This document shows, piece by piece, positions 1 to 64,000 of a stretch of DNA of 64,000 nucleotides. Position 1 is the stretch's first letter, and each line of letters starts with the position of its first letter. A program made the position numbers and the translations under genes. The DNA is from a virus. The stretch is from the IMG/VR virus record IMGVR_UViG_3300024323_000001, positions 1 to 64,000 of that record; one strand, written 5' to 3'. Under the pieces are notes generated by a model. The model had not been told where the DNA came from, ran no database searches, and saw only the letters and a list, made by a program, of their open reading frames with translations.

Positions 1-116
1 GAAGCCAAAGATTGCTGGGGATTGCCCTGACTCTGCTTCAGGGATGAGATTACCCCAAGTCTCATACTTGCTATCAGTTGAGCCGCGACGGGGACGAATG
101 AGGGGAGCATGTGCCC
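1..116. repeat. Terminal direct repeat (left copy)
   Basis: These 116 bases are identical to 63885-64000. The repeat stops only because the window ends, so the true overlap may be longer. It is either an assembly overlap of a circular contig or a terminal redundancy. A reading frame continues cleanly across the join, which supports a closed or permuted genome of about 63,884 bp. Confidence 0.95.
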
Positions 117-314
117 GAGCGACGTGAGAATCTGCTCCGCGAGCTGGGCGTGCTCCAAGACGACCTGCATGAGCTGGCCCGTTGGCGGGGTGCCCTGCGG
201 ATTCCCAGAGAGCGTCGCCAAGTCCGGCGCCTTCTTGTCCGATAGAGACGGTGGTAGAGGCGGCGGTGAATCGAGCCGCGAAGGGCGCGTCTTGTCGGTC
301 TCCATTGAGGGCAT
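1..314 (-). CDS. Pro-rich structural-region protein, N-terminal part (gene crosses the circular junction)
   Basis: Read on the minus strand from ATG at 314 (next ATG at 305), the frame stays open to base 1 and, once the sequence is circularised, continues to the stop at 63749, giving about 149 residues. The N-terminal half is polar and Pro-rich and contains a segment GQLMQVVLEHAQLAEQIL that looks helical; the C-terminal half is almost only Pro, Ala, Gly and Gln. It lies just upstream of the scaffold gene in the late operon. Low-complexity proteins in this place are often minor head proteins, but I recognise no family and assign no function. Confidence 0.7.
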   Translation of the reverse strand, partial: MPSMETDKTRPSRLDSPPPLPPSLSDKKAPDLATLSGNPQGTPPTGQLMQVVLEHAQLAEQILTSLGHMLPSFVPVAAQLIASMRLGVISSLKQSQGNPQQSLA

Positions 315-335
315 CTAGGGTCTCGCCTCGCCGAG

Positions 336-506
336 CTACATCTTCTTCCCGGAAGGACCGTGTTTATAGCCTTTCCCATCACCCTTTTTGTTCCCGCCCG
401 GATGTTTCGTGTGGGTGAGCTTGCGGACGGAGTCGCCGTGCTTCGTGGCGATCGAGTTCGCCGGGCTGCCGCCTACGAGTTCCTTTGCGTGGTCGTGACC
501 TGCCAT
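336..506 (-). CDS. Small basic His/Lys/Gly-rich protein (56 aa)
   Basis: ATG at 506 has a good ribosome site (AAGGAG) and overlaps the stop of the upstream gene as TAATG. The product starts MAGHDHAKELVGG and ends in a Gly/Lys/His-rich tail, so it is strongly basic and probably unstructured. It is the last of three translationally coupled mini-genes between the SGNH spike and the scaffold module. A DNA-associated or minor virion role is possible, but nothing in the sequence proves it. Confidence 0.7.
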   Translation of the reverse strand: MAGHDHAKELVGGSPANSIATKHGDSVRKLTHTKHPGGNKKGDGKGYKHGPSGKKM

Positions 507-682
507 TATTTGCTCCTTCGGGGGATGGAGGCCCCGGCCTTACGAGCTTTGCTGAGTAGGATGGCCGTCCGCTGCTTCGCGGCATCGGAGGCTCCGAATT
601 TGCGCGCTGTTCGAGCGAGTTGCTTCGGCGGATTCGATTTAAGTTCGTGGCCGACGCGCTCGAGAATCGCCCGGTCACTCAT
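506..682 (-). CDS. Small basic protein (58 aa)
   Basis: ATG at 682 overlaps the stop of the preceding mini-gene (ATGA), and its own stop overlaps the next start (TAATG). The product (MSDRAILERVGHELKSNPP...) is Lys/Arg/Ala-rich and helical in character. Family unknown. Tight coupling on both sides is the main argument that it is real. Confidence 0.7.
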   Translation of the reverse strand: MSDRAILERVGHELKSNPPKQLARTARKFGASDAAKQRTAILLSKARKAGASIPRRSK

Positions 683-855
683 TTCGATGCGACCGATTTG
701 GCGGCTTTGGCGAACTGGGCCTTTTTCGCCTGCTTGCCGCCCTTGGCAAGCCCTTTCGATATGTTCTTCGAGGTGGCTTTACCAAAAGAGCCCACGGTGC
801 CCTTCCGCTTCATCTTCGCCGCAGCATGTTCCATCCATAGCGGGTCGTTGGCCAT
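679..855 (-). CDS. Small Lys/Ala-rich protein (58 aa)
   Basis: Starts MANDPLWMEHAAAKMKRKG and continues with repeated Lys-Ala-Gly stretches, so it is very basic. It is the first of three coupled mini-genes downstream of the SGNH spike gene (46-bp gap). Composition resembles the 46-residue product at 6427-6567 of the same operon. Function unknown; virion-associated or DNA-binding are guesses. Confidence 0.7.
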   Translation of the reverse strand: MANDPLWMEHAAAKMKRKGTVGSFGKATSKNISKGLAKGGKQAKKAQFAKAAKSVASK

Positions 856-900
856 GATTTAGAGATAACCTCACTTTCAGAGCGAGTGCAAGCCCGTTCA

Positions 901-3291
901 TCAGTTATTTCCCAATGCAATCCAGTTCACTACCGGGCTGAGGTTCGTGCCCGCTACACCAGTAAACGTCAGAATCGGTTTCAATCGCAGCGTGGCCTTG
1001 TTCGCAATCGTCACCGAAGCCGCGCCGTCAATCTGTTGCGCTACGCCCGTGGATGGCGGAGTGATTGCCGACACCGTGCAGGTATTCGCGCCCGCCGTCT
1101 GAATGTTTTTAATCGTGAGGGTGGACACCGTATCCCAGCTCGCATCCGGCAGAAGCAGGTTGACGTTGCCGCCCGATGGGTCGCAATAACAGGCGGTATA
1201 TACGCAGTCGGCATCCTGAATCGGAATGTTGGTCGTGCCCGCCACGCTCTTGAATGCCGCCGTCGCCATCGTCCAGCTATCACTGATGGAGAATGTCGCG
1301 GAGCCGGTATAAGAACCTGCCGTTGGCGCGATGCGGTCTTGCAGGTAGGCATGTGTATCGGCAAGGGGAGTAACAGGGGCAGAGGAATTTCCTGCCGTGA
1401 TTTGGCCCGGTCCGCCATAGCCCCCAATGTAGGAAATCATCAATTCATTGGAGCCAGTTGTGGTGACGGCTGCGGATGCCGGAGCAGTGCTGCTGCCAAC
1501 CGCGCCAACAGAAGTCACGTCGAGCGCCGCTGCGGTCAGAACTCCCGCATATTCCTGTGCTCTGAGATAGGGATTCGGGCAAGACTGGTTGAAGTTTGCG
1601 GTGATGGTTTCCGCCCCTCCCGTGATGTTCATGGCGTACTGGGCTACGGTCTGCGAATCCCCGGCGTGCTGCGCGGTGGCTGCCGTTACCGTGTTCCAGG
1701 TGCTTGTGCGCGTGTCAGTGAAGGGCAGAGTGATGGTTGTGCCGGAAGAAACGGCGCAGACAGCTTCGGCAAAGATGAAGTTTCCCGCCGTAACCGGGAA
1801 GCCAAACGTGCAGGAAACGGAAGTGCCGCCGCCACTGGCGCTAATGCAATTCTGCAAATTCACGCGGAAGGGTAGCGTTGTCCCAGTCCCTTTGTAGATG
1901 CCGGGGCCATTGGGGTTTCCGCCAGCGCGGTTGTAGGCGTGGATATAGTTCGCGCCGTAGATGTATTTCTCGGCAAAGGCCGTAGGGTGGATGCAATCGA
2001 CGTTGAAATAGGTGGCGTTGGAGCAAGCGCCATCTGCACCGAAATTGACATTGGCCGCGTGATCTACGATGAAGTCGAAGTTCGTCGGCACCTGTTGCCG
2101 AAGGATTGCGTTGTAGGCATCCTTGAAGGCTTCCGAGCCGGTATGCGAAATCATCGTGCCGACGCCGCATTTCCAACCAGCCGCACGGCGCTGCCTGCAA
2201 AACCCTGCCGCTAGTTGCGCCTCAAGCGTGGCTCCGTTCGTTGTGTCGTTCGCGCCCCATCCTGAACTGGTGATATTTCGAGCAGCGTTCTTCCTGAAAT
2301 ATGGGTCAACGCTGAGATTCCCAATAGCGCCTTCCGACAGGATGCCCGTTCCGCTAACTCCCTGATCGCTTACGGCAAAATTTCCTACGAGGTTGTCGGA
2401 GGGCCAGTTGACGGCGGAAGTGATGGAATCCCCGGCTGGAACAAATTGGTCGATGTTGTCCGTCCCGCCACTGCTGACGAATACTCCCCGCGCCGCCATC
2501 GCGTTCTGCATGAACTGCGCGTTCTGGGCAACTTCGGCAGCCGTCAATGCGCGGTTATAAACCAGCAGGTAGTAGACGTTGGCCGTCAGGAATTTGGCGG
2601 TTATGCCGCAGAGCTGGAAATTCCCAACGGTCTGCACGCCGATAGAGCTTCCTGTCTGGATGTTGGTTAGAACGCTTGCCCCTACATAGAAAATGTCCGG
2701 GGCGTTCATCACGAAAGCGGCGGAGTTTGTGCCGCTGAAGGGGCTGGTGGGGCCGGACAGATACGCCGATCCGACGCCGTTCCCGCTGCGGAACCTTGCG
2801 CCTCCCTGAGTTTCCTGTCCCCATGTATCCGTTACGGTGGACTGAAAAAGCCGCCAGAAAGCGGAGTTTGCGAGCGCACCATTCCCGCCGATGATTACCT
2901 GGTCTTTTACGCTGGCAAGAAAAGTGGCAAGGCTAAGATTATTGGTTGCGCCGACATTCGCGGACATGAAAATCTGGAAAGTCTTGGCTCCGTTTAGAGC
3001 GGCGGGCAACCCCACGGCCCCAGTTCCAGCACAGGAGATGCCGCCCGTAACCGGGATTATGGTTGGCGATGTGCTTACGCAGCCCGTGGCGTTGTTGCCG
3101 CTGCCAGAAGTGTCTGCGAGGGCGCAGGGATTCTCCGTTGCCAGCATTTGATACTGGCCGATTAAGCCGGTAGTGACTGGAGAGCCGGTGCCCCCACCGC
3201 TTGTGCCTCCACCCGGAGGCGTGTATTGCGCCCTCGCAGGAAGTGTGCAGATTGTCGCTATGAGAGCCGTGATTAAGAATCGTAGCCGCAT
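901..3291 (-). CDS. Secreted-type tail spike: LamG-like domain plus SGNH/GDSL hydrolase (796 aa)
   Basis: Residues 1-22 form a classic Sec signal peptide (basic MRLR, hydrophobic core, ARA-Q cleavage site). Residues about 44-262 look like a LamG/concanavalin domain (LLVYNRALTAAEV signature). An SGNH hydrolase follows with all blocks visible: GDS around Ser289, Gly311, the GxND block with Asn348, and DxxH with Asp432 and His435. Enzymes of this fold deacylate esters, typically acetyl groups on surface polysaccharides. A beta-rich region (about 475-700) resembles the 247-residue protein at 52900-53643, and a further beta domain ends the chain. It sits between portal and scaffold genes, away from the other spikes. 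Likely a receptor-modifying adsorption protein; the signal peptide is unusual for a phage virion protein. Confidence 0.8.
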   Translation of the reverse strand: MRLRFLITALIATICTLPARAQYTPPGGGTSGGGTGSPVTTGLIGQYQMLATENPCALADTSGSGNNATGCVSTSPTIIPVTGGISCAGTGAVGLPAALNGAKTFQIFMSANVGATNNLSLATFLASVKDQVIIGGNGALANSAFWRLFQSTVTDTWGQETQGGARFRSGNGVGSAYLSGPTSPFSGTNSAAFVMNAPDIFYVGASVLTNIQTGSSIGVQTVGNFQLCGITAKFLTANVYYLLVYNRALTAAEVAQNAQFMQNAMAARGVFVSSGGTDNIDQFVPAGDSITSAVNWPSDNLVGNFAVSDQGVSGTGILSEGAIGNLSVDPYFRKNAARNITSSGWGANDTTNGATLEAQLAAGFCRQRRAAGWKCGVGTMISHTGSEAFKDAYNAILRQQVPTNFDFIVDHAANVNFGADGACSNATYFNVDCIHPTAFAEKYIYGANYIHAYNRAGGNPNGPGIYKGTGTTLPFRVNLQNCISASGGGTSVSCTFGFPVTAGNFIFAEAVCAVSSGTTITLPFTDTRTSTWNTVTAATAQHAGDSQTVAQYAMNITGGAETITANFNQSCPNPYLRAQEYAGVLTAAALDVTSVGAVGSSTAPASAAVTTTGSNELMISYIGGYGGPGQITAGNSSAPVTPLADTHAYLQDRIAPTAGSYTGSATFSISDSWTMATAAFKSVAGTTNIPIQDADCVYTACYCDPSGGNVNLLLPDASWDTVSTLTIKNIQTAGANTCTVSAITPPSTGVAQQIDGAASVTIANKATLRLKPILTFTGVAGTNLSPVVNWIALGNN

Positions 3292-3297
3292 ATAATG

Positions 3298-3597
3298 TCA
3301 CCTTCGGAAGTAGAGGACGTTGACCTTGTCGCCGGTCGTACCGTTCACGTAGATAGTCGAGAGACTATAGGCTCCGGGCGTGCCCACGTCTGGGAGGAAT
3401 TGCGTGCCGCCCGGAGCCATGATGACACCAGGCTTCAGCCCAGAGGCGACCGTGACATCGGAGCCGCCGAGCGTCATCCCCGCGGCGTTGTTGGTCGAGA
3501 CAGATTGGACCTGAACCCATGTCGCGGCAGCGCGCGTCGTGGAGAGTTGGACGGCGGTCCCGGTGGATGCGATTGTTACCTGGGCTTCATACAGCAT
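3298..3597 (-). CDS. Small beta-rich structural protein (99 aa)
   Basis: Starts MLYEAQVTIASTGTAVQL behind a GGGAGG ribosome site and is rich in Val, Thr and Gly with alternating beta-strand character. Such proteins between portal and spike genes are often head or tail decoration proteins. Its stop lies 6 bp upstream of the SGNH spike start, so the two are probably co-translated. No family recognised. Confidence 0.75.
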   Translation of the reverse strand: MLYEAQVTIASTGTAVQLSTTRAAATWVQVQSVSTNNAAGMTLGGSDVTVASGLKPGVIMAPGGTQFLPDVGTPGAYSLSTIYVNGTTGDKVNVLYFRR

Positions 3598-3667
3598 GGT
3601 GGAGTCCTCCCACTAACATCGATAGATTGGTCTGAATCAGTTGGGAAATCAACCGCGTTCACGACGT

Positions 3668-3883
3668 TCACGATGAGCCGCCGTTTGTTGGGAGCGTCGC
3701 GAGCGCAGCCTTGCGGGTCATCTGGCGCTGTGAATATGTCTGGAGGGCTTGGCCGAGCAGGTAAGCGAAGAGGATTGGGTCGTGGACGTTCTCGGTGATG
3801 GAGACGGTCTTGGTGAGAGGGTTGATGACGATTTCGATGCGGAGGTCGTGCTTGCCAGCGTCGATGCGGGTGGGGTCGCTCAC
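3668..3883 (-). CDS. Small protein downstream of portal (71 aa)
   Basis: The start overlaps the portal stop (ATGA), so translation is probably coupled to portal. The product (MSDPTRIDAGKHDLRIEIVI...) has a beta hairpin-like start and a helical C-terminus. Unknown family; the position suggests a head-assembly accessory. Confidence 0.7.
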   Translation of the reverse strand: MSDPTRIDAGKHDLRIEIVINPLTKTVSITENVHDPILFAYLLGQALQTYSQRQMTRKAALATLPTNGGSS

Positions 3884-5796
3884 TTGGACTCCGTGATCTT
3901 CCCGGCTCCGCCCATCTTGGGCATCGTTTCGCCAGAGGCTTTGCGGCCGGTGGCGCTCACTTGCGGCGTCAGTCCCATATTGTTCTGAGCGATTAGGCGG
4001 TCGGTGATGGTGATGGCACCATCGGGAGCTTTGCCCGCGTTCGGGATGCCGAGCTTCTCGAACAATGTCCAGATATCCATGAGTCCAGCTCTCATAAGCT
4101 GGATGTAAAGGAGCTTGTCCGTCACCTCGGACGCGCTCAGCAACGAGCCCGGCGCCACGTCATACGTGAATTGTTTGAGGAACCACTTCGCCCGGATATG
4201 GCGCTCGACGTTCTTCCCTTCCTTCTGATGCTCTTGGGACATGTAGGCGGGAATCATCGTGCCCGCGTCATTGTCAGCGTCCTCGAAGGTCATCCCTTCG
4301 TCGCCGAGCACAGCGAGTCGGTCTTCGAGAGTGTAGAACTGGAAGACGTTCGAGAGAGACATCATCGCAAACTCGCGCAGCGACGCCTCTAGGACTCGTG
4401 AGCGCATCCTGATAGCAGGTGACATCGCCTCGAGAATCTTCTCCACGGTCTCGGTCGAAGGGATCTGGCCGAGATTCATGAATTGCTGCATATCGCGGAC
4501 GCCGCTAATCTTGTCCATCTCGTCGCGGAGGTCTTGGATAGCCAGTTGGACGGAGGGATCCAGAGGCTGAGCGTACTGAAGCTCAGCGTTCTTCCCTGCG
4601 ACGGGATTGGTGCGGAGCTTCAATCCAGCTTTGCGCGTGTCGATCGCCGCCATCGCAGCGCGAGAGATGGCGTTCTTGTCGGCGATGAGGTCGGGGCGGA
4701 AGACCTTTTGGTTGTGGTCCGAGACGCCGCGGAGCAGGCGATGGAGTTCGTCTTGGAGCGTGAGGATGTCCATGAGCGGCGGTTTACCCAGCCACGTCCA
4801 CGGCCATGGGTCCAAGGGAATCTTCACGATAGGGAAGAGGCCGTGCCAGTAGATATTCGGCCCGTCGCGGAGGACACAAGTGCGAGTGAAGGTGATGGTG
4901 CGACCGCGAGGATAGATGCGGTCACCAGGGTCTACCCAGTAGGACCAGTTCGGGTGCTTCTCGGGCGTCCCCTCCCCCACCCACACGCGCGAAGCGCTCT
5001 CGTTCCGGCGGAGGTCGTGAACGTGCAGCGTGAACACATCGGCGGAGGGAATGGTCATGTGCGCCGCGGGCTTGCCGCCGAGCGATGCCCACAGATTCCG
5101 CATGAAGCTCGAGAAGCCCATGCGCTGCATCGTGGATTGGGCGCGCGTGACCTTTTCCATCATCGCCGCCGACATGTCGCGGTCAGCTTTGATTAGGCCG
5201 CGGTCCCACTGGCGAGGGTATTTGGCGCGCAGGTAATTGAGCGGACGCTCACGACGGACGATGAGGCCCATTGCATCTTGGATGGAGATGTTGTTCGGCG
5301 GGCGAATAGGGAGGCAATCACGCGGGTCCTCAGGCGAACAGTCATTGTCCCCCGTGAACTCGTTGTAGAAGAGGTGAGCGTAGCCGGAGCCCGCGACCTC
5401 GGCGTACTTGATGCAGTCGCAGAACTTGAGGTCGATGAGGCGCGAGGTCCACCAGTGCTTAGTGAGCTTGTTCCCGAGCACCGCCTGTTGCTCGTAGCGC
5501 TTGTTCTGCGTGGTGTAGTTCCAGAACGGTTTGATGTCGGTCATCGCGCCGGCGAAGTCGAGGGCGATCTTGCCGAAGCGATTGTCGATGAGCTTCGAGA
5601 ACGAGCCGGGGACCATATCGCGGGAGTAGTCGCCCATGATGTAGTCGATGCACGTCGAGATTTGCGAGTAGCCGACTTGGGACTTGAGGAAGGATTCGCC
5701 CTCGGCGAGCGCGTCATTGGCCCAGCCTAGAACGGCGTCGAGATGCTCTTGCTCACTATCATTGAGGCTTCCTGCGGGGGCTTGGGGCTCGGCCAT
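3880..5796 (-). CDS. Portal protein (638 aa)
   Basis: Length, place directly after the packaging genes, and pattern fit a podovirus-type portal, the dodecameric ring through which DNA enters the head. Features include an acidic helical N-terminus with a conserved-looking YIMGDYSRDMVPGSF segment, a central beta region, and a long C-terminal helical part (DEMDKISGVRDMQQFMNLG, then ETVEKILEAMSPAIRMRSRVLE) that matches stem and wing helices of portals. It is Trp- and Tyr-rich, as is common in portals. The 71-residue gene follows with an ATGA overlap. The exact family was not checked against a profile. Confidence 0.82.
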   Translation of the reverse strand: MAEPQAPAGSLNDSEQEHLDAVLGWANDALAEGESFLKSQVGYSQISTCIDYIMGDYSRDMVPGSFSKLIDNRFGKIALDFAGAMTDIKPFWNYTTQNKRYEQQAVLGNKLTKHWWTSRLIDLKFCDCIKYAEVAGSGYAHLFYNEFTGDNDCSPEDPRDCLPIRPPNNISIQDAMGLIVRRERPLNYLRAKYPRQWDRGLIKADRDMSAAMMEKVTRAQSTMQRMGFSSFMRNLWASLGGKPAAHMTIPSADVFTLHVHDLRRNESASRVWVGEGTPEKHPNWSYWVDPGDRIYPRGRTITFTRTCVLRDGPNIYWHGLFPIVKIPLDPWPWTWLGKPPLMDILTLQDELHRLLRGVSDHNQKVFRPDLIADKNAISRAAMAAIDTRKAGLKLRTNPVAGKNAELQYAQPLDPSVQLAIQDLRDEMDKISGVRDMQQFMNLGQIPSTETVEKILEAMSPAIRMRSRVLEASLREFAMMSLSNVFQFYTLEDRLAVLGDEGMTFEDADNDAGTMIPAYMSQEHQKEGKNVERHIRAKWFLKQFTYDVAPGSLLSASEVTDKLLYIQLMRAGLMDIWTLFEKLGIPNAGKAPDGAITITDRLIAQNNMGLTPQVSATGRKASGETMPKMGGAGKITESK

Positions 5797-5997
5797 TTAA
5801 CGCTCATTCCAAAGGCGGCCATATCGGCTCTTGGTCTTTACGACTCGCCCCAATCGCGCCGCACGACGAAGTACTCGCCGAGATTCTTCACGGGAGCCTC
5901 CGCGACCGTAGAATGTCTTGCCATCGGAGCGAAGGCCGATAGAAACCCATCCAGCCGAATCGATGGTGTCGTGAAGTATCTTGAGCGTCATCGCCAT
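5797..5997 (-). CDS. Small basic protein upstream of portal (66 aa)
   Basis: Starts MAMTLKILHDTIDSAGW and ends in an Arg-rich segment (RRVLRRAARLGRVVKTKSRYG). The stop codon directly abuts the portal start. The Arg-rich half could bind nucleic acid, but there is no recognised family. Confidence 0.65.
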   Translation of the reverse strand: MAMTLKILHDTIDSAGWVSIGLRSDGKTFYGRGGSREESRRVLRRAARLGRVVKTKSRYGRLWNER

Positions 5998-5998
5998 C

Positions 5999-6415
5999 CT
6001 AGATTATCCCTCTCGTCGATTCGCGGAACCGTTCGTAGCGCTTCTCTTCACTCGGCAGGCGCGGGTCGGTCCCTCCACCATCGTAGCCCCGGCCACCACG
6101 GTTGAAATTCGAGTCCTCGTGCAGGACGTTGTTCTCGCGGCAGAATCGGTCCATCTCGCGGGGCGCAATCACAAGGCGCTCGCAGCCCGGCGGAGTCGGC
6201 GCGTCATTGCGGCCGGGGTAGCGAATCCGGCCCTGCTTGTCGCGGAACACCACGGCGAGATTCTTCTCAAGCGCGGGAATCGTAGGGCGGAGGCGGAAGA
6301 CCTGCTCCATCTCCCGTCCGCACTCAAGGTGGACTATGCGCTCGGGGACTTTCATCACGAAGAGGTCATCGACCTGAGCGCCACAGGGACACTCGAGGTC
6401 AAGATACTTGGGCAT
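5999..6415 (-). CDS. FmdB-like zinc-ribbon protein (138 aa)
   Basis: The start MPKYLDLECPCGAQVDDLF resembles the short FmdB-type zinc ribbon found in many phage head clusters, with a CxC/CG knuckle near residues 9-12 and a further Cys near 33. The rest is charged and low in hydrophobic residues, with a Gly/Arg-rich patch (FNRGGRGYDGGG). Role unknown; its place just before the portal gene suggests a structural or assembly accessory. Confidence 0.65.
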   Translation of the reverse strand: MPKYLDLECPCGAQVDDLFVMKVPERIVHLECGREMEQVFRLRPTIPALEKNLAVVFRDKQGRIRYPGRNDAPTPPGCERLVIAPREMDRFCRENNVLHEDSNFNRGGRGYDGGGTDPRLPSEEKRYERFRESTRGII

Positions 6416-6426
6416 CTCTGGCTCCC

Positions 6427-6567
6427 TTAATACTTCTTGCGGCCGGAGGCGGACTTCTTCTCGCCCTTCTCCGCCTTGCCGAAGGGCTTGGACTTGCCGA
6501 TTTCGCCGCCTGATTTGCCGAACTTTGACTTGAACTCTGGCTTCTCTTTACCGCCGAATTTAGCCAT
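6427..6567 (-). CDS. Tiny Lys/Gly/Phe-rich protein (46 aa)
   Basis: ATG at 6567 follows an AAAGAGG ribosome site and the frame closes at 6427. The product starts MAKFGGKEKPEFKSKFGKSG and keeps this Lys-Gly-Phe pattern to the end, so it is highly basic and disordered. It fills an otherwise empty gap in the tightly packed late operon. Compare the Lys-rich mini-proteins at 336-855. Confidence 0.65.
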   Translation of the reverse strand: MAKFGGKEKPEFKSKFGKSGGEIGKSKPFGKAEKGEKKSASGRKKY

Positions 6568-6603
6568 CTGGGTTACCTCTTTGGGATTGGAGATGGGCTC
6601 CGA

Positions 6604-6807
6604 TTACGAGCCGGGCTTGTAGATATGAGGGACGTTCTCAGCTACGGAAACTTTGTGGACAATGCCACGAGCACCTTTGGATGGAGCGTGATTGCCCCGC
6701 CATGTGGCGCGGTCAATGTCGTTGAGATAGCGCTGGGAGTGCTCGAGGTCGGTTTCGGGGCGGGTCGTCTCGTCAATGGGAGTGGGGATTGGAGATTTGG
6801 ATTTCAT
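6604..6807 (-). CDS. Small polar protein (67 aa)
   Basis: ATG at 6807 has a strong AAAGGAG ribosome site 7 bases upstream. The product is polar, with a run of acidic and basic residues around ETDLEHSQRYLNDIDRATW. No family recognised. Confidence 0.65.
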   Translation of the reverse strand: MKSKSPIPTPIDETTRPETDLEHSQRYLNDIDRATWRGNHAPSKGARGIVHKVSVAENVPHIYKPGS

Positions 6808-6817
6808 AGAGGCTCCT

Positions 6818-7696
6818 TTACCACGGCCTCAAGCCAGTTACACGTTCAAGGCCGAGAATGACTTCCTTCTTCACGTAATCCTCGAGAGTCTTCCGTTCGG
6901 ACTTCGCGCGAGAGGCGCAGCGAGCGAGCACCCGCTCTGTGAGTTCGATGGTGATATCGCCGACCTTGAGGTTGACGACAGTCTTGATCTTCTCGATTGC
7001 AATCTGAGCATTCGGGATGAGATGGCCTCCAGTGATGCGTTCGAGGTCAGCACGAGTGGCGGAGTCAAAGTAGAGCCCTCGGCCTGAGGTGTGCTCGACA
7101 CACGTTCGCAGTCGGTCGCTCAACACTTTCTCGACGCTCACGTTGATGGATTTCGCTTGTTCCTCGTACTGATGGAATAGCGAGTCGGGGAGCATGAGGA
7201 TGACGCGAGTGCGCGATTCGCGCTGAGACTGCCCATAGGCGTCGGGCGGCTTCGGCGGGTCAACGATTTGTGCTGGAGGATGAGAGGACATCTTCGTGTC
7301 TCCATTCTGGAATGTAGCATAGAACCGCGAGGGTGCAATGACTTTCGCTTCGGGGCCGACAATCACATAGGGGATGTGGTGCTTGTCGAAGAACTCTACC
7401 GAGGGGCGGAGGATGGGGTCAGAGCCGTCCCAGAAGAGGAGCGCGGAGTCGAAGTGAGTGTCAAGATGCGATGAGTTATAGGTGGGAGTCCATTTGATTG
7501 GCGCCGCGGGATACTCATTGAGCTGGAGGATTGTGCGTCCCAGTCCGTTCTTGGATGCGATGTGGAATTGAGCCGGCGCGAGCGATTGAAGGTGAGTGTG
7601 GACGGCGGTGAGATTGACGTATTCGTAGCTGAAGAGGACGATGACTTGGCGCGTCTGAGCGGAGTCAGTCATCTCCGAGCGCCGCCACCCGCTCAT
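6818..7696 (-). CDS. Hypothetical protein with C-terminal ribbon-helix-helix-like segment (292 aa, or 284 from the inner ATG)
   Basis: Two starts are possible: ATG at 7696, or ATG at 7672, which overlaps the stop of the terminase nuclease gene (ATGACTGA). The N-terminal 110 residues look like a Rossmann-type domain (VIVLFSYEYVNLTAVHTHLQ, then FDSALLFWDGSDPILRPSVEFF, then IPYVIVGPEAK). The middle segment RTRVILMLPDSLFHQYEEQA resembles a ribbon-helix-helix DNA-binding motif, and a similar strand-helix repeats near the C-terminus. Coupling to the terminase nuclease suggests a packaging or late-gene role, but that is inference. Confidence 0.7.
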   Translation of the reverse strand: MSGWRRSEMTDSAQTRQVIVLFSYEYVNLTAVHTHLQSLAPAQFHIASKNGLGRTILQLNEYPAAPIKWTPTYNSSHLDTHFDSALLFWDGSDPILRPSVEFFDKHHIPYVIVGPEAKVIAPSRFYATFQNGDTKMSSHPPAQIVDPPKPPDAYGQSQRESRTRVILMLPDSLFHQYEEQAKSINVSVEKVLSDRLRTCVEHTSGRGLYFDSATRADLERITGGHLIPNAQIAIEKIKTVVNLKVGDITIELTERVLARCASRAKSERKTLEDYVKKEVILGLERVTGLRPW

Positions 7697-8513
7697 CCCA
7701 CGACGCTACCATCTGGTCGTAGCTTATGTCAGAGGCTTCCCACCGCGGCGCGTTCTGCTCGCTCGGACGCTCCAAGGGCTCTAGGTTCTCTCGCGTGGAC
7801 CAGTCGTGCATCGCCCACAGATTGAACAGGGTGGACATCACCCTATCATCGTGGCGGCCGTAGCGCGCTTCACCGATTAGGGTCCAGAGGTCCGAGACGC
7901 AGTCGGCCATCTCCTCGACGAGCCACTTCGACTTAAGCACGACGCCGTACTTCTGGATGTGATGGAGTCCGCGCATCCACAAATCCTTATTGGCGGAGCG
8001 TGACGAGTACCACCAATACTGTTGAGTGCGGCGGACGGCGGCGGAGCCCCACTGCGTCCACTGCCACAGATTCGTGTAGGCGTAGCGGTCTACGAGTTCG
8101 CGGAGCGTGACCGCTCCAGGCCCCGTAACCTCTCCAATGAGTAGAGCCTGACCGTCCTCATGGCTTCCCCCGTACAGTAGTCCAATAGTCGCAGCAATTG
8201 GGGCGATGTCGATAGCGTCAACCGGGGCAGCGAATTCAGCCACCTGCACGTCTTGACGTCCGTCTCGTCCAGCACGAAACACCTCGATACACGCATTATC
8301 TGTGTCGAGGTCGGCCTCGGTTCGGAACTCTCTGGACCAACCGGCACGTCCAACTGTAGGGTCAACAGACACGACGTAAGTGGAGTCATTGCGAGGTTCC
8401 TCCCACACGAACAGGATTCCCCGTTCGTCTTCGTCGTCCGCTGAGTAGGGCGTGACGGTCCTGTTTCCAACTCTCCACGATTTGGGCTCGGTTGTCATTC
8501 GCCTTCGCGCCAC
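7665..8513 (-). CDS. Terminase large subunit, nuclease half (282 aa)
   Basis: This is an RNase H-like terminase nuclease domain as a separate gene. Three acidic motifs are visible: YVVSVDPTVG (Asp51), LLIGEVTGPG (Glu128) and the typical ARYGRHDDRVMSTLFNLWA (Asp222/Asp223). It would cut concatemeric DNA at the start and end of packaging. In most phages this domain is the C-terminal half of TerL, fused to the ATPase; here the ATPase is a separate gene at 9800-11011 and a glycosyltransferase-methyltransferase gene lies between. The start overlaps the end of that gene by 19 bases. The two halves sum to 685 residues, a normal TerL size. Confidence 0.85.
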   Translation of the reverse strand: MARRRMTTEPKSWRVGNRTVTPYSADDEDERGILFVWEEPRNDSTYVVSVDPTVGRAGWSREFRTEADLDTDNACIEVFRAGRDGRQDVQVAEFAAPVDAIDIAPIAATIGLLYGGSHEDGQALLIGEVTGPGAVTLRELVDRYAYTNLWQWTQWGSAAVRRTQQYWWYSSRSANKDLWMRGLHHIQKYGVVLKSKWLVEEMADCVSDLWTLIGEARYGRHDDRVMSTLFNLWAMHDWSTRENLEPLERPSEQNAPRWEASDISYDQMVASWDERVAALGDD

Positions 8514-9799
8514 ATCCAGATGGAATCGACTGCGAGCTTCGCCTTGGGAAGAAGTTCGTTGACTGCCCTCTTTACACCAGGGAACACATCGTTAGAGCCG
8601 TCCGTGCCCTTCTGTTCGTAGTCGTGCCCACAAATAACTCCACCTTTGGCTAAGTGCGGGAGCCATGCTTCAATATCAGCCTTAATATCTTCATAGTCAT
8701 GCCCAGCGTCTATAAATATCATGTCGAATTTGTCGCCATTGAGCGACTGAGCGGCGTTTAGTGATGTACCCCGCAACACCGTCAGATTCGTGTGCTCCCC
8801 AAGATTCCGCATGAACTCCTCGAACAGATAATCAGTAGGCATCACGCTCAAGATACGCTGCCCGGCGATTTCCATTGCACGCCGAGTGTCTGCGTCGCCA
8901 CCCCAAGTATCAACGGCAGTAACGCGGCCCTTCGTGTTCTGCACCAGCGCCTTCGTCGAGCGCCCTTGGAAGGAGCCAATCTCGACGATGTTCGAACTCA
9001 CCTTGGCCCACTGGGCGAGCCATGCCAGTTCTAAGGGAGACATCCACCCGTCAATCTTGAGGGCGTCGCGAATGTCCATGATATGGGGGACCGGGGGCCA
9101 GAAGGGGTAGCTGTCCTCGGTGAGCGTGAACGCATTCCCCTGCTGGTCGTAGTGGCGGCAGAGGATTCCACCGTGCGCGAGGATACGATGCCCTGCCGCC
9201 TTGGCCTTCTTGCAGAAGAAGATATCGTCAGTCATCTCGCCCTTGTGGAGGATCTCGTTCACGTCCTTGGGCTCGGCATAGACACCGGCTTCCTTCTCTT
9301 CCTCCAAGGTGTTGAGGTCGCGGAACCACGGCTTCGGAAGCGTCGAGAACACGCTCGTCCGAATCACGATGCAAGCGGTCGCTATCTCATCGACCTCGAA
9401 TATCTCTCCCACCTTCCATTTCCAGTAAGGTCCGCCGCTGGAACCTTTGAAGAGCATCGGGTCAGCGTTCACTCCCTTCGCCGTAACAATGCCGCCGATC
9501 ACGTCAAATTCGTCGTGCATCTCCAGTTCGCGGACCATGAGCATCGGAGCGTCCGCTGGTGGCACCACGTCGTCGTCGAGCATCATCACGTACTTAGACT
9601 TCAGCTCGATGGCCTTCTCAATTATCTCCTCACGTGCCTGCTCGCGAGGCTTCCCCTGCACCGGATAGAGCGCGTGCTTGATATTCATGGGCCAGCACAG
9701 GGCAGAGAGCGTGACGGCCCACATCGGCGGGACGTAGCGCCCGGCGAACGGCAGCCCTAACAGCACCTTCATGTTGTAGTCGTCGGGATTGAATGGCAT
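8495..9799 (-). CDS. Glycosyltransferase (GT-A)-class I methyltransferase fusion inserted between the terminase halves (434 aa)
   Basis: The N-terminal half (about 1-250) is a GT-A fold glycosyltransferase: a start like KVLLGLPFAGRYVPP, a metal-binding acidic triplet at MMLDDDVVPP (75-77), and an acceptor-side motif EMTDDIFFCKKAKAAGH (188-204). The C-terminal half (about 255-434) is a class I SAM methyltransferase of the Methyltransf_24 type: EIGSFQGRS glycine motif (273-281), FIDAGHDYED (362-371) and GGVICGHDY. Together they could transfer and methylate a sugar on a virion, DNA or host surface glycan; the substrate cannot be told from sequence. The start ATG directly follows the stop of the terminase ATPase gene and the end overlaps the terminase nuclease start. 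Confidence 0.85.
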   Translation of the reverse strand: MPFNPDDYNMKVLLGLPFAGRYVPPMWAVTLSALCWPMNIKHALYPVQGKPREQAREEIIEKAIELKSKYVMMLDDDVVPPADAPMLMVRELEMHDEFDVIGGIVTAKGVNADPMLFKGSSGGPYWKWKVGEIFEVDEIATACIVIRTSVFSTLPKPWFRDLNTLEEEKEAGVYAEPKDVNEILHKGEMTDDIFFCKKAKAAGHRILAHGGILCRHYDQQGNAFTLTEDSYPFWPPVPHIMDIRDALKIDGWMSPLELAWLAQWAKVSSNIVEIGSFQGRSTKALVQNTKGRVTAVDTWGGDADTRRAMEIAGQRILSVMPTDYLFEEFMRNLGEHTNLTVLRGTSLNAAQSLNGDKFDMIFIDAGHDYEDIKADIEAWLPHLAKGGVICGHDYEQKGTDGSNDVFPGVKRAVNELLPKAKLAVDSIWMWREGE

Positions 9800-11011
9800 C
9801 TAGGCTACCCTCTCTACGTCGATTTTATATCCCTGCGCTTCTACGACTCGCTGACGGTAGTGCTCAAGGCACTCGAATCCGAAGGCCGACTTCTGGCGGT
9901 GCTGGAACGACTCTTCGATGGTGGCGCAGTAATTGGTGTAGAACACCGCGAGGTTATTCGATAGGTAGTATTCATCACGCGTGGATTGCCACCAATACAA
10001 CTGTTCCTTAGTGAGCATCACGTCTCGCCCGACGTACTTACGCGAGGTCTCATTCACCCGTTGGGCGTGGAGCATCGCCTCATCACTGGGCTTCCAGTCA
10101 GTGGGCGGAGTCGCCCGATACTTCTTCAGCTCGGCGTACCACGGAATGAAGACTAGGTGCCATCTGCGGAGCCTGTGCTCGGAGAGCTTCTTGACCTGTT
10201 GGTGCCACCAGTTCCCACGGCCTTGAGCAGTCGATTCCAGAAGCGCAAACGCCCGGAGGGATTGCGGTATTGTGGGCATCCAGTCATGTTCAATGATTCC
10301 AGGGTAGGGCCATGAAGCACATTCAGTGAGATGCGTAACGTCGAACTGGCGACCTTGCCCGAGTCCGCTCTTTTGAGTTCCAAGCTGATAGATGACACGG
10401 CTTCCCAGCTTATCGAAAAAGATGTGCTGAGCTTTCTCATCGAATCCAATGGAAGGGCGGAGATAAAATGGCAGGTTGTCGATGATGAGTTTGTCTCGGT
10501 CATAAAGCTCCAGTACCTTATCGTCGTCGATCGAGGCGGCCATCGCCCTAGTGTGTTCGCGAGCGGTCATCGCGTGAACGCTGATGGCGCGGCCGAGCGC
10601 AGTGGCGCCGAGCTGCCGGGCCTTGTGTAGAAAGATGAGGATTCCATCGACGCTCTCCCCACGCGAAGCCATATCGACCATCTCGTCTTCGAGGCGGGCG
10701 ATGAACCGGAGGAGAATCTCTTGAGATTCCCATGGCGACGAGAACGTCTCGAGGCCCCCTTGGTCTACCAGCAGGTGAGCGTAGCGCGTGAGCCAGTAGC
10801 GGAAGTCGATCATCGACAGGAGCTGCTCGTTGCGAATGAACGCTCTCTCCTCTGCGTTGAGGTCGCGCGCGAGCTGGCCGTCTTCCTTGACGAGTCGCTG
10901 GAGGTCGGCCTTGCGCTGCATCACCTCGGGGATGTCGTAGCGCCTAAGCGTCAGCTTAGTGGCCGCTTCGACCTTCGATTGCGAGCGTTCGATGAGTCGC
11001 GTCGAGTACAT
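9800..11011 (-). CDS. terL: Terminase large subunit, ATPase half (403 aa)
   Basis: This is the packaging motor ATPase. The Walker A equivalent is FLHKARQLGATALGRA (130-138), a variant of the KxRQxGxT motif of phage TerL. A Walker B-like strand ends at HLTECASWP (Glu230), and the coupling motif is LLESTAQGRGNWWHQ (EST at 259-261). The chain stops after YCATIEESFQHRQKSAF..., exactly where the linker to the nuclease domain is expected. The stop TAG is followed at once by the ATG of the glycosyltransferase-methyltransferase gene, and the nuclease domain is a separate gene beyond that. The start ATG abuts the TAA of a small zinc-ribbon gene. Confidence 0.87.
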   Translation of the reverse strand: MYSTRLIERSQSKVEAATKLTLRRYDIPEVMQRKADLQRLVKEDGQLARDLNAEERAFIRNEQLLSMIDFRYWLTRYAHLLVDQGGLETFSSPWESQEILLRFIARLEDEMVDMASRGESVDGILIFLHKARQLGATALGRAISVHAMTAREHTRAMAASIDDDKVLELYDRDKLIIDNLPFYLRPSIGFDEKAQHIFFDKLGSRVIYQLGTQKSGLGQGRQFDVTHLTECASWPYPGIIEHDWMPTIPQSLRAFALLESTAQGRGNWWHQQVKKLSEHRLRRWHLVFIPWYAELKKYRATPPTDWKPSDEAMLHAQRVNETSRKYVGRDVMLTKEQLYWWQSTRDEYYLSNNLAVFYTNYCATIEESFQHRQKSAFGFECLEHYRQRVVEAQGYKIDVERVA

Positions 11012-11221
11012 TTATTTTTGGTCCGCGAATCTGCTACTTCCCCACACATGCTCAAAATCTTCACCGCACTTGGGACAGCGTATAGCAGAATGTTCTCCGC
11101 AGAGTTCACATCCCACTACACTATCAGTCCACTCTTCAGTAGGGCTTATTTCTCCACATTCTGGGCAACGAACGTCTTTCACTTCCTCATCCACAAATAA
11201 ATCCATGTTGTCCGGTCTCAT
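11012..11221 (-). CDS. Small double zinc-ribbon protein (69 aa)
   Basis: Three CxxC knuckles are visible (CPECGE, CELCGE, CPKCGE), suggesting at least one structural zinc site. The start overlaps the previous stop (ATGA) and the stop abuts the terminase ATPase start. Many phages carry such mini zinc ribbons; no specific function is known to me. Confidence 0.75.
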   Translation of the reverse strand: MRPDNMDLFVDEEVKDVRCPECGEISPTEEWTDSVVGCELCGEHSAIRCPKCGEDFEHVWGSSRFADQK

Positions 11222-11469
11222 GGCACAATCTCCGCATCCTCACTGTCGTCAATCTCTATGCGCTTCCGCGCCTCGTCCAATTCGCGCTTCATCGTGGTCT
11301 CATCGTCGCTGTAGGTGACGCCGGGCGGCTCGCCCTTCAATTCCTTCGACTCGACGGGAGCGACGCGGTGGCCGTAAGCGTACTCTAGGTGGAGTTCGAG
11401 AGCGTGGGCGATTCGTTTCAGCTCACGGACAAGGAGCTTCACGTCACTGTTGATTTCGATGAGGCTCAT
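11218..11469 (-). CDS. Small helical protein (83 aa)
   Basis: I chose ATG at 11469, which overlaps the stop of the small membrane gene (ATGA), rather than the longer frame to 11571, whose N-terminus would be a Cys/Arg-rich shadow. The product (MSLIEINSDVKLLVRELKRIAH...) is helical with an acidic C-terminus. Unknown function. Confidence 0.65.
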   Translation of the reverse strand: MSLIEINSDVKLLVRELKRIAHALELHLEYAYGHRVAPVESKELKGEPPGVTYSDDETTMKRELDEARKRIEIDDSEDAEIVP

Positions 11470-11588
11470 TCGAGGAACACCACGATGGAGCCGAGCACAT
11501 AGAGCGCGACGAACACAGCACGTGCCCAGCCCTCGAGCATCCTCAGCAGCGCCACGAGGACGATGAACCACGCGATGAACTCAATCAT
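11466..11588 (-). CDS. Tiny membrane protein (40 aa)
   Basis: The product is nearly all hydrophobic, with two predicted membrane stretches (FIAWFIVLVALLRML and AVFVALYVLGSIVVFL). It is coupled by ATGA overlaps on both sides, which supports expression. It could be a holin-like or membrane-modulating peptide, but its place before terminase is unusual for lysis. Confidence 0.6.
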   Translation of the reverse strand: MIEFIAWFIVLVALLRMLEGWARAVFVALYVLGSIVVFLE

Positions 11589-11746
11589 GACGCACGCTCC
11601 AATATCCTGTTCCGTAGAGAAGCGCATCTTGGATAGCCTGAGTCACCGCCGGGATATTCCATCCACCGAAACAACCGATTAATCGCACGGTAGTATTGGC
11701 GTGTCCAGCTTCGGTCATTACCTGTTGGGAATACGTGGACGCTCAC
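11585..11746 (-). CDS. Small basic protein (53 aa), GTG start
   Basis: I chose GTG at 11746 because it overlaps the stop of the preceding membrane gene (GTGA); an in-frame GTG also exists at 11767. The product is Arg/Tyr/Trp-rich (TGNDRSWTRQYYRAINRLFRW). Unknown function; the evidence is tight packing only. Confidence 0.5.
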   Translation of the reverse strand: MSVHVFPTGNDRSWTRQYYRAINRLFRWMEYPGGDSGYPRCASLRNRILERAS

Positions 11747-11868
11747 GGTCTCACCCCGTTGTTCCACATCCCATAGACCTCCCAGACGACGAACCCGAGC
11801 AAGATAAAGCCGACGACGATGATTACCTTTTGGAGCGTCGAGTGCCTTGGCTCAAGTGGGTGGGTCAT
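11743..11868 (-). CDS. Tiny single-span membrane protein (41 aa)
   Basis: One hydrophobic segment (VIIVVGFILLGFVVWEVYG) follows a short polar N-terminus (MTHPLEPRHS). The start overlaps the stop of the TerS-like gene (ATGA). Function unknown. Confidence 0.6.
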   Translation of the reverse strand: MTHPLEPRHSTLQKVIIVVGFILLGFVVWEVYGMWNNGVRP

Positions 11869-12554
11869 TTCACGGGCTCCACTTTCACGTCGAGAACGTC
11901 ACGCACGCTAGCCATGGAGTCCTCCATCGTCGGAGCGCCGCCGTTGTTATTCTGAATAGCGACGAGCGGCCCGCGGTTCCCAGTCAGTTTCATCGTCTCG
12001 AAGAGGAGCTTGCGAGAATCAGCGTCCCCGACCTGCCTAATCGTGCCGACGCCATCGCACACAAGACACTTCTTCCACATCCCCCGGCCCTCGTCGTCGA
12101 GCTTCTGCAACACCACCTTCTTCTTTGTGTCTGGGTCCTCGACTATCTCGGTGACCGCGATGACCTTCGTCCCCTCGCAATTGGAGCAGGTCACCTCCTT
12201 GGACTTCGAGTCGATGGCGACGTCCTCGAGCACCTGAGGGACGTGGGCGCTCATCTTGAGCAACCCCTCGTCGAGCCGATAGCGCTGGATATAGTGCAGG
12301 ACTTGAGGGTAGGTGAGGCCGACGTCCTTCGCCAATTTGGGCAGAGAGTGCTTCCTGAAGGCGGGATCCATGAGCCGCATGAGAAGTTGCTGCGCTCGTT
12401 CATCCGGGGCGGCGTCCATGGCCCGCTCAAGCTCCGCACGTGGCACGGAGGCTTCGAGGCGGCGGAAGACCTTGTCGGTGTAGGGCTTTCCCTTTAGGGG
12501 GACCAATTTCATCTCACCTGTCTTAGGGTCCTTGACTGCGCGGCGGCCGGCCAT
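11865..12554 (-). CDS. Probable terminase small subunit (HTH plus CxxC zinc motif, 229 aa)
   Basis: I chose the ATG at 12554, which overlaps the upstream stop (TAATG); GTG at 12560 is also in frame. Residues about 30-90 are helical and contain a helix-turn-helix-like stretch (LPKLAKDVGLTYPQVLHYIQ). Residues about 115-175 carry two DnaJ-type CxxCxG half sites (CSNCEG and CLVCDG), so a zinc site is likely. A DNA-binding protein of this size just upstream of TerL is most simply the terminase small subunit that recognises the packaging site. A late transcription regulator is the alternative. Confidence 0.6.
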   Translation of the reverse strand: MAGRRAVKDPKTGEMKLVPLKGKPYTDKVFRRLEASVPRAELERAMDAAPDERAQQLLMRLMDPAFRKHSLPKLAKDVGLTYPQVLHYIQRYRLDEGLLKMSAHVPQVLEDVAIDSKSKEVTCSNCEGTKVIAVTEIVEDPDTKKKVVLQKLDDEGRGMWKKCLVCDGVGTIRQVGDADSRKLLFETMKLTGNRGPLVAIQNNNGGAPTMEDSMASVRDVLDVKVEPVK

Positions 12555-12838
12555 TACCACTCCACCGTTGCTCGAATATTGAAACGCTCCGCGTAGGGCG
12601 TCCCTTCGAGATGATGGGAGTTCTCGAACACGAATTCATCATCCTCTAACTTCGGGTCGGGCTTCACGGAAGCGTTCATAAATTGGGTAATTCGCCCATC
12701 GGGATGCTGGAAGTTGAGATACCAGTCCTGTTCCACCATTTTCAGGTGAAGGGGGATTGAGACCCTGAGTGTGTCGGGTTCCTCGTTCCCATAGGAAACG
12801 GCGTAGTAGGCGTTGAAGAGGGACTTGAGGAGGCTCAA
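12554..12838 (-). CDS. Hypothetical protein (94 aa), probable TTG start
   Basis: The frame opens with TTG overlapping the upstream TGA (TTGA), and its stop overlaps the TerS-like start. The product has a beta-rich core (LRVSIPLHLKMVEQDWYLNF) and an acidic C-terminal half. No family recognised. Confidence 0.65.
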   Translation of the reverse strand: MSLLKSLFNAYYAVSYGNEEPDTLRVSIPLHLKMVEQDWYLNFQHPDGRITQFMNASVKPDPKLEDDEFVFENSHHLEGTPYAERFNIRATVEW

Positions 12839-13026
12839 AGCTCTGCCCCATCAGGCCATCCCTGAATCTCTTTGCCTGTTTTGAGCGGACTATCCGCGAT
12901 TCCCTTCAAAGCGCGCTCGCAGTTATAGCAAATCGTGCGCGGGTCGATCTTGCGGGCGTTATATTCCTTGTGGCAGTTCGAGCACTCGCGCCACCCGTAA
13001 TCCTGAAAACTAGGATTAAGACTCAT
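12835..13026 (-). CDS. Small zinc-finger protein (63 aa)
   Basis: I chose ATG at 13026, which overlaps the end of the HTH gene by 11 bases. Two CxxC pairs (CSNCHK and CYNCER) spaced by about 14 residues form a typical zinc ribbon. Function unknown; it could be a DNA or RNA binding partner of the adjacent HTH protein. Confidence 0.65.
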   Translation of the reverse strand: MSLNPSFQDYGWRECSNCHKEYNARKIDPRTICYNCERALKGIADSPLKTGKEIQGWPDGAEL

Positions 13027-13264
13027 CACGGACCTCCACATATTCCAGTTTCCGCCGATATCCCAGCTTGCGGGCGAGTTTCGCGCTAATCTCCCGGCGA
13101 CCGCCCGTGATGTCACTTAGGTAGGATTGGCTGATTTCCAGCTCCTCGGCCACCAGCTTCCACGATTCGTGCTTATCGTAGAGAGAGTAAATTTTATCCA
13201 TCGCCGGATTGTCGCTCATACGCTTATCGAGGGAACGATACTTCAATTCGCTGATTTGCGTCAA
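13016..13264 (-). CDS. HTH regulator heading the late operon (82 aa)
   Basis: The C-terminal half has a clear helix-turn-helix of the Cro/CI type: WKLVAEELEISQSYLSDITGG, then RREISAKLARKLGY. The frame can start at TTG 13264 or at ATG 13219 (67 aa); neither has a convincing ribosome site. It is the first gene of the long minus-strand transcript and faces an AT-rich palindromic region (13348-13365), so it probably regulates the late or divergent early promoters. That role is inference. Confidence 0.7.
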   Translation of the reverse strand: MTQISELKYRSLDKRMSDNPAMDKIYSLYDKHESWKLVAEELEISQSYLSDITGGRREISAKLARKLGYRRKLEYVEVRDES

Positions 13265-13347
13265 GCCTTAATTTGGAAATTTTTTACAGAAAAGCGCACG
13301 ACTGGTTCGCGGTTTCAGGGTGGGGTGGGGTACCCCTTGTGAAAATG

Positions 13348-13365
13348 ATTGGATATTATACCAAT
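13348..13365. promoter_or_regulatory. ATTGG-N8-CCAAT palindrome in AT-rich control region
   Basis: An inverted repeat (ATTGG, 8 AT bases, CCAAT) lies in the most AT-rich stretch of the area, with further ACCAA/TTGGT half sites just downstream (to about 13396). TATAAT-like hexamers occur on both strands but without a good -35 at normal spacing. Most likely an operator or activator-dependent promoter for the late operon. Confidence 0.45.
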
Positions 13366-13437
13366 TATAATACTATTACTGGTTGGTACACTCTGGGGCG
13401 CTGCGAGCTGGCGCACGTTAGGCGCGCTCTAGCGTGA

Positions 13438-13779
13438 TTACTTATCAGTATTCAAGTCGAAAGGGTTAGGATAATGACAATCAGCGATATCATCCGGACA
13501 ATCAGTAAAGGTATTGACGCGGCCGCCGGACTTATACGCTGCGAGCTCGGCACAAGTGATGTCGAACGGCGCGCGGCGAGTGCCGCGTGGCATCGTAAGG
13601 ATGCGCGATCCGTGTGCGAATGTCCGCTCGCACTTGCCGCAGTGCAATTCCCATGACTCATCGTTCCATTTGGTCTGGTGGACTGTGCGACACTTTGGGC
13701 ATACCCAGGTTATAGTACCGCGTATGCGGACTACTGGGAGCGGATTCGCCCATAGATGTGCCTGAGAGGTCGCTGCCAT
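13438..13779 (-). CDS. Zinc-ribbon protein (113 aa)
   Basis: I chose the ATG at 13779 (MAATSQAHLW...); the frame can extend to 13854. A zinc ribbon is visible (CPKC near residue 26 and CGKC near 46), followed by a basic segment. It stands apart from the late operon, with its own 5' region shared with the divergent early promoter at 13893. A transcription-related role is plausible but unproven. Confidence 0.6.
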   Translation of the reverse strand: MAATSQAHLWANPLPVVRIRGTITWVCPKCRTVHQTKWNDESWELHCGKCERTFAHGSRILTMPRGTRRAPFDITCAELAAYKSGGRVNTFTDCPDDIADCHYPNPFDLNTDK

Positions 13780-13892
13780 CGTTGGTATCCAATATCTAGA
13801 GTAGCATGGTCGCTGGGGCCAGGGCGAGAGTGTCTCATTGTGAGATATCCACACTCGCTCTAACTATTTTAGTCCTAGTACCGAAATAGTGC

Positions 13893-13921
13893 TTGACAGT
13901 AGAATCTAATATAATCATAAT
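13893..13921 (+). promoter_or_regulatory. Sigma70-like early promoter
   Basis: TTGACA at 13893-13898, exactly 17 bases, then CATAAT at 13916-13921. The first early gene starts at 13945 behind a TTGGAGG ribosome site. This is the best promoter upstream of the early operon. Confidence 0.75.
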
Positions 13922-13944
13922 TGGCGTATTGGAGGTTACACCAC

Positions 13945-14172
13945 ATGAACTCTCGCAGCACAGTCACTCTCGCCGATGGATACAACGGCCATACCGCACG
14001 TTTCTACACCAAGCCACTTGAGACCGATGGCGACCTAGTTAAGCTCGCTTGCGCTGAACCTGGACGCGAGTATCTGATTCGCTGGGCGCACAAACAGACA
14101 GTATGTGAGGCATTCTTGCGTGAGTTGCGGGGCAGCTCCACGCCCGAGCATCACGCGACCGTCCTGCCGTAG
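13945..14172 (+). CDS. First early gene, unknown (75 aa)
   Basis: ATG at 13945 has TTGGAGG upstream and lies 24 bases after the -10 box, so this should be the first protein made from the early promoter. The product (MNSRSTVTLADGYNGHTARF...) is mixed alpha/beta without a recognised family. First-made small phage proteins often act on host functions, which makes it a candidate takeover factor by position only. Confidence 0.7.
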   Translation: MNSRSTVTLADGYNGHTARFYTKPLETDGDLVKLACAEPGREYLIRWAHKQTVCEAFLRELRGSSTPEHHATVLP

Positions 14173-14178
14173 CGGGGC

Positions 14179-14224
14179 GATTGCCTTGCGCGATGCGTCC
14201 GACGCGGGTTTGGCGCATCACGCA
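14179..14224 (+). repeat. Intergenic hairpin element, copy 1
   Basis: GATTGCCTTGC (14179-14189) is followed by a hairpin GATGCG/CGCATC (14192-14197 with 14214-14219), extended by outer TGCG/CGCA pairs. It sits between a stop codon and the next ribosome site. Related elements are at 14692, 14987 and 15421. Confidence 0.65.
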
Positions 14225-14251
14225 ACACAATCTACGAAAGGAGTCATACCA

Positions 14252-14689
14252 ATGCGAACAGACGCAACGATTGACCGCAAGCAAGTAATCTGCAAGAAGT
14301 CTTCTTACCTCGGATTCAGCAAGGTCACAGCACGAACAGGCGATATGGTTGTCTACTCTGAGGGTACGGAGTGGGGGACGCATGTTGGCCGAGTTATTGG
14401 CCGAATCGCCTACGCTCCAGCGTTGGGTAATGAGCAACCAATCCGCAATTACCTAATAGTCGCGTCACTGTCTAATGACTTGACGTTCGTTGGCGAGCGT
14501 TGGGTTAACCCTGAAGACGTGTCGCAAGTGTTTGCCGTGCGACCGGAGACAGCGAAGTTACTCGCGTTCTTCCTCTCGCCAGAGTTCGGGCATGAGTCGG
14601 TTGATAATCTGCGGCGCTGGACCGAGTCAGGGTTTGCGACCGTGAATGATTGGCTCGCGTATGAGGTCACACACGAACCTGTGAAGTAG
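14252..14689 (+). CDS. Early protein, unknown (145 aa)
   Basis: ATG at 14252 has an AAAGGAG ribosome site. The N-terminal half is beta-rich with a segment like DMVVYSEGTEWGTHVGRVIGR, reminiscent of small SH3-like folds; the C-terminal half is helical. No family recognised. Flanked by two copies of the intergenic hairpin element. Confidence 0.7.
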   Translation: MRTDATIDRKQVICKKSSYLGFSKVTARTGDMVVYSEGTEWGTHVGRVIGRIAYAPALGNEQPIRNYLIVASLSNDLTFVGERWVNPEDVSQVFAVRPETAKLLAFFLSPEFGHESVDNLRRWTESGFATVNDWLAYEVTHEPVK

Positions 14690-14691
14690 TG

Positions 14692-14728
14692 GATTGCCTT
14701 GCTCCGTCCCATTCGCGAGAGTGGGACG
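14692..14728 (+). repeat. Intergenic hairpin element, copy 2
   Basis: GATTGCCTTGC at 14692-14702, then a 7-bp stem CGTCCCA/TGGGACG (14705-14711 with 14722-14728) around a TTCGCGAGAG loop. GGAGGG follows directly, ahead of the ATG at 14745. Confidence 0.7.
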
Positions 14729-14744
14729 TGTGGAGGGTAATCAC

Positions 14745-14981
14745 ATGATGCGAACTGGATATATCTACAGGGTACAGACTGACCGTTTTGGCAATGCGCT
14801 TGTCACGCGCCTGAAGGATAAGGCGAGTGTGTACCTGCAAGGGGATGATGCGGTCGAGATCGAGAGTCAGTTGGACGCGCTGGAGGCGAGTGCTGAGAGC
14901 GGATATCCCAAAGGGCCATTTGAGGATTACGCGTCACACTTGGATGCAGTGCTGGACGCGTACAGTGTTGTGATGGCGTAG
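14745..14981 (+). CDS. Early protein, unknown (78 aa)
   Basis: Two adjacent ATGs (14745, 14748) follow GGAGGG. The product has a beta-strand start (RTGYIYRVQTDRFGNALVTRL) and an acidic helical C-terminus. No family recognised. Confidence 0.65.
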   Translation: MMRTGYIYRVQTDRFGNALVTRLKDKASVYLQGDDAVEIESQLDALEASAESGYPKGPFEDYASHLDAVLDAYSVVMA

Positions 14982-14986
14982 GCCGC

Positions 14987-15024
14987 GATTGCCTTGCGCG
15001 TGCCGATTCGCGAAGAGTCGGCAT
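14987..15024 (+). repeat. Intergenic hairpin element, copy 3
   Basis: GATTGCCTTGC at 14987-14997, then TGCCGA/TCGGCA (15001-15006 with 15018-15023) around the loop TTCGCGAAGAG, nearly the same loop as copy 2. GGAGGG and the ATG at 15042 follow. Confidence 0.7.
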
Positions 15025-15041
15025 CACGGAGGGTCAATCAC

Positions 15042-15422
15042 ATGAGTTGGCTAGAGAGTTTGACAGAGGAAACGCGTCAGCGGATATTCGCCGCGATGCG
15101 TGAGATTGATTCGCGATCGCAGCGTTACTACCAGAACAGCGCGAACATGACGCGCGGTACAGGAATGAGCATCCCTGTCGGCGCGGCTGGATTCGATGAG
15201 TTCGTGCGTGGGGATTCACTCGCGAGTTATCTGAGGGGATTACGCAAGGGATTGTCGCCGACTGAGGCGATTGAATCAGCGAAGATCGCCGCGCGTGAGT
15301 TGGTCAAGTCACATAATGCCAAACGCGCAAAGGACGTGTGCTGGCAGCGCGCCGATATGACCGCTGACAGTACGATTGAGTACGCGCATCGGCAGATTGT
15401 TGACGCGACTGTGAATCGCTGA
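15042..15422 (+). CDS. Early protein, unknown (126 aa)
   Basis: ATG at 15042 is preceded by GGAGGG. The product is mostly helical (WLESLTEETRQRIFAAMREI..., TEAIESAKIAARELVKSH) with a Gly-rich centre. No family recognised. Confidence 0.7.
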   Translation: MSWLESLTEETRQRIFAAMREIDSRSQRYYQNSANMTRGTGMSIPVGAAGFDEFVRGDSLASYLRGLRKGLSPTEAIESAKIAARELVKSHNAKRAKDVCWQRADMTADSTIEYAHRQIVDATVNR

Positions 15423-15467
15423 TTGTCCTGCCAGCTCGCCCAGTGACAGCACGCGTGCCGGGCGAGC
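15421..15467 (+). repeat. Intergenic hairpin element, copy 4 (variant)
   Basis: GATTGTCCTGC at 15421-15431 is a variant of the conserved box. An 8-bp stem GCTCGCCC/GGGCGAGC (15434-15441 with 15460-15467) follows. The next ribosome site (GGAGG) is about 20 bases downstream. Confidence 0.6.
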
Positions 15468-15498
15468 GGGGAGTGCAATCTCAATTGGAGGATGACTT

Positions 15499-16263
15499 AT
15501 GAACTACGATAAGGCTAACAGTCAATTGGATGGACGGTGCAAGCTATCGCGCCGAATTGGGAACAATACGTACTTGATTCGCCATTCTGGCGTGCCGGGA
15601 GATTCGATCCACTTGAAGTTACACGACACGTACATTATGACGTGGTACGCGGATGGGAGGATTGAGCTAAATTCCGGCGGATGGCGAACAGTTACGACTA
15701 AGGCGCGCATGAATGAATATCTTGAGGATGGATGGGGAATCTCTCAGGTTAAGGGACAGTGGTACTTGACGCGCTATCACAATGGGAAACACGAGGACGT
15801 GTGTCTCTATGATGATGGGCTGGTAATCAATCCAGATGAGACCGTCATGGGCGGGGAGCCCATTGGCAAAGTGCGCGAATTACTCGCGCTAAGACGCAAG
15901 GTTAATCGATTCGCTACAGCCTATGCGAAAGCATTCGCGAGTGGGAATGTTCCAAAGCCCAGTGCGGGAGATTGTTTCTATTGCGTGATGCGCGAAGTTA
16001 AGACAGGGAAGCCTCTAGGCGAATGCACGCATGATACGGATCATCTCATCTCACACTTGGATGAGAAGTATTATGTGCCATCGATCCTGCTAAGGGCGAT
16101 GGAAACGATCCCTGTCTCTAAAGCGTTCGAGCAAACGATCCACGCAAAGTGGGAAGAGAAGCCCGAATATTCATTTTTCAAACTAGATGACACGTGGTTT
16201 CAATCTCAGCTTAAAACGACCGTCTCGCGCTATATGCTGAGACAGTTGGGGCAGGCGGCCTAG
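15499..16263 (+). CDS. Early protein, unknown (254 aa)
   Basis: ATG at 15499 follows TTGGAGG. The N-terminal 110 residues are beta-rich with many Trp, Tyr and Arg residues (DTYIMTWYADGRIELNSGGW). A CxxC...C..H cluster near residues 158-178 (DCFYCVMREV...ECTHDTDH) could bind zinc. The C-terminus is helical. No family recognised. Confidence 0.75.
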   Translation: MNYDKANSQLDGRCKLSRRIGNNTYLIRHSGVPGDSIHLKLHDTYIMTWYADGRIELNSGGWRTVTTKARMNEYLEDGWGISQVKGQWYLTRYHNGKHEDVCLYDDGLVINPDETVMGGEPIGKVRELLALRRKVNRFATAYAKAFASGNVPKPSAGDCFYCVMREVKTGKPLGECTHDTDHLISHLDEKYYVPSILLRAMETIPVSKAFEQTIHAKWEEKPEYSFFKLDDTWFQSQLKTTVSRYMLRQLGQAA

Positions 16264-16311
16264 CAGCGAGTGTACGCAGTAACACAAGTAAGTGGAGTGT
16301 GATTCAGTAGA

Positions 16312-16327
16312 CCGCATGGAGGTGCGG
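16312..16327 (+). promoter_or_regulatory. Hairpin with the ribosome site in its loop
   Basis: CCGCA (16312-16316) and TGCGG (16323-16327) can pair, leaving TGGAGG in the loop, 12 bases before the ATG at 16335. Folding could limit translation of the next gene. Confidence 0.4.
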
Positions 16328-16334
16328 CTTCGCC

Positions 16335-16541
16335 ATGGCATTCAATCTACAAATTAAACACGGTGTATCAGAGCTTTGTGATAAGTGCAGAAAGTCGGGC
16401 ACTGTCGAGAGGCCGCTGGTATATATGTGGACTAGCGGGCGCAGTTACGATCAGCGCAACTTCATTCAAGTTCACAAGGATTGCTTACTGCGACTGATTG
16501 CGAAAGAAGAGACACGAGGAGCAGTGGAGGTGACGAAATGA
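16335..16541 (+). CDS. Small CxxC protein (68 aa)
   Basis: The product starts MAFNLQIKHGVSELCDKCRK and has a second His/Cys pair near VHKDC, a zinc-finger-like pattern. It begins a run of five genes that overlap one another (16335-17751). Unknown function. Confidence 0.65.
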   Translation: MAFNLQIKHGVSELCDKCRKSGTVERPLVYMWTSGRSYDQRNFIQVHKDCLLRLIAKEETRGAVEVTK

Positions 16542-16810
16542 CCGCCCGCCTCTCGACCGAACTCGAAACACTCTCCGCGATCAATGAGGGCGCGCGCACC
16601 GATGAGTGCGGCACGATAGCGCGCGGGGAGTTCGACACTCACCGCAACATAGTCCAGCTAGAGCAATCGTTCCGGGACGTGGATGCGGACGATATTGCGT
16701 GCTACGCCCATTCGCTCGACCTGGACTCCATAATCGAGGTGAGGATGGCGAGGGTGGAGATGGCTTATTTGGACGCGCAGTTCGAGGGGATGGAGAGGTG
16801 GAGGCAATGA
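16538..16810 (+). CDS. Small acidic helical protein (90 aa)
   Basis: The start ATG overlaps the upstream stop (ATGA), and the stop overlaps the next start. Acidic and helical; no family recognised. Confidence 0.65.
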   Translation: MTARLSTELETLSAINEGARTDECGTIARGEFDTHRNIVQLEQSFRDVDADDIACYAHSLDLDSIIEVRMARVEMAYLDAQFEGMERWRQ

Positions 16811-17031
16811 CACACGGGCGGGCAATCCTATTTCTGCCGATGCCTGATTGGGATGGTTCAGGCTATCACTTCGATTATGCAAGCCGCTGGAAGTACGATT
16901 GTGTTTCAAAGTGGCATAAGCATCGTGTGTTCTGTCGGACGCTGAACTCCACGCGGGCGAATTGGACCGTTCGCTACAGGTTTTTTAAGTCGTGTTGCGT
17001 GGCTATATTTCGGTGGGAGGGAACACGATGA
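16807..17031 (+). CDS. Small basic aromatic protein (74 aa)
   Basis: Coupled by ATGA overlaps on both sides. The product is rich in Trp, Tyr, Phe, Arg and Lys (MTHGRAILFLPMPDWDGSG..., KSCCVAIFRWEG). Unknown function. Confidence 0.6.
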   Translation: MTHGRAILFLPMPDWDGSGYHFDYASRWKYDCVSKWHKHRVFCRTLNSTRANWTVRYRFFKSCCVAIFRWEGTR

Positions 17032-17213
17032 GCCACCTAAATGCCCGCGCGCCCGCTGCTGAGGCTCACGCTTCGATCCACACTCACCGCTGCCAATCGT
17101 GCAATAAGCTCCGAGTCTGTCTACAGCGCGAACCGTGTCCCAATCGCGTGATTGAGTACGAGAAGAGATGGTTCTGTGCGAAGTGTCGAGAGGAGGCTCA
17201 AAGTGGAAAATAG
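17028..17213 (+). CDS. Small zinc-finger protein (61 aa)
   Basis: The CxxC pairs CQSCNK and CAKCRE, plus a CxxxxPC between them, fit a zinc ribbon. Overlaps both neighbours. Unknown role. Confidence 0.65.
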   Translation: MSHLNARAPAAEAHASIHTHRCQSCNKLRVCLQREPCPNRVIEYEKRWFCAKCREEAQSGK

Positions 17214-17751
17214 CCCAATCAGCTCCACAGACCGCTTGCGCCGGCAGCGGAAGGCACTCAGAGAGGGGATCCTAGCGTGCATCCTGATTCTGCTCGCGTG
17301 GATAATTCTGCTCACGCTCGTAGCGCCGCGCCTCAAGGGGCAGGAATTGGCCCTAGCAGCCAATATGGGAGGACTTAGCCCTGCGGAGTCTCTACCATCG
17401 ATGCCCGCGCCGAAAGTAGCGCCTACCTCCCTAGCTATCAGGAATCCGGCCACTCTAGGGAGGTTCTGGGACACTCCCAACCGGACCAGCGCCATCGTGA
17501 TGCTCGGGCTCGCGGGCGCGGACATGGCCCAGACGTGCCGATTCCTCGCGCGGGGGCGCCATGAAGACTACCTGACTCAATCGTGCGCGGGCAATGTCGC
17601 TCTGACTGCGGCCTTCGAGGTCGGAGCGATCGCGGGCGCGTGGGCGCTCCACCGGAGGGGCCATCACAGATTGGAGCGGGTGCCCATGGTGTTTATGGCG
17701 GGGCAGAGTGCGAGGGCGATCGCCTATAGCCGTGAGAAGGGGGGATGGTAA
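17203..17751 (+). CDS. Membrane protein, unknown (182 aa), GTG start
   Basis: GTG at 17203 follows AGGAGG; this start is preferred to the longer frame. One strong N-terminal membrane segment (GILACILILLAWIILLTLVA, residues about 24-43) follows an Arg-rich cytoplasmic start, with weaker hydrophobic stretches later (AIVMLGLAGADMAQ and AAFEVGAIAGAWAL). A phage inner-membrane protein made early could be an exclusion factor, but there is no direct evidence. Confidence 0.65.
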   Translation: MENSPISSTDRLRRQRKALREGILACILILLAWIILLTLVAPRLKGQELALAANMGGLSPAESLPSMPAPKVAPTSLAIRNPATLGRFWDTPNRTSAIVMLGLAGADMAQTCRFLARGRHEDYLTQSCAGNVALTAAFEVGAIAGAWALHRRGHHRLERVPMVFMAGQSARAIAYSREKGGW

Positions 17752-17966
17752 TGCCTCAAGGAAAAGAGGTAGTGGACGCGATCTATGCGTTTGGGGAATG
17801 GAACGACGTGATTCAGGGGACATTCAGGAAGATTGGCGGGGGTCCACCCGTGCTGGGCGATGAGTGTTACACGTGGATTGAGCGGGGTGATCCGAGTGTG
17901 AGGCGGTACGCCCGGACTGAGGCGATTATGGGCGTCCAAACCGTTACACCAGAAATTGTGGCGTAA
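17751..17966 (+). CDS. Small protein, unknown (71 aa)
   Basis: ATG at 17751 overlaps the upstream stop (TAATG). Mixed alpha/beta, slightly acidic. Last gene of this plus-strand block before the convergent AAA+ gene. No family recognised. Confidence 0.6.
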   Translation: MPQGKEVVDAIYAFGEWNDVIQGTFRKIGGGPPVLGDECYTWIERGDPSVRRYARTEAIMGVQTVTPEIVA

Positions 17967-18112
17967 TTACCACACTTACTTACTCTCTTCTGTCAGCAGA
18001 TTCACAGTGGTATGCACAAGAAAAAAACATAAATAAAGGGACACACTGGTGAAGATGCAGCGAGACCAATAGGAACGGGTAATATGAATCTAAAGAACTT
18101 ATTGGAGTGGCT

Positions 18113-19303
18113 CTACCGTATCGCTTCCAAATTTGGAGGGGTATATTTATGCAGGTTTGTGACCCCCAAAATCGACCTCAATACGGTGCTAAGTGTATAT
18201 CCCGATTCGGCTTCGTTGTAGTGCTCGATGAGCCCTAAAGCGCTTAATTCGTCGCCAATCCAGCTCACGGTGCCAGAGGGGAGATTGGTCGCTTTTTGGA
18301 GGTCTCCCTTGTTGATATCACCATCGAACGGGATGGAGCGGATGAAGTCCCAGCGCGATGGGCGGACGGCGTCGATGGCGACACGCGATAGGATCGACAT
18401 GTCGGCTTCGCCGACGCAGGTGGGGCAGCCGAACAGAGAGGCGTGAAAGCGTGCGATGGTTGAAAAGGTCTTGTGGAGGCGTGTGATGCCTTCAGGGGCG
18501 CCGACCTCGATTATCTCTCGTTTGCCGCTACTGTCCCGAACAACGGCGGCGCGCATCCGAGCAACGAATAGCGCGAGGTCGATGATGTATTCCTGTTGGG
18601 CGTCGCTAAGCTCAGGAGGCATTATCTTGGGGCGGGAGTCAAAGAGGGCGCGAACGAGGCGCTTCGTTTCGTCGCGCACTTCACGTCCATTGGAGATCTG
18701 GCGGCAGGCGAAGCGGCCGGCGTCGCGATTGTAGACCGATAGCCAACGAATGTTCGTGAAGCGCTCGCCGAGGTCATGCTGGAAGCTCCAAGCGCGATCT
18801 ACGGCGAGTGTTGCAGCGGCAATAACCGTGATCTTCCCGCTCCAAGGCTTAGTTTGGCCGTCTCCGCCCTGGCGCCCGAAGTCACCATCGTAGATTTCGC
18901 GTAGCTGAGAGAGAACTTCGTTTTTGTCGTTGTCGCGCTTTTGGAGGAATGTGCCGAAGTCCTTCATTATCATAAAGCCAGAGCCGATACGGTGGAGGAG
19001 GGAGGATTGGGTTCCTTTCTTGCCGCTGAGAAAGGTCTTGGGGGTGACATCACCGATCAGAAAGGCATTTTCGAGGGCTGATAAGGGGCCTACAGCGATG
19101 GAGGTCTTGCCAGAGGATGGCGGGGCGATTACGAGGGGCCAAACGGGCTCATTGTTCGTGAGCCAATGAGAAGCGACTGCTGAGTAGATAATGCGGAGTG
19201 CCTCGAAGTCGGGTTTATAGAACCACTGGTTGAGGTGAGAGGTGAGGTTTGACCATGCGACTGATTGCGTTGCCGTCTGGGGTACGGCTTCATCTTGGGG
19301 CAT
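18113..19303 (-). CDS. AAA+-type ATPase with C-terminal winged helix (396 aa)
   Basis: Walker A is IAPPSSGKTSIA (61-68) and a Walker B-like strand is FMIMKDFGTFL (KDF at 114-116), followed by EVLSQLREIYDGDFGRQGGDG and a sensor-like FTNIRWLSV. This pattern matches a family of phage and mobile-element ATPases with a DNA-binding end. The last about 80 residues look like a winged helix (KGDLQKATNLPSGTVSWIGDELSALGLI split over strand-turn-helix). It could act as replication initiator, helicase loader or regulator. It is the only minus-strand gene inside the early region, convergent with 17751-17966 and divergent from the nuclease gene. Confidence 0.7.
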   Translation of the reverse strand: MPQDEAVPQTATQSVAWSNLTSHLNQWFYKPDFEALRIIYSAVASHWLTNNEPVWPLVIAPPSSGKTSIAVGPLSALENAFLIGDVTPKTFLSGKKGTQSSLLHRIGSGFMIMKDFGTFLQKRDNDKNEVLSQLREIYDGDFGRQGGDGQTKPWSGKITVIAAATLAVDRAWSFQHDLGERFTNIRWLSVYNRDAGRFACRQISNGREVRDETKRLVRALFDSRPKIMPPELSDAQQEYIIDLALFVARMRAAVVRDSSGKREIIEVGAPEGITRLHKTFSTIARFHASLFGCPTCVGEADMSILSRVAIDAVRPSRWDFIRSIPFDGDINKGDLQKATNLPSGTVSWIGDELSALGLIEHYNEAESGYTLSTVLRSILGVTNLHKYTPPNLEAIR

Positions 19304-19382
19304 TGAGATCCTCTAGGTGCGTGAGTCGGGGCGCCCTAGAGGAGACGCCCCGCCCCGCAATTCCGTTCCTCGCCGGTAACGG

Positions 19383-19400
19383 GTCCACTGGCCTGTGGAC
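19383..19400. promoter_or_regulatory. GTCCAC-N6-GTGGAC palindrome between divergent genes
   Basis: A perfect 6-bp inverted repeat with a 6-bp spacer lies between the AAA+ gene (start 19303) and the promoter at 19437. A second hairpin, GGGGCG/CGCCCC (19328-19333 with 19346-19351), lies in the AAA+ leader. Candidate operator or origin element. Confidence 0.45.
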
Positions 19401-19436
19401 TCCAAGGTCATAGCACGTCCGAGAACGAAATTCAAC

Positions 19437-19465
19437 TTGATTTTACGATTCCGGTGTGATATTAT
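19437..19465 (+). promoter_or_regulatory. Sigma70-like promoter for the nuclease gene
   Basis: TTGATT at 19437-19442, 17 bases, TATTAT at 19460-19465. The start ATG at 19492 follows a CTGGAGGG ribosome site. Confidence 0.65.
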
Positions 19466-19491
19466 GATTATTCGAGCTGGAGGGCTCATTC

Positions 19492-20857
19492 ATGCCAGAC
19501 AACCTACCTGTAATATTCTCAGATCGATCGAGGTTTCTTTGAATACCAACGTTGCCCCACCGCGCGCTACCTAGGCTACGCTTGGGGCGGCACAGGCCTG
19601 CGCCGAGTCAGGGCCACAATTCCGCTCGTCACAGGCTCCGCCGTTCACGCCGGCCTTGCCGAGATGCTCACTCAAATTCTCAATCAGGGCGACGTGCCAG
19701 GGGCGTGGGCTCACGTCGATGTCGAGCAATGCGTCATCGCGGCGCTCAGGGTCTACGCGGATGAGTTGATTGGGCGCGGCCTCGACGTCGAGCTGGGCGA
19801 AGACGCTCAATGGGTCACCGACGAGCAGAGAGCGCTCATTGAAGGGCTCGTGCGCGCGTACGCCGTCGCCCCCACTGGCCTCCAAGCTCTTCTCGAACAG
19901 TACCGTGTGCTCGAAGTCGAGCGCGAGGACGTATGGGAGGGATTCACTCGCGCCGGCCTAAGTGAGGATGGCGCCCGAATCGATTTCCAGGCGCGCGCCG
20001 ATGGGCTGCTACAGGAGAGAGGCTCAAGTGACCTCTACGTCCTCTCGTTCAAGACCGCATCGAACTTTGACTATCGCCAAGAGGCGAGCAATCGACATGA
20101 CGTGCAGGGGCTCAGCGAAGCCGCAGTCATAGAGCGTCGCCTTCGCGCTACGGATCCCGACGCGAGAATCATGGGCATCCAGATGGTCTATCTCATCAAG
20201 GGCCAACGGACGCAAGGGGAAGAGGGAGGGCGGTATGTCACACAGTCGAGTCTCATCCACCCGTGGCGCAAAGAAGGCATCACGGAAGCGGAGTATGCGT
20301 GGCGCTATAAGTGGGCGGGACCAGATGTGTGGCCCGATTCTGGAAAACTGCGTGGTCATACTCTGGGAAAAGGGTGGACTCGAGTTGATATCTGGAACGA
20401 TGTCGGTGTCAAAGCGTGGATTGATATGCTTAACAGCGGCACAGTCCAGAGCGACCTTGGAGACCCTTTCGACTCCATAGTGAACATGCCCCTTCCCTAC
20501 TTCAGGCAGGACAGGGATGTGCGGGACTGGATTGAGCAAGCTAAGAACCAAGAGGCGCGCGTCATCCAAGATCATCAAGCGCTAGAGGGCGTTCGAGCGG
20601 CTCAGCCCGAGCTGATGCGCTCCGTCGTCAATGCGCTGGCGCCGGGCTATCGCCGCTCATGTGATTGGCCCTCGAAGTGTCAGTTCCAAGAGGTGTGCTT
20701 CGGCGATTCGAGCATGCTGACCAGCCCATTGAGCACGGGGCTCTACGAGATTCGCCGGCCGCACCATCATGCTGAAGCAGCGGCGTTCCGGGCCAAGAGC
20801 GAAGTCACCGAGACGAATCACGATGAGGTGCAGGCTGCGGAAGCTGGCGAGAATTAA
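19492..20857 (+). CDS. PD-(D/E)XK nuclease, RecB/Cas4-like with Fe-S cysteines, read through a +1 frameshift (454 aa)
   Basis: The good start (ATG 19492, CTGGAGGG upstream) opens a 16-codon frame that ends in TGA at 19540. The +1 frame from 19541 continues directly as EYQRCPTARYLGYAWGG and stays open to 20857, with no start codon before ATG 19664. Joined, residues 1-30 look like the normal family start. Cys21 plus Cys390, Cys396 and Cys402 fit the four-cysteine Fe-S site of Cas4/AddB-type nucleases. Motif II is Asp170 (ARADGLL). Motif III reads LSFKT (185-187), with Ser where Asp/Glu is usual. Likely role: DNA end processing or recombination. The join is a prfB-like CTT-TGA site; a single-base assembly error is the alternative. 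Confidence 0.78.
19531..19543 (+). other. Candidate programmed +1 frameshift site (prfB-like)
   Basis: Reads AGG TTT CTT TGA A. CTT followed by in-frame TGA is the exact slip codon pair of bacterial prfB, and an SD-like GAGG lies three bases upstream of CTT, the same spacing as in prfB. Slippage of tRNA-Leu from CUU to UUU gives Leu-Glu and enters the nuclease frame. Confidence 0.65.
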
Positions 20858-20858
20858 C

Positions 20859-20887
20859 TTGACATTCCCAGTAAATATAATTATAAT
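20859..20887 (+). promoter_or_regulatory. Consensus sigma70 promoter
   Basis: TTGACA at 20859-20864, 17 bases, TATAAT at 20882-20887: a perfect consensus. The next ATG (20897) is only 10 bases after the -10 box, so the transcript would be nearly leaderless for that gene and must serve mainly downstream genes. Confidence 0.8.
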
Positions 20888-20896
20888 AGGTGGAGA

Positions 20897-21070
20897 ATGA
20901 GCAACCGAGTCAAATGTCGATTCTGCAAGCACCGCTGGACGCCACGCGCTGACAAGCCGCTTGCGTGCCCGCGTTGCAAGAGATACGAATGGGATAAGTT
21001 ACCAGAGAGTAAGCCTGAGGGGGCGAAGCAGGAACCCGAGGCTCCGGTCGAGGCAACAGAAGTAAAGTAA
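20897..21070 (+). CDS. Small zinc-ribbon protein (57 aa)
   Basis: ATG at 20897. CRFCKHRW and CPRCKRYEW form a zinc ribbon very like the one in the gene at 21093, followed by an acidic Pro/Glu tail. The GGTGGAG ribosome site overlaps the probable transcription start. Probably a duplicated mini zinc ribbon; function unknown. Confidence 0.7.
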   Translation: MSNRVKCRFCKHRWTPRADKPLACPRCKRYEWDKLPESKPEGAKQEPEAPVEATEVK

Positions 21071-21092
21071 GCGCTGGAGGGCGCTTGACAAA

Positions 21093-21272
21093 GTGAACAC
21101 CTTAGTGCACACTAAGACAGTGAAGCTACCAACATTTCATTGTCGGAGGTGTGGACACAAATGGCATCCGAGATCGAACGAGAAACCGCTGAGGTGCGCG
21201 GCGTGCAAGAGTCCGTATTGGGAGAGAAAGAGGAGTGGAGAAAAATCCCAGGATTTGACGAATACGAAGTGA
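21093..21272 (+). CDS. Small zinc-ribbon protein overlapped by HNH gene (59 aa)
   Basis: The frame starting at GTG 21093 (GGAGGG 11 bases upstream; GTG 21120 also possible) reads HCRRCGHKWHPRS and CAACKSPYWERE, a very common zinc-ribbon pattern. It is paralogous to the gene just upstream. From about 21161 the HNH gene runs over it in another frame. After the ribbon the tail is short and polar, ending at TGA 21270. Confidence 0.65.
   Translation: MNTLVHTKTVKLPTFHCRRCGHKWHPRSNEKPLRCAACKSPYWERKRSGEKSQDLTNTK
21101..21116. promoter_or_regulatory. CTTAGTG-CA-CACTAAG palindrome after a TTGACA box
   Basis: A 7-bp inverted repeat lies 10 bases after TTGACA (21085-21090), where a -10 box would be expected. 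No good -10 hexamer is visible. Candidate operator; it also encodes the N-terminus of the zinc-ribbon gene. Confidence 0.35.
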
Positions 21273-21787
21273 GTAATTTTGGTCGCGTCAGGAGGACGTG
21301 GATGATTGGTGTTGAAACGGGTGGAACGGTGAAAAATAAATATCCCATGGTCAGCCTTCCCTTTGGAGAAGGGTTTCCAAAAATAGGGTCGCGAGAGGGT
21401 ATTCAGCGGTTCAAAAATACCCGTCAGAAAGTTGGCATTCACCGTTTGGTTGCTTTAGCGTTTATTGGTCCCTGTCCTGAAGGAAAACAAGTTCATCATC
21501 GAGACGGGAACAAGAGGAATCCAATAGCACGAAATTTAGAGTACGTGAGCGCGAGCGAGAATATCAAACATGCGTGGGCTACTGGCCTACGAAAACGTCT
21601 GTATGGAGAAGAAGCTCCGCGCTCTGTTTTGACGAATAAAGAGCGCACGAAGATTGTAAAGTTACATCGAATGCGTAAAAAGCACGGAAGCACACGGTAT
21701 CGTTATTCTACGCGTGGACTTGCAGAGATGTTCCAATGCAGTCAAACAGCGATTCGCTATACGCTAAAGAACTGGAGGGTTCTGTAA
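21161..21787 (+). CDS. HNH homing endonuclease with NUMOD4 (208 aa)
   Basis: A NUMOD4 motif (EEWRKIPGFDEYEVSNFGRV) is followed by an HNH core (HRLVALAFIG, then VHHRDGNKRNPIARNLEYV) and a C-terminal DNA-binding helix pair (STRGLAEMFQCSQTAIRYTL). These free-standing enzymes nick DNA to spread their own gene. The start is uncertain: ATG 21161 has GGAGG upstream, but the region before about 21225 also encodes the zinc-ribbon gene in another frame, so a TTG near 21218 may be the ancestral start. Base composition is more AT-rich than the neighbours, in line with insertion. Confidence 0.85.
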   Translation: MASEIERETAEVRGVQESVLGEKEEWRKIPGFDEYEVSNFGRVRRTWMIGVETGGTVKNKYPMVSLPFGEGFPKIGSREGIQRFKNTRQKVGIHRLVALAFIGPCPEGKQVHHRDGNKRNPIARNLEYVSASENIKHAWATGLRKRLYGEEAPRSVLTNKERTKIVKLHRMRKKHGSTRYRYSTRGLAEMFQCSQTAIRYTLKNWRVL

Positions 21788-21788
21788 T

Positions 21789-22904
21789 ATGGCGGAAATT
21801 ATCATAGTTTACGGAGGTTCAGGATCGTTTAAGACGGCGCAGTCCCACTTCCTCGCCAAATATATTTACAAGAAGTACGGCAAGATCACCCAGCTTGCCT
21901 CTTGTGATGGCGGAGGATGGAAGCCCTTAGAGCCTGATATTGAAGCAGGACTGATTGAGGCTTGGGGAATTAGCGCGATCGAGAATCCTCGGTCAGTGAT
22001 GCGGAAACTTAGTCAAGGGTTCTGGCCCAAGATTGTCGAATCGAACGGAACGCGCAAGCTCGTGCTCACTCCGCCGGATGCCTCGACATGGAAGCGTGTC
22101 GGCTGCCGGGTGCATGAAGGCTTGACGAGCACCGCGAACATCATCATGCGTGACGCCTTGAACAAGCAGATGGTCGTCGCGGGTGACCAGAAAGGAGAGC
22201 GCGGTGCAATCTCGTTCCAAGAAGAGGTCACTATCACAGATGCGAAAGGTCTTGAGTCCAAAGGAGTCGAGAAGTACAGCTTTGCGACTCCGGGAAATTA
22301 TAACGATGCTCAACGAGCCGTCTACGATTTCGCGTGTAACTACCGCTCGCTTCCATGTCCTTATGTCTACATTACGGCGCTTGAAGCGCGAGGTGAAGAA
22401 GAGGACACCAAGAAAACCATCATTGGTCCAGCAGTGGTTGGCAAAGCGATGACAGCGCAGGTCGGGGCGTGGTGCGGAGATTTGATTCATGCGGAGGATT
22501 TTTTCGTCGATGTCCCTGATCCAACGCATAAATTGACGGAGGAACAGCGGAAGGCTGGAGCGAAGCAACGCACCATGCAGCAGTCGAAAGCTCGCTACTG
22601 GTTTATCAGACATCCAGACCCAGTTACGGGAATGTTGTTCCCTGCAAAGCCTCGTGTAGCACCAGAACAGATTCCCGAGCTGCTCAAGGTCTTCCCTGGC
22701 GGCTATTTTGAGCCTACGACTGAGAGTGGATTGGACGCTTATCTTGAGGTTGTAGAGAAGATTCAAGCGGCAGCAGCGGGTGACGTTCGCGAGTGGATGA
22801 AGCAGCAAGACTTGGCGCGCGAGGCCGCGAGCAAGGTCGGTGGCACAGAAGCGCCGAAGGCGGACCCCGCCTTAGTGAAGGCGACGATAAGCGGAACGAA
22901 GTAA
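21789..22904 (+). CDS. P-loop ATPase, RecA-like/Sak4-like candidate (371 aa)
   Basis: The protein begins at once with a nucleotide-binding loop (IIIVYGGSGSFKTAQSHFLA, residues 4-23), in which Phe-Lys-Thr replaces the usual Gly-Lys-Thr. A KMV-type ATPase core follows (PCPYVYITALEA is a Walker B-like strand), with an Ala/Lys-rich C-terminal tail. AAA_24 or Sak4-type single-strand annealing ATPases with this layout lie beside helicase and polymerase genes in many phages. Recombination or replication ATPase is the best call; the family needs a profile check. Confidence 0.6.
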   Translation: MAEIIIVYGGSGSFKTAQSHFLAKYIYKKYGKITQLASCDGGGWKPLEPDIEAGLIEAWGISAIENPRSVMRKLSQGFWPKIVESNGTRKLVLTPPDASTWKRVGCRVHEGLTSTANIIMRDALNKQMVVAGDQKGERGAISFQEEVTITDAKGLESKGVEKYSFATPGNYNDAQRAVYDFACNYRSLPCPYVYITALEARGEEEDTKKTIIGPAVVGKAMTAQVGAWCGDLIHAEDFFVDVPDPTHKLTEEQRKAGAKQRTMQQSKARYWFIRHPDPVTGMLFPAKPRVAPEQIPELLKVFPGGYFEPTTESGLDAYLEVVEKIQAAAAGDVREWMKQQDLAREAASKVGGTEAPKADPALVKATISGTK

Positions 22905-22924
22905 AGAGAACTGGAGGGTGCCCA

Positions 22925-23188
22925 ATGGAATTCAACTCAATCGAAGCTCTGGAAGTCGAAGAGAAGCGCCTCTGGGCCATCGTTCAAGAGCGCGCGAAGG
23001 CGAAGGAAGCCGCGCAGCTTGAATGGTTCAATGTTCGCAAGCAGGTTACCGAGCTTCGCGAACGAGAGCGCATTGACGGTCTTGTGGAATCACGCCTCAA
23101 GGAAAAGGAGAATCAGAATGGGAAGCAAAAGAAGTCCGATAGACCGCGTTCTGGCGTTCTATCGCGAGTCTTCACCGGACGTCGTTAG
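22925..23188 (+). CDS. Small coiled-coil protein (87 aa)
   Basis: ATG at 22925 has CTGGAGGG upstream. A long charged helix (EALEVEEKRLWAIVQERAKA...) should form a coiled coil; the end is Lys/Arg-rich. Unknown function. Confidence 0.65.
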   Translation: MEFNSIEALEVEEKRLWAIVQERAKAKEAAQLEWFNVRKQVTELRERERIDGLVESRLKEKENQNGKQKKSDRPRSGVLSRVFTGRR

Positions 23189-23345
23189 GGTCACGCACGC
23201 TCTCGCTTCGGAAATAGTAACCGAACGAGGAATCGGCGCGAAGGCTAAGTCCAACGGCGCGGGGAAGCGGGTCTATACGAAGAAATCCAAGCTCACCAAT
23301 GGAGCATCGGCGAGCGGGACAGATGCAAGTGGAGGACAGCAATGA
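23118..23345 (+). CDS. Small basic protein (75 aa)
   Basis: ATG at 23118 follows AAAAGGAG and overlaps the previous gene by 71 bases in another frame. The N-terminal part is helical (SPIDRVLAFYRESSPDVVRV), the C-terminal part basic and Ser/Gly-rich. Overlaps the next start (ATGA). Confidence 0.6.
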   Translation: MGSKRSPIDRVLAFYRESSPDVVRVTHALASEIVTERGIGAKAKSNGAGKRVYTKKSKLTNGASASGTDASGGQQ

Positions 23346-23977
23346 GTGATATCGATCTGAAGGAGAAGGCAAAGCAGGTGGACTTAAATGACCTCCAGCT
23401 TGCCGATGAATTGGTTGACGTGCAGGGTGATGCGGATGCGTTTGCAGGCCCACCGCCCCCAACGGACGGTGACTATCGGGTGAAGCTCTCCCTCGGGAAG
23501 CGCGGCGTCAGCCAGGGGAAGGCGAAGGACGGCAAACTCTTCTACATGGCTGATGTCAACGCGAAGGTGACGACGGGAGAGTTCGAGAACCGCATTCTGT
23601 TCGACAACGTCTCCACCATGGTGATGCAGAACACGGGGACGTCGAGGATGGCCGGGGTACTCAAGGCTCTTGGGGATCCCGTGGGCGGCCGAGTTTCCAT
23701 CCTCGAGACGACGCGCAAGTTCGCCGACAAGCTCGCCGGCGAGCCCGAAGTCACGGTCCAGACCCAATGGACCGCCTACTGCCAGGACTGTAAGGCCGAG
23801 AACGACGCGAACAAGTCGCGCGGGAAGAAGGGCGGAATCGTGCTCCGCGGCGAGAAGCGATTCCCGCAGAACGGCGGAGGGCATCACCGAGCGCAGGTGG
23901 AGTGTCCGAACTGCGGCTCTCTGCTCAATGCGCGTGCGGAGATCGTGGCCTATAAGCCTCTGCCGCCGGAGGCCTGA
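23342..23977 (+). CDS. Putative single-strand DNA-binding-type protein with zinc motif (211 aa)
   Basis: The region about 40-125 is a beta-barrel-like segment (GDYRVKLSLGKRGVSQ..., FYMADVNAKVTTGEFENRIL) in the style of phage single-strand binding proteins that measure out an OB-like fold. Two CxxC pairs (CQDC near 147 and CPNC near 190) suggest a zinc site. It lies between a recombination ATPase and a helicase. The assignment is by context and shape only. Confidence 0.5.
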   Translation: MSDIDLKEKAKQVDLNDLQLADELVDVQGDADAFAGPPPPTDGDYRVKLSLGKRGVSQGKAKDGKLFYMADVNAKVTTGEFENRILFDNVSTMVMQNTGTSRMAGVLKALGDPVGGRVSILETTRKFADKLAGEPEVTVQTQWTAYCQDCKAENDANKSRGKKGGIVLRGEKRFPQNGGGHHRAQVECPNCGSLLNARAEIVAYKPLPPEA

Positions 23978-24132
23978 ACCACAACAAGTTTCCGGTCTAG
24001 TCGAAAGGCGCAGCAAGACTAAGGCAGCGGTAGTCCATCTGGATGCTCACCGTAAGTTGGCCATAATCGGTGGTAGCAGGTGGCGCGACGAGGCAACCTT
24101 GCGTGACCGGAATTAAAACGAGGTAATACGAG

Positions 24133-24489
24133 ATGGGACGCCCACGAAGGCCCAAGCGCAGCTCCAAAAGAGCCAAGTTCTCAGAGAGCGGGAATGCGCG
24201 TAAGCCACGGGGGCGTCCCAGCAAGTCCAGTCCCTTACCCAAGAAGGCTCCGACCCCTACGGATTCCCCTCCGTTGGAGCCTTCGGGGGCTGGCTTCGCA
24301 ACGGAGACAGTCATGCGAATTCTGCCGCTACGAACGTGTCTTGTGAGCGAAGGGCGCAGTGAGATGAATGGGGACAGATTCTGGACGAGGACCTACGTTC
24401 TGCCGAGTGGGCGCGAGATTCAGGTCAAGACGGTGATGGAGATGGAGCGAGCCGATGGCGATGGAGCGCGTGGATCTAAACTCAAGTGA
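24133..24489 (+). CDS. Basic AT-hook-like protein (118 aa)
   Basis: ATG at 24133 follows ACGAGG. The N-terminus carries AT-hook-like motifs (GRPRRPKRSS, KPRGRPSKSS) that bind the minor groove of AT-rich DNA. The C-terminal half is a short beta-rich domain. Overlaps the helicase start by 35 bases. Confidence 0.6.
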   Translation: MGRPRRPKRSSKRAKFSESGNARKPRGRPSKSSPLPKKAPTPTDSPPLEPSGAGFATETVMRILPLRTCLVSEGRSEMNGDRFWTRTYVLPSGREIQVKTVMEMERADGDGARGSKLK

Positions 24490-25822
24490 GCTGGCGGACG
24501 CTGAGGTCGAAATTGTCGATAAGCCCGACTCCGAAACGGAGCCGCCGGTAGAGTTCATCACGGGCGTTGCGGGCACAGGGAAGACGTTCGGCGTCAAGCA
24601 AGCTATCGAAGCGGACCCTACATATGGGCTCCTTACGGCGACGACTGGCATAGCGGCGGTGAATCTCGGCGCCGTCACGCTACACTCCGCGCTTGGGCTC
24701 CAACCGGAGTCAATCGAAGACGACTATGCGAGCGGGAAGCTCCAACGGATATTGCACCGGGTTGCGCTCCGTACTCACCGCCTTGTGATTGACGAGATGT
24801 CGATGCTCGGCGGCCGCGAGATGCTCGACTTCATCTATCTGGCGGCGAAGGAAGCGAATGGCTACGCCGACGTCAAGGAGCCTCTAGGCATCACACTGGT
24901 GGGCGACCTTTGCCAGCTCCCGCCAATCAATCAGTCCTGGTGCTTCGAAGCTGAGTGCTGGCCTAAGTTCGACGCCGCTACGACCAAGCTCACGAAGATT
25001 TGGAGGCAATCGGATGCCACTTTCATCGATGCTATTAATCGCATTCGCTGCGGGGATGGGCGCGGGGGTGGGCCACTCCTTGGCGAAGCTGGCGTGCAGT
25101 TCGATCGAGCAGCGAATCCGGCGTTCGATGGAACGACAATCGTGGGAACGAACGATGAAGTTGCTCGGTACAACAACATCCACTTCATCAAGCTCAAGTC
25201 TGCGGCGATGCGCTACCGAACGGAGCGGTGGGGCAAGCAGCGCTCCGAGTGGGTCAAGAATATCCCCGATACGCTGGAGATGAAAGAGGGCGCCTACATC
25301 ATGGTACTGGCAAATGACACCGCGCGCGACCCAATCACCAAGGAGCCGATGCTGCGTTGGGTCAACGGAGATTGTGGACACGTCGAGGCGATGGGACCGC
25401 TCAGTGTCACCGTGAAGCTCGTCCGCACCGGAGCCGTCGAGACCATCCGTGCCATAGAGCGCGAGAACGGCCAGAAGCACTCACCTGAGGAGTTTAGCGA
25501 CGATGATTGTCAGGAGGCGAAGAAGAATCACTCACGCCTTCCCGATGGCTCCTACTGGGACGCCGAGAAGCGGATTTGGGTCAGGGGAACCGTGCGCTAC
25601 CTGCCCGTTCGATTGGCCTATGCCACGACCGTTCACAAGTCGCAGGGATTGAGCCTCGATAACATCCAGGTGGACCTACGCCACGCGTTCGTGGGGAAGC
25701 CCTCCATGGTCTACGTTGCCATCTCGAGAGCGCGGACGGCGGCAGGATTGAGGCTCATCGGGAACGCCGAGTTGCTCGCGCGGCGGTGTAATGTGGATGA
25801 GAAAGTCAGGCGCTGGCTATGA
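24455..25822 (+). CDS. SF1 DNA helicase, Pif1/RecD-like (455 aa)
   Basis: Helicase motifs are complete: Walker A GVAGTGKT (37-44), motif Ia TATTGIAAVNLG, Walker B VIDEMS (111-116), motif III VGDLCQLPPI (149-158), motif IV-like WRQSD, motif V YATTVHKSQGLS and motif VI VYVAISRAR. This is the Pif1/Dda/RecD2 group that unwinds DNA 5' to 3' at phage replication forks. It lies two genes upstream of the DNA polymerase. The stop overlaps the next start (ATGA). Confidence 0.9.
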   Translation: MAMERVDLNSSELADAEVEIVDKPDSETEPPVEFITGVAGTGKTFGVKQAIEADPTYGLLTATTGIAAVNLGAVTLHSALGLQPESIEDDYASGKLQRILHRVALRTHRLVIDEMSMLGGREMLDFIYLAAKEANGYADVKEPLGITLVGDLCQLPPINQSWCFEAECWPKFDAATTKLTKIWRQSDATFIDAINRIRCGDGRGGGPLLGEAGVQFDRAANPAFDGTTIVGTNDEVARYNNIHFIKLKSAAMRYRTERWGKQRSEWVKNIPDTLEMKEGAYIMVLANDTARDPITKEPMLRWVNGDCGHVEAMGPLSVTVKLVRTGAVETIRAIERENGQKHSPEEFSDDDCQEAKKNHSRLPDGSYWDAEKRIWVRGTVRYLPVRLAYATTVHKSQGLSLDNIQVDLRHAFVGKPSMVYVAISRARTAAGLRLIGNAELLARRCNVDEKVRRWL

Positions 25823-26031
25823 CACTCTGGAATCAGACTGGGCATTCAAGCCGCGAGGAACTCCGCGCCGAAGCTCAGAAGCTCATCGACTACTTGAGCG
25901 GTCACTTGGACGAGATGGACTCCAAAGAGGCGACGTTCATGACCAATATGATTGACTCGATTGAAGGTGAGGAGTGGGTGCCGTCGCCGAGGCAATTGTT
26001 CTGGATGAGAGATTTGAACGTCAAGTATTAG
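25819..26031 (+). CDS. Small acidic protein (70 aa)
   Basis: ATG overlaps the helicase stop. Helical and acidic, ending in PSPRQLFWMRDLNVKY; the PSPRQL[FY]W.RD pattern is common at the end of small phage replication-cluster proteins. Function unknown. Confidence 0.65.
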   Translation: MTLWNQTGHSSREELRAEAQKLIDYLSGHLDEMDSKEATFMTNMIDSIEGEEWVPSPRQLFWMRDLNVKY

Positions 26032-26043
26032 TGGAGGAATACG

Positions 26044-26232
26044 ATGAAGAAAACCAAGCTGACGAAAGCGCAAGTGAAAGTTAAGCATCTGGAGAAATTA
26101 CTGGAACGGCGCAAACGTGAGATTGAGGGAGTTCGTCGTCGCTGTGATGAACAAGTGGCTCAGATTGAGCGCAAGAACGCATTCACGAAATTTCAGCTTG
26201 AATCGATTCTAAAGGGTGAATGGCCGCTCTAA
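26044..26232 (+). CDS. Small basic coiled-coil protein (62 aa)
   Basis: ATG at 26044 follows GTGGAGGAA. Almost entirely one charged helix (KVKHLEKLLERRKREIEGV). Its last codon lies just before the polymerase start. Confidence 0.65.
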   Translation: MKKTKLTKAQVKVKHLEKLLERRKREIEGVRRRCDEQVAQIERKNAFTKFQLESILKGEWPL

Positions 26233-26233
26233 A

Positions 26234-28966
26234 ATGCCCATCCTCCTCAAACCCGACTCCTGCTCCTCGTGCTCGCTCTACGGCGACGGCAAGGGATTCT
26301 CGCGCAACGAAGGGCACGGGACGAATGGAGTCCTAGTTGTGGGTGAAGCGCTCGGGCATAACGAGAAGACCGATGGCCTACCGTTCCGGCCCTACGCGCA
26401 AAGTGGAAGTTTATTCGAACGTGCATTGAAGCGCTGCGGTCTCTCGCGCGACCAGTTCCATATCACGAACGTTGTCCGCTGCCAGCCTCCGCATGACCAT
26501 CTCGTCGGCGCAAGCTACGAGTTCGACGCCATCCAGAATTGTCATCAGTATCTGGCGGAGACGCTCCGAGTGTTCAAGCCCCGCTCGATATTGGCGCTCG
26601 GTGGCACCGCGGCGCGCGAGCTGACCGGATTCAGCGGGACGAAAGAGGGCGTCTCGTTCATCCGCGGCTACGCCATTCCATGTGCGCTCAAGGAAGCCGA
26701 AGGGATTCCCGTTGTCTCGACATTCCACCCTTCGTTCCTGCGCCAAGGGAAGCCTACCTACTTCGGTGTCCTGGTGCATGACCTGATGCGAGCCGTGCAG
26801 ATTGCTAAGAGCGGCGCGACGACTCCAATCGCCACGACCTACCAGACCCACCCTTCGCTCGACGACGCTCTCGCCTTCGAGCAGCGCTGCTGCGCTGAGC
26901 AGGGCCGATGGCTCACCTACGATATCGAGACACCGAACTCGGCCGAGATGAGCGAAGATGAGAGGGATGAGGAGCGAAGCTATGACATCCAGCAAATCCA
27001 GTTCTCACTCGGAGTGGGCGAGGGAATCGTATTTCCAGCGACGCCTGAGTTCATGGATATCGCTCGGCGCATCATGGCGCTGGAGCATCGCAAGGCCGGA
27101 TTCTACAATCACCTTTTCGACGATGCGAGGCTGAGAGCGAATGGTTTCCAGTTCGGCGGCCCGCCGCCTCACGACTTGTATGAGATGTGGCATCACATGC
27201 AGCCTGATCTGCCTGCCAATCTACAGTTCGTGGCGAGCTTTTACGGAATGGATTCGCCCTGGAAGCATCTATACGGAGTCGATCTGGCCCTCTACGGCTG
27301 CGCTGACGTGGATGCTCCTCATCGCATTCTGGGCGCTCTACCCGAGCAGCTCCGCAAGCGCGGACTCTGGGACGGCTACGAGAGGCTCGTCTACCAAGTA
27401 CGACCCATCCTAGACCGGATGAGCGAGCGCGGCATTCCCATCAATGACGAGCGCCGGCGTGCCTTCGGCGCGGAGCTGGACATTGTCGCCGCAGAAGTAG
27501 ATGCGGATATGCAGCGATTGGTGCCTGAGGAAATCCGCCGTCTGAATCCTCCACAAGGATATAAGCGTGGCCCTGAACATAAAGGTAGCAGCATCCCAGC
27601 GAATGTGTTTGATGGTATGGATACGTTCGTGAATAAGGGGAAGGACGAAGACGGCGAGCCTGAGACGATTCATGCCGTGTGGAGGCAGCGGAACTTTAGC
27701 GGGGCAGTCCGCTGGGTCAAGGTCCTCGACTTCCGCACGTCATCCAAGCAACTAATTAGGTATATGGTTCATAAGGGCCACCCGGTCCCCATGAACATCA
27801 AGAAGGGCCGCGAGACCTCGGAGGCGAAGGAGTTGGAGCGCCTCGCGAAGAAGACACATGACCCGCTCTATCGCAAGGTGATCTGGCACCGCGAGGTGCG
27901 GCTGATGAAATCGACGTTCGTCGATGGGTGGGCACCGAGTGAGCGCGACGGCCGGGTGCATACCACATTTACGTTCGCCCCGGCGACGCTTCAGCTCAGC
28001 TCGCGCGACCCCAATGTCCAGAACGCCCCCGAGCACGAGAAGGAAGGCCGCACGACGGGCCTAGCGGATAAGTTCCAGCGCATCATAGAGGCACCCAATG
28101 GCTATAAAATCGTCTCGTTCGACCACAAGTCGTTCCACGCGCTCACGCTTGCACATCTCGCGGGAGATGGCGACTACATGCGCGTGGTGCGGTTGGACGT
28201 TCACAGTTTCCTTGCCAGCCAATTCCTCAAGCTGGCTCCGGCACATAAACTGCTCGAAATGCGGGATGAAGAACTGCGTGAGTTTCTTGCGGGAGTTAAG
28301 AAAACTCACCGTGCTGTACGCGACGGGAAAGCAAAACGTACGATTCTCGGATGGGGTTTTGGAATGCAGAAGCGAACTCTCTATAACACGTATATGGAAA
28401 GTTTCGCCTCCGAGGCTGAAGCAGGGCAGATGATTCAATTACTGGAAGCCTCGTTCCCCAAGACCGTGAAGTGGCGCAAGCAGATCCAATACAAAGCGCA
28501 CTACGACACTTACCTAGTGAATTCGTTCGGGGCGATCCGCTGGTTCTGGGACGTCTTCAACTTCGGCCCGAACGGCCAGCTACGGAACGGCGAGCAAGCC
28601 GAGCAGGCCATCGCCTACCTGCCGGCGTCGAATGCGTTCGGGATGATGCGCGAGGAAGCGCGTGAGATGGAGCGCTGCGGACTGGATGAGCGCTACGGGC
28701 TGGTCAACAACGTCCATGATGCGTGGAAGTTCGTCTGCCCTGACGCGCTCGTCGAGGAGTGCCTTCACACAATCAAGCCGCTGATGGAAGCGCCCTCGGC
28801 GACGTTCGGTGGGCTGTGGTGCGCGGTGCAGGCGTCGGTGGGTCAGAACAATGCCGCGAAGTCGGCGGAGAATCCGAATGGAAGGGAAGAGGTGAGTGTC
28901 AATGTCCAAGATACGATTGAGCAGCGCGCAGTGCGAGAGAATCCGGGAGTCGCTGCGGCACTATGA
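26234..28966 (+). CDS. Uracil-DNA glycosylase (family 4-like)-DNA polymerase A fusion (910 aa)
   Basis: Residues 1-195 are a family-4-type uracil-DNA glycosylase: Cys10, Cys13, Cys83 and Cys103 for an Fe-S cluster, GEALGHNE (38-45) and HPSFL (165-169). Residues about 225-375 are a DnaQ-like 3'-5' proofreading exonuclease: YDIET (229-233), NHLFDDARL and YGCADVDA. Residues about 380-910 are a family A polymerase: SSRDPNVQNAP (589-599), motif A with Asp630 (SFDHKSFHALTLAHLAGD), motif B KRTILGWGFG (from Lys701) and motif C VHDAW (His828, Asp829). Motif A lacks the usual Glu, and motif B has Leu and Phe where Phe and Tyr are typical. UDG-polymerase fusion is known in SPO1-like phages. A GTG start at 26216 is also possible. 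Confidence 0.9.
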   Translation: MPILLKPDSCSSCSLYGDGKGFSRNEGHGTNGVLVVGEALGHNEKTDGLPFRPYAQSGSLFERALKRCGLSRDQFHITNVVRCQPPHDHLVGASYEFDAIQNCHQYLAETLRVFKPRSILALGGTAARELTGFSGTKEGVSFIRGYAIPCALKEAEGIPVVSTFHPSFLRQGKPTYFGVLVHDLMRAVQIAKSGATTPIATTYQTHPSLDDALAFEQRCCAEQGRWLTYDIETPNSAEMSEDERDEERSYDIQQIQFSLGVGEGIVFPATPEFMDIARRIMALEHRKAGFYNHLFDDARLRANGFQFGGPPPHDLYEMWHHMQPDLPANLQFVASFYGMDSPWKHLYGVDLALYGCADVDAPHRILGALPEQLRKRGLWDGYERLVYQVRPILDRMSERGIPINDERRRAFGAELDIVAAEVDADMQRLVPEEIRRLNPPQGYKRGPEHKGSSIPANVFDGMDTFVNKGKDEDGEPETIHAVWRQRNFSGAVRWVKVLDFRTSSKQLIRYMVHKGHPVPMNIKKGRETSEAKELERLAKKTHDPLYRKVIWHREVRLMKSTFVDGWAPSERDGRVHTTFTFAPATLQLSSRDPNVQNAPEHEKEGRTTGLADKFQRIIEAPNGYKIVSFDHKSFHALTLAHLAGDGDYMRVVRLDVHSFLASQFLKLAPAHKLLEMRDEELREFLAGVKKTHRAVRDGKAKRTILGWGFGMQKRTLYNTYMESFASEAEAGQMIQLLEASFPKTVKWRKQIQYKAHYDTYLVNSFGAIRWFWDVFNFGPNGQLRNGEQAEQAIAYLPASNAFGMMREEAREMERCGLDERYGLVNNVHDAWKFVCPDALVEECLHTIKPLMEAPSATFGGLWCAVQASVGQNNAAKSAENPNGREEVSVNVQDTIEQRAVRENPGVAAAL

Positions 28967-29240
28967 AGCGCAAAGGGGCCAAGGGCGTCATGCGCCAGTC
29001 GAGGACCTCGTCGAGGAAATCCTCAACACGGTCCTATCGGAAATCGAGTTCTCGACGCAAGTGCGCGAGGAACGACCTTATGAACTTGCGGAGCTTATTG
29101 GTGGAGGCGTGCAAGCTGCTGGAGCAGTACTACCCCGAACTGTTCACGCGGAGGCTCCGAGTGTGGTGGACGGCGCAGAAGCTCACAGCGCGGAAGCCGG
29201 AGCGGAACGACAGCGCGACGATCGCGAGGTTGATGGATGA
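28902..29240 (+). CDS. Small protein downstream of polymerase (112 aa), C-terminus doubtful
   Basis: ATG at 28902 lies within the end of the polymerase gene, behind AAGAGGTGAG. The first about 65 residues look genuine (MSKIRLSSAQCERIRESL..., VEDLVEEILNTVLSEIEF). After about 29080 this frame turns into Ala/Glu/Gly-rich text typical of a shadow, while the +1 frame looks better. Either the genes overlap by 160 bases or there is a frameshift near 29080. Confidence 0.5.
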   Translation: MSKIRLSSAQCERIRESLRHYEAQRGQGRHAPVEDLVEEILNTVLSEIEFSTQVREERPYELAELIGGGVQAAGAVLPRTVHAEAPSVVDGAEAHSAEAGAERQRDDREVDG

Positions 29241-29271
29241 GATGAGTGAGCGGGCGGCAGGAGACGATTAG
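29080..29271 (+). CDS. Small helical protein (63 aa), possibly continuation of the preceding gene
   Basis: ATG at 29080 has an AGGAA ribosome-like site. The product MNLRSLLVEACKLLEQYYPE... is a convincing amphipathic helical protein with an Arg/Trp-rich centre (RRLRVWWTAQKL). It may be a separate gene or the true C-terminus of 28902-29240 after a frame change. Confidence 0.5.
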   Translation: MNLRSLLVEACKLLEQYYPELFTRRLRVWWTAQKLTARKPERNDSATIARLMDEMSERAAGDD

Positions 29272-29380
29272 GGGACCGCCCATTTGGATTCTTGTAGCAG
29301 GGTTCAGGGCTGTAAGAGTTTTTGCGACCACCGAGCGGCGGGCAGCTTGGGTGGCTATCGCGTCAGGAAAGTGAGGGGCG

Positions 29381-30058
29381 GTGAGATTGCTTGATTTATT
29401 CTGCGGACGCTGGGGCTGGTCACGCGCTTTCGCTGCGCGGGGCTGGGAGTGCGTGGGCGTGGACTTGGTAGAGCCTCCTGAGATTCCGCATGGTTGCACG
29501 TTCGTGAATGCCAATGTCCTAGATTTTGGCGTTTGCAACGGAAAAGTATGCTCGCTCTCCGGTCACGCATGGGATATAGATTTTATTGTCGCTTCTTCGC
29601 CCTGTGAGCAATTCTCCCTTCACGGCATGAAGCATTTCCACCCTAATCCGCCATATCCTGCGTTGGGCGCCGCGCTGTTCAATCACACACGCCATTTGTG
29701 CGCGAGTAGCGGCCTGCCTTATGTGATGGAGAATGTCCGAGCGGCTGAAAAGTTTGTCGGCAAGGCAATAAACCGATGCGGACCTTTTTACCTGTGGGGA
29801 AATGCCGTACCACCCTTACTCCATCTTGGAATCAAGAAGGGCAATCGCTTCCGTGGAGCTCCGGGTGCGTATATGGAGAAGCGGCCGGCGGGGGTGAGCG
29901 TTAAAGAGTGGCGCAACCGTTACCAGCAAGAAGCCGAGAGATTGGCCGGCGGGCGAGCAAACTGCGCGAATTACGCGGCGACCATCCCGCCCGAACTGGC
30001 AAACTGTGTTGCTCAATACGCCGAGAGGCTGTTGGAAATGGCGGAGATGCTGAAATGA
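29381..30058 (+). CDS. DNA (cytosine-5) methyltransferase-like protein (225 aa), GTG start
   Basis: Motif I is LLDLFCGRWGWSRAFAARGW with VGVDL for SAM binding. Motif IV is SSPCEQFSL with catalytic Cys75, and motif VI is VMENV (Glu117). C5 methyltransferases flip and methylate cytosine, and phages use them to evade restriction. At 225 residues it is short for the family (usually 300-400), with a reduced target-recognition region, and no partner nuclease is nearby. GTG at 29381 is the only early start. Confidence 0.8.
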   Translation: MRLLDLFCGRWGWSRAFAARGWECVGVDLVEPPEIPHGCTFVNANVLDFGVCNGKVCSLSGHAWDIDFIVASSPCEQFSLHGMKHFHPNPPYPALGAALFNHTRHLCASSGLPYVMENVRAAEKFVGKAINRCGPFYLWGNAVPPLLHLGIKKGNRFRGAPGAYMEKRPAGVSVKEWRNRYQQEAERLAGGRANCANYAATIPPELANCVAQYAERLLEMAEMLK

Positions 30059-30288
30059 GACACGACCTCTGCGAATCAGCGAAGCAAGGAAGGCTTTGTA
30101 TTGACGACCTGTGCCACAACGGCGGCGAGACGCTTTGTGGATTTGACCTGTTCGACTATCAGGACATGCTTGACCTCGACGAAGAAAAATCGGCCGATTT
30201 TGATGATTGTATGGACTGTGGAATGTGTGACAACTGTATCGCCCGGACACGCGCATTCTTTGAGGAGATGGAAGAGAATGAGACTTAG
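30055..30288 (+). CDS. Small Cys-rich acidic protein (77 aa)
   Basis: ATG overlaps the methyltransferase stop. Several Cys pairs (CMDCGMCDNC near residues 58-67) suggest a metal site; very acidic. Unknown. Confidence 0.65.
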   Translation: MRHDLCESAKQGRLCIDDLCHNGGETLCGFDLFDYQDMLDLDEEKSADFDDCMDCGMCDNCIARTRAFFEEMEENET

Positions 30289-30496
30289 AAATGTTGATAG
30301 GGCTTTAGGCCATATAGTTTTCGAGGAATCTTCTGCTGAAGTAGATGATGCTTCCGTGAATCGCCTCGCAAGTCTACTCGAACTAGTCGAAGATGAAGAG
30401 GCCGATTGGTGGCATAGGAAATGGCATCAAGATACTGGGATTCCGTGCGATGGCTCAAGACAATTCTGCCCATTAGCGATGCGGAGGCAGCCATGA
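30278..30496 (+). CDS. Small acidic protein (72 aa)
   Basis: ATG at 30278 overlaps the previous gene. Contains EDEEADWWHRKWHQ, similar in style to EEAKWWHN in the gene at 32343. Unknown. Confidence 0.6.
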   Translation: MRLRNVDRALGHIVFEESSAEVDDASVNRLASLLELVEDEEADWWHRKWHQDTGIPCDGSRQFCPLAMRRQP

Positions 30497-30924
30497 GAGT
30501 TAAGTGCAACTCATGCGCGGCTGATTATGATGAGCAGTGGCGCGGAACCACTTGCAGCGCATGTGATGGAATCATTGGAGGAAAAGTAATGACTGGGCCT
30601 GAAAACAATCCCCGTGACGATCAGCCGTTTGACCAGAAGTCATACGATGAATGGGCATCTGGGCAGCGTATTGTCTTCCGTGCAATCTGTGAGGAAATCC
30701 GCGCTGAGCGTGAAGCTCAAGATGCGGAATGGGGTGGTTCTGCGCACGATGACGCGCATTCACAATTTGATTGGTGGAGCTATATCAAAGCCCACAACGA
30801 CCGTTCGATTCGCGGACAGAACCGTGACGACTGCCGCTATCAGTTGGTTCGCGTTGCGGCCCTGGCAGTGGCAGCAATCCAGTCTTTTGACCGCAAGCAA
30901 AAGGCGGTTGCCGATGGGCGGTAG
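30493..30924 (+). CDS. Zinc-ribbon plus phage-conserved domain protein (143 aa)
   Basis: The N-terminal zinc ribbon (CNSCAADY and CSACDG) is followed by ERE-QDAEWGGSAHDDAHSQFDW, a pattern I know from many small phage proteins of unknown function. The stop of the upstream gene overlaps the ATG. Possibly nucleotide-related, unproven. Confidence 0.65.
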   Translation: MRVKCNSCAADYDEQWRGTTCSACDGIIGGKVMTGPENNPRDDQPFDQKSYDEWASGQRIVFRAICEEIRAEREAQDAEWGGSAHDDAHSQFDWWSYIKAHNDRSIRGQNRDDCRYQLVRVAALAVAAIQSFDRKQKAVADGR

Positions 30925-31039
30925 CCATGATGCTGCCCACGCTGAGCTGGTCGCAAAAAGAATTTTCGGGCGGCTCAGGCACGTAGGCGGCCCGGGGTGC
31001 AGATTTTCTAGCAAGGTTCAGTCGAAAAGGAGAAAGACG

Positions 31040-31465
31040 ATGAGACTTAGTGAGGCAATTAATTTGGGGAGTTCGGTACTAAAGCCGATTGGCGCTCATA
31101 TCGAAGGCTGTGCAATGGGAATGGCATTGATGGCCGTTGATGGAAAAATAGTCGCAAAGGAATCCGCTGAGGCGATTCGCAAACATTGGGAATGGGCGAC
31201 AGAAATGTTTCTGCCCTCTCCCTGCGAGTGCCCTTCCGAGAGAACGGTCAGGCCAGTGTCGTCTGTAGTTATGCACCTGTTCGATGCCCACGTAATGCAG
31301 GGTTCTGGATATGAAGCATGTATTAGGCGCGAACCTTGGTCCAAATGGACGCTTGAGCAGCTAGTGGACTGGGTTCGCTCGGTTGAGCCACCTGAACTTG
31401 AGGAAGTTGCAGATGGCGGTAGGGCCGAAACGATCTCGGCTACAAATCCGGTTTGCGCTAAGTAG
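31040..31465 (+). CDS. Phage-conserved small protein (141 aa)
   Basis: ATG at 31040 follows AAAGGAG. It begins MRLSEAINLGSSVLKPIG, a start shared by many phage proteins of unknown function, and has a CxC pair near residue 69. The same frame is open further upstream to 30614, but no ribosome site supports a longer form. Confidence 0.65.
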   Translation: MRLSEAINLGSSVLKPIGAHIEGCAMGMALMAVDGKIVAKESAEAIRKHWEWATEMFLPSPCECPSERTVRPVSSVVMHLFDAHVMQGSGYEACIRREPWSKWTLEQLVDWVRSVEPPELEEVADGGRAETISATNPVCAK

Positions 31466-31499
31466 GAATGTTTTCGGGCGGGGGAGAGGAGAACAGAAC

Positions 31500-31787
31500 G
31501 TGAGCGAGCAAACAAAACTACCAATTCAGCGGCATCCGTACTGCAAGGTTGACCGTTGCGAAATCTGCTTGGAGGACTGTCTTGCGCTGAATGATTACCT
31601 ATTTGAGCGCACGGGCCTACAGCGGAGATTCCATGACATGTTAGGAGAGTATCGGGCGTGGCTGGATAGCTACGGCATACCAGCAGAATCACCTAGTGGA
31701 TGGGCATTGCCTACAGTCTTTCAAGAGAAGAATGTAGAAGCCTTTATAGCGGAACAAATTGGGCGGGGCGCGGAGGCATCCCAATGA
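31500..31787 (+). CDS. Small protein (95 aa), GTG start
   Basis: GTG at 31500 follows GAGAGGAGAA. A Cys-rich N-terminus (YCKVDRCEICLEDC) suggests metal binding; the rest is helical. Overlaps the next start (ATGA). Confidence 0.6.
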   Translation: MSEQTKLPIQRHPYCKVDRCEICLEDCLALNDYLFERTGLQRRFHDMLGEYRAWLDSYGIPAESPSGWALPTVFQEKNVEAFIAEQIGRGAEASQ

Positions 31788-32098
31788 GCGCGACATTCAA
31801 ACGCAAGGGCGAAAAGACTCGCTATTCCTTTTCTGATGCTCTGTGCATTGGCCGGAAGTGCTGGGCACCAGGGATGTACCAACATCGAGGCGCAACGCTG
31901 AGTGGCTCTCGCAATACCGGAAGCCCGGACACGCCCTGCTGTCTCAATAGAGCTTATTGCGGCTGCCCTAGCGGGCCAGTGGGCGAGCGAAAGGAATTTG
32001 ACGATTACCTGCAAGTGGAAATTACGATTCAGGGCTTGCCGGAACCATCGAAGGAATTGGCGAAAGAACGCAAGTTTGAAGGCTGGAAGTTGGCGTGA
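31784..32098 (+). CDS. Cys-rich small protein (104 aa)
   Basis: Coupled to the upstream gene. Cysteines at CIGRKCW, CCLNRAYCGC could bind zinc. Unknown family. Confidence 0.65.
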   Translation: MSATFKRKGEKTRYSFSDALCIGRKCWAPGMYQHRGATLSGSRNTGSPDTPCCLNRAYCGCPSGPVGERKEFDDYLQVEITIQGLPEPSKELAKERKFEGWKLA

Positions 32099-32137
32099 TC
32101 GCGTGGCCCGCAGCCCTAGCCGGGAGCGAGGAGAGCG

Positions 32138-32350
32138 ATGGCAAAGCCAAGTGAGATTGACATTGGGTTCATGGCAGGGGTTGCGTGCGCTCTCGCAGTG
32201 GTGGCCCTACACGGCGAGGATACGATCTTCGACGAAATCGTGAAGTCTGTCGGCGAGGAAAAGTTGATTAGCGAATGTCGGCGGCGTGGCGTGATGCGCT
32301 GGTCGGGACTGAGCGATTACGTGCGGCGAAAGGCGGTGCCCCATGCCTGA
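32138..32350 (+). CDS. Small protein (70 aa)
   Basis: ATG at 32138 follows GCGAGGAGAG. A short hydrophobic segment (FMAGVACALAVVALHG) and a basic C-terminus. Unknown. Confidence 0.6.
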   Translation: MAKPSEIDIGFMAGVACALAVVALHGEDTIFDEIVKSVGEEKLISECRRRGVMRWSGLSDYVRRKAVPHA

Positions 32351-32618
32351 CAAACCGGACGTGGACTTAGCGAGGGCGCGGGAATTTACCCGAAGGTTCG
32401 CCGCGATAAACGAAATGCCCGGCGAATGGCAGGAATTATTCAGATCGCAGCTTGCCGCAGAGTTCAGGGCCGTGCGGCTGGAAGAGGCGAAGTGGTGGCA
32501 TAACGCCACGAATCCAGATCACATTTGCGCCGAGTGGCTTGAGCGCAGGAAGGCTTTTGCGGACGAAGAGGAGATGCGGGAGTGCAAGCGAATCGTGGAA
32601 CTGGAGGCCAGTAAATGA
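32343..32618 (+). CDS. Small helical protein (91 aa)
   Basis: Overlaps both neighbours. Contains VRLEEAKWWHNATNP and a charged helix; this EEAKWWH pattern is seen in other phage proteins. Unknown role. Confidence 0.65.
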   Translation: MPDKPDVDLARAREFTRRFAAINEMPGEWQELFRSQLAAEFRAVRLEEAKWWHNATNPDHICAEWLERRKAFADEEEMRECKRIVELEASK

Positions 32619-32863
32619 GCACCGGCGAACGAGCGGCGGGCGGGCTTGAAGCGTTGCGCGGACAGTGGAAGCGTGAAGCCCTTGAATTTGAAAGCGAAAT
32701 AGCTCGCGCAGCAGTGATGATTCGAGCCGACGCGCTGGCTCCGCACATAGCAGCAGCGAAGGAGCGGGAAGAGAAGTTGTGGGCGCTAGTGGATGAATTC
32801 GGGTTGCTTCGTAAGGAATGGGAAGCTGACCGGCTGGCCGCGATCCTGGGAGTTCGCCCATGA
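32615..32863 (+). CDS. Small coiled-coil protein (82 aa)
   Basis: ATGA overlap with the gene before and after. Charged helical throughout (KREALEFESEIARAAVMIRA). Unknown. Confidence 0.65.
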   Translation: MSTGERAAGGLEALRGQWKREALEFESEIARAAVMIRADALAPHIAAAKEREEKLWALVDEFGLLRKEWEADRLAAILGVRP

Positions 32864-33054
32864 CCCCTCCAATCAAAGCGGGGCAGCGCGGGAGGAAGAA
32901 GCAGGTGCGGGAGACTCACGAATCCTTCATTTGCCAAACTGAGTCGGGAACTAGATTTGTATATTTGGGCTGGAAGATGCATCCGGTTGCTCGTGAAGGC
33001 GACAAGGTGCGCGTAACCGTTACTTTGCTGGCGAGGACGCGGAAAGGAAGGTGA
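32860..33054 (+). CDS. Small basic beta-rich protein (64 aa)
   Basis: ATGA overlap with the upstream gene. Basic N-terminus and a strand-rich C-terminus (GDKVRVTVTLLARTRKG). Unknown. Confidence 0.6.
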   Translation: MTPPIKAGQRGRKKQVRETHESFICQTESGTRFVYLGWKMHPVAREGDKVRVTVTLLARTRKGR

Positions 33055-33057
33055 GAG

Positions 33058-33219
33058 ATGACTGACAAACAGCGGGTGAGCAGGGCGTATCAGGAATATC
33101 TCCAAGCAGAAAAGATATTGGGCGATGGCGCGGCAACGGGGCCATACAGGAAAGTGGTTGTGATGGCCCTGATTCGGATAGTCAATCTTTTGGAACGAGG
33201 AGCGGCGCGGAAAGGGTGA
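33058..33219 (+). CDS. Small basic helical protein (53 aa)
   Basis: ATG at 33058 follows AAAGGAAGGTGAG; stop at 33217-33219. Starts MTDKQRVSRAYQEYLQAEK. Unknown function. Confidence 0.6.
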   Translation: MTDKQRVSRAYQEYLQAEKILGDGAATGPYRKVVVMALIRIVNLLERGAARKG

Positions 33220-33226
33220 GCGAACG

Positions 33227-33715
33227 ATGAGCGAGCTTTCACTGGATTCGGCGATTACGATTGCCGAAGAGTTTGTTAAAGAATACCAGCGCCTTGTGAA
33301 TGGCGGATTTACGCATTGGAATAAAGCGAACATGGGGCGCTTGCTCCAAGCTGGCGTGAATGCCGCCCTGGCCGAGAAGCCAGCCGAGCGGCCAGTGCTC
33401 CAAGCGGAGCCGCGAAAGCCGAATCTTACTCCGCTAGAGCTGGCGCTAGAAGTAGGTTGGGAAAAGTGGTATGCGGGTGGTTGTCACGAACCGGGTTGCG
33501 GTTGCGTCACGGAGTATATGAAAAATGAACTTGCACCATTTGTCGCACGGGCCGAGCGTGCGGCGTTCGAGAAGGCGGCGCAGTGCGTTGAAATTGGACC
33601 GCCGGTGGATATGAATTGGTCGTGGAACCGTGACCAAGTAGCGAAGGCCATCCGTGCGCTGGCCGACTCCCCAGTCAGCGGCGCAGCGAAGGAAAAACGG
33701 GATGCCAACACTTAG
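33227..33715 (+). CDS. Hypothetical protein (162 aa)
   Basis: Helical N-terminal 50 residues, a Pro-rich linker, then a segment with HEPGCGCVTEY and helices. No family recognised. Overlaps the next gene by 14 bases. Confidence 0.65.
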   Translation: MSELSLDSAITIAEEFVKEYQRLVNGGFTHWNKANMGRLLQAGVNAALAEKPAERPVLQAEPRKPNLTPLELALEVGWEKWYAGGCHEPGCGCVTEYMKNELAPFVARAERAAFEKAAQCVEIGPPVDMNWSWNRDQVAKAIRALADSPVSGAAKEKRDANT

Positions 33716-34094
33716 AGAACTTGATGGGCAATTCATTGCCTACCGCATGGAGAGCAAAGAAGAAATGGCTGCACGAGGCGTTGCGATTCCTGTGGATTAT
33801 TTCCAGCGCGTAGATTCCTTTGCTGAGGCTCATGGTATTCACTTCCTCTGCCCGAAAGCATTCGCAAAGAACGGCGGTCCAGTAGGAACGCATCGAGTGC
33901 AGGTCTACTTTGCCGGCAGTCCTGTGCCACAGCACTTAGGCAAAAACAAAGACGGTCAGACTGTCCGCTGGAATGCGAGCGGAAGCGGATTAGATGATTT
34001 GTCGCTCTCGCCGTCCATCCAAGAGCAGGACGACGTTTGTGGCTGGCATGGATTTGTTGGCAATAGCGGAGTTCCAGCGGGAAGTGCGGCATGA
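33702..34094 (+). CDS. Phage-conserved protein (130 aa)
   Basis: ATG at 33702. The middle part (GIHFLCPKAFAKN, then GTHRVQVYFAGSPVP) resembles a domain common in phage accessory regions, with Cys and His that may bind metal. Unknown function. Confidence 0.65.
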   Translation: MPTLRELDGQFIAYRMESKEEMAARGVAIPVDYFQRVDSFAEAHGIHFLCPKAFAKNGGPVGTHRVQVYFAGSPVPQHLGKNKDGQTVRWNASGSGLDDLSLSPSIQEQDDVCGWHGFVGNSGVPAGSAA

Positions 34095-34131
34095 CCGAGC
34101 GCGGCCCCGTGCGGGACGGTGGAGGGGAAAA

Positions 34132-34401
34132 GTGAGCATCGAATCTGAGAATCCTGAGATTTGGCCGGGAATGAAAAGCGTGGATTTATCTAAGGCATGG
34201 CTGCCCGTGCGCCTGTGGTGGGGCTTCAAGGCAACGCGGAACATTCGATTCTGGCAGGATATTGCGCTGGCCAAATTTGTCACCGAGGATTACGAAGGCG
34301 CTATTTCTGCTTTGGCGCAAGCGAAGTTCTGGTTTACGGTGAGCGGTATGGCAAGGCATGTCAAGGCGCGTGCCAGCCAGCCGGAAAGGAAGTCCGAATG
34401 A
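34132..34401 (+). CDS. Small protein (89 aa), GTG start
   Basis: GTG at 34132 follows GTGGAGGGG. Trp/Ala-rich helical protein (KAWLPVRLWWGFKATRNIRFW). Overlaps the next start. Confidence 0.6.
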   Translation: MSIESENPEIWPGMKSVDLSKAWLPVRLWWGFKATRNIRFWQDIALAKFVTEDYEGAISALAQAKFWFTVSGMARHVKARASQPERKSE

Positions 34402-35318
34402 ACGAGAGAACGAAGTTTCAAGGTTTTCCCTGGTGGGCGCTATTCCCGCTAATTCTGCTGGTTACCGGCTCCGTGTTTTATGGCTATTCAGTGGGCTTAG
34501 AAATTGGCAACTCGCGTGGCCGCGCCGAGCAAGCCAAGATCGACGCAGCGAAGCCGCCAGCGGCCCGCGCTGGCTACACGACGAGCCAACTATTCGCGTT
34601 TGATGACAACGACATCAGCATCACCGCGCCAGATGGGTGGACGTTCTTTTTCAACTGCCCTGTTGTAGACGCCTCTAACAAGAGGCTTTCGATTGGCTGC
34701 ACCGAGGAGCGCGCCTTCCAAGCCATCGAGCGATGCAAAAAAGTGGGCCAGTATCTAAGCGGTCCACCGGATTGGAAATGCATTGACTCGCCGTCCGCCC
34801 CCGCCCCGAAGCCCAGCAAGGGAAGCGCGCCAGCGACAAAGGACGACGCTAGAGAGGCTATCGAAACCGCCTATATGCGCGGATGGAAGGACGGTTGTAT
34901 GGCATCACTTTCACCAAGCCGTGCAGCCAAACCGTATCAGTGTGAGCCGCCCGTCGCCGCTTCCAAGCCACAGCCAGCGCCTGAGTCAAAGATTCCCCAT
35001 TGCAATGGTGAACCCTGCGTCTATATGCCGCTGAGCACATACCAAGAATTTGAGGCGATAGTCGAGAAAGTGTGCCCTAGCCTGATGTTCGATGGCGTAA
35101 CAGGCCAATGTGAGAATCCTTCATCTAGCGGCCCCTTTATCCCCCTTTGCTCGGCATACAACACCGAGACAGGGGAAGCCACCTGCAAGCCACAGCCTCC
35201 ACGAGACTGCGAGTGTCACCCGGATGAAAATGGTACATTGACCTGCACTTGCTCAACAGGCGAAGCGATTCACATTTCTGGCGATACCGCCAAGCCACAG
35301 CCTGAGGTGCCGCAATGA
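34398..35318 (+). CDS. Membrane-anchored Cys-rich protein (306 aa)
   Basis: ATGA overlap with the gene before. One N-terminal membrane anchor (WWALFPLILLVTGSVFYGYSVG, about 12-33), then a long Pro/Ala/Ser-rich exported-looking region with many cysteines in pairs (DCECHPDE, TCTCSTG). The layout suggests a periplasmic domain held to the inner membrane. Not similar to a known spanin; function unknown. Confidence 0.65.
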   Translation: MNERTKFQGFPWWALFPLILLVTGSVFYGYSVGLEIGNSRGRAEQAKIDAAKPPAARAGYTTSQLFAFDDNDISITAPDGWTFFFNCPVVDASNKRLSIGCTEERAFQAIERCKKVGQYLSGPPDWKCIDSPSAPAPKPSKGSAPATKDDAREAIETAYMRGWKDGCMASLSPSRAAKPYQCEPPVAASKPQPAPESKIPHCNGEPCVYMPLSTYQEFEAIVEKVCPSLMFDGVTGQCENPSSSGPFIPLCSAYNTETGEATCKPQPPRDCECHPDENGTLTCTCSTGEAIHISGDTAKPQPEVPQ

Positions 35319-35515
35319 AGCGTGATTTCAAGCTATTTTGCTGTGAGCACCGGAGGCGCGGAAAGCGAAAGTGGGATGTCGTTCTTACTACTCTCTCGCA
35401 CAAAGAGGCGTTCAATCAGATGTGCTACTGGAAAATCAACGCGGTTCCGCTAAAGGATTGGGAACATCGGCTGATGATTTACGATGGTTTGCTGAAAGGG
35501 CGGAGGGCAAAGTGA
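35315..35515 (+). CDS. Small basic protein (66 aa)
   Basis: ATGA overlap with the upstream gene. Basic start (MKRDFKLFCCEHRRRGKRK) and a mixed fold. Unknown. Confidence 0.65.
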   Translation: MKRDFKLFCCEHRRRGKRKWDVVLTTLSHKEAFNQMCYWKINAVPLKDWEHRLMIYDGLLKGRRAK

Positions 35516-35589
35516 GAACCTTGACCGGCTGGGCGATGCTGCTGTGGAGGTTGGGGGCGCTGTACGGGCGTAAAAGTTTCTGGTGGTAA
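35512..35589 (+). CDS. Tiny Trp-rich peptide (25 aa), GTG start
   Basis: GTG overlaps the upstream stop (GTGA). A 25-residue hydrophobic, Trp-rich peptide ending KSFWW. Real expression is uncertain. Confidence 0.35.
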   Translation: MRTLTGWAMLLWRLGALYGRKSFWW

Positions 35590-35630
35590 GGGCACGTTCA
35601 AAGTAGTACAAATCTAAATAAGGAGCTTCT

Positions 35631-36188
35631 ATGAATCTATCTCGCAGACAATTTAACGGCCATTTGGTCTATGGGGGATTAGGGCTGGCTTTGGCTGGCG
35701 CTTCAGTATCACTCGAAGGATGCAGCGCACTCGACAACCTCACCACCTGGGTTCCGGTGGGGCTGGCGGCGTTCGACGGCATCGCGGCTATCGTGGATGG
35801 ACCGTTCACGGCCATCGCTACCACGGTGGACAACCTGTGGGCCGCTGTGCAGAACGCCATAAACCTCTACCAGCACTCCACCGACCCGCAAGTAACCCGC
35901 CTCGACAAAGTAATCGCCACGCTCGACGCGCTCTCAGGTGGACTCACTCAAGCTCTCGCTGCGCTCCCTGTCAGCATCCCCGCCGCCGTCCTCTCAGCGG
36001 CAAAGCTCGGCTTGACGTTGCTCATCTCCACGCTGAACAGCATCCGCAACAAGCTCCAGCCTGCGCCCGTTCCTGCGGCCATGAAAGCGGCAATCGGCTC
36101 GGTTGCTCCGGCCAAGAACAAAAACGACTTCATCAAAAAGTTCAATGCGATTATGGCTGACAACGGCCAAACGCTTCGGGTGAAATAA
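35631..36188 (+). CDS. Tat-signal lipoprotein, unknown function (185 aa)
   Basis: The N-terminus has a twin-arginine motif (LSRRQF, Arg5-Arg6), a hydrophobic core (YGGLGLALAGASVSL) and a lipobox LEGC with Cys31. This predicts Tat export and lipid anchoring. The mature part is helical with Ala/Val/Leu-rich repeats and a Lys-rich C-terminus. AAGGAG precedes ATG 35631. It overlaps the papain-like peptidase gene by the TAATG motif. A surface or periplasmic lipoprotein made by a phage is often a superinfection-exclusion or receptor-block factor; that is inference here. Confidence 0.7.
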   Translation: MNLSRRQFNGHLVYGGLGLALAGASVSLEGCSALDNLTTWVPVGLAAFDGIAAIVDGPFTAIATTVDNLWAAVQNAINLYQHSTDPQVTRLDKVIATLDALSGGLTQALAALPVSIPAAVLSAAKLGLTLLISTLNSIRNKLQPAPVPAAMKAAIGSVAPAKNKNDFIKKFNAIMADNGQTLRVK

Positions 36189-36910
36189 TGAAGTTCGGCA
36201 AACTCCCCGCCGTTCGCAGCCTCAAGATGGCTTCGATGTCCAACCACATGAACATGAGGCTGGTCAAATATCGCCCGGTACGGGCATGGGAGCGCGACAT
36301 CGTTCTAGGGATGCTAGGCAATGATAGAATCGGCCTTTGCACGGTGGCCGCGATGTACCACCTGCGAATGACCCAACGCTCCGTAGCGCGAGCGGGAAGC
36401 CCACTTATCGTCACGGATGCAGAAGCGATTTCCGACTACTCCGCCATCACGGGATACGATGGGACGGAAGCAACGGACAATGGGGCAGTTTGCCTCGACG
36501 TAATCAACTGGTACAAGGCCAAGGGGATTATTCTTGGCGCGGCCAGTGTTGACGTTCAGAACATCGAAATGGTGAAGGCCGTCATCGACATCTTCGGCGG
36601 AATCTATACGGGATTCACCGTTCCGCAGTCGATGGTGGACGAGCTGAATCAGGGCATAGACCCGACCTTCAAGTTCCTGCCGAATGACAAGCCCACGAAC
36701 GAAGGCCATTGCGTGAACTGGGAGGGCTACGGATCCATCGGCTCCGCTCTTGATTCCTGGGGCAAGGTCTATCGAACAGTATGGGAGTTCTGGCAGCAAT
36801 GGGTTACGGAAGCCTACGCCATCGTAACCCCCGATTGGATTAAGGTCTCTGGCGTCTCGCCCAGCGGCCTCGACCTGAACGGACTTATCGAAGACTTGAG
36901 CGCGGTGTAG
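36188..36910 (+). CDS. Papain-like (C1-type) cysteine peptidase (240 aa)
   Basis: The layout fits a papain fold: NDRIGLCTVAAM with Cys51 as nucleophile (Asn/Asp region standing in for the oxyanion Gln), a TDNGAVCLDVINWYKAKGI segment typical after the first helix, EGHCVNWEGYG with His174, and DSWGKVY with Asp189 in place of the NSWG Asn. No signal peptide is visible, but it is translationally coupled to the lipoprotein gene. Substrate unknown: head maturation is unlikely this far from head genes; attack on a host or cell-wall target is possible. Confidence 0.65.
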   Translation: MKFGKLPAVRSLKMASMSNHMNMRLVKYRPVRAWERDIVLGMLGNDRIGLCTVAAMYHLRMTQRSVARAGSPLIVTDAEAISDYSAITGYDGTEATDNGAVCLDVINWYKAKGIILGAASVDVQNIEMVKAVIDIFGGIYTGFTVPQSMVDELNQGIDPTFKFLPNDKPTNEGHCVNWEGYGSIGSALDSWGKVYRTVWEFWQQWVTEAYAIVTPDWIKVSGVSPSGLDLNGLIEDLSAV

Positions 36911-36911
36911 C

Positions 36912-37337
36912 GTGTTCGGCCACGACGACAAGGATATTCTTCGCCTGCTTCACAAGGTCTTGGATATACTTGAGCGGGCTTTCGCAGTAACCGACTTTCA
37001 GCTATTTCAACGAAAAGGAGATTTCATTATGGCAATCGCAGGAGTTCAGGCAGGTTCCACAGGAACCTTCCAGATCAGTCTCGTCCCGCCGAACGGTGTG
37101 CCGCTCAGCTCGGGGCCTACCGTCGTGACAGATGACCCACTCGTATCGCTCGGTGCCGTAGGGAGCAATCTTCAGTTTACGGCTTCCGTCGCGGCCGGCG
37201 ACACCGCGGCATCGTTCAACGTCACCGTGTCGGGCGTGAACGGAGCAGGTTCGCCCATCAGCCACACGTTCAACGTGCCGGTGCTCGCAGCTCCGCCGCC
37301 GCAGGTGACGGACTTCGGGCTGGATCAACTGTCCTAG
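36912..37337 (+). CDS. Ig-like small protein (141 aa, or 102 aa from 37029)
   Basis: The frame opens at GTG 36912 with a helical segment (MFGHDDKDILRLLHKVLD); ATG 37029 with AAAAGGAG looks the better start. The C-terminal 100 residues are a beta sandwich of Ig type (TGTFQISLVPPNGVPLSSG..., FTASVAAGDTAASFNVTVSG). It is the last plus-strand gene before the terminator. Probably a surface-binding or decoration protein. Confidence 0.6.
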   Translation: MFGHDDKDILRLLHKVLDILERAFAVTDFQLFQRKGDFIMAIAGVQAGSTGTFQISLVPPNGVPLSSGPTVVTDDPLVSLGAVGSNLQFTASVAAGDTAASFNVTVSGVNGAGSPISHTFNVPVLAAPPPQVTDFGLDQLS

Positions 37338-37347
37338 AAAAGCGGAA

Positions 37348-37378
37348 GCCCCCGAGATGTGGAGGCATCGCCGGGGGC
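37348..37378 (-). terminator. Hairpin terminator of the late operon
   Basis: Stem GCCCCCG (37348-37354) with CGGGGGC (37372-37378). Read on the minus strand the stem is followed by TTCCGCTTTTCTA, so it should stop late transcription after the GIY-YIG gene. On the plus strand no T-run follows, so it is weaker in that direction. Confidence 0.65.
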
Positions 37379-37417
37379 GGAGGTGAATCGCGTTAGACTA
37401 GAGGTATGTCTACGCTA

Positions 37418-38179
37418 TCATAAAGGGGTAGCGGCGTCAAGTAGGCGCTGTCGATGACGTTCCCATCGAATATTAGATGCTCGTCGAAGCATCTCAATTC
37501 GTTGTTCTCGCGGAATAGCTTCTAAAGTTTTTCGAGCGTTAGCTGCGTTCTCGGGAGTTCTGCCTACTACCAGTGCTGCAAGAGAACCTTCAGTACCACG
37601 TCCGGCCGTCCATCTTTCCTTGGCTGCATCACTCATTCTTTTTCGCATTCTGTCACGAATCATTTCAGGGGGTAGCTCTGGGCCATGAAATCTCTTTATG
37701 CGTTTAGCGATACTCATAGCAGCTCTGCGCTCTGAAGAATATGGGCCTCTCTTCTTGCCCCGCTGCGATGCAGAACGTTTGTGAATTGTTTCTGGAGATA
37801 TCTTTCTACCTGTCAATGTCCTGCTAATTTTCTTCCGTATCTGACCCGTGGCGTCATTAAAACCGTCTCCTCCAGATGAAAGATTATAGCCAATTAACTG
37901 ATTGGTAGAATTTAGGATTAGTATCCATAAAATTTCCTGTCGATTAGCTTCTTCTTGGGATTCCGTTAAAACCAAAGGTTCAATCACGAATGCTGCCGCC
38001 CCGTGGTATCGAATCGCGAACTGTAAGTGCCGACGGTAATCTCTGTTTAACTTATAAGCTACCTTAACGTGCTCCTTAAACCGCTGAGTGAGCGATTGCT
38101 TCGTTTTGCCGACGTAGTACTTTCCATTTTTCAGATTTGTGATGAGGTAGATTGTTATCAAGTGATTGTTATCCAGCAA
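37418..38179 (-). CDS. GIY-YIG homing endonuclease with NUMOD3 repeats (253 aa)
   Basis: The N-terminal GIY-YIG core is clear (TIYLITNLKNGKYYVGKT, then QRFKEHVK). A linker of NUMOD3-type DNA-binding repeats follows (SSGGDGFNDATG, KRSASQRGKKRGP), with a basic helical end. Such enzymes are selfish and nick DNA to copy their gene. It is the last gene before the late terminator and overlaps the DUF5675 gene by 22 bases. It is more AT-rich than its neighbours. Confidence 0.88.
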   Translation of the reverse strand: MLDNNHLITIYLITNLKNGKYYVGKTKQSLTQRFKEHVKVAYKLNRDYRRHLQFAIRYHGAAAFVIEPLVLTESQEEANRQEILWILILNSTNQLIGYNLSSGGDGFNDATGQIRKKISRTLTGRKISPETIHKRSASQRGKKRGPYSSERRAAMSIAKRIKRFHGPELPPEMIRDRMRKRMSDAAKERWTAGRGTEGSLAALVVGRTPENAANARKTLEAIPREQRIEMLRRASNIRWERHRQRLLDAATPL

Positions 38180-38535
38180 CCTTCGTTCTCTATGGCACCT
38201 TCTATAGCGGGAAATAATTCATCAAACTTTTTCCGGGTGTTGAGGATATCTCCTGTGGCGGGATCTTGAAGTTCACCGACAAGCAAACATCCATCTGATG
38301 CTTCAGGCGCATTGCCCCAATGAATTTCAATCATAGACCGATTAGGAACTCCGTTTAGTAAGGGCATAACACGCCCAAAATGAGGAGACGGATAGAGGGT
38401 AATTTGATAACGTCCGGTGGGAATAGCGACGCTTATTCGTTCAAGTGTCCATGCGGCATGAACACCGTCGAGGAATAACTCTCCGGGTAGCGCATTAGGT
38501 GCTATCGGCAGAGAGCGTCTTAGCAGGAGTTCCAT
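38158..38535 (-). CDS. DUF5675-family protein (125 aa)
   Basis: Features of the family are visible: IPTGRYQITLYPSPHFGR, the IEIHWGN segment, DGCLLVG and a C-terminal strand. The conserved His, Asp and Cys hint at an enzyme, but the activity is not established. It lies in the lysis-like gene set beside small membrane proteins, so it is one candidate for a cell-wall-active function. Confidence 0.7.
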   Translation of the reverse strand: MELLLRRSLPIAPNALPGELFLDGVHAAWTLERISVAIPTGRYQITLYPSPHFGRVMPLLNGVPNRSMIEIHWGNAPEASDGCLLVGELQDPATGDILNTRKKFDELFPAIEGAIENEGCWITIT

Positions 38536-38764
38536 GTCGAGATTTTACTCTAATCCACAGCATCGCGGTGATGAATATCCAGTAGGAACCCATGTCCCGC
38601 CACGTCTCCCACTTAGGGAATAGTAAAAGCGAGAAGTCGAACAGGGCCAGTCCAATCCACAAGAGTCCGAGCGTGGCTACAATCCCTTTTCTTCGCTTGA
38701 GCAGTGCCAGTGAGCCGAGCAGTGCCAGTGATAGCCCTTCTACGAGTATTGCGGCATGTTCCAT
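38495..38764 (-). CDS. Small membrane protein (89 aa), holin candidate
   Basis: I chose ATG at 38764 (MEHAAILVEGLSLALLG...). Three hydrophobic segments are visible (about 5-20, 29-45 and 60-75). It overlaps both the gene before and the DUF5675 gene. A holin-like role is plausible from size and place. Confidence 0.6.
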   Translation of the reverse strand: MEHAAILVEGLSLALLGSLALLKRRKGIVATLGLLWIGLALFDFSLLLFPKWETWRDMGSYWIFITAMLWIRVKSRHGTPAKTLSADST

Positions 38765-39024
38765 GCTTCCCACACCACAATCGCGGAGGCTATGAGGAAA
38801 AGGGCCGTGAATCCCATGTAGATGAACGTGTAGATGGGATGCTGCCAGCCGAGAATCCACTGGCACGCCTCGATTGCGGCGTTGCCGATGAATTGAACCT
38901 CGAACCAGATATTAATCGCCGGACTGCGGTTCGGTGCTCGCCTCGCCAGCCATATCGCCGCCAGCAGGGAAACTGAAAGAAACCACACCTTCAACTCCGA
39001 TCTTGCTCTGGAAGTAGTCGGCAT
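38740..39024 (-). CDS. Small membrane protein (94 aa)
   Basis: Two or three membrane stretches (VWFLSVSLLAAIWLA, then FIYMGFTALFLIASAIVVW). The first 113 bases overlap the gene 38912-39145 in another frame, which is a long overlap, so the true start may be later. Lysis or membrane role inferred from place. Confidence 0.55.
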   Translation of the reverse strand: MPTTSRARSELKVWFLSVSLLAAIWLARRAPNRSPAINIWFEVQFIGNAAIEACQWILGWQHPIYTFIYMGFTALFLIASAIVVWEAWNMPQYS

Positions 39025-39145
39025 CTTCCTGCTTGTCGAAAGAAGCCGAAATCGTCACCTCCTCAGAGATGAACCGCACCACCTTTTGAACATTGCTTGA
39101 GCACAATACTTTGAATGCTGTTCCAGGTCGATGACCGCCGCCCAT
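38912..39145 (-). CDS. Small soluble protein (77 aa)
   Basis: ATG at 39145 follows AGGAGG. The core EEVTISASFDKQEDADYFQSK looks like a small beta-alpha domain. Unknown function. Confidence 0.65.
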   Translation of the reverse strand: MGGGHRPGTAFKVLCSSNVQKVVRFISEEVTISASFDKQEDADYFQSKIGVEGVVSFSFPAGGDMAGEASTEPQSGD

Positions 39146-39153
39146 GTTGCCTC

Positions 39154-39375
39154 CTAGTCTCCGTTGATTCCCATATGCTTCGCCAACTTAATGCGAAGCT
39201 GTATGAACTCTTTGTAAAATTTGAAGTATTTCCTGTCGGCCTCAAGATTCTCCTGGTCTATGTGCTTCCTGAGTTCGTGTATCTCTCGCCGGAAAGAACT
39301 CACCGTCAACCGGAACATCAAAGCGATGAGTCCGATAAAGGCTGTGATTACCGCTCCCCATGCTGCTGTCTCCAC
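39154..39375 (-). CDS. Small membrane protein with coiled coil (73 aa), GTG start
   Basis: GTG at 39375 is the likely start. One membrane segment (AAWGAVITAFIGLIALMF) is followed by a charged helix (FRREIHELRKHIDQENLEAD). The layout (anchor plus coiled coil) recalls i-spanins or holin accessories, without proof. Confidence 0.6.
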   Translation of the reverse strand: METAAWGAVITAFIGLIALMFRLTVSSFRREIHELRKHIDQENLEADRKYFKFYKEFIQLRIKLAKHMGINGD

Positions 39376-39383
39376 ATAGCCCC

Positions 39384-39656
39384 CTACCTTTTCAGGCTCT
39401 CGCTTCGCTCTCCGCCTAAGTCCACGATCTGTTGGTCGTGCCATCTGAGCGCCGGCATGATTACGTCGTGCTGCTTCACCTTCGCTTCCTTCAACCCAAT
39501 CTCTAAGTCCGTCAGGCGCTTCTCCGTCAGCTTGTCCACCCCGTGACCATTCCCATTGCCATTCTTGCGCTCCCACGGTTTGAACTTCAGGAGTATTCCC
39601 AAAGCTGCTAGAAAAAGGGTGCCACCGATTCCTACCTGCTGGGCCGTGGGGTCCAT
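39384..39656 (-). CDS. Small membrane protein (90 aa)
   Basis: N-terminal membrane segment (VGIGGTLFLAALGILLKF), a Gly/Asn linker and a charged helical C-terminus. Similar design to the next gene. Lysis-cassette candidate. Confidence 0.6.
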   Translation of the reverse strand: MDPTAQQVGIGGTLFLAALGILLKFKPWERKNGNGNGHGVDKLTEKRLTDLEIGLKEAKVKQHDVIMPALRWHDQQIVDLGGERSESLKR

Positions 39657-39673
39657 TGGCGTTAATTATGTGG

Positions 39674-39874
39674 CTAACTCCCTTGAGGTGCAACGTCTTT
39701 CGATGGTACATCTCGGCCCTTGAACCGGAGCGAAACGAGCCCTGTAGCAATTAGAGCTTCTCCTGTATGAGCGATATCCGCGTCGCTGTGCGCCAGCCAC
39801 ACAATCAGCACGCCAATGTGCAGCAGATATAGGGCGATGAAATCTCCCCAGTGGCGCTCAACGAAGTCTTTCAC
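39674..39874 (-). CDS. Small membrane protein (66 aa), GTG start
   Basis: GTG at 39874 overlaps the upstream stop (GTGA). Two hydrophobic segments (FIALYLLHIGVLIVWLA and EALIATGLVSLRF) with a polar C-terminus. Holin-like by size and place. Confidence 0.6.
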   Translation of the reverse strand: MKDFVERHWGDFIALYLLHIGVLIVWLAHSDADIAHTGEALIATGLVSLRFKGRDVPSKDVAPQGS

Positions 39875-40077
39875 GGCTTTGGCGCAGCAGGTGGCAGCGG
39901 AGATTTCATGTAGAACGCCACTACGACACCTGCGAGCCCATACCAGAACGACGCATGAGGATGAGAGGCGACGTAGGCAGTCACGGTGGGTGAAGCGTAG
40001 TTCCACACCGCCGCTCCCAGCGCCATGACTGTAATCCAGTGCAGCTTCAGGTAATCAGCTATCTGTTGGACGTTCAT
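39871..40077 (-). CDS. Small membrane protein (68 aa), holin candidate
   Basis: ATG at 40077 follows GAGGAGGAA. Two membrane segments (WITVMALGAAVWNYA and FWYGLAGVVVAFYM) and a short Pro-rich tail: the usual design of a class II holin. It is the first of seven small genes after the virion block. Confidence 0.6.
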   Translation of the reverse strand: MNVQQIADYLKLHWITVMALGAAVWNYASPTVTAYVASHPHASFWYGLAGVVVAFYMKSPLPPAAPKP

Positions 40078-40091
40078 TGTTTGTTCCTCCT

Positions 40092-42275
40092 CTATTTGAT
40101 TCCCTTGTGGATTCGTGCTTGCTCCTCGAGCTTCGGCCGCGCGTAGGATTCGATATCCGCGTCGGGGACGCTCTTTGGAATCGAGACTCGGTACTGCCCC
40201 GACTTGGCCCAGCGGATGCCCATGGAGTCGGTCTCCATCTGAATGACTCCGCCTGATGCGCTCGCTCCTCGGCCCAAGATATCGTTCACGGCAGCGACAC
40301 GCTCCGCGCGGTCCATGTCCTTCCATCGGGGGCCGCGCATCAGGGTCTCGAGCGTCGTTGACTGGCGCGGCGTCACAAGGTCAGAGAGACCGATCTTCCC
40401 GAACTCCTGCTTCACGAGGCCTGCTGGGGGCGCCGAGACAATCATCCCGCCCGGAACGGTTTCAGTCGAGCCCGTCGCAACTGGACGTCCCCAGAGATTG
40501 CGCTGCTCCGCGCCCTGCTTGACCGGGGCCTCGACATTGCTCCAGCCCGTCGTGCCTGGTGTGGGAGGCTGAACGGGCGAGAATCCCGGCTGTGACGGCG
40601 GCGCGGGAATAGGCGCTGCGGGAGCGTAGGGGAATTGAGGCGGTGGAGGTACGGGTCCTGCCGGCGTGCTGTACTGAGGCGCGGTCGGTCCAATAGGCGT
40701 CCCATACTGGGGGAGATTTGGCGGCGCGGGAATTCCCTCACCAACCTGACCCGCTTTGTTGACCGCCTTCGCCGCGAGCCGGTTCGGATTATTCAAATCG
40801 AGCAACGTACTCACAGGATTGCGTAGATACTCGGTCGCGGCGTGGGGTGAGATGGAGACGCGGGCGGTGTTGGCGATTCGCGTCGAGAGAGGCTTCGGCG
40901 TCGGGACCTTGGCCTCGCGGAAGTTCTGCTCCACGTTGCGGAGCGAGCCGTAATCCTTGCGGGCCTCGCGGAACATCGCACCGCCCTCATCGGTCCAATT
41001 GTTCGAGATGGTGTCGAACATCTTCTCGCGCAGCTCATCCAGGGCGACGACTTTGCCATGGAGGGTGGGGTCGGCGTTGAGAGCTTGGGCGCGCGCGGAG
41101 CCATTCATCTCATAGTATTTATTTACGGCAGGGTCAGCGTTCAGTTCGGTGACCTTCGCGTTCATCTCCTTGACGGTCATGTCGCGGTCGAAAACGTTCG
41201 CGAGACGGTCAATCTTCTTCTGAATAGCTGGACGGGTGGCGACGTCAATCTCAGATGGAGTCTCGCGAATCTTCTGAGCGATGTCGCTCGTCGAGTCGCC
41301 AGCGTCGGCGAACTTGTCAATCACAGGTTCAACATGGGACTGCCACAGTTCATTCGCCGCCTTACGCGTGGTGGTAGCGGCGCGCATCACTGCCCCTTCA
41401 CCCTTGGGAACGGGCATCTTCTCGGTCTGAGCGCCGATATACTTGCGTGCGCGAAGCCAATCGCTACGCAGGGATTCCTGCTCTGCGGCGCCGAGTCCGC
41501 CCGGAGCGACCGCGTTCTCGTAGGCCATCCCTGAGGCAACGTCAGGCGGCGGGGCAATCGCGTTACGGACTTTGCTCGCGGCCTGATTCACCGCAGGCTT
41601 CAGGTTCTTGGAGACTTCAGGAGCAATCTTCTCGCCTCCGAGCACGAGCGCTCCCTGACCACTGAGATGTCCCAGCTCGCCCATCCCCTTGTAAGCGGGA
41701 TTGGATGGATTAGCGAGTGGCGTTGGCCCTTGAAGCCCCTCATTGATATTCTCGACCGCGCCCATCGCAGGCGGTCCCACGACCGGGATGCTGGCGAGTG
41801 CGCGCAACGGGAGCGAAGTGTGCGGCGACGCCGCTGCCCGCTCCTGAGCGGTCTGTGTGTCAGAGATTGCCTCGTCCACGCCGCGAGAGACTCGCGTGAT
41901 CGGATCCTCGCTGAAGAAGTTCTTCGCGCCGCGGTAGATATCGCCGGGGCTCGGAGCGCCACCGAGAATGTCCTTCACGGTGCTGCCGAACGAGGGAGCA
42001 CCCTTCGACGCGAGCTGCTGGAGCGAATCTTGATTGAGCCAAGTCTGATAGACAGGTTGCTTCTGGATGACCCGGCGGACCATCTCGTCGTCAGAGAGCT
42101 TCGCGTAGGGGATGCCGTCGCCCGTCGTGCCAGTGGGGAACTTGGCGCGGAAGCGCCCGGCGAGCGATTGGATGGTGTGCTGTCCCGCCTCAGGATTGGG
42201 CGGAGGGATAGTAGAGAGCGGCGGAGGCGTCTGCGCTGGAGGAGTTGGGGATTGGGTGGCGGTGTCTGGAGGCAT
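40092..42275 (-). CDS. Large internal virion/ejection-type protein (727 aa)
   Basis: Pro-rich start, then a long Ala-rich helical region, then a very Pro/Gly-rich linker (about 520-600) and a small C-terminal domain. It lies last in the virion block after two similar helical proteins, the usual place of podovirus ejection proteins that leave the head with the DNA. No lytic transglycosylase motif is obvious. Call by position and composition. Confidence 0.6.
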   Translation of the reverse strand: MPPDTATQSPTPPAQTPPPLSTIPPPNPEAGQHTIQSLAGRFRAKFPTGTTGDGIPYAKLSDDEMVRRVIQKQPVYQTWLNQDSLQQLASKGAPSFGSTVKDILGGAPSPGDIYRGAKNFFSEDPITRVSRGVDEAISDTQTAQERAAASPHTSLPLRALASIPVVGPPAMGAVENINEGLQGPTPLANPSNPAYKGMGELGHLSGQGALVLGGEKIAPEVSKNLKPAVNQAASKVRNAIAPPPDVASGMAYENAVAPGGLGAAEQESLRSDWLRARKYIGAQTEKMPVPKGEGAVMRAATTTRKAANELWQSHVEPVIDKFADAGDSTSDIAQKIRETPSEIDVATRPAIQKKIDRLANVFDRDMTVKEMNAKVTELNADPAVNKYYEMNGSARAQALNADPTLHGKVVALDELREKMFDTISNNWTDEGGAMFREARKDYGSLRNVEQNFREAKVPTPKPLSTRIANTARVSISPHAATEYLRNPVSTLLDLNNPNRLAAKAVNKAGQVGEGIPAPPNLPQYGTPIGPTAPQYSTPAGPVPPPPQFPYAPAAPIPAPPSQPGFSPVQPPTPGTTGWSNVEAPVKQGAEQRNLWGRPVATGSTETVPGGMIVSAPPAGLVKQEFGKIGLSDLVTPRQSTTLETLMRGPRWKDMDRAERVAAVNDILGRGASASGGVIQMETDSMGIRWAKSGQYRVSIPKSVPDADIESYARPKLEEQARIHKGIK

Positions 42276-42276
42276 C

Positions 42277-43980
42277 CTAGATTCCTAGCGGATTGTGAGC
42301 GTCCGCCGGTGCGGCGGCCGGCGCGGCAGCAGCGGGAGCGTTCGGCTTCGCCTTCGATGGAGTCTTCGGCGGCGTCGGGATGCCACTCTGCCGCGCCGCG
42401 CCTCCTGCGCGCACGTCCTCGGGTGTAGGGACACCGCCGCCTGAATAAGCCTGCTTAGTCTGGAGGAAGTTATTGTAATCCTCGGTTACCCTGTCCTCTG
42501 CCAGCCCAATCATGTTGTGCATGGACTCCGGCGGGATGACGACGCCGCGGAGCACATCAGGCGTCATCGTGAACTCATTCCCCACACCTACGCGCGCGAG
42601 AATCGTAGCCATCCATGGCGCTGAGTGCTGCGCTTCGTTGATGATGTCTTGGGTAATGCGCGCGCCCTTCTGCAAGCCAACGGTCATCCCGATGTGATTG
42701 TAGAGCAGGTTAATCATGGCCTGTTGGTCGCCGCCCAGAGCCTTCGGCAGCGCGCTGCTCATCACGTTGTAGCGCTCAATCGAGCTTAGATAGGTGGCTT
42801 GGGACTTGGCGACATCAGGAGGTAGCTTGCCACCTACGACGCGGCCGGGGCCGCCCACGCCCGGTGCTGCCCCACCACCTGCGCCCGCCTTGGCGGGCGT
42901 TCCCGGAGGCGATGGGATCTGGCCGCGCTTGTTCTCGCTCACGGTCGTCACGGGGACCATCTGGATGGAGCCATCAGGCTGAGGGACCATTTTGTAGCCG
43001 TGCTGGACGGCTTGGCGGCTGTTCCAGTCGTTGATGAGGTCCGCGCGCGGAATGCCCTGCTTCAGCCCCTCGTTCATGTAGGACTTGAAGGGAGTGGCGT
43101 TCAGACCTGAGAGAGCGACTTGAGCGCCCAGGCCGGCAGGGACGGCGTAGGACTGTCCGCCGATCGATGTTAGGTCGTAGAATTGCTTCGGGTCAACCTT
43201 CTCGCCGCCCGTCGTCACGATATCGGGATTCGACTGGAGAATATCGGAGCCCGAGATATTCTTGCTCAGCGTGTGGGGAATGAACGTCCCGATGGGCAAG
43301 CCACGACCGCTCTGCACGAGGAACTCTTGGAGCGGGGCATTCGGATTGGCGTCGCGCCAGAGCTTGAACGCTTCCTGACGCGCCTTCGTCTCACCGCTGA
43401 TCTTGGCGCGCTCCACTGCCTCCGTCGCCGCGGCGTTCTGCTGGTTGCGCTCCTCTGGCGACAAGAGGGGGCTGTAGCGCGGAGGCGCAGGGATGGTCTG
43501 TCCCTGTAACGGGACGCCTTGAGGCCCCGCTGCACCACCAGCAGCGATATCGGGTGGCGGAGGGATTCCGGGTGTCGAGGGCGGCGGAGCGGCTGTGGCG
43601 GCTCCTGGAGGCGGGGCAGCGCTAATCTGACCCTGTGCCGAGGAGGTCTGGGCGTTCGTTGCGCCCTGGGCGGCCTGCTGACCTGCCGGAGACGCGCCGA
43701 GGTTATTGGCCTGCGCCGCGCTCGCCCCGAGCGAGCTGATATCCCCAATCTTCTTGTCGAGCTTCTTGCCCGGCGGCGTCGAGTAGATGCTCAAGAGCCG
43801 CTGGGCGATATCCTGCTGAGCCTCGGGTCGGGCGTTCGGGTAGAGCTGCATCAATGTGGAGGCTAGGCCGTGTCGCTGCGCCACCTCCATCTCGGTGGCG
43901 CGGATGCGAGCTTGGGTATAGGATTGCGCGAATCCTTGGAGTAGACCCGAAGCTGCGAAACCGCCACCCGACGTGCTCAT
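42277..43980 (-). CDS. Internal virion/ejection-type protein (567 aa)
   Basis: Starts MSTSGGGFAASGLLQGFAQ and continues with Gln/Ala-rich helices and a Pro/Gly-rich centre; the C-terminal third is helical (LPKALGGDQQAMINLLYNHIG...). The stop lies one base before the next gene. Probably a virion protein ejected with DNA. No enzyme motif recognised. Confidence 0.6.
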   Translation of the reverse strand: MSTSGGGFAASGLLQGFAQSYTQARIRATEMEVAQRHGLASTLMQLYPNARPEAQQDIAQRLLSIYSTPPGKKLDKKIGDISSLGASAAQANNLGASPAGQQAAQGATNAQTSSAQGQISAAPPPGAATAAPPPSTPGIPPPPDIAAGGAAGPQGVPLQGQTIPAPPRYSPLLSPEERNQQNAAATEAVERAKISGETKARQEAFKLWRDANPNAPLQEFLVQSGRGLPIGTFIPHTLSKNISGSDILQSNPDIVTTGGEKVDPKQFYDLTSIGGQSYAVPAGLGAQVALSGLNATPFKSYMNEGLKQGIPRADLINDWNSRQAVQHGYKMVPQPDGSIQMVPVTTVSENKRGQIPSPPGTPAKAGAGGGAAPGVGGPGRVVGGKLPPDVAKSQATYLSSIERYNVMSSALPKALGGDQQAMINLLYNHIGMTVGLQKGARITQDIINEAQHSAPWMATILARVGVGNEFTMTPDVLRGVVIPPESMHNMIGLAEDRVTEDYNNFLQTKQAYSGGGVPTPEDVRAGGAARQSGIPTPPKTPSKAKPNAPAAAAPAAAPADAHNPLGI

Positions 43981-44552
43981 TTTCCTCCGCCGCCAGCGCC
44001 CTTATTACCGAGCGCTCCTGTTCCGGTGCCCTTGGAGCCCATTGCTCCGCCCGCGAGAGTTCCGACCCCAGAGCCGATTCCGCCCCACATCTGCCCCTTC
44101 GCCGCCGCTTGCGAGGCTGCGAGATTCTCATTGGAAGCGCCAGCACCAGCGCTCACGCTCCCTGAGCCCGTCCCAGCTCCAGCCGAGCCGAGCGCGAGAG
44201 CTTGGAGCTGCGATGCGGCCGTGGGGCCTAGGCCCTGATAGAGATTGGCGATCGACGCGCCTTCCTGCGTCTTAGCCTGAGCCTGAGCGAGATTCTTCTC
44301 GCCGCCCATCGGCAGTGTGTTCTGAATCTGCTTCTGAGCAGCGGCGGTCTGAGCGGCGATGGTCTGAGCGTAGGGAGCCGTAGCAGCTTGAGCCGCAGGA
44401 CCGCCCTTCAGCAAATCCTGCCAATAGTTCGCCGCGGTTCCTAGATTCGGGAGTGCGATGCTTGAGTATTGCTTCAGCAACCCCGCTTCGGTGTTCTGGA
44501 GGTTGACCTGACTATCGACAGCGCTTTGAGGGACATGAGGCCCCTTGCCCAT
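43977..44552 (-). CDS. Ala/Gly/Gln-rich virion protein (191 aa)
   Basis: Low-complexity helical protein with a Gly-rich glycine-zipper end (GGIGSGVGTLAGGAMGSKG), like small podovirus internal proteins that insert into membranes on ejection. Overlaps the next gene by 4 bases (ATGA). Inference from composition and neighbours. Confidence 0.6.
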   Translation of the reverse strand: MGKGPHVPQSAVDSQVNLQNTEAGLLKQYSSIALPNLGTAANYWQDLLKGGPAAQAATAPYAQTIAAQTAAAQKQIQNTLPMGGEKNLAQAQAKTQEGASIANLYQGLGPTAASQLQALALGSAGAGTGSGSVSAGAGASNENLAASQAAAKGQMWGGIGSGVGTLAGGAMGSKGTGTGALGNKGAGGGGK

Positions 44553-45205
44553 TACTTCTCCTCGCGCTTCTTAGTCCACATTTCACGGGTCATAAAGCTC
44601 GTGACGCTCGCGCTGGGCTTCCCCTCATACACTGTGAAGTTGGGCACGTCGCCGACGACTTGGAACCCGAGGCGCTTGATGAACTGAATGGCGGCGCGGT
44701 TCGCTCGAGGCGTCAGTCCTGCAATCACGTCAAATCCCATCGTGAGGAACCAATGGTCCATCACCGCTCGTCCAAGCTCCATCGAGTCATGGCGGTGCCA
44801 ATACTCGCGGAAGAACATAAAGTTCCCGACCGCGCGCTTCACTTGGTCGTTCACAAAGACGTGATTCAGAATGACCATCCCGGCGTGTTCCTTCGCATCG
44901 CCGTTCGCGTCGTGACCAATGATGAGCTGAACCTTATCGGCAGGCGACGCGAGAATCGCGCCGAACTGCACGAAGCTCATCTCCGGCCCCTCGTGGAAGA
45001 ACATCCCGAAGGTGCCGTCGTCGTGCATCCGCTTCCACATCCCCGGCAGAAATATCTCCAGACCGGGCATCCGCGCAGCGTCAAAGTCCGTGAGGACCCA
45101 TTCGAGTTTCTCGCCTCCTACTGCTCCGGCGACAGGAGATGGCCGAACGCGCTCCTCAGAGACTCCGGCATCAGGTGGTTGTAATCTTGAGAGTGGTTCG
45201 GCCAT
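44552..45205 (-). CDS. GNAT-type acetyltransferase-like protein (217 aa)
   Basis: The second half reads like a GNAT fold: LIIGHDANGDAKEHAGMVIL, GRAVMDHWFLTMGFDVIAGLTPRANRAAIQFIKRLGF and VPNFTVYEG. Similar proteins sit beside ejection and tail genes in many podoviruses. Substrate unknown. Confidence 0.7.
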   Translation of the reverse strand: MAEPLSRLQPPDAGVSEERVRPSPVAGAVGGEKLEWVLTDFDAARMPGLEIFLPGMWKRMHDDGTFGMFFHEGPEMSFVQFGAILASPADKVQLIIGHDANGDAKEHAGMVILNHVFVNDQVKRAVGNFMFFREYWHRHDSMELGRAVMDHWFLTMGFDVIAGLTPRANRAAIQFIKRLGFQVVGDVPNFTVYEGKPSASVTSFMTREMWTKKREEK

Positions 45206-45206
45206 G

Positions 45207-45731
45207 TCATGTCCCCCATGCGTGCCAGCGGACGAGCATGCTGGCGGACGCTAAGATTGGTGTATTGTTCGAGGTACTGGTTGGAGCAAACACATAAATG
45301 TCGAAAGTTCCGGGGCTATTCGGGCTAGGCGTGGCGCTCACGGTCATATTCGTCGGGCTTGAGCCGCTGTCAATGCTCGCTACCACATTGGACAACGTAC
45401 TAAGTCCGGTAGCAACCCCTTTCACACTCCCCTTAACCGAGAGCGCTCCGGTAGACATCCGCGAACCTTGGAGCGCGCCCACGGATTGCACGGCGGAGGC
45501 TTGGAGGCCTGAGATATTGTCGTAGGCACTCTTCATGGCGAGGTCGAGTTCCGGGTCCTTGAACGGCGCGGGACGCCACAGTGTCACCGTGGAGGCTTGA
45601 ACGAACGAGCCATCCGATTCCTGCTGAAGCGTGGTGGCTGAGGGCGACGAGGAACCGCTCGATGCGCCTGTGGGACCGCCAGGAGTCTGCCGCGGCGGAT
45701 AGTTCTGACCGGGATTGTCCTTGCGAGCCAT
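45207..45731 (-). CDS. Structural protein, unknown (174 aa)
   Basis: Pro/Ser/Gly-rich disordered N-terminus, a helical middle and a beta-rich C-terminus. It directly follows the tail-hub-like gene (stop/start overlap at 45731). Possibly a tail-needle or fibre-attachment piece, by place only. Confidence 0.6.
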   Translation of the reverse strand: MARKDNPGQNYPPRQTPGGPTGASSGSSSPSATTLQQESDGSFVQASTVTLWRPAPFKDPELDLAMKSAYDNISGLQASAVQSVGALQGSRMSTGALSVKGSVKGVATGLSTLSNVVASIDSGSSPTNMTVSATPSPNSPGTFDIYVFAPTSTSNNTPILASASMLVRWHAWGT

Positions 45732-48700
45732 CAGACGTTCACCACGCCGAACGGCCGGCCAACCTGCTCACGCGACAGAATCGGGACGTTCTTGTAGCCA
45801 AGATTAGTGAGCCACTGCTTCACACGCACTTCGCAATCCTCCGCGTAGACTCTGAAGGGAGCGGTTGAGTCGAGCGCGAACGCATAACTGTTGGCCTTGT
45901 TCATCGGCAACTGGACGTAGAGGGTGTCTTTCGCCCCATTCGTACTTGGAAGCGTGAACGTCAGCGGTACCGCGCCAGCTACTCCGGGTGTCACGGTGAG
46001 CGTCACGGGCGCGCTCGACCGGAGCACAATGTACATATCGCGGATGTGGAACCATCCCTCCATCCCCATGCTGGACTGGGGGAGTTCCCAGTGAGTCGTC
46101 TCGGTGGGCTCGTGGCGGTAGAGAATCTCATACTGGTAGAAGATTGGGTTGACCGTGGCCGAGCCCTGCCACAGAATATCGAACTCCATATTGTAGGCGT
46201 AAACTTCAACTCCGGCTTGATTGAGTGGAAGCGTGACGCGCTGGCGGCCGGAGCCGGTGATCTGGAGCGCGAACTCCGAGGCAGTCTCGCCGTTGATGCG
46301 CGGGATGACAACGATAGGGCTTCCATTAGACGCCCCACCAGGATCCACGTCGAAATTGACCGTCAGATATTCCTTCAGGTTGAGCGGGCGGCCTTGGTCG
46401 AACGCTCCTGTTGTGATTTCAACCGGGATGGGCGCGTTCCCTTCATCCGTCGAGCCGGAGACTTGATAGACGTCGCCGTCCGTTCCACCGAAGATGAGCG
46501 ACGAGTCCGTGTTGGGCTCTGAGTAATTCATGTTCATCTGGTTGGTGTAGGTAGCAGGACGCCAGCGGGAGCGGCGCTCGTCGTAGATGAGAATCTGGCG
46601 CAGCCCGGTCGTCAGCCCGGTATAGAAGAACCACACTTCGCCGTTGTGATAGGCCATCCTCAGCCCATCTTCGTCGTCCATGTCGATGGCGTCGTAGCCA
46701 TTCGTCGGTGTTCCGGCTTCGGCGTCGTTCACGGGGAAGAGAGGGCGGATAGAGTCGTCGATGATGCTCGACTCGGGGCCGCCCTGAGTCCTATAGATCC
46801 CATCCTTTGAGACGAAGTAGATTCCCTGCTCGCCCGCGGTGAACGCCCAGCGCCCCTTGAGACCGCGGCGGCACGCCGTCTCGGCGGGCGTGAACGTCAC
46901 CCCGGCGACGATATTCGGGAGCATTATGTACATCCGCTCGCGCGAGAAGACGAAGGTGCGAAGATTGTAGTCGAGTCCGTTCATGCACTGCTCGCCGGGA
47001 TTAGCGACGACGACCCACGCTTCAGCGCCCCACAGGTCGGCGTTCCCTGCGTTCGAGAAGTAGACGGCGTCGGGGCGCGCCGGGTCGCCGCACCCAAGGA
47101 GACGCCCTGTGCCTGAGGAGACGAATATGACGGGCAAGGGGAAATTGACCGCTTGGACGCTCTGAATGGGCTGGAAGTTATCAATCTGGAGAATGTTCCC
47201 TACTTGAGCTACCGAGTCGGGAACGTTGTCGTTGATGAGCAATGTTCCGGCGCCACAGGAGCCCTGAACGAGCGATGCGATAGAGAACTCGCCGACGAAG
47301 AACCAATTATTCGGTAGGGTGCCACCGCGGCGGTAGAGCCGCGCCGAGGTCTCTTGTGGGTCCGTGGGCGGCGTGATGCACACATTCGCAGACTGATTGG
47401 TTAGCGCGAGCGTGAGAACGGTGCCGTTCACGCCGACCGCGCTGAGATTGATGTCGAACACCTTCCCTGTGGACGTGGCGGAGCCCGCGCCCGTAATGCG
47501 AACGTGCGCCGTGATGACAGTCTTGACTACAATCTGCGTGAAATCGGTTCCGGGAGGAAGACTGACGCTCACAGTCCCCTGAGGGAACGTTCCTGCGCCG
47601 CCGTCAATCCCCGTGAATGTAACGCCGCCGTCGAGCGAGTAGAAAGATTGATAGGTTCCTTGACCGAACCCGCTCTGAACTAGAGTGAACGAGCGATTCA
47701 GATTGAGCGTCAAGGTCTGGAGGATTCCAATGGCGTTGGCGGCAGCAGCGCGCCACAAGCAATCCGTCGTGACCGTTGCTCCAATAGTGCTGGTCGTCGC
47801 CACGCCCGTAGCGAACGTCGTCGCGCTTCCGTCAATCGCATTTCCAGGATTCGTGAACGCTCCATCGCCCACAACCGCAGGATTCGTGAACGCTGTCGGC
47901 CGGGTCACCGTGGGTGTGACCATGATAGGCGACGGGTTGGACTCGCTCTGCGTGACCGGATTCAGATAAGTGTAGCGCCAGTCATAAGGCGTCCCAGTGC
48001 TTGAATTGAGTAGCCCAGCACCGCCAGCCGTCGCCACGGCTTGAAGTGTTGGAGGCGCTACGCCCAGCACTTGATAGTAGCCAGCGCGGCGCTTCATCAT
48101 CCCGTTCGCGTTCGCGATGATGGCCCACACTGCTGGGTCGGAATCGAACCGGAACTGGACGATTGAGAGCGGCGAACCATCGAACGTTGGGCCGCCGAGA
48201 AGCTGGGTGAATACGTTCCCTCCAGGTAAGGGGGCGGTGTAGATATTCCCGTCCGCGTTCGCCGCGAGACGCTCACTTACCACTCCCGGAACGTACTGGG
48301 TGAGTAAGAATAGAGTGTTGACTGGTCCTGTCGGCCCGGACAGGACGGTAATCAACCCTCCTGTGGAACTGCTGCTCGCCGGGATTGAACCGTTACTGGT
48401 AGTGAATGTAGTCCCTGAAAACACGATTTGATTGACCGTGAAGATGCCGTTGTAGGAGGGATTGGAGCATCCTGTCACCTGAATCACGGTCCCTGCAAAA
48501 AATGGAACGAAGGGAGCTGTCCACTGAGGCGGAAGCGTCAGATTCCTGACCGCGGACGTTATCGGATACGTTAGGCCAACGAAGGGCGACGGGAGCGCCG
48601 TGATGAGCGCTGTGCCATTGCGCGTCTGGAGCTGGCCCTCAATCTTGCTGACGACGTTCGTTGCGCGGGAATACTTGGCGACGGGAACGAGGTCCACCGG

Positions 48701-48766
48701 GACGTTCAGGTCCAAGCCCGCGAGTGCGAACTTGGCTGGGCCATCGTGCTGGACTTCTACGCCCAC
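45731..48766 (-). CDS. Tail hub / DNA-stabilisation-like protein (1011 aa)
   Basis: Large beta-rich protein. The segment GIYFVSKDGIYRTQGGPESSIIDDSIRP is typical of podovirus tail-hub and P22 gp10-like proteins, which close the portal channel and carry the spikes. The N-terminus (PVAKYSRATNVVSKIEGQLQTRNG) also fits that family. Length is on the high side. It lies between an adaptor-like protein and the ejection genes. Confidence 0.7.
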   Translation of the reverse strand: MGVEVQHDGPAKFALAGLDLNVPVDLVPVAKYSRATNVVSKIEGQLQTRNGTALITALPSPFVGLTYPITSAVRNLTLPPQWTAPFVPFFAGTVIQVTGCSNPSYNGIFTVNQIVFSGTTFTTSNGSIPASSSSTGGLITVLSGPTGPVNTLFLLTQYVPGVVSERLAANADGNIYTAPLPGGNVFTQLLGGPTFDGSPLSIVQFRFDSDPAVWAIIANANGMMKRRAGYYQVLGVAPPTLQAVATAGGAGLLNSSTGTPYDWRYTYLNPVTQSESNPSPIMVTPTVTRPTAFTNPAVVGDGAFTNPGNAIDGSATTFATGVATTSTIGATVTTDCLWRAAAANAIGILQTLTLNLNRSFTLVQSGFGQGTYQSFYSLDGGVTFTGIDGGAGTFPQGTVSVSLPPGTDFTQIVVKTVITAHVRITGAGSATSTGKVFDINLSAVGVNGTVLTLALTNQSANVCITPPTDPQETSARLYRRGGTLPNNWFFVGEFSIASLVQGSCGAGTLLINDNVPDSVAQVGNILQIDNFQPIQSVQAVNFPLPVIFVSSGTGRLLGCGDPARPDAVYFSNAGNADLWGAEAWVVVANPGEQCMNGLDYNLRTFVFSRERMYIMLPNIVAGVTFTPAETACRRGLKGRWAFTAGEQGIYFVSKDGIYRTQGGPESSIIDDSIRPLFPVNDAEAGTPTNGYDAIDMDDEDGLRMAYHNGEVWFFYTGLTTGLRQILIYDERRSRWRPATYTNQMNMNYSEPNTDSSLIFGGTDGDVYQVSGSTDEGNAPIPVEITTGAFDQGRPLNLKEYLTVNFDVDPGGASNGSPIVVIPRINGETASEFALQITGSGRQRVTLPLNQAGVEVYAYNMEFDILWQGSATVNPIFYQYEILYRHEPTETTHWELPQSSMGMEGWFHIRDMYIVLRSSAPVTLTVTPGVAGAVPLTFTLPSTNGAKDTLYVQLPMNKANSYAFALDSTAPFRVYAEDCEVRVKQWLTNLGYKNVPILSREQVGRPFGVVNV

Positions 48767-48767
48767 T

Positions 48768-49466
48768 CTATATCTCCCCTGTCAGGATCCGCGCCAGCTC
48801 TATGCCCTCTTGGAATCTGGATTCGGCGTGCGCGGCGCGTTTCGGGTCATTCCCTTCATACTCGCCCACAAGCATATCCGCACGAACACCCCAAGCCAAA
48901 TAAGGAGTGTAGTCATCCGGGACCGATAGGAACATTCCCGAGCCGTCCACTTGAGTTCCTTGGGCATTGGCGATGATCTCCATCTCTCCGGCGTCCGTGG
49001 GCGTTGGGTTCACCGCGATCGTAAGCGACGGGAGATAATCCTCCATGTAAACCTCGGGACGTGTGGCGGTCTTCGTGGGCCATCCTGTGACACCGTGGTC
49101 TAGTTCCCAGCCAGTCGCGCGCGGAAGCTCTGTATAGGCCATCGGGTCCGTTTCGTTGGCCCATGCCACACGGCGAAGGTCGATGACGTTCTGCGGGATA
49201 GAGTAGCGGAACTGGTTCGATTGGCCCGCTTGATAGGCCACCATGACCGAGACGCCGCTCTCGCTCAGGAATCTCCGCTGACGGTCATTCAGATATTGGA
49301 TTACCTGGGCGGAGGTCCAGATTTTAGACTGATATGAGGCACCTTGCGTGTCAGGTTCGAGCAGAGAGAGTTGGACGGACGAGAGGATGGTCTGGTCGGT
49401 CACGTCGAACTGTGGAGCATCGCTATTGTAGGTGCCCCAACCGAATCGCCCTTGGCCCCAGCCCAT
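48768..49466 (-). CDS. Head-tail adaptor-like protein (232 aa)
   Basis: The helical N-terminal part (WTSAQVIQYLNDRQRRFLSESG) and the late segment VPDDYTPYLAWGVRADML match podovirus adaptor proteins that bind below the portal ring (gp4/gp11 type). The start overlaps the spike stop (49466). Confidence 0.65.
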   Translation of the reverse strand: MGWGQGRFGWGTYNSDAPQFDVTDQTILSSVQLSLLEPDTQGASYQSKIWTSAQVIQYLNDRQRRFLSESGVSVMVAYQAGQSNQFRYSIPQNVIDLRRVAWANETDPMAYTELPRATGWELDHGVTGWPTKTATRPEVYMEDYLPSLTIAVNPTPTDAGEMEIIANAQGTQVDGSGMFLSVPDDYTPYLAWGVRADMLVGEYEGNDPKRAAHAESRFQEGIELARILTGEI

Positions 49467-52400
49467 TATTGAATCACCGTCGTCGTCGTGCTCACGGCCT
49501 TCGTCGGAATCGGCAGAACAACCTTACCCGATAGTCCGTTCACTGAGCTTACGCCCATCGGAATATAAGAGCCGCCATTCATGGAAATCCACATGCACGC
49601 GCACTGGAGAGAGTAGCAAAGTTGGGTTGTAGCTGGGACCACGGGGCAAAGTGTGCGGTCAGACATGATGCCAGCAAAATTGACAGGAGAAGTAGCTGGT
49701 GGGCCTGTAGATGTGCCAAACACCGAGAATATATCGCTGCCAGCAGATGTATTATCCGCGAAGGATACTTGTCCGCCCCAGTTCTGTGGAGCGCCAACCG
49801 GCTGAAATATGACCTGGAAGGTGCAGAACTGGCCGGGCGTCAGCGTAAATCCTGCTCCGGGCGATGCCAGTGTGACCGTCGCGGAAGCTCCACAAGTGTT
49901 GTTGGTGAGCGAGAAAATAGAGTTCACCAACATACTGATGCTGCCGACGACTAGATTCGCGGTGCCGACGTTTGTGAGCGTGACGGTTGAACTGGGATTA
50001 CTTGTTAGTCCCACCGGAGCCTGCCCAACATTTAGATTGATGGGCGAGAATGAGACGAGTGGCGCGGGGACTGCTCCGGCGTAACAGCCACCTGCATCGA
50101 AGGGAATCGCTGCTCCGCTTCCATCCGCCTTCCCGCCGAGTGACAGATAGCAGTTGAGTGAGGGGATGGCGTTGACGTGTCCTGCCCAGCCCACAGTAGT
50201 CGTGCCGCTCACTGGACATTGAGTTCCCGAAGTGACGGGCACGCCCGCCATCTGGCTAGTTGTGTTCCATGTGCCCGTGCAGTAGACGATGTTTCCGCCC
50301 GTAATATCTGGACCGATAGAGGGCCAAGGTAGTGAGCCAAACCATGATGGTTTCGAGGTCAGATAGAAAGACGCTGGGAGTGGCGGTTGTCCAGCGGTTG
50401 TGTCCCCCACTACCGGAACAAATCCGGGGTAAGTGGAGAACGAAGCCGCCGCTTCTGAAACAGAGTTGCAATTCCCAGCGTTCGTAAAGAGCGTGTTTCT
50501 CGCGTTGCCGCACCAGCGGATAGCTGCCGTCACTACGTCCCAGTTCCCGTAGCGAACAAGCGAGGTCCCCGAGAGCGTATCGTTCGGCATCGAGCCGACG
50601 TTGCCCTGACAGCTCACACCGATCTGATAGGCGTAGGTGTGATTGTTAGCTGGGGAGCATGTGCTAGTGAACTGATATGTATTTGTGGCAAAGGCCGGAG
50701 TTCCAAAGACGTTGGCGATGTCGTTCGCTCCACGGGAGCCGTAAGAGTGCAGCACCGACATCTGTGTGGGTGATGATGCTAATGTAGGCGGAGCAGAGAC
50801 GGTCGCCGTGATGAAGTTCCTGAATAGCGTTGGAGCGAATGAAGAATTATGGATACCATCCGCCGCTGCGATGGCGTTGCCGTAGTTGCCTTCGAAGAGA
50901 TTGTGGTCGGCGGGGCCGTGTTCGTTGAAACACTCTTGGAAGAGATTCGAGGTCGGTGTGGCTTGTAGGCAGGTATTGTAAGCCTCTACGTTCCCATTCG
51001 CCGCGCCATCGAAACTCAGAGGAGTCAGTGCCTGCTGGATGATGTTGTTGTGGAACCGAGACGAGGAAACCACGAACCGCCGCACGCCGTAGGGATTCGC
51101 ATTTCCAGCGATGTGATAGACGTAGTTGCTCACAAACTCGTAGTTGAGCAGGTAGAAGCCGTTGAATCCGTACTGCTGCATGTTCTTGATGGCTACACCG
51201 GAAGTCCAGCACTGATAGCAGCCCATCGCAGCAACGCCCACGCCAGTCGTCACTCCCGTTCCATCAATCGAAAGATTCTCAAGCCCGAGCTGCACGGCGG
51301 GAGTGAAGGCATAGACATCCGGTGTGTTGGAAACAGGGATATTCGTCGGAACGATGGGCGGAGAGATGGTGAGATTCGTGCCGGAGACATTCGTGACGTA
51401 GACAAGTTGTGCCTGCTGACGGCCTGTGTTGAATCCATTCGGCCCGTCTTGGGAGACACCGTTGGGGTTGTTGCATCCGGTTGTTGCGAACTGGTCGCCC
51501 GTGTTGAACCACTGGCCGTTGTCGATAGCGCAGCCCGTCGCCGGGTCGCCTGAATAGCCTGTGTCAGCAACGTTGAGCAGGAGCGCCGAAGACGTGGTAA
51601 TCCCTGTAGAACTTCCTACGCCAATTACCGTCGAGCCTTGGGGGAATCCGCTGGTCCACGTTGTCGTCTGTCCGCCAGCAGAGCCGTTAGGCGTTCCACC
51701 CTTCTGGCAGACGAGTGATGGCCCAGCAGAGCCGCAAGCTACTCCTGGCGAGCCTGTGAATGTGAGGAATGTACTGTTCGCTCCGTTGCCTCGCAGGACG
51801 AGTTTATTGTGAGAGCTGGGATATAAGATTCCCGTACTGAGAACGAACGTGCCGGAGCCAAGCTGGACGTACTGATTCGCTCCGCAAGCAGCGAGTGCGG
51901 TTGTGATAGTTGTCGCTGTTCCCGTGTAGGCCGCGATCGTAGGACCACACTGGGTCCATGAGGCAGAGGGGATATTGAATCCAGCTTTGGTCCAGTCAGT
52001 CGCACGACCGGGAGTTACAATCCCATCAGAAGGAAGCGGCGCAGCACCAAGGGCCGCAAACTGTGAAGTAGAGTAGCCCACATTGTAAATCTGGATGTCA
52101 GAGTATTCGGTGAATGCTCCCGGTGGCATCCCGGCGTTCTGTCCTACACCCGGTCCACAGTTGGTGGTGCAAAGCGCGATGGAGTTTCCATTTCCGAAGT
52201 TAAGATAGAGAGGAGCGCCAGCGGCTCCAGTTGAATACGCCGTTCCAAGCAAAGTTCCCGAAGTGGTGTAAGCCTGGATTACGATGCAGTCGGAGAACTT
52301 CGTTATGTCGCCGCAGGCCGCGCTTGGAACGTACTGCCACACAATCTTGATATGCGTGTTTGGCGTGAAGTTGACATGCTGGCCGCCGCTTCCGCCCTCA

Positions 52401-52903
52401 ATAGCCACGGAAGCATTTGTGCCGTTAGCATCATAGTTTCCTAACCGTGACTGGACTCCCGTAATCAGTTGGAAGAAGTCGAAGGTCGTCCCGAAGCTAT
52501 AGGGAGTCGCTGGAATTGTGGTACAGAACCAGAATGAACCGCCCCATGCGGACGATGCTCCACTCGTGGGAGCACGAAGAAAGATGTTCTGGCTGGCGTT
52601 ACCGCCGCCAAGAGAGGTGCTGTAATTCAGGTAATTCCCGCTATGGCCCGGAGGGTCGCCGTCAGCACAGGCAGTTGCACTTTGGATCGTCAGCGCACCC
52701 GAAGAGTTCGTGATGACCTGGTTGCCACTGCCGTTGTTCGTTCCCGTGCCGAACCAAGAATTGAACAGTGTCAGGCAATCTCCGCTTCCGCCGTTACATG
52801 AAACAAGGGTGTGTCCACTAGGGAACTGGGAAAAAGTTTGGAGCGAGTATCCCTGCGCGAAAAGAACGGCGGGAAAGAGCAGCAATAGAAGTAGCCGTTT
52901 CAA
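49466..52903 (-). CDS. Tail spike with signal peptide, beta-helix and Ig-like end (1145 aa)
   Basis: Begins MKRLLLLLLFPAVLFAQGYS, an apparent Sec signal peptide. About 30-270 is a jelly-roll/LamG-like region. About 290-760 is repetitive with short strands and Asn/Gly turns, as in right-handed beta-helix spikes. The C-terminal region has an ASH/HYDIN-type Ig repeat (PINLNVGQAPVGL..., VTLTNVGTANLVVGSIS), frequent in Acidobacteria surface proteins. Probably binds or cleaves a surface glycan. Confidence 0.7.
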   Translation of the reverse strand: MKRLLLLLLFPAVLFAQGYSLQTFSQFPSGHTLVSCNGGSGDCLTLFNSWFGTGTNNGSGNQVITNSSGALTIQSATACADGDPPGHSGNYLNYSTSLGGGNASQNIFLRAPTSGASSAWGGSFWFCTTIPATPYSFGTTFDFFQLITGVQSRLGNYDANGTNASVAIEGGSGGQHVNFTPNTHIKIVWQYVPSAACGDITKFSDCIVIQAYTTSGTLLGTAYSTGAAGAPLYLNFGNGNSIALCTTNCGPGVGQNAGMPPGAFTEYSDIQIYNVGYSTSQFAALGAAPLPSDGIVTPGRATDWTKAGFNIPSASWTQCGPTIAAYTGTATTITTALAACGANQYVQLGSGTFVLSTGILYPSSHNKLVLRGNGANSTFLTFTGSPGVACGSAGPSLVCQKGGTPNGSAGGQTTTWTSGFPQGSTVIGVGSSTGITTSSALLLNVADTGYSGDPATGCAIDNGQWFNTGDQFATTGCNNPNGVSQDGPNGFNTGRQQAQLVYVTNVSGTNLTISPPIVPTNIPVSNTPDVYAFTPAVQLGLENLSIDGTGVTTGVGVAAMGCYQCWTSGVAIKNMQQYGFNGFYLLNYEFVSNYVYHIAGNANPYGVRRFVVSSSRFHNNIIQQALTPLSFDGAANGNVEAYNTCLQATPTSNLFQECFNEHGPADHNLFEGNYGNAIAAADGIHNSSFAPTLFRNFITATVSAPPTLASSPTQMSVLHSYGSRGANDIANVFGTPAFATNTYQFTSTCSPANNHTYAYQIGVSCQGNVGSMPNDTLSGTSLVRYGNWDVVTAAIRWCGNARNTLFTNAGNCNSVSEAAASFSTYPGFVPVVGDTTAGQPPLPASFYLTSKPSWFGSLPWPSIGPDITGGNIVYCTGTWNTTSQMAGVPVTSGTQCPVSGTTTVGWAGHVNAIPSLNCYLSLGGKADGSGAAIPFDAGGCYAGAVPAPLVSFSPINLNVGQAPVGLTSNPSSTVTLTNVGTANLVVGSISMLVNSIFSLTNNTCGASATVTLASPGAGFTLTPGQFCTFQVIFQPVGAPQNWGGQVSFADNTSAGSDIFSVFGTSTGPPATSPVNFAGIMSDRTLCPVVPATTQLCYSLQCACMWISMNGGSYIPMGVSSVNGLSGKVVLPIPTKAVSTTTTVIQ

Positions 52904-53643
52904 TGCAGCACCACCAGGGATGTAACGCTATTCACCGCCGCGCTTGTCGTCCAGTTTCCGGTGATCGCCGCAGCCGTTGTCTGCACGAAATGTTCCTCAT
53001 TCTGCGAAACGCTTCCTGAGCTTCCGTCGCGGGTGTAGGCCGGGGTTGTACCAGCGGTGTAGGTGCGCCCGTTCGCGTTCACGTCCGCGACCATCGAGAG
53101 CAGGAAGGAATTATTATTGGTTGGCGTGAGCGTTGGACTGGAAGGCGCTGTCGTAACTGCCTGAGTGCCGCAATCTACTTTATCTATAGGAGCCGTGGTC
53201 GAGACGTTACTGACTTCTTCGGCCATGAACCAAACGAACGCTGGAGAGCTGCTGAACGTGACGGTGAGAGTCTTGTCATTTGCTCCCCCTGCTAGATTCT
53301 TGAGGTAGTAGAACTGGGCGAACATACCGGAGAAATTGCATGTCGTTGAACCGGATGCCCACGCCTGATTAACGTAGGCTGTGCTGCTGGCATTGACGAA
53401 CGAAGAGATGGTTGCGGTATTCGACCAGACAATCATCACCGCAATCGTGTCGGTAGCCGTTGGGTTGCTGCCAAAGACGAAGGTCTGTGGGCTGCCGCCG
53501 CCGTTCCTGAATACGGGAGTGAACGCCTGGACTAGCGCGGGAGTCGGCGGAGGCGCACCAACCACTCGGCGTCTCGCTGTGACAACTTCTTGCAAGGAGC
53601 CGAGAAAGAATATTAGGCAGCAGAGAATGGCTTTGAGTTGCAT
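52900..53643 (-). CDS. Secreted-type beta-sandwich protein (247 aa)
   Basis: ATG at 53643 overlaps the upstream stop (TGATG). The N-terminus (MQLKAILCCLIFFLGSLQ) looks like a signal peptide. The rest is a beta sandwich with a pattern (MFAQFYYLKNLAGGANDKTLTVTF...) also seen in the SGNH spike around residues 530-600, so the two share a domain. Probably a receptor-binding or spike-attached protein. Confidence 0.65.
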   Translation of the reverse strand: MQLKAILCCLIFFLGSLQEVVTARRRVVGAPPPTPALVQAFTPVFRNGGGSPQTFVFGSNPTATDTIAVMIVWSNTATISSFVNASSTAYVNQAWASGSTTCNFSGMFAQFYYLKNLAGGANDKTLTVTFSSSPAFVWFMAEEVSNVSTTAPIDKVDCGTQAVTTAPSSPTLTPTNNNSFLLSMVADVNANGRTYTAGTTPAYTRDGSSGSVSQNEEHFVQTTAAAITGNWTTSAAVNSVTSLVVLH

Positions 53644-56600
53644 CAGAACGTGTACTCCACAATCATCGCAATGTGCGTTCCCGTGAGCGTCCCACCCATT
53701 ACCGGGTTGATACCTGTGCCAGTTGTCCAGCTTGCGTTCGAGACTGTTCCGCTGGAACTCATCGCGTTGCTGTTTCCGCAAGTCAGAGCGCCAGAGAGGA
53801 TAGTTGTGCCTGTGCCGCTCGCTCCGAATGTCGGATTGACTGTCGTCGTATTCGCACCGTTGTCGCTCAGGCATTTTACGGCGGTAATCGTCCGCGTCAC
53901 ACCGGAGTCGTTGTAGCAGGTGTTGTTCGAGATGGCATCGTCGCCTGCCGTCAGAGCGAACGACGAGCCGGAGCCGCCCCATACTTCCGTGCAAGTACTC
54001 TTGGTGTACTGGACGGGAATGTCTGCCGTGACCATCGCCCCACATGAATAAATTCCCGCTACTGCCGTGGCGTGAGCAATGTTCGTTGTCGTGGTGCAGG
54101 TAGCCGTAGTCACCATCGCCAACGCATCGGCGTTGTTCGTGAAGATATGTCGAATCTTGGCGGTTGAGTCGTAGCCATCCATCGACGTTGCACTGGTCGT
54201 GAATCCCGCGCCGGTTGGAACTTTCACTGTGGCCCCAGAGAAGTCCTGCAATCCTGTCCACACATTTGAGGCGTTGTAGAGAGCGGCGTGGCTGGCTGCT
54301 GTGAGCATCGCGTCCGTGATGTTGCAATAGGTTGGCGCTGCCGGCGCTCCCGTGCAATTGGCTAGAACTTTATTCGCCCCACCGCTCACGAGCGTCAGCG
54401 TCACGGCACCCGTGGAAAGCGAGTTGTTGAAGATGATTCCATCCCCAGTAATACTCGATACGCCCGCTGAGGACGAGCCGCAGCTAAAGACGCCCGTAGC
54501 CGTGGTGAATTGCAGCGCGTTGCCGCCACCTATGCAGTTCGGGAATGCTGTGAAGTCGGGCAGGCGCGAGGCGAAGTAATTTATCCCATCCGACCAGAAG
54601 AATACGGTCCAGCTTGGAGCGATTAGAAGCGTGGTCGCTCCATTGATGGTGAATCCGCTCGCTGTCGCCGTGACCGTTCCCGTGCCGATATTCTTGATGA
54701 CGAAAAAGTGATTGAATCCATATCCCGTCGTTGAGGGATTCACGAACGTATAGGTCTGTGCGCCCGCGTTGTTCGCCGTGATGAGATAGCCACGGTCAAA
54801 GTCGGTGTTGGCGGTTCCGATGGTATAAGTCGTGCCCGTTTGAGCGTTTATTGGGACACCGGGATTATCAATCGCAGGGTTAACTGCGACACTCCCTGTC
54901 ACACGATAGTGGACGTTATAATTTCCGTTCACAATGGGCGAGTTCACGCCCGCACACGTCCCACCGCCTCCGTTGTAGAGTGTGGCTCCAGTTGTGCCGC
55001 CCGGTGTGCAGCCTCCTCCACCACCGCCTCCACCCAGCCCATAGGCGTAAGCGTTCCCACCCTTCAGGAATACGTGCATCCCGGAGTTGTTGGGGATCGT
55101 GATGTTTCCCGTGGCCGCGTTGCCGTGGAGCGTTCCTGCGCTTACCGTCAGCGTCGTAGTTCCTGTTTCGCTGTAGACATCCCACATCTGCCCGTCGCCA
55201 AGTGTGGTGTCAATCGTAAAGGTCAGCGTGCCTTGAGCGTTGACCGCGCCTTCAGCCTTTGTGAGCGTGTGATTGCCGGTGTAGTTGACGGCGGCTGTCG
55301 CCAAGCTCGCCGTCCTGATTCCGGGCAAGGAGCCATTCGTCTGCCCGATGGACGTGGTGTTCATGTTCTGCCCGAGTTGCAGGGCGTTCGTTGCGCTGAT
55401 GTTTTGCAGGATGAGTGAAGCGAAGGGAGAGCCGGAGACTAACGGCGCGTTGCTTGATGGGAGATCGGAGCCATTGATTTGAATCGTTGCGCCGAGCGAA
55501 GCGGCTGGAGCGGCGATGTATGCCACCATCGGCGCTGGCCCGGTATCGTTATACAAATCCATGATGGAGAAAAAGCCAGCGGTGTTGCCTGCGTAGTACG
55601 GTTGGAAGGAGATAAGAGGTGTGATGTTGCCCTGCCACTCTTCTCCGCCAATGAAACGTCCCGATAGACCCGAAATGTGCGGAACGATATAAATTCCCCG
55701 CGTGGTTCCTGAAATGTAGTCGAAGTTCATTAACGTGTTGAATTTGCTGATGAATACGGGTGTTGTGGTTTGCCCGACCTGGGCTTGTCCGCCGTTAAGC
55801 ACGCTGTTGGCAACAAAACTTGAGTTCCGAATCTTGTAGCCGAATGCTCCCGCCCCACTCGACTGGTAATCGTAAAAGAGCACATTCATATAGTCGTCGG
55901 GGGAGGCAGAGAAAAAATTGTCATCCTCAAATATCTGGGCGGCATGAGAACTAGTGTTGAACACACCAACGACGCCATTTCCGAATACATCTACGTCCAC
56001 TTTATTTAATCCAGCACTGCCGTTGGTTATCCAGATTCCGGGGTTGGCAGTGAACACGAAGATGGGAATATGAGGGCGTAGACCGTTGCTGGCATTAATC
56101 ATGCGTTTTGCGGATAGGTCCGTTCCGTACCAGTTGCCGTTGAATTTCAGGGTGTCCCGCAGACAGACTGACCCATCTTGGATGATGGCGTTCACGCCGG
56201 TAAGGTCCAGGAACGTGCTGATCTCGTAGCAGTAGACTTGCGTGGAGTTGTTCTCTACCACCACTGGGAAGCGGCAGGTTCCGCCTGCGCCTGTGACAGC
56301 ACTGGCGTTTGTGGCCGAAACACAAGCAGCGATATTGGGAGCGTTGTCGAATCTGGCTTGCGCTGTCGTTACGCTCGTGGAAGCGTTGTTTGCCAGCGTG
56401 AGTGTCGTTCCCGCGATGTTCGTAATCGTGGTGACAAGCGTATCGTTAACGGGCGATGCGGGAGGCGTTGTCGGTGCCCACCAGCTAACCGGATACCCGC
56501 CGGAGATGGTTGCTCCCCAATAGTCCCAAGTATTGTAGGTGGTGTCGGTGTAGCCAAGACTTGCGATGAGCGATTCTCCAACTTTCGTTCCGCCGAGATA

Positions 56601-58217
56601 GATTTCGTATTGGAGTCCGCCAGCGCCGGGAGTCGGCAGCGCGAGATGGTCGCCCAAGAAGTAGCGGACGTTTCCGCCTGTCGCGGTAGTCGTAGAGATG
56701 CCAACGGCGGCGTTGACTCCGCTTACGTATGTGATATGCGTCCCATCAGGAACACTGGCGACGACTTTTACCCCGCCGAACTCCGCATCATCCGTGGTGC
56801 CATTGATGGTAATTTCGCAACCTGGAGCTAGTTCTGCTGAACTGGCGATTGTAGCCGTAAAGGTATTGGCTACACCGGAAGCAATGCTGGTGATGGCCTG
56901 ACTATGTGCTCCGGGCGTTGCGTTTCCTGTTGTCGTGGTTCCAGCAGAAGAAGCAGCGGTAAGTCCCTGCCCTACGTCGCGCATCGCAATTTGATAAGAG
57001 CGCGTTGTCGCACCAGCACCAGCAGCAACTACGAATCCCGTGCCAAGCGGTCCAGCAGCGCAGACAGGCGTAACCGTTGGCGCAACCGGCGTGGTCATCG
57101 ATTGCGAAGCGCCAGCGCCTACGATGGAAAATCCATCCCCAACTTGCAGGCCCGTGTTGGCGGAAACTACCGCTGAGTTGGTGCCGGATGAAATTGTTGC
57201 CGTTGGTGCAGGAGTAGCGGTGGGCGCTACTGCTCGGACGCCGAACTTCCGCATGTCCACGCTCGGATTTGGCCCGCGATTTATGTTGTCGTCGCTGTTC
57301 GTCAGTACGCCACTGGATTCATTGAGATTTGTAGGTTGGCAAGCTCCTGCGGTCCCAGCGGCTTGGATATTTCCCTGACCGCCAGATGAGGAACAATTCC
57401 CACCGCCACCACCTCCACCTGCGGGTTGAGTTAGTTGGCTCCAGTTCGTCCCATCGAAGCTGAATGTCTCATCCGTGCAGCCCGTCGTCTGAATCGCGGT
57501 CGTGTTGAGAAAGTTCGCAGGGAAGGCGAACGTCCATGGCGAACCTGCGCCTTGGCAGATATGGAGCTTCATCACGACGCCGTTCACGGGTGTCCCGCTC
57601 ACGCTCGACGACGTGACGTTTCCGGTGAGCGTGATTCCATAAGCAGCGTTGAGAGTCCCAGAGAATGACGGAGTCGCGCTGAACGCTACCGTCGAGAACG
57701 GCAAGGGAGCGCCTACACCTGCTCCTGCGCCATTGGAATTGACGTTAATCCACTTGCCGACAAGACCGTCCCACACCCACGTCGAAGCGGAACAGACGTT
57801 GGCGTTCGGCGAGACTGTCACAGGCGAGGGAGATTGGAAGTTGGAAGGGAACGCAAAGGTGAATCCGCCCGTGGCGTTCTGACAAGCAATCAGATAGAGG
57901 ATCTGGCCGGATTTGATTCCGGGCTGATTCACCGTGGACGAAGTGACGTTCCCACTCAGCGTGATGGCGAACGTGTTCCCTTTGGTCAGGTCGAATACGG
58001 GAGTGGCGCTGAACGGAACGGAGACGAACCCGCCGTGGAAGACGCCGATCGCCGCGTCGAGAGTATCGAAATCCTGGTTGATGTAGATTCCACCGTTCGT
58101 AGAACCTATTTTTGGCTTCTTTAGTCCAAGATTCGGCGTGGTCGTGAAATCGTTCTGGGCTCTCGCGCCAGCAGCCCACCCGAGCATCAGCAATAGAAGA
58201 ATCGTCCGTCTCATCAT
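53643..58217 (-). CDS. Giant tail fibre/spike with signal peptide (1524 aa)
   Basis: Starts MMRRTILLLLMLGWAAGARA, an apparent Sec signal peptide with ARAQ cleavage. The next residues (FTTTPNLGLKKPKIGSTNGG) match a common tail-fibre N-terminus. Two copies of a beta domain follow (about 66-158 and 176-262). The middle (about 290-1000) has long beta-rich regions, perhaps including a beta-helix, and the C-terminal part has Gly/Thr-rich fibre repeats. Main adsorption fibre by size and place. Starts right after an adaptor-like gene (4-base overlap). Confidence 0.72.
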   Translation of the reverse strand: MMRRTILLLLMLGWAAGARAQNDFTTTPNLGLKKPKIGSTNGGIYINQDFDTLDAAIGVFHGGFVSVPFSATPVFDLTKGNTFAITLSGNVTSSTVNQPGIKSGQILYLIACQNATGGFTFAFPSNFQSPSPVTVSPNANVCSASTWVWDGLVGKWINVNSNGAGAGVGAPLPFSTVAFSATPSFSGTLNAAYGITLTGNVTSSSVSGTPVNGVVMKLHICQGAGSPWTFAFPANFLNTTAIQTTGCTDETFSFDGTNWSQLTQPAGGGGGGGNCSSSGGQGNIQAAGTAGACQPTNLNESSGVLTNSDDNINRGPNPSVDMRKFGVRAVAPTATPAPTATISSGTNSAVVSANTGLQVGDGFSIVGAGASQSMTTPVAPTVTPVCAAGPLGTGFVVAAGAGATTRSYQIAMRDVGQGLTAASSAGTTTTGNATPGAHSQAITSIASGVANTFTATIASSAELAPGCEITINGTTDDAEFGGVKVVASVPDGTHITYVSGVNAAVGISTTTATGGNVRYFLGDHLALPTPGAGGLQYEIYLGGTKVGESLIASLGYTDTTYNTWDYWGATISGGYPVSWWAPTTPPASPVNDTLVTTITNIAGTTLTLANNASTSVTTAQARFDNAPNIAACVSATNASAVTGAGGTCRFPVVVENNSTQVYCYEISTFLDLTGVNAIIQDGSVCLRDTLKFNGNWYGTDLSAKRMINASNGLRPHIPIFVFTANPGIWITNGSAGLNKVDVDVFGNGVVGVFNTSSHAAQIFEDDNFFSASPDDYMNVLFYDYQSSGAGAFGYKIRNSSFVANSVLNGGQAQVGQTTTPVFISKFNTLMNFDYISGTTRGIYIVPHISGLSGRFIGGEEWQGNITPLISFQPYYAGNTAGFFSIMDLYNDTGPAPMVAYIAAPAASLGATIQINGSDLPSSNAPLVSGSPFASLILQNISATNALQLGQNMNTTSIGQTNGSLPGIRTASLATAAVNYTGNHTLTKAEGAVNAQGTLTFTIDTTLGDGQMWDVYSETGTTTLTVSAGTLHGNAATGNITIPNNSGMHVFLKGGNAYAYGLGGGGGGGGCTPGGTTGATLYNGGGGTCAGVNSPIVNGNYNVHYRVTGSVAVNPAIDNPGVPINAQTGTTYTIGTANTDFDRGYLITANNAGAQTYTFVNPSTTGYGFNHFFVIKNIGTGTVTATASGFTINGATTLLIAPSWTVFFWSDGINYFASRLPDFTAFPNCIGGGNALQFTTATGVFSCGSSSAGVSSITGDGIIFNNSLSTGAVTLTLVSGGANKVLANCTGAPAAPTYCNITDAMLTAASHAALYNASNVWTGLQDFSGATVKVPTGAGFTTSATSMDGYDSTAKIRHIFTNNADALAMVTTATCTTTTNIAHATAVAGIYSCGAMVTADIPVQYTKSTCTEVWGGSGSSFALTAGDDAISNNTCYNDSGVTRTITAVKCLSDNGANTTTVNPTFGASGTGTTILSGALTCGNSNAMSSSGTVSNASWTTGTGINPVMGGTLTGTHIAMIVEYTF

Positions 58218-58903
58218 CGCTCTCCTACTGGTTGGAGGTCGCTCTTGGTACGCCGCGGCCGCAGAATGGGCGGGTCAATGTCCATTCCCATCGCCTTCCT
58301 GAATAGGCTGGACGAGAGGAGCTTCTCATTCTTCACCGCTGCGGCCTTGAGGAAGGATTGGTAGAGCGGGATTGCGGCGTCGAACTCCGCTCCCCCCTCC
58401 TTAAACGCTCCGAGATACTGGCAATAATTGACGAGAGTGTTCAGTTCCTCTGCGCCGATGTCGATTGTGTCGTCTAGGGCGACGAGCTGCGGCGCCGCGG
58501 AGAGACCGTCGATGACGAGAGAGTTGTAGCCTACGGCATCGGCCGGCCGGAGCGCGATGAGGCTGATGCCCACGGGAGCCCACTCTTGCGGAGTAGAGGG
58601 CCGCCCTTCCCACTTTGGATAGCCCTTATCCCAATTGGTGATGGAGCCCGGAGCGAGCGGAGTGGAGTTGAACTCAACGCGCATTCCAGCGGTGAGAAAG
58701 CCCGCGAGACTATAGTAAGGGAGCGTGGGCAGAGTTTGCATGACGATGCGCTGCTTCCAATATCCAGTGAGGCACGACCAGCACCGCAGGGCCTCGTTGA
58801 TATAGCCCTGTATCTCGGTGGGAGTCCAGAACGGCGAGTTCTCGAAGCGCGCGAAGACCATCGCCTGAACTTGAGCGAGCGTGTATTGGGTGCGCACGGA
58901 CAT
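58214..58903 (-). CDS. Adaptor/connector-like protein (229 aa)
   Basis: The N-terminal helices (YTLAQVQAMVFARFENSPFWTP, then EIQGYINEALRCWSCLTGYW) and the body with LQPVGER end match podovirus adaptor-like proteins. A second adaptor-like gene lies at 48768; they may build two rings, or one may be a tail piece. Confidence 0.6.
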   Translation of the reverse strand: MSVRTQYTLAQVQAMVFARFENSPFWTPTEIQGYINEALRCWSCLTGYWKQRIVMQTLPTLPYYSLAGFLTAGMRVEFNSTPLAPGSITNWDKGYPKWEGRPSTPQEWAPVGISLIALRPADAVGYNSLVIDGLSAAPQLVALDDTIDIGAEELNTLVNYCQYLGAFKEGGAEFDAAIPLYQSFLKAAAVKNEKLLSSSLFRKAMGMDIDPPILRPRRTKSDLQPVGER

Positions 58904-59452
58904 TTACTGAACCACCGTCACGTTCCACGCCACGGCATTCGGCGTGATGGGATTGGGCGTGACGTTCGCGAGGCGGACGCTCACCGTGTTCGGGGCGCTG
59001 ACCCATGCGCTCCAAATTAGACCGAATCCTGGGTCGCCTACAGGTGAGACCGAGGCGACGCCTGAGGTGAGAGCGCCCGAGAGCGCAATAGTCTGCTCTT
59101 GGGTGAAGCCTGACGGGATGGTCGTAAACAGGGAGTTGAGCGATAGCGACGCGCCGATCAGAAGCGCACTGACCGCTGAGTTCAGGTCGAGGTCTAGGTA
59201 ATCCGAAAGTGTGTAAGCGGGCGAAATGGTCGGGGAACCGCCGCTCATCTGGACATCATAGCGCCCGTTCGCCGCGTAGAACAGCCACAGGCCGTTCGCG
59301 TCCGAGGTGAAGGGATTCGATTGAGGCGTCGCGAGGTTATCCGAGAAGATTGGAGCGAGCGTGAGCGTCCCTGTCAGGTACACGGTTATCGTCGCCGAGG
59401 CGACGCGCGCACCAGTGGACTGGATTTGGGAGTAGCCGAATCGCTTCTCCAT
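58904..59452 (-). CDS. Tail fibre-associated protein (182 aa)
   Basis: Begins MEKRFGYSQIQSTGARVASA; the part ATITVYLTGTL...FTSDANGLWLFYAANGRYDV is a common phage tail domain (carboxypeptidase-regulatory-like beta fold). Probably connects the fibre to the tail. Confidence 0.68.
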   Translation of the reverse strand: MEKRFGYSQIQSTGARVASATITVYLTGTLTLAPIFSDNLATPQSNPFTSDANGLWLFYAANGRYDVQMSGGSPTISPAYTLSDYLDLDLNSAVSALLIGASLSLNSLFTTIPSGFTQEQTIALSGALTSGVASVSPVGDPGFGLIWSAWVSAPNTVSVRLANVTPNPITPNAVAWNVTVVQ

Positions 59453-59458
59453 CGAAGG

Positions 59459-59710
59459 CTAGACCTCCGACTTGCCGCCGCGGCCGACGAACGTCGCATC
59501 ATCCGAGGGCTTGTCACTCTTGGTCGAAGGATTGATGTCGTCGTAGGTAAGGGCGAACTCAATCCCGCCGTTCGCGCTGAGGCCTTCGGGGCCTTTGAGG
59601 CCGTAGATGGTCTCGTCGGACGAGAGCGACGGCTTACGCTCGCTCGGGTTCCCGCAGATTTCCTCGACGGGAGTTTTGACCAAGTTGGAATTAGGTTTGT
59701 GTTCGGACAT
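59459..59710 (-). CDS. Small polar protein (83 aa)
   Basis: Hydrophilic, Ser/Lys/Asp-rich, probably disordered; starts MSEHKPNSNLVKTP. Unknown. Confidence 0.6.
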   Translation of the reverse strand: MSEHKPNSNLVKTPVEEICGNPSERKPSLSSDETIYGLKGPEGLSANGGIEFALTYDDINPSTKSDKPSDDATFVGRGGKSEV

Positions 59711-59726
59711 CTGAGTTCTCCTTTAG

Positions 59727-60977
59727 CTATGCTGAGACCGCATGAGACTGCGCCCAATCAGCGCCCATTGCGAAGGGCATAGGAGCCATACCTAGCCCTT
59801 GAAAGGTACTTAGCTGATATCGGCAATCTACCATATACACTTCGTCGTCCTCGCGCTCCATCTCGGCGACCTTCATCTGGAATTCTTTCTCGAATGACAT
59901 GGCGGTGTCCAGTCCGTACATCGGATTGGGAGTGGTCTGGGAGCCACGCCAGCGGCAGACGTCGGCGAGAGCGCCTTTGACGAGAACGTCGGCGTCAATG
60001 AACGGCGGGACTAGGCCGTTCGGGTCGTCGAGGTCGGGAAACCGCTTGTCGTAGATGAAGGGGTAGACGCGCTGGGACATGCAGTAGGGCCACAGCTCAT
60101 ACATCGGGATCTGAGCGGTGAAGCCCGGCGTGCAGGGCGAGACGAAGACGTCGTTGAGGACGTAGTTGCCAATGTTGGAGGGGAACTGGACCGTGACGCC
60201 ATTGGACATCAGGAAGGGCGATTGAGCAGTGGCGAAGGGACCGTTTGGGGCGGAGCCATTGAGCGCCCAGGTGAATTGAGCGGTGCCTACGGGGCCTCCA
60301 GTGGTGATATTGATGGAGTAAACGGCGTTGGTGCGACCAGAGAAGGTGCCGAAGAGGACGGGGGCGGCGTCACCCACGGTGCCAACAACTTGGACCGCAG
60401 CGCCCACACTTCCGGCCGTAGGCGATGTTGAGTATCGGTAGTCAGCGACCCCATACGCAGTTCCACTCCACGCGCGTTGAGCGTCATACGTATCCAGCTC
60501 CTCTTGGCTCAAGTGGAGCCACAGTCGGTAATTGTTGAACGTGTCCTTCAGTGAGATGAAGTCTTGGAAGTCGGCGGGCGGCGTCAGGTAAGCGAGGAAG
60601 ATTTGATAGCCCGTAGGCGAGCCGGGGACGACCCCGCCGAACGGGAGGTCAATCTGGAGCTGCGTGGCCGAGTCAACCTCGATGATGGTGTAGATTGGGG
60701 CGACCGCGCCGAAGCGGAATTGCCGCCCGACGAGCGCGCTGGTCCAGCCTGTTCCAGACCCGGTGATGACAGGGGAGTTGAGCGTCGCTGTAGCGAGCCC
60801 GGTCGAATAGACCGTAGGGGTGATGAACTGGTTCTGGCCGATGCGCCATGACCAGAGGCGCTTGCGGCGGATGTCGCGGAACCTAGAGCGAATGAACTGC
60901 TGAGCGAGCGTGGTTGGAAGCACTGGCGAGTGCAACTGAAGCGCCCGCCAAAGCTCGGCGTAAGTTTCCTGTGCCAT
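59727..60977 (-). CDS. Head-tail connector/adaptor-like protein with inserted beta domain (416 aa)
   Basis: Helical ends (YAELWRALQLHSPVLPTTLAQQFI and, near the C-terminus, ALADVCRWRGSQTTPNP with FEKEFQMKVAEME) match adaptor folds, while the centre (about 165-280) is a beta insert. It lies right after the head genes. Confidence 0.6.
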   Translation of the reverse strand: MAQETYAELWRALQLHSPVLPTTLAQQFIRSRFRDIRRKRLWSWRIGQNQFITPTVYSTGLATATLNSPVITGSGTGWTSALVGRQFRFGAVAPIYTIIEVDSATQLQIDLPFGGVVPGSPTGYQIFLAYLTPPADFQDFISLKDTFNNYRLWLHLSQEELDTYDAQRAWSGTAYGVADYRYSTSPTAGSVGAAVQVVGTVGDAAPVLFGTFSGRTNAVYSINITTGGPVGTAQFTWALNGSAPNGPFATAQSPFLMSNGVTVQFPSNIGNYVLNDVFVSPCTPGFTAQIPMYELWPYCMSQRVYPFIYDKRFPDLDDPNGLVPPFIDADVLVKGALADVCRWRGSQTTPNPMYGLDTAMSFEKEFQMKVAEMEREDDEVYMVDCRYQLSTFQGLGMAPMPFAMGADWAQSHAVSA

Positions 60978-60994
60978 TCACGCTCGCTCCCTTT

Positions 60995-61240
60995 TCAGTA
61001 GCCCCAGACAATGACCGAGGCTCCCGTGTAGGAGCCGCCGGCGGTGATTGTGAGTGTTCCGCCCGAGGCAGTGATGGCGGTCGGCGGGTTGGCGCTCCCG
61101 GCGTCCATGGACCACGAGGAGATGGATTTGAGCCCCGTGTTCCAAGTGTCGCCCGAGCCCGTGCCCGCGATGATGGCTCCCACGGAACGGCGGGAGCCCA
61201 TGACGTTGTCGTAGCGCTTGGTGACTGTGACGGCGGCCAT
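60995..61240 (-). CDS. Small beta-rich structural protein (81 aa)
   Basis: Starts MAAVTVTKRYDNVMGSRRSV, ends with a Thr/Gly-rich strand region. The gene's ATG overlaps the stop of the decoration-like gene. Probably a capsid accessory. Confidence 0.65.
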   Translation of the reverse strand: MAAVTVTKRYDNVMGSRRSVGAIIAGTGSGDTWNTGLKSISSWSMDAGSANPPTAITASGGTLTITAGGSYTGASVIVWGY

Positions 61241-61779
61241 TAGAGCACCTCACCGTCGTCGAGAATCATTGAGCAGGTGACCTGAGTGGTAGTCGCGGCC
61301 GTAGTGACCCAGCCGATGACTTTCGACACAGGAGCCGTACCCAAAGTGGTTGCGTCCGCAGCGCCGACTGTGGAGCCGGAGCGCGCGATGACCGCGCCGC
61401 CTACCGCGCCCGCTGTCGTGGTTCCGGCGTATGTGAGTACGGCGGCCCCGCCGATTTGCATGGCGAAGTAATTGGAAGCAGCGACGATTCCCGGCGCGCG
61501 ACCCGCGACACCGTTGATGCCGGCTGCGTTGCGGGTGTCGCCCGTCGCCGCCGTCACAGTGTAGAGAGTACGCTGCGCCCAGAACACGAGCTGGTTCGCT
61601 GCCGTCGTCGAACTCGAAGAGTCGAGCTGAACGAGCTGGTAGCGCTTCCCGGTTGAGGCGACGAACTTCTTCCCAAGCTCGCCCGGCTTGTAGGGCGTGG
61701 TGATCGCAGTGGTGATTCCGTATGTTTCTGGGTCACCCGTGGAGAGATATACAGTCTGGTCAGTGATTGTCTGTGGCAT
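61240..61779 (-). CDS. Head decoration-like protein (179 aa)
   Basis: Beta-rich with Ala/Thr/Gly-rich stretches; directly follows the capsid gene, where decoration or stabilising proteins usually lie. The pattern GELGKKFVASTGKRYQLVQLDSS recalls such proteins. No strict family. Confidence 0.65.
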   Translation of the reverse strand: MPQTITDQTVYLSTGDPETYGITTAITTPYKPGELGKKFVASTGKRYQLVQLDSSSSTTAANQLVFWAQRTLYTVTAATGDTRNAAGINGVAGRAPGIVAASNYFAMQIGGAAVLTYAGTTTAGAVGGAVIARSGSTVGAADATTLGTAPVSKVIGWVTTAATTTQVTCSMILDDGEVL

Positions 61780-61794
61780 GGTTCATCTCCCTCC

Positions 61795-62889
61795 TTAGGA
61801 TGTGATCCCGTACATCTGCTTGTGGTAGCGCGGGCCAGGAACTGAGATTTGGCACGACGCGAGAACCTGCCCAGAGACCTTCGTGTTGCCCTGAGCGGGC
61901 TTGAAGCCTGTGAAGCCGAAGCCGAACATCGGGTCGTCCGAGACGTAGAACCGAAGGAATGGCTTGCGGGCGTTAATCCACCAGAACGTCTCGCCGGACT
62001 GGGCGAGAGTTGGGTAGGCAGTGACGGCGCCCTGAGACATCGTCTTCAAGGCTTGGACGGCGATGCGGTTCGACTGGCTCTGGGGCGAGGTCGTGGTGAT
62101 ATCCGTCCCCGGAGCGTAGCGGGACTTGATGATCGTCGCCGAGTTGAACTTTAGCCCGTTGAAGCCGATCGCCGGATCCTGCGTGTCGTTGAAGCGCTGC
62201 TGGGTCTGGAACTTCTCCTTCACGTAGGAATACCCGAGAACGGTCGTCACGCCCAGATTGGGTTCGATGTTCCCGAACGAGGCAGTGCCGTAGTTCTCTT
62301 CGAGCTGGTTGTACTCGATTGTCCCGTTGATGTTCACGGGGGCGGAGTTGAGCGCGGTGCCGACTTGGCCGCCGCGGGTGATTCCACCGTAGGTTGCGTA
62401 GGTGGCGTTGTCCCACGAGACCGTGGTGTTGTCGTTCAGCGCTTCGGCGAAGCCGTTAAAGTTGGAGGTGTAGCCCGCCGTGGTGCCGTTGATGTACTGG
62501 AGGATGGACATCTGGGCACCAAGCGTCATGTAAGCGTTGGTCATGCGGCTGTCGATGAGCTTGAACGCCGCCCGAGGCCCCTTGTTCAGGACCTTGATGT
62601 CTTCGAGCGACATCGTGACGTTCATCTCGAAGAACTTCATGTTGAGCTGATAGGCCTGTTCCACCTGCTTTTCTGAGATGTCGAACTCCTGACCCTTGGC
62701 GTACGGGCCACCGATGAGTCCATCAAAGAAGAAGCCTTCCTGAATGAGCGTGCCGCCATCGAAATCGTCGCGGACGTTCAGCTTCAGATAGGCCAGCAAG
62801 GGGTCAGCCTGGAAGACGTTATCGACGAGAGCGGGAGTGTCCTGAATGTAGCGCTCTGTCGCAACGTTAAGTTGATCCAGTTCTGCCAT
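61795..62889 (-). CDS. Major capsid protein (364 aa)
   Basis: Length, place after the scaffold gene and pattern fit an HK97-fold coat protein: an N-terminal arm (VATERYIQDTPALVDNVFQ), a domain with FDISEKQVEQAYQLNMKFFE, a spine-helix-like segment (AAFKLIDSRMTNAYMTLGAQMS) and a C-terminal beta region. It builds the icosahedral head. No protease gene is visible, so a scaffold without cleavage is likely. Confidence 0.83.
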   Translation of the reverse strand: MAELDQLNVATERYIQDTPALVDNVFQADPLLAYLKLNVRDDFDGGTLIQEGFFFDGLIGGPYAKGQEFDISEKQVEQAYQLNMKFFEMNVTMSLEDIKVLNKGPRAAFKLIDSRMTNAYMTLGAQMSILQYINGTTAGYTSNFNGFAEALNDNTTVSWDNATYATYGGITRGGQVGTALNSAPVNINGTIEYNQLEENYGTASFGNIEPNLGVTTVLGYSYVKEKFQTQQRFNDTQDPAIGFNGLKFNSATIIKSRYAPGTDITTTSPQSQSNRIAVQALKTMSQGAVTAYPTLAQSGETFWWINARKPFLRFYVSDDPMFGFGFTGFKPAQGNTKVSGQVLASCQISVPGPRYHKQMYGITS

Positions 62890-62949
62890 TTCATACCATC
62901 GTTGCGGTTGAGCGCATTCGTGGCGCTTCCGCCTCTACTTCACGTGCGA

Positions 62950-63702
62950 TTACTGATGCTTCGACGCGAGGGCTTCCTTTGTCCATGCCTCGGCGAAGTT
63001 GGCGGAGCGCTGGGCGTCGGTCATGCCCTTCGTCGCCTCGACCTGCTTCGGCTGCCCGAAAATCGGGTGGTAGGACTTGGAGCCTTCGTCGGGGACATCG
63101 CGCTTGGTCATGCCTTCGCGAACGCCTTCTTCGCGAGCCAGCTTGATTTTCTCCTCGAGCGCTTTGTCATTGATTTCCTTCACACGGGGGGCAACATACT
63201 CCTCGTAAGCCTTGACCACCGTGAGCCCCTTTTCGATTGCAATCTTTTCGACCGCATCGACGTCGAGGGCTTCATGGAAGTCAGCAGCGTGACGAGAAGC
63301 AATTCGCCCCATGTCTTTCGTTACTGCAATGAGTTGGCCGCGTTCGCGAGCGAGAAGGTCTTCGAGTTCCTTCTTCGTGTAGCCGGAAGTGGGAGTTACG
63401 GTTGGCGTAACTGTAATGCCAGCCTTCGCTCGTAGTTCCTGCAACTCGGTCTCACGTGCCGCGTCGGTTTCGGCGGCTGTCTTGTACCACTCGCGCCACT
63501 GGCCAATCTGAGTATCGACCTTGAGCTTCTCGGCCTTCAACTCGTCCATGTTGCGAGAGTAGTCCGACTGCCGCTTCACGCCCTTCTCCAACTCTTCTGC
63601 GAACTTAGCGTTCCCAAGAACCTTAGTCAGGCTCGCCTTCGACTCGTCATCGAGGCCCGCCGTCTTAGCCAGTTCATTGAGATATTCCTGCAACGTGCTC
63701 AT
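62950..63702 (-). CDS. Scaffolding protein (250 aa)
   Basis: Highly charged, helical, with little hydrophobic core and coiled-coil stretches (NMDELKAEKLKVDTQIGQWREW, and KEINDKALEEKIKLAREEG). This composition and the place directly before the capsid gene are typical of an internal scaffold that leaves the procapsid. Confidence 0.78.
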   Translation of the reverse strand: MSTLQEYLNELAKTAGLDDESKASLTKVLGNAKFAEELEKGVKRQSDYSRNMDELKAEKLKVDTQIGQWREWYKTAAETDAARETELQELRAKAGITVTPTVTPTSGYTKKELEDLLARERGQLIAVTKDMGRIASRHAADFHEALDVDAVEKIAIEKGLTVVKAYEEYVAPRVKEINDKALEEKIKLAREEGVREGMTKRDVPDEGSKSYHPIFGQPKQVEATKGMTDAQRSANFAEAWTKEALASKHQ

Positions 63703-63748
63703 TTGTCACCTTTCTGCCGCCAGAGGCTCCGCAGTGATTGAACGTGCT

Positions 63749-64000
63749 TCACTGAGGGCCACCTCCTGGCATCGGTGGTGCTTGGCTTGGGGGAGCTGGC
63801 ACGCCGCCTGGTCCCGCCGGCGGAGCGGCCGCTTGAGGCGGCGCACCCTGCGGAGGTTGCGGGGGCTGTGCCGGACCTGCGCCCGAAGCCAAAGATTGCT
63901 GGGGATTGCCCTGACTCTGCTTCAGGGATGAGATTACCCCAAGTCTCATACTTGCTATCAGTTGAGCCGCGACGGGGACGAATGAGGGGAGCATGTGCCC
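63749..64000 (-). CDS. Pro-rich structural-region protein, C-terminal part (junction gene)
   Basis: This is the same gene as 1-314: bases 63885-64000 repeat 1-116 and the frame continues without a break to the stop at 63749. The C-terminal 45 residues are almost pure Pro, Ala, Gly and Gln (GAPPQAAAPPAGPGG), so this half is unlikely to fold. An ATG at 63994 lies in the same frame but is internal when the circle is closed. Confidence 0.7.
   Translation of the reverse strand, partial: GHMLPSFVPVAAQLIASMRLGVISSLKQSQGNPQQSLASGAGPAQPPQPPQGAPPQAAAPPAGPGGVPAPPSQAPPMPGGGPQ
63885..64000. repeat. Terminal direct repeat (right copy)
   Basis: Identical to 1-116; see that entry. It marks the join of the circular map. 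Confidence 0.95.

Follow-up and report, generated by a model that had tools for sequence, protein, structure and literature searches.

A large terminase encoded by two genes and probably made as two chains in a clade of uncultured viruses of bacteria

In tailed phages the large terminase subunit (TerL) is, to our knowledge, regarded as a universal hallmark made as a single chain. In the viral DNA analyzed here, its ATPase and nuclease halves lie in separate genes with an enzyme gene between them (Table 1), raising the question of whether the two halves act as separate polypeptides, are rejoined during expression, or were driven apart by the gene that now lies between them. The window, meaning the whole stretch analyzed, comprises 64,000 of the 64,011 bases of one IMG/VR virus record, with 11 bp of the record outside it. 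We consider it highly likely that this lineage makes TerL as a stable enzyme of two polypeptides from two genes, which arose by fission within the linker and whose boundary later took insertions.

Table 1. Genes and features at and around the divided terL locus, in window positions
Feature	Position	Strand	Basis or remark
Conserved 231-aa protein, candidate small terminase	11865-12560	-	HTH-like, CxxC pairs; upstream of terA
terA, TerL ATPase half, 403 aa	9800-11011	-	ORF, motifs, profiles, AlphaFold model
3' end of terA	9803-9902	-	In L003/L002 a divergent copy and a LAGLIDADG-type ORF stand in its place
GT-MT, GT-A glycosyltransferase-like N-terminal part plus Methyltransf_24 domain, 434 aa	8495-9799	-	ORF, Pfam, PHROG
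nuc, TerL RNase H-type nuclease half, 277 aa	7665-8498	-	ORF, motifs, profiles, AlphaFold model
292-aa protein, next after nuc in transcription order	6818-7696	-	
Portal protein (SU10-like), downstream of the TerL genes	3880-5796	-	phrog_156 E = 6.9e-6; PF23899 E = 2.1e-4

Read in the DNA, the stop codon of terA directly abuts the start codon of GT-MT (TAGATG), and the stop of GT-MT shares 4 nt with the start of nuc (ATGA). The nuclease frame can be read from a GTG at 8513 (7665-8513, minus strand, 282 aa) or from an internal ATG at 8498; because the distant relative L004 aligns from 8498, the start of nuc was placed at the ATG. A first-pass annotation of this DNA had described two separate reading frames parted by a complete 434-residue gene that abuts one half and overlaps the other. 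The same ORFs were recovered here, and both halves are conserved genes in relatives, but GT-MT and nuc overlap by 4 nt, whereas the longer frame would give 19 nt. The portal gene is present in nearly all relatives, and the HTH-like CxxC protein is also found upstream of terA in many relatives of the split clade.

The two halves are T4/RB49 gp17-like TerL ATPase and nuclease domains. The product of terA carries a Walker A motif (KARQLG, with K130 and R132), a Walker B motif (H227/E230) and a catalytic glutamate in E259-S-T (259-261); all 47 aligned sequences have K130, H227, E230 and E259. Its AlphaFold model (pLDDT 91.4) has the T4 gp17 ATPase as its best PDB fold match (E = 1.7e-11), and an ATPase profile with relatives added finds T4 gp17 among PDB sequences (3ezk, E = 9.9e-14). 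In nuc, D46, E123, D217 and D218 are invariant across 48 aligned sequences, the best fold matches of the model (pLDDT 81.0) are the T4 and RB49 gp17 nucleases (E = 1.3e-8 and 4.9e-8), and the corresponding profile finds the RB49 gp17 nuclease among PDB sequences (3c6a, E = 4.8e-8). The expected motifs ascribed earlier to each half, including the metal-binding carboxylates of the nuclease, are therefore borne out. PHROG terminase families are matched by 36 of 48 ATPase sequences (phrog_5989, terminase large subunit) and by 28 of 49 nuclease sequences (phrog_24361, terminase). Neither window half on its own matches a PHROG family or a significant Pfam family, the Pfam matches being at chance level, so phages of this kind can escape virus surveys that depend on models of the full-length TerL. 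Both genes are under purifying selection, with a dN/dS of 0.08 for terA against L003 and of 0.10 and 0.05 for nuc against L003 and L004. The AlphaFold models lose confidence at the break, in terA residues 371-403 and nuc residues 1-20, as expected of a flexible linker.

The order terA, GT-MT, nuc recurs in 3300024279_000136, 3300024249_000179, 3300024246_000002, 3300050821_003742 and 3300005332_000019. The first of these is 100% identical to the window and possibly the same virus; excluding it, the TerL halves in these contigs, which come from several metagenomes, are 72-97% identical in protein sequence. An assembly chimera is thus ruled out by recurrence in independent contigs. An Rfam search found no intron in window positions 6400-12700 or in ten relatives, and the gene between the halves is complete, with its own start and stop, and under purifying selection (dN/dS = 0.095). 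On these grounds an intron or intein is rejected, in line with the first-pass annotation, which saw no features of either. No second ATPase or nuclease homologue was found in the window. A Pfam search of the genome gave no Terminase_6N match at all, so that search is uninformative by itself about a second TerL. Splicing, a second full-length TerL and a chimera, each of which that annotation had named as able to overturn its reading, were all examined by sequence, and none applies.

How old the split is can be read from the relatives. A wider scan with the nuclease alignment yielded 63 loci, and a locus was called split or fused according to whether both halves sit in one stop-to-stop frame. 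In a tree of 50 rows, 29 are split (the window and 28 relatives with separate ORFs) and 21 are fused. The isolate Tunturi_1 is a fused relative. The state changes four times on the tree, against a mean of 16.2 when states are shuffled (0 of 500 shuffles as low). The main clade contains 27 split rows together with the fused L035 and L050, and its sister is the fused L056. Fission was taken as the derived state because both the outgroup, L013, and T4 gp17 have the two domains in one chain. Most split genomes have the two genes side by side with no enzyme gene in between, and in many of them stop and start overlap as ATGA. Genomes that are split with no gene between the halves include L028, L032, L044, L047-L049, L052-L055, L057, L059 and L060; the overlap is 4 nt in L028, L032, L044, L048, L049, L053, L057 and L060 and 1 nt in L030, L033, L046 and L052, and the halves abut in L029 and L047. 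GT-MT lies at the break in the window's subclade (L001-L005 and L027, the last with the order GT-MT then nuc). Since many genomes are split without GT-MT, the fission is older than its insertion. The earlier picture of one TerL gene interrupted by an enzyme gene is accordingly not upheld. Judged by the order of genes on the tree, GT-MT is rejected as the cause of the split; it was inserted, within one subclade, at a boundary that was already there.

The fused L035 (6795-8822) and L050 (5230-7440) lie inside the split clade and offer natural fused controls. Trees that place both outside the main split clade are rejected (p-AU = 2.5e-9). The distance from the ESFQ Phe to the first catalytic Asp is mostly about 102 aa in fused outgroups and about 33 plus about 46 aa in split genomes, and the linker of L035, at 78 aa, is the sum of the two split ends. 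From this nesting and the linker length, L035 and L050 are most simply read as two re-fusions of the TerL halves, a reading which implies that the halves act in one pathway. Placing all split rows and the two re-fusions in one clade without L056 is also rejected (p-AU = 0.0003), so either L059 and L060 split separately or L056, which is a long branch, is a third re-fusion; L059 and L060 may thus represent a second fission.

The break accepts different inserts in different relatives. An endonuclease gene lies between the halves only in L002/L003, L004, L019 and L020, the insert in the window being GT-MT. In L019 and L020 it encodes an HNH endonuclease (phrog_1872, E = 8.4e-25 for L019), whereas L003 and L004 carry LAGLIDADG-type ORFs with the motif YAAGLIDGEG or YAAGLIEGEG (phrog_5046, E = 4.5e-18 and 2.3e-15; PHROGs labels this family HNH). 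Small ORFs occupy the break in L005, L018, L031, L034, L036 and L040, and two ORFs do so in L026/L027. The break therefore behaves as a permissive boundary, at which GT-MT is a passenger or coupled neighbour and not the cause. The LAGLIDADG-type ORF of L003 (IMGVR_UViG_3300024246_000002, 7111-7795; also in L002) lies between terA and GT-MT and comes with a replaced terA 3' end. The DNA alignment with L003 runs at 92% identity up to window position 9902 and breaks there, and the old end resumes at window position 9852; the displaced old 3' end of terA (VVEAQGYKIDVERVA in the window) now forms the tail of the L003 endonuclease ORF. In L004, a second, related LAGLIDADG-type ORF (8429-9091) stands on the far side of GT-MT, between it and nuc, and overlaps the start of nuc. 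Directly after nuc, L003 has a C5-cytosine DNA methylase gene (9902-11008; PF00145, E = 1.3e-18) that is absent from the window.

GT-MT itself contains a Methyltransf_24 domain (PF13578, E = 2.3e-22, with a score of 80.3 bits where the cut-off is 26.3) and matches phrog_2675 (E = 3.1e-28). Its glycosyltransferase part has a weak PF13641 match (E = 0.02, below the cut-off), and MLDDDV, with a DDD motif, can be read in the sequence. The gene evolves faster than its neighbours, with a dN of 0.49 against 0.16-0.24 for the TerL halves (L004, L005). Between the otherwise near phages of the window and L003 (GT-MT at 7796-9079), the methyltransferase part has diverged sharply while the N-terminal part is close, and in L007 the identity is about 68% from residue 280. 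Domain recombination is a likely source of the divergence in the methyltransferase part.

These observations fit a history in which an ancestral single-chain TerL, with an ATPase, a linker of about 100 aa and a nuclease, would have undergone gene fission within the linker, leaving the short ATPase tail after ESFQ and the nuclease head before the first catalytic Asp. The split genes would often have been coupled by stop/start overlap, and a boundary between two intact genes could later take in other sequences: homing endonucleases of the HNH and LAGLIDADG types, small ORFs and, in the subclade of the window, GT-MT, attached to its neighbours through similar stop/start coupling (TAGATG on one side, ATGA on the other). 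The three genes would then be translated from one message through this coupling, and the ATPase and nuclease would dock non-covalently via their domain interface, assemble on the portal and package DNA as a heteromeric two-chain motor. The first-pass annotation stated that the motor must assemble from two polypeptides; with two conserved genes and no intron or intein, this is very probably so. The contact between the N- and C-terminal domains of T4 gp17 exceeds 1000 square angstrom (PMC9958956), which suggests how the two chains could meet. In the same protein, however, both domains reportedly stay active when the hinge is removed, but DNA is no longer translocated (PMC9958956). A two-chain motor would accordingly need a non-covalent replacement for the hinge; the T4 result is the main difficulty for such a motor and the main reason for interest in it. 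Tentatively, the nuclease of such a motor could be a separable subunit, present in another ratio to the ATPase ring or engaged only at the start and end of packaging, with no covalent hinge needed, though we think this rather doubtful.

The halves might still be rejoined after transcription or in translation, by an undetected intron, an intein, bypass or frameshifting, to give a single-chain TerL. Precedent exists in the terL genes split by spliced group I introns in Jug phages (PMC12363816) and Bastillevirinae (PMC11878797), and the 1-4 nt overlaps of several relatives would permit a frameshift. However, the intervening DNA of the window is a complete gene under selection, no Rfam intron was found, and most relatives start nuc at a separate ATG. 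Among relatives the halves may overlap by 4 nt, lie 112-465 nt apart or stand as far as about 1,300-1,840 nt from each other, a spread that no single recoding mechanism fits, and rejoining appears very improbable. A less remote alternative, improbable all the same, is that insertion of GT-MT or a homing endonuclease caused the fission, as in genes in pieces, and that the insert-free genomes lost the insert later. The splitting of phage genes by mobile endonucleases has precedent (Friedrich 2007, cited in PMC3322345), and HNH or LAGLIDADG-type ORFs do lie between the halves in four of the loci above. Yet the inserts differ in family between subclades and occur both before and after GT-MT, a bare overlap of start and stop is the most frequent state, and those relatives of the window that lack GT-MT are already split. 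The 4-nt junctions of L028, L032 and L044, with no gene between the halves, already point away from an insertion as the cause.

A further possibility is that the nuclease half is no longer used in packaging, or that both halves are degenerating and another terminase has taken over their role. Motors of the phi29 type package DNA with no active nuclease, and 11 bp of the record fall outside the window. Against this, the nuclease carboxylates are invariant, purifying selection is strong, no other TerL-like ORF occurs in the window, and the re-fusions retain both halves, so that we find loss of function or replacement hardly credible. Linker fission giving a stable two-gene enzyme is thus the reading we prefer.

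Among known systems, T4/RB49 gp17 shares both folds, the Walker motifs and the RNase H carboxylates, and is the best structural match for both halves; gp17 is one chain, whereas the window TerL is cut in the corresponding linker. The nearest isolates by sequence are the Tunturiibacter phages Tunturi_1 and Tunturi_2, podoviruses of soil Acidobacteriota, whose sequences are about 26% identical to the ATPase half and 24.5% to the nuclease half; they too have the portal downstream, but a single 723-aa TerL. In the Jug phages and Bastillevirinae the terL coding sequence is likewise broken up, and endonuclease genes lie within or close to its breaks, but it is restored by RNA splicing, while in the window no intron was found and an unrelated enzyme gene lies between. 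In phage Aeh1, nrdA/mobE reportedly yields an essential enzyme from two polypeptides, a gene in pieces by way of a homing endonuclease. As there, an essential phage enzyme is in two polypeptides here and mobile genes lie at the break in some relatives. The differences are that terL is the divided gene, that no endonuclease interrupts it in the window and that the break is empty in most relatives. The rearranged terA end of L003 recalls the yeast WHO elements, which replace the 3' end of FBA1 (PMC7282813). The LAGLIDADG-type ORF likewise brings a replacement terA 3' end and displaces the old one, but in a phage, with terA as target and not in the window, and the resemblance is one of DNA arrangement only. 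We know of no phage case of a WHO-like element.

That terL can be split by spliced introns and that essential phage genes can be in two pieces is already known; we found no report in the open-licence literature of a stably split, unspliced, clade-wide two-gene TerL. No isolate with a split TerL was found, and hence no host or virion for the split clade, which is made up of uncultured viruses of bacteria; a search for a bacterial genome with a relative also found none. The Vibrio phages K249 and 1.205.O, matched by split-clade nuclease queries, have a fused TerL. This clade appears to have evolved, kept and twice reversed a cut in the linker, and it makes testable the need for a covalent ATPase-nuclease link, the number of nucleases per motor and the timing of nuclease engagement. 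Two loci show other changes in the ATPase. In L020 (7983-9247), the gene is in two overlapping frames relative to its close relative L019, reflecting either an indel error or decay. In L062, a second ATPase-half homologue (8701-9957, E = 6.7e-28) follows a fused TerL.

Follow-up and report, generated by a model that had tools for sequence, protein, structure and literature searches.

Candidate Sec signal peptides on spike and fiber proteins of an Acidobacteriota podovirus and its relatives

The adhesins of tailed phages are assumed to be folded and assembled in the cytoplasm, where tail assembly also takes place, and P22 spikes can be added in vitro to finished particles. Podoviral tailspikes, such as those of P22, Sf6, cyanophage Pam1 and Pan3, resemble the relatives described here in the fold of their N-terminal docking domain and in their large C-terminal parts. 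The signal peptides published for phage proteins, as far as the available portions of the sources go, belong to endolysins, to membrane proteins such as lambda Lom and to a lysis-locus esterase (PMC6116005, PMC12309495, PMC10975493). Lys44 of phage fOg44 and the SAR endolysins likewise use the host Sec system before lysis, but they are lysis enzymes rather than virion adhesins (PMC6116005). Lom (PMC12309495) and the SGNH esterase from the lysis locus of phage PBR31 (PMC10975493) also carry signals and lie near fiber or lysis genes; unlike the proteins proposed here, neither is described as a virion spike in the available text of those papers. The absence of a signal peptide has been used, according to a partial text, as support for a phage rather than a cell-surface origin of a protein (PMC6199706). 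We found no published report of signal-bearing phage spikes in searches of the open-access literature.

We analyzed a stretch of 64,000 nucleotides (the window), which belongs to a virus record of 64,011 bases. An initial annotation had assigned N-terminal Sec signals to the products of four genes at spike or fiber positions, and all four genes were confirmed at the coordinates given below, on the minus strand. Three of them (53643-58217, 52900-53643 and 49466-52903) form one compact block flanked by 58214-58903 and 48768-49466, and the fourth, 901-3291, comes after the portal gene (3880-5796). The starts of the three clustered genes, including the TTG start of 49466-52903, overlap the upstream stop by 1-4 bases, and we rejected mis-annotated starts because these overlaps are tight. 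The features discussed here are as follows.

901..3291, minus strand: spike-position protein with a predicted Sec signal, 796 aa, mature chain with 16 Cys.
3229..3291, minus strand: predicted Sec signal peptide of the 901-3291 protein, MRLRFLITALIATICTLPARA with cleavage before Q (sequence, sister comparison and scorer).
49466..52903, minus strand: spike-position protein with a predicted Sec signal, 1145 aa, TTG start, mature chain with 32 Cys.
52856..52903, minus strand: predicted Sec signal peptide of the 49466-52903 protein, MKRLLLLLLFPAVLFA with cleavage before Q (sequence and scorer).
49958..52072, minus strand: residues 278-982 of the 49466-52903 protein, the part with homology to a surface protein encoded on an Acidobacteriota chromosome.
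52900..53643, minus strand: small fiber-block protein, 247 aa, with a weak candidate signal (residues 1-23), mature chain with 2 Cys.
53643..58217, minus strand: fiber with a predicted Sec signal, 1524 aa, mature chain with 24 Cys (sequence, score of 5.95 and Cys positions).
58158..58217, minus strand: predicted Sec signal peptide of the 53643-58217 fiber, MMRRTILLLLMLGWAAGARA with cleavage before Q (sequence and scorer).
58038..58157, minus strand: TTTPNLGL fiber N-terminal (anchor-like) module immediately after the signal; the same module forms the N-terminus of signal-less tail fibers.
58904..59452, minus strand: tailspike head-binding domain protein, 182 aa, no signal and no Cys; within the window, it corresponds to the head-binding domains that carry a signal in relatives.

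N-termini were evaluated with a heuristic Sec/signal peptidase I scorer that considers n-region charge, the hydrophobic core and small residues at -3/-1. On its scale, five E. coli secreted proteins reach 4.2-5.9 and LacY 3.57. With the threshold set at 4.0, false positives amounted to 3 of 1501 internal Met windows and 8 of 3920 shuffled N-termini, and are somewhat more frequent for unannotated ORFs, where alternative starts within at most 60 codons are tried. In the 901-3291 (5.69), 49466-52903 (4.87) and 53643-58217 (5.95) proteins, a basic N-terminus leads into a hydrophobic core, and Q follows a cleavage site of small residues. Among 63 ORFs picked in the window, a set that excludes 52900-53643 by an overlap rule, only these three fiber genes have a signal at their first start. 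The 52900-53643 protein (MQLKAILCCLIFFLGSLQEVVTA followed by RRR) scores 3.94; its N-terminus is basic-hydrophobic, with an acidic residue ahead of the likely cleavage site, and its counterpart in a sister phage scores 4.22, above the threshold. Three of the four proteins are therefore predicted, from sequence features, to be translocated by Sec and cleaved by signal peptidase I. The initial annotation, which had given all four a signal of the ARAQ or FAQ type, holds well for these three, while the signal of 52900-53643 is weak and of another type.

Searches of Pfam, NCBIfam and PHROGs returned no family for any of the four proteins; two Ig-like matches stayed below threshold. No lysin or peptidoglycan hydrolase family was found in them with these databases, which sets them apart from exported endolysins. 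An AlphaFold model of 49466-52903 built from two sequences gave no confident fold (pLDDT 26) and was not used.

The window genome is not alone in carrying these signals, which characterize a group of phages. Among 50,697 phage records, the only sequence relatives of the window portal are Tunturi_1 and Tunturi_2, which the available part of their description identifies as isolates on Tunturiibacter (Acidobacteriota) (PMC11924767). The major capsid protein matches six records, best Tunturi_1/2 at 27%, and scanning 84,980 bacterial and archaeal genomes for the capsid yielded a single confirmed locus, which lies on an Acidobacteria MAG contig. Tunturi_1, whose host is Tunturiibacter psychrotolerans X5P2, has signals on gp12, gp13, gp14, gp16 and gp17. 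Tunturi_4 has them on gp113 and gp114, and also on gp111 when this is read from an upstream TTG start, the annotated start lying 119 codons downstream. Tunturi_1 and Tunturi_2 are podoviruses and Tunturi_4 is a siphovirus, such that both types carry signals on spike or fiber genes, and the fiber-region proteins of all three isolates share the architecture seen in the window. The GenBank annotation of these proteins leaves the signals unremarked. Tunturi_3, whose host strain is that of Tunturi_1/2 according to a table in the same source (PMC11924767), has fibers with no signals and few Cys, as judged from 132 of its 147 CDS. A scan of Tunturi_5 covered 35 annotated CDS within bases 1-38126 of the 309-kb genome, and no claim was drawn from it.

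The comparison with relatives from Acidobacteria that the initial annotation had called for thus found the signals in cultured phages, and it did so in contigs and chromosomal sequences as well. Twelve of the 19 contigs that encode a related capsid carry one or more signal-bearing ORFs of at least 250 aa on the structural strand, where such ORFs make up 22 of the 126 of that size. By comparison, the seven core virion genes considered (portal, scaffold, capsid, connector, hub and two adaptors) have 91 homologues among the pooled ORFs, Tunturi loci included, and none of these carries a signal. Four chromosomal phage cassettes in Acidobacteriota genomes (L151, L152, L154 and L155) encode signal-bearing fibers of ~1540 aa, with 16, 16, 16 and 14 Cys in the respective mature chains. 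The L151 cassette has a head-tail adaptor (phrog_442, E 1e-14), the other three look alike by eye, and the L151 fiber, the one scanned, contains a GDSL domain (PF13472, E 2e-16).

What stands behind the signal in these relatives bears on its purpose. The signal-less window protein 58904-59452 matches 33 phage records, which comprise tailspikes, depolymerases and unannotated proteins and include gp12 of Tunturi_1/2. An alignment search with this head-binding domain, using a pattern that allowed Cys or Ala at the key place and excluded other residues, returned 42 loci, most with a signal ahead of the domain. Most of the signal-bearing loci adjoin structural genes of the Tunturi_1 or window type. 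An AlphaFold model of a signal-bearing version (L048, 30 rows) had a pLDDT of 85, and in VIA-align its ranks 1-13 were all tailspikes or tailspike head-binding domains. The Z values are middling (Pan3 7.6, Pam1 6.4, P22 (1lkt) 6.0 and Sf6 5.9, followed by a pilin at 5.1), and the sequence search agrees: a PDB profile search was led by 'Tail spike protein' (E 0.003) and 'Tailspike head-binding domain' (E 0.017). The signal-bearing relatives are thus predicted to carry a P22-type head-binding fold. In the sequence relatives fetched from phages of other hosts (12 of 12), by contrast, the domain is N-terminal or nearly so and lacks both a signal and the conserved Cys pair. In L077, a locus with no annotation, the frame leaves no room for a signal before the domain. 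A further anchor-domain match with a signal, in G226 (E 1.9e-4 in 396 Acidobacteriota genomes), was weak, not clearly from a prophage and left unused; by eye, it lies near a recombinase-like gene. Within the window, the P22-type domain is found on the signal-less 58904-59452 and was not seen by sequence in the large signal-bearing proteins.

Among the signal-bearing window proteins, an attachment-like module was seen only in 53643-58217, where the TTTPNLGL module, unrelated to the head-binding domain, starts straight after the signal. In the records listed, this module also occurs in fibers of Sinorhizobium phage phiM5, Octadecabacter Antarctic DB virus 2 and Ochrobactrum phage vB_OspP_OH. Unlike the window fiber, TTTPNLGL fibers are generally signal-less: across 55 viral loci, a signal precedes the module in three (the sister phage L088, the relative L089 and L124) and in none of the other 52. 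Six of seven signal-less chains tested match tail fiber, spike or collar families in other parts of their sequence, and the N-terminal place of the module in fibers suggests a docking role for it in 53643-58217. Because the signal directly precedes the head-binding domain in relatives, and because the TTTPNLGL module is signal-less in 52 of 55 loci, the signal appears to have been grafted onto virion-attachment proteins.

Paired cysteines are expected in proteins that fold in an oxidizing compartment. We followed two cysteines of the head-binding domain across a 55-row tree that was built after both Cys columns had been removed. The key Cys is present in 28 of 29 signal-bearing rows versus 1 of 26 signal-less rows, and its partner in 24 of 29 versus 0 of 26. 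The exceptions are L019, with the Cys and no signal, and L068, with a signal and no Cys; the signal-bearing L042, L043 and L046 lack the partner and are among the chains with odd Cys counts. Left out of the tree were L038 and L039 (same domain as L040), L071 (same as L070), L062 (domain interrupted) and a second head-binding domain of L020, which has an insert, no signal and Ala at the Cys place; L079 aligned poorly. In a 33-row clade of the tree, the signal is missing in five rows and the key Cys was lost three times, each on a signal-less branch. Such branches make up 12.3% of the clade length, giving p 0.0018 for three losses there on length alone. A phylogenetically stricter independent-pairs test, which had too few pairs, gave 2.7 the same way, 0 opposite and 1.3 with no difference (p 0.25).

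Among dereplicated complete chains, Cys accounts for 1.71% of the mature sequence in the 47 with a signal versus 0.69% in the 126 without (p 8e-11). The signal-less pool combines the signal-less domain loci with mechanically called ORFs that have a relative in a second genome. The unfiltered comparison of 32 and 163 ORFs gave medians of 1.77 versus 0.79% (p 2e-5). Composition as a cause of this excess is addressed by comparing chains within genomes: in 14 of 15 genomes, the signal-bearing chains had the higher content (p 1.2e-4), with slightly less in L015 and about equal values in L013. Of the 47 signal-bearing chains, 37 have an even number of Cys (p 5e-5), compared with 53 of the 104 others (p 0.46; Fisher 9e-4). 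L012, which has a GTG start and scores 5.41, was set as signal-bearing by hand; it has 30 Cys when counted as signal-less and 29 in the mature chain, and its reassignment changes the counts to 37 of 48 versus 52 of 103. The signal-bearing chains thus appear to have the paired-cysteine signature of extracytoplasmic proteins. Taken together, the Cys content, the even counts and the loss of a conserved Cys where the signal is lost indicate that the signal-bearing spikes are probably exported and folded with disulfides, in support of the export that had been suggested for them at the outset. Disulfides could also form after lysis, but the link between Cys and signal would then be unexplained.

The same pattern bears on whether the hydrophobic N-termini might instead be uncleaved membrane anchors, or assembly or penetration peptides that stay in the virion. 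All of them have a hydrophobic core, and some relatives (L011 and L013) have lipobox-like signals, which would tether the protein to the membrane. Nevertheless, the charge and small-residue cleavage pattern is canonical, with cleavage between A and Q predicted in 7 of 10 signals examined, and the cysteines follow the signal. Furthermore, the segment is missing before the same domain in the phages fetched from other hosts, implying that docking is independent of it. We regard uncleaved segments as distinctly improbable.

Comparison with the sister phage suggests how these genes change. The 901-3291 signal is identical in the sister contig, with 4 synonymous and 0 non-synonymous differences over 34 codons; the first 127 bases of the gene are 94% identical, while the mature chains are 36% identical. 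The signal of 53643-58217 differs from its sister at two residues. In 49466-52903, the last 70 residues are identical to those of the sister and the remainder is far more divergent (44% overall). Because the 901 signal and the 49466 C-terminal end are conserved while the rest diverges, adhesive parts appear to be swapped as one end stays.

Exchange also involves the host. Over 741 aa, the middle of 49466-52903 shares 30% identity with a 2918-aa surface protein that is encoded on an Acidobacteriota chromosome and has F5/8C and ASH/HYDIN domains, a resemblance indicating that domains are exchanged with host surface proteins. In 901-3291, residues 23-461 match the L154 protein over a stretch that spans the place of the GDSL domain, which predicts, by homology, an SGNH/GDSL-type hydrolase (esterase) region, and four of the chromosomal homologues of 901 that we looked at adjoin phage-type genes. 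Between these two proteins, only the middle of 49466-52903 looks like a captured host protein. The initial annotation had raised recent capture from host surface proteins, and this part of 49466-52903 fits the idea, which fails as an explanation for the class. If the genes were recent captures whose signals are functionless relics, signal-less and signal-bearing forms would not be expected to switch ahead of the same phage attachment domain, the signal would not be conserved while the mature chain diverges, and conserved Cys would not be kept only where the signal stays. Despite the resemblance to the surface protein, we consider such an origin very improbable.

The chief rival holds that these are free periplasmic, surface or secreted proteins that never enter the virion and serve in superinfection masking, in destroying receptors or polysaccharides to free progeny, or as decoys. 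Export itself, as indicated by the Cys pattern, is common ground with this reading, and the putative SGNH/GDSL-type region of 901 suits it; so do two published precedents, each known from partial text, namely a phage with a signal-bearing SGNH esterase by its lysis genes (PMC10975493) and lambda Lom, encoded in the fiber region (PMC12309495). However, the signal-bearing relatives keep a tailspike head-binding domain, which a masking protein would not need, the window fiber keeps a fiber N-terminus, and the signal-bearing genes occupy fiber gene positions. We judge free proteins to be unlikely.

We instead propose, with a probability of about 0.6, that the window encodes receptor-binding spikes and fibers of an Acidobacteriota podovirus that are made as Sec pre-proteins, exported and docked onto the tail at lysis. 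The proteins would be synthesized with a cleavable Sec signal, as the sequence predicts, then exported and cleaved by signal peptidase I, as the pattern of selection on cysteines suggests. Folding would take place in the periplasm with intrachain disulfides, consistent with the Cys content, the even counts and the joint loss of Cys and signal. The new N-terminus of the mature chain would be an attachment module, as homology and fold indicate for the relatives and the TTTPNLGL module for the window fiber. Since capsids and tails assemble in the cytoplasm, away from exported spikes, docking would occur at or after lysis, once the inner membrane fails. The esterase region predicted in 901-3291 would fit a spike that modifies surface polysaccharides. 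Another assembly purpose was among the initial suggestions for the signals, and it is the one we favor, because the signal stands before virion-attachment domains.

A broader version of this proposal, to which we give roughly even odds, is a two-compartment assembly of tailed phages. Spike-less particles would form in the cytoplasm while a store of Sec-exported, oxidized adhesins builds up in the periplasm or envelope, and only at lysis would infectious particles arise. The signal would be a portable module, gained and lost on several unrelated attachment domains in Acidobacteriota phages. Isolates exist, and Tunturi_1/2 and Tunturi_3 share a host strain, so a direct test is possible. If the spikes are exported, the rule that reads an absent signal as a mark of phage origin would fail for a many-member group of soil phages. 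Such spikes would be free to evolve in the manner of secreted proteins rich in disulfides and to exchange domains with surface proteins of the host, and completion of the virion would be tied to lysis.

Three further products of the window, all encoded on the plus strand, deserve comment:

17236-17751, plus strand: short protein with a signal- or anchor-like N-terminus from an internal start (heuristic Sec score 5.57)
26216-28966, plus strand: UDG-polymerase fusion protein, 916 aa
35631-36188, plus strand: 185-aa protein, N-terminus MNLSRRQFNGHLVYGGLGLALAGASVSLEGC

Pfam and PHROG searches with the short protein returned no family; a lysis-related role is possible. Domain matches to uracil-DNA glycosylase at the N-terminus (E 3e-20) and to family A DNA polymerase at the C-terminus (E 3e-26) identify the 916-aa product as a predicted fusion of the two. 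The N-terminus of the 185-aa protein, which has a counterpart in the sister contig, looks like a Tat (twin-arginine) signal with a lipobox.

Signals at fibre positions in relatives:

L003 (siphophage Tunturi_4, PP885687), 16871-17228: gp111 region with upstream start
L011, 13382: lipobox-like signal end
L013, 6344: lipobox-like signal end

In gp111, a TTG start 119 codons upstream of the GenBank start yields a predicted Sec signal, which the downstream annotated start hides. Because some signals end in lipobox-like LSAC or LTGC (L011, L013), a few fibre-position proteins may, judging from sequence, be lipoproteins.

Signal-bearing fibres also occur on Acidobacteriota chromosomes:

L151, 2.9-18.6 kb: phage-structural cassette

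The cassettes of L151 and, by visual comparison, of L152, L154 and L155 comprise an adaptor, a signal-bearing fibre of ~1540 aa and tail-like genes. Genes judged by eye to be purE/purK-like lie nearby in L151 and L152. These cassettes are possibly domesticated phages or gene transfer agents.
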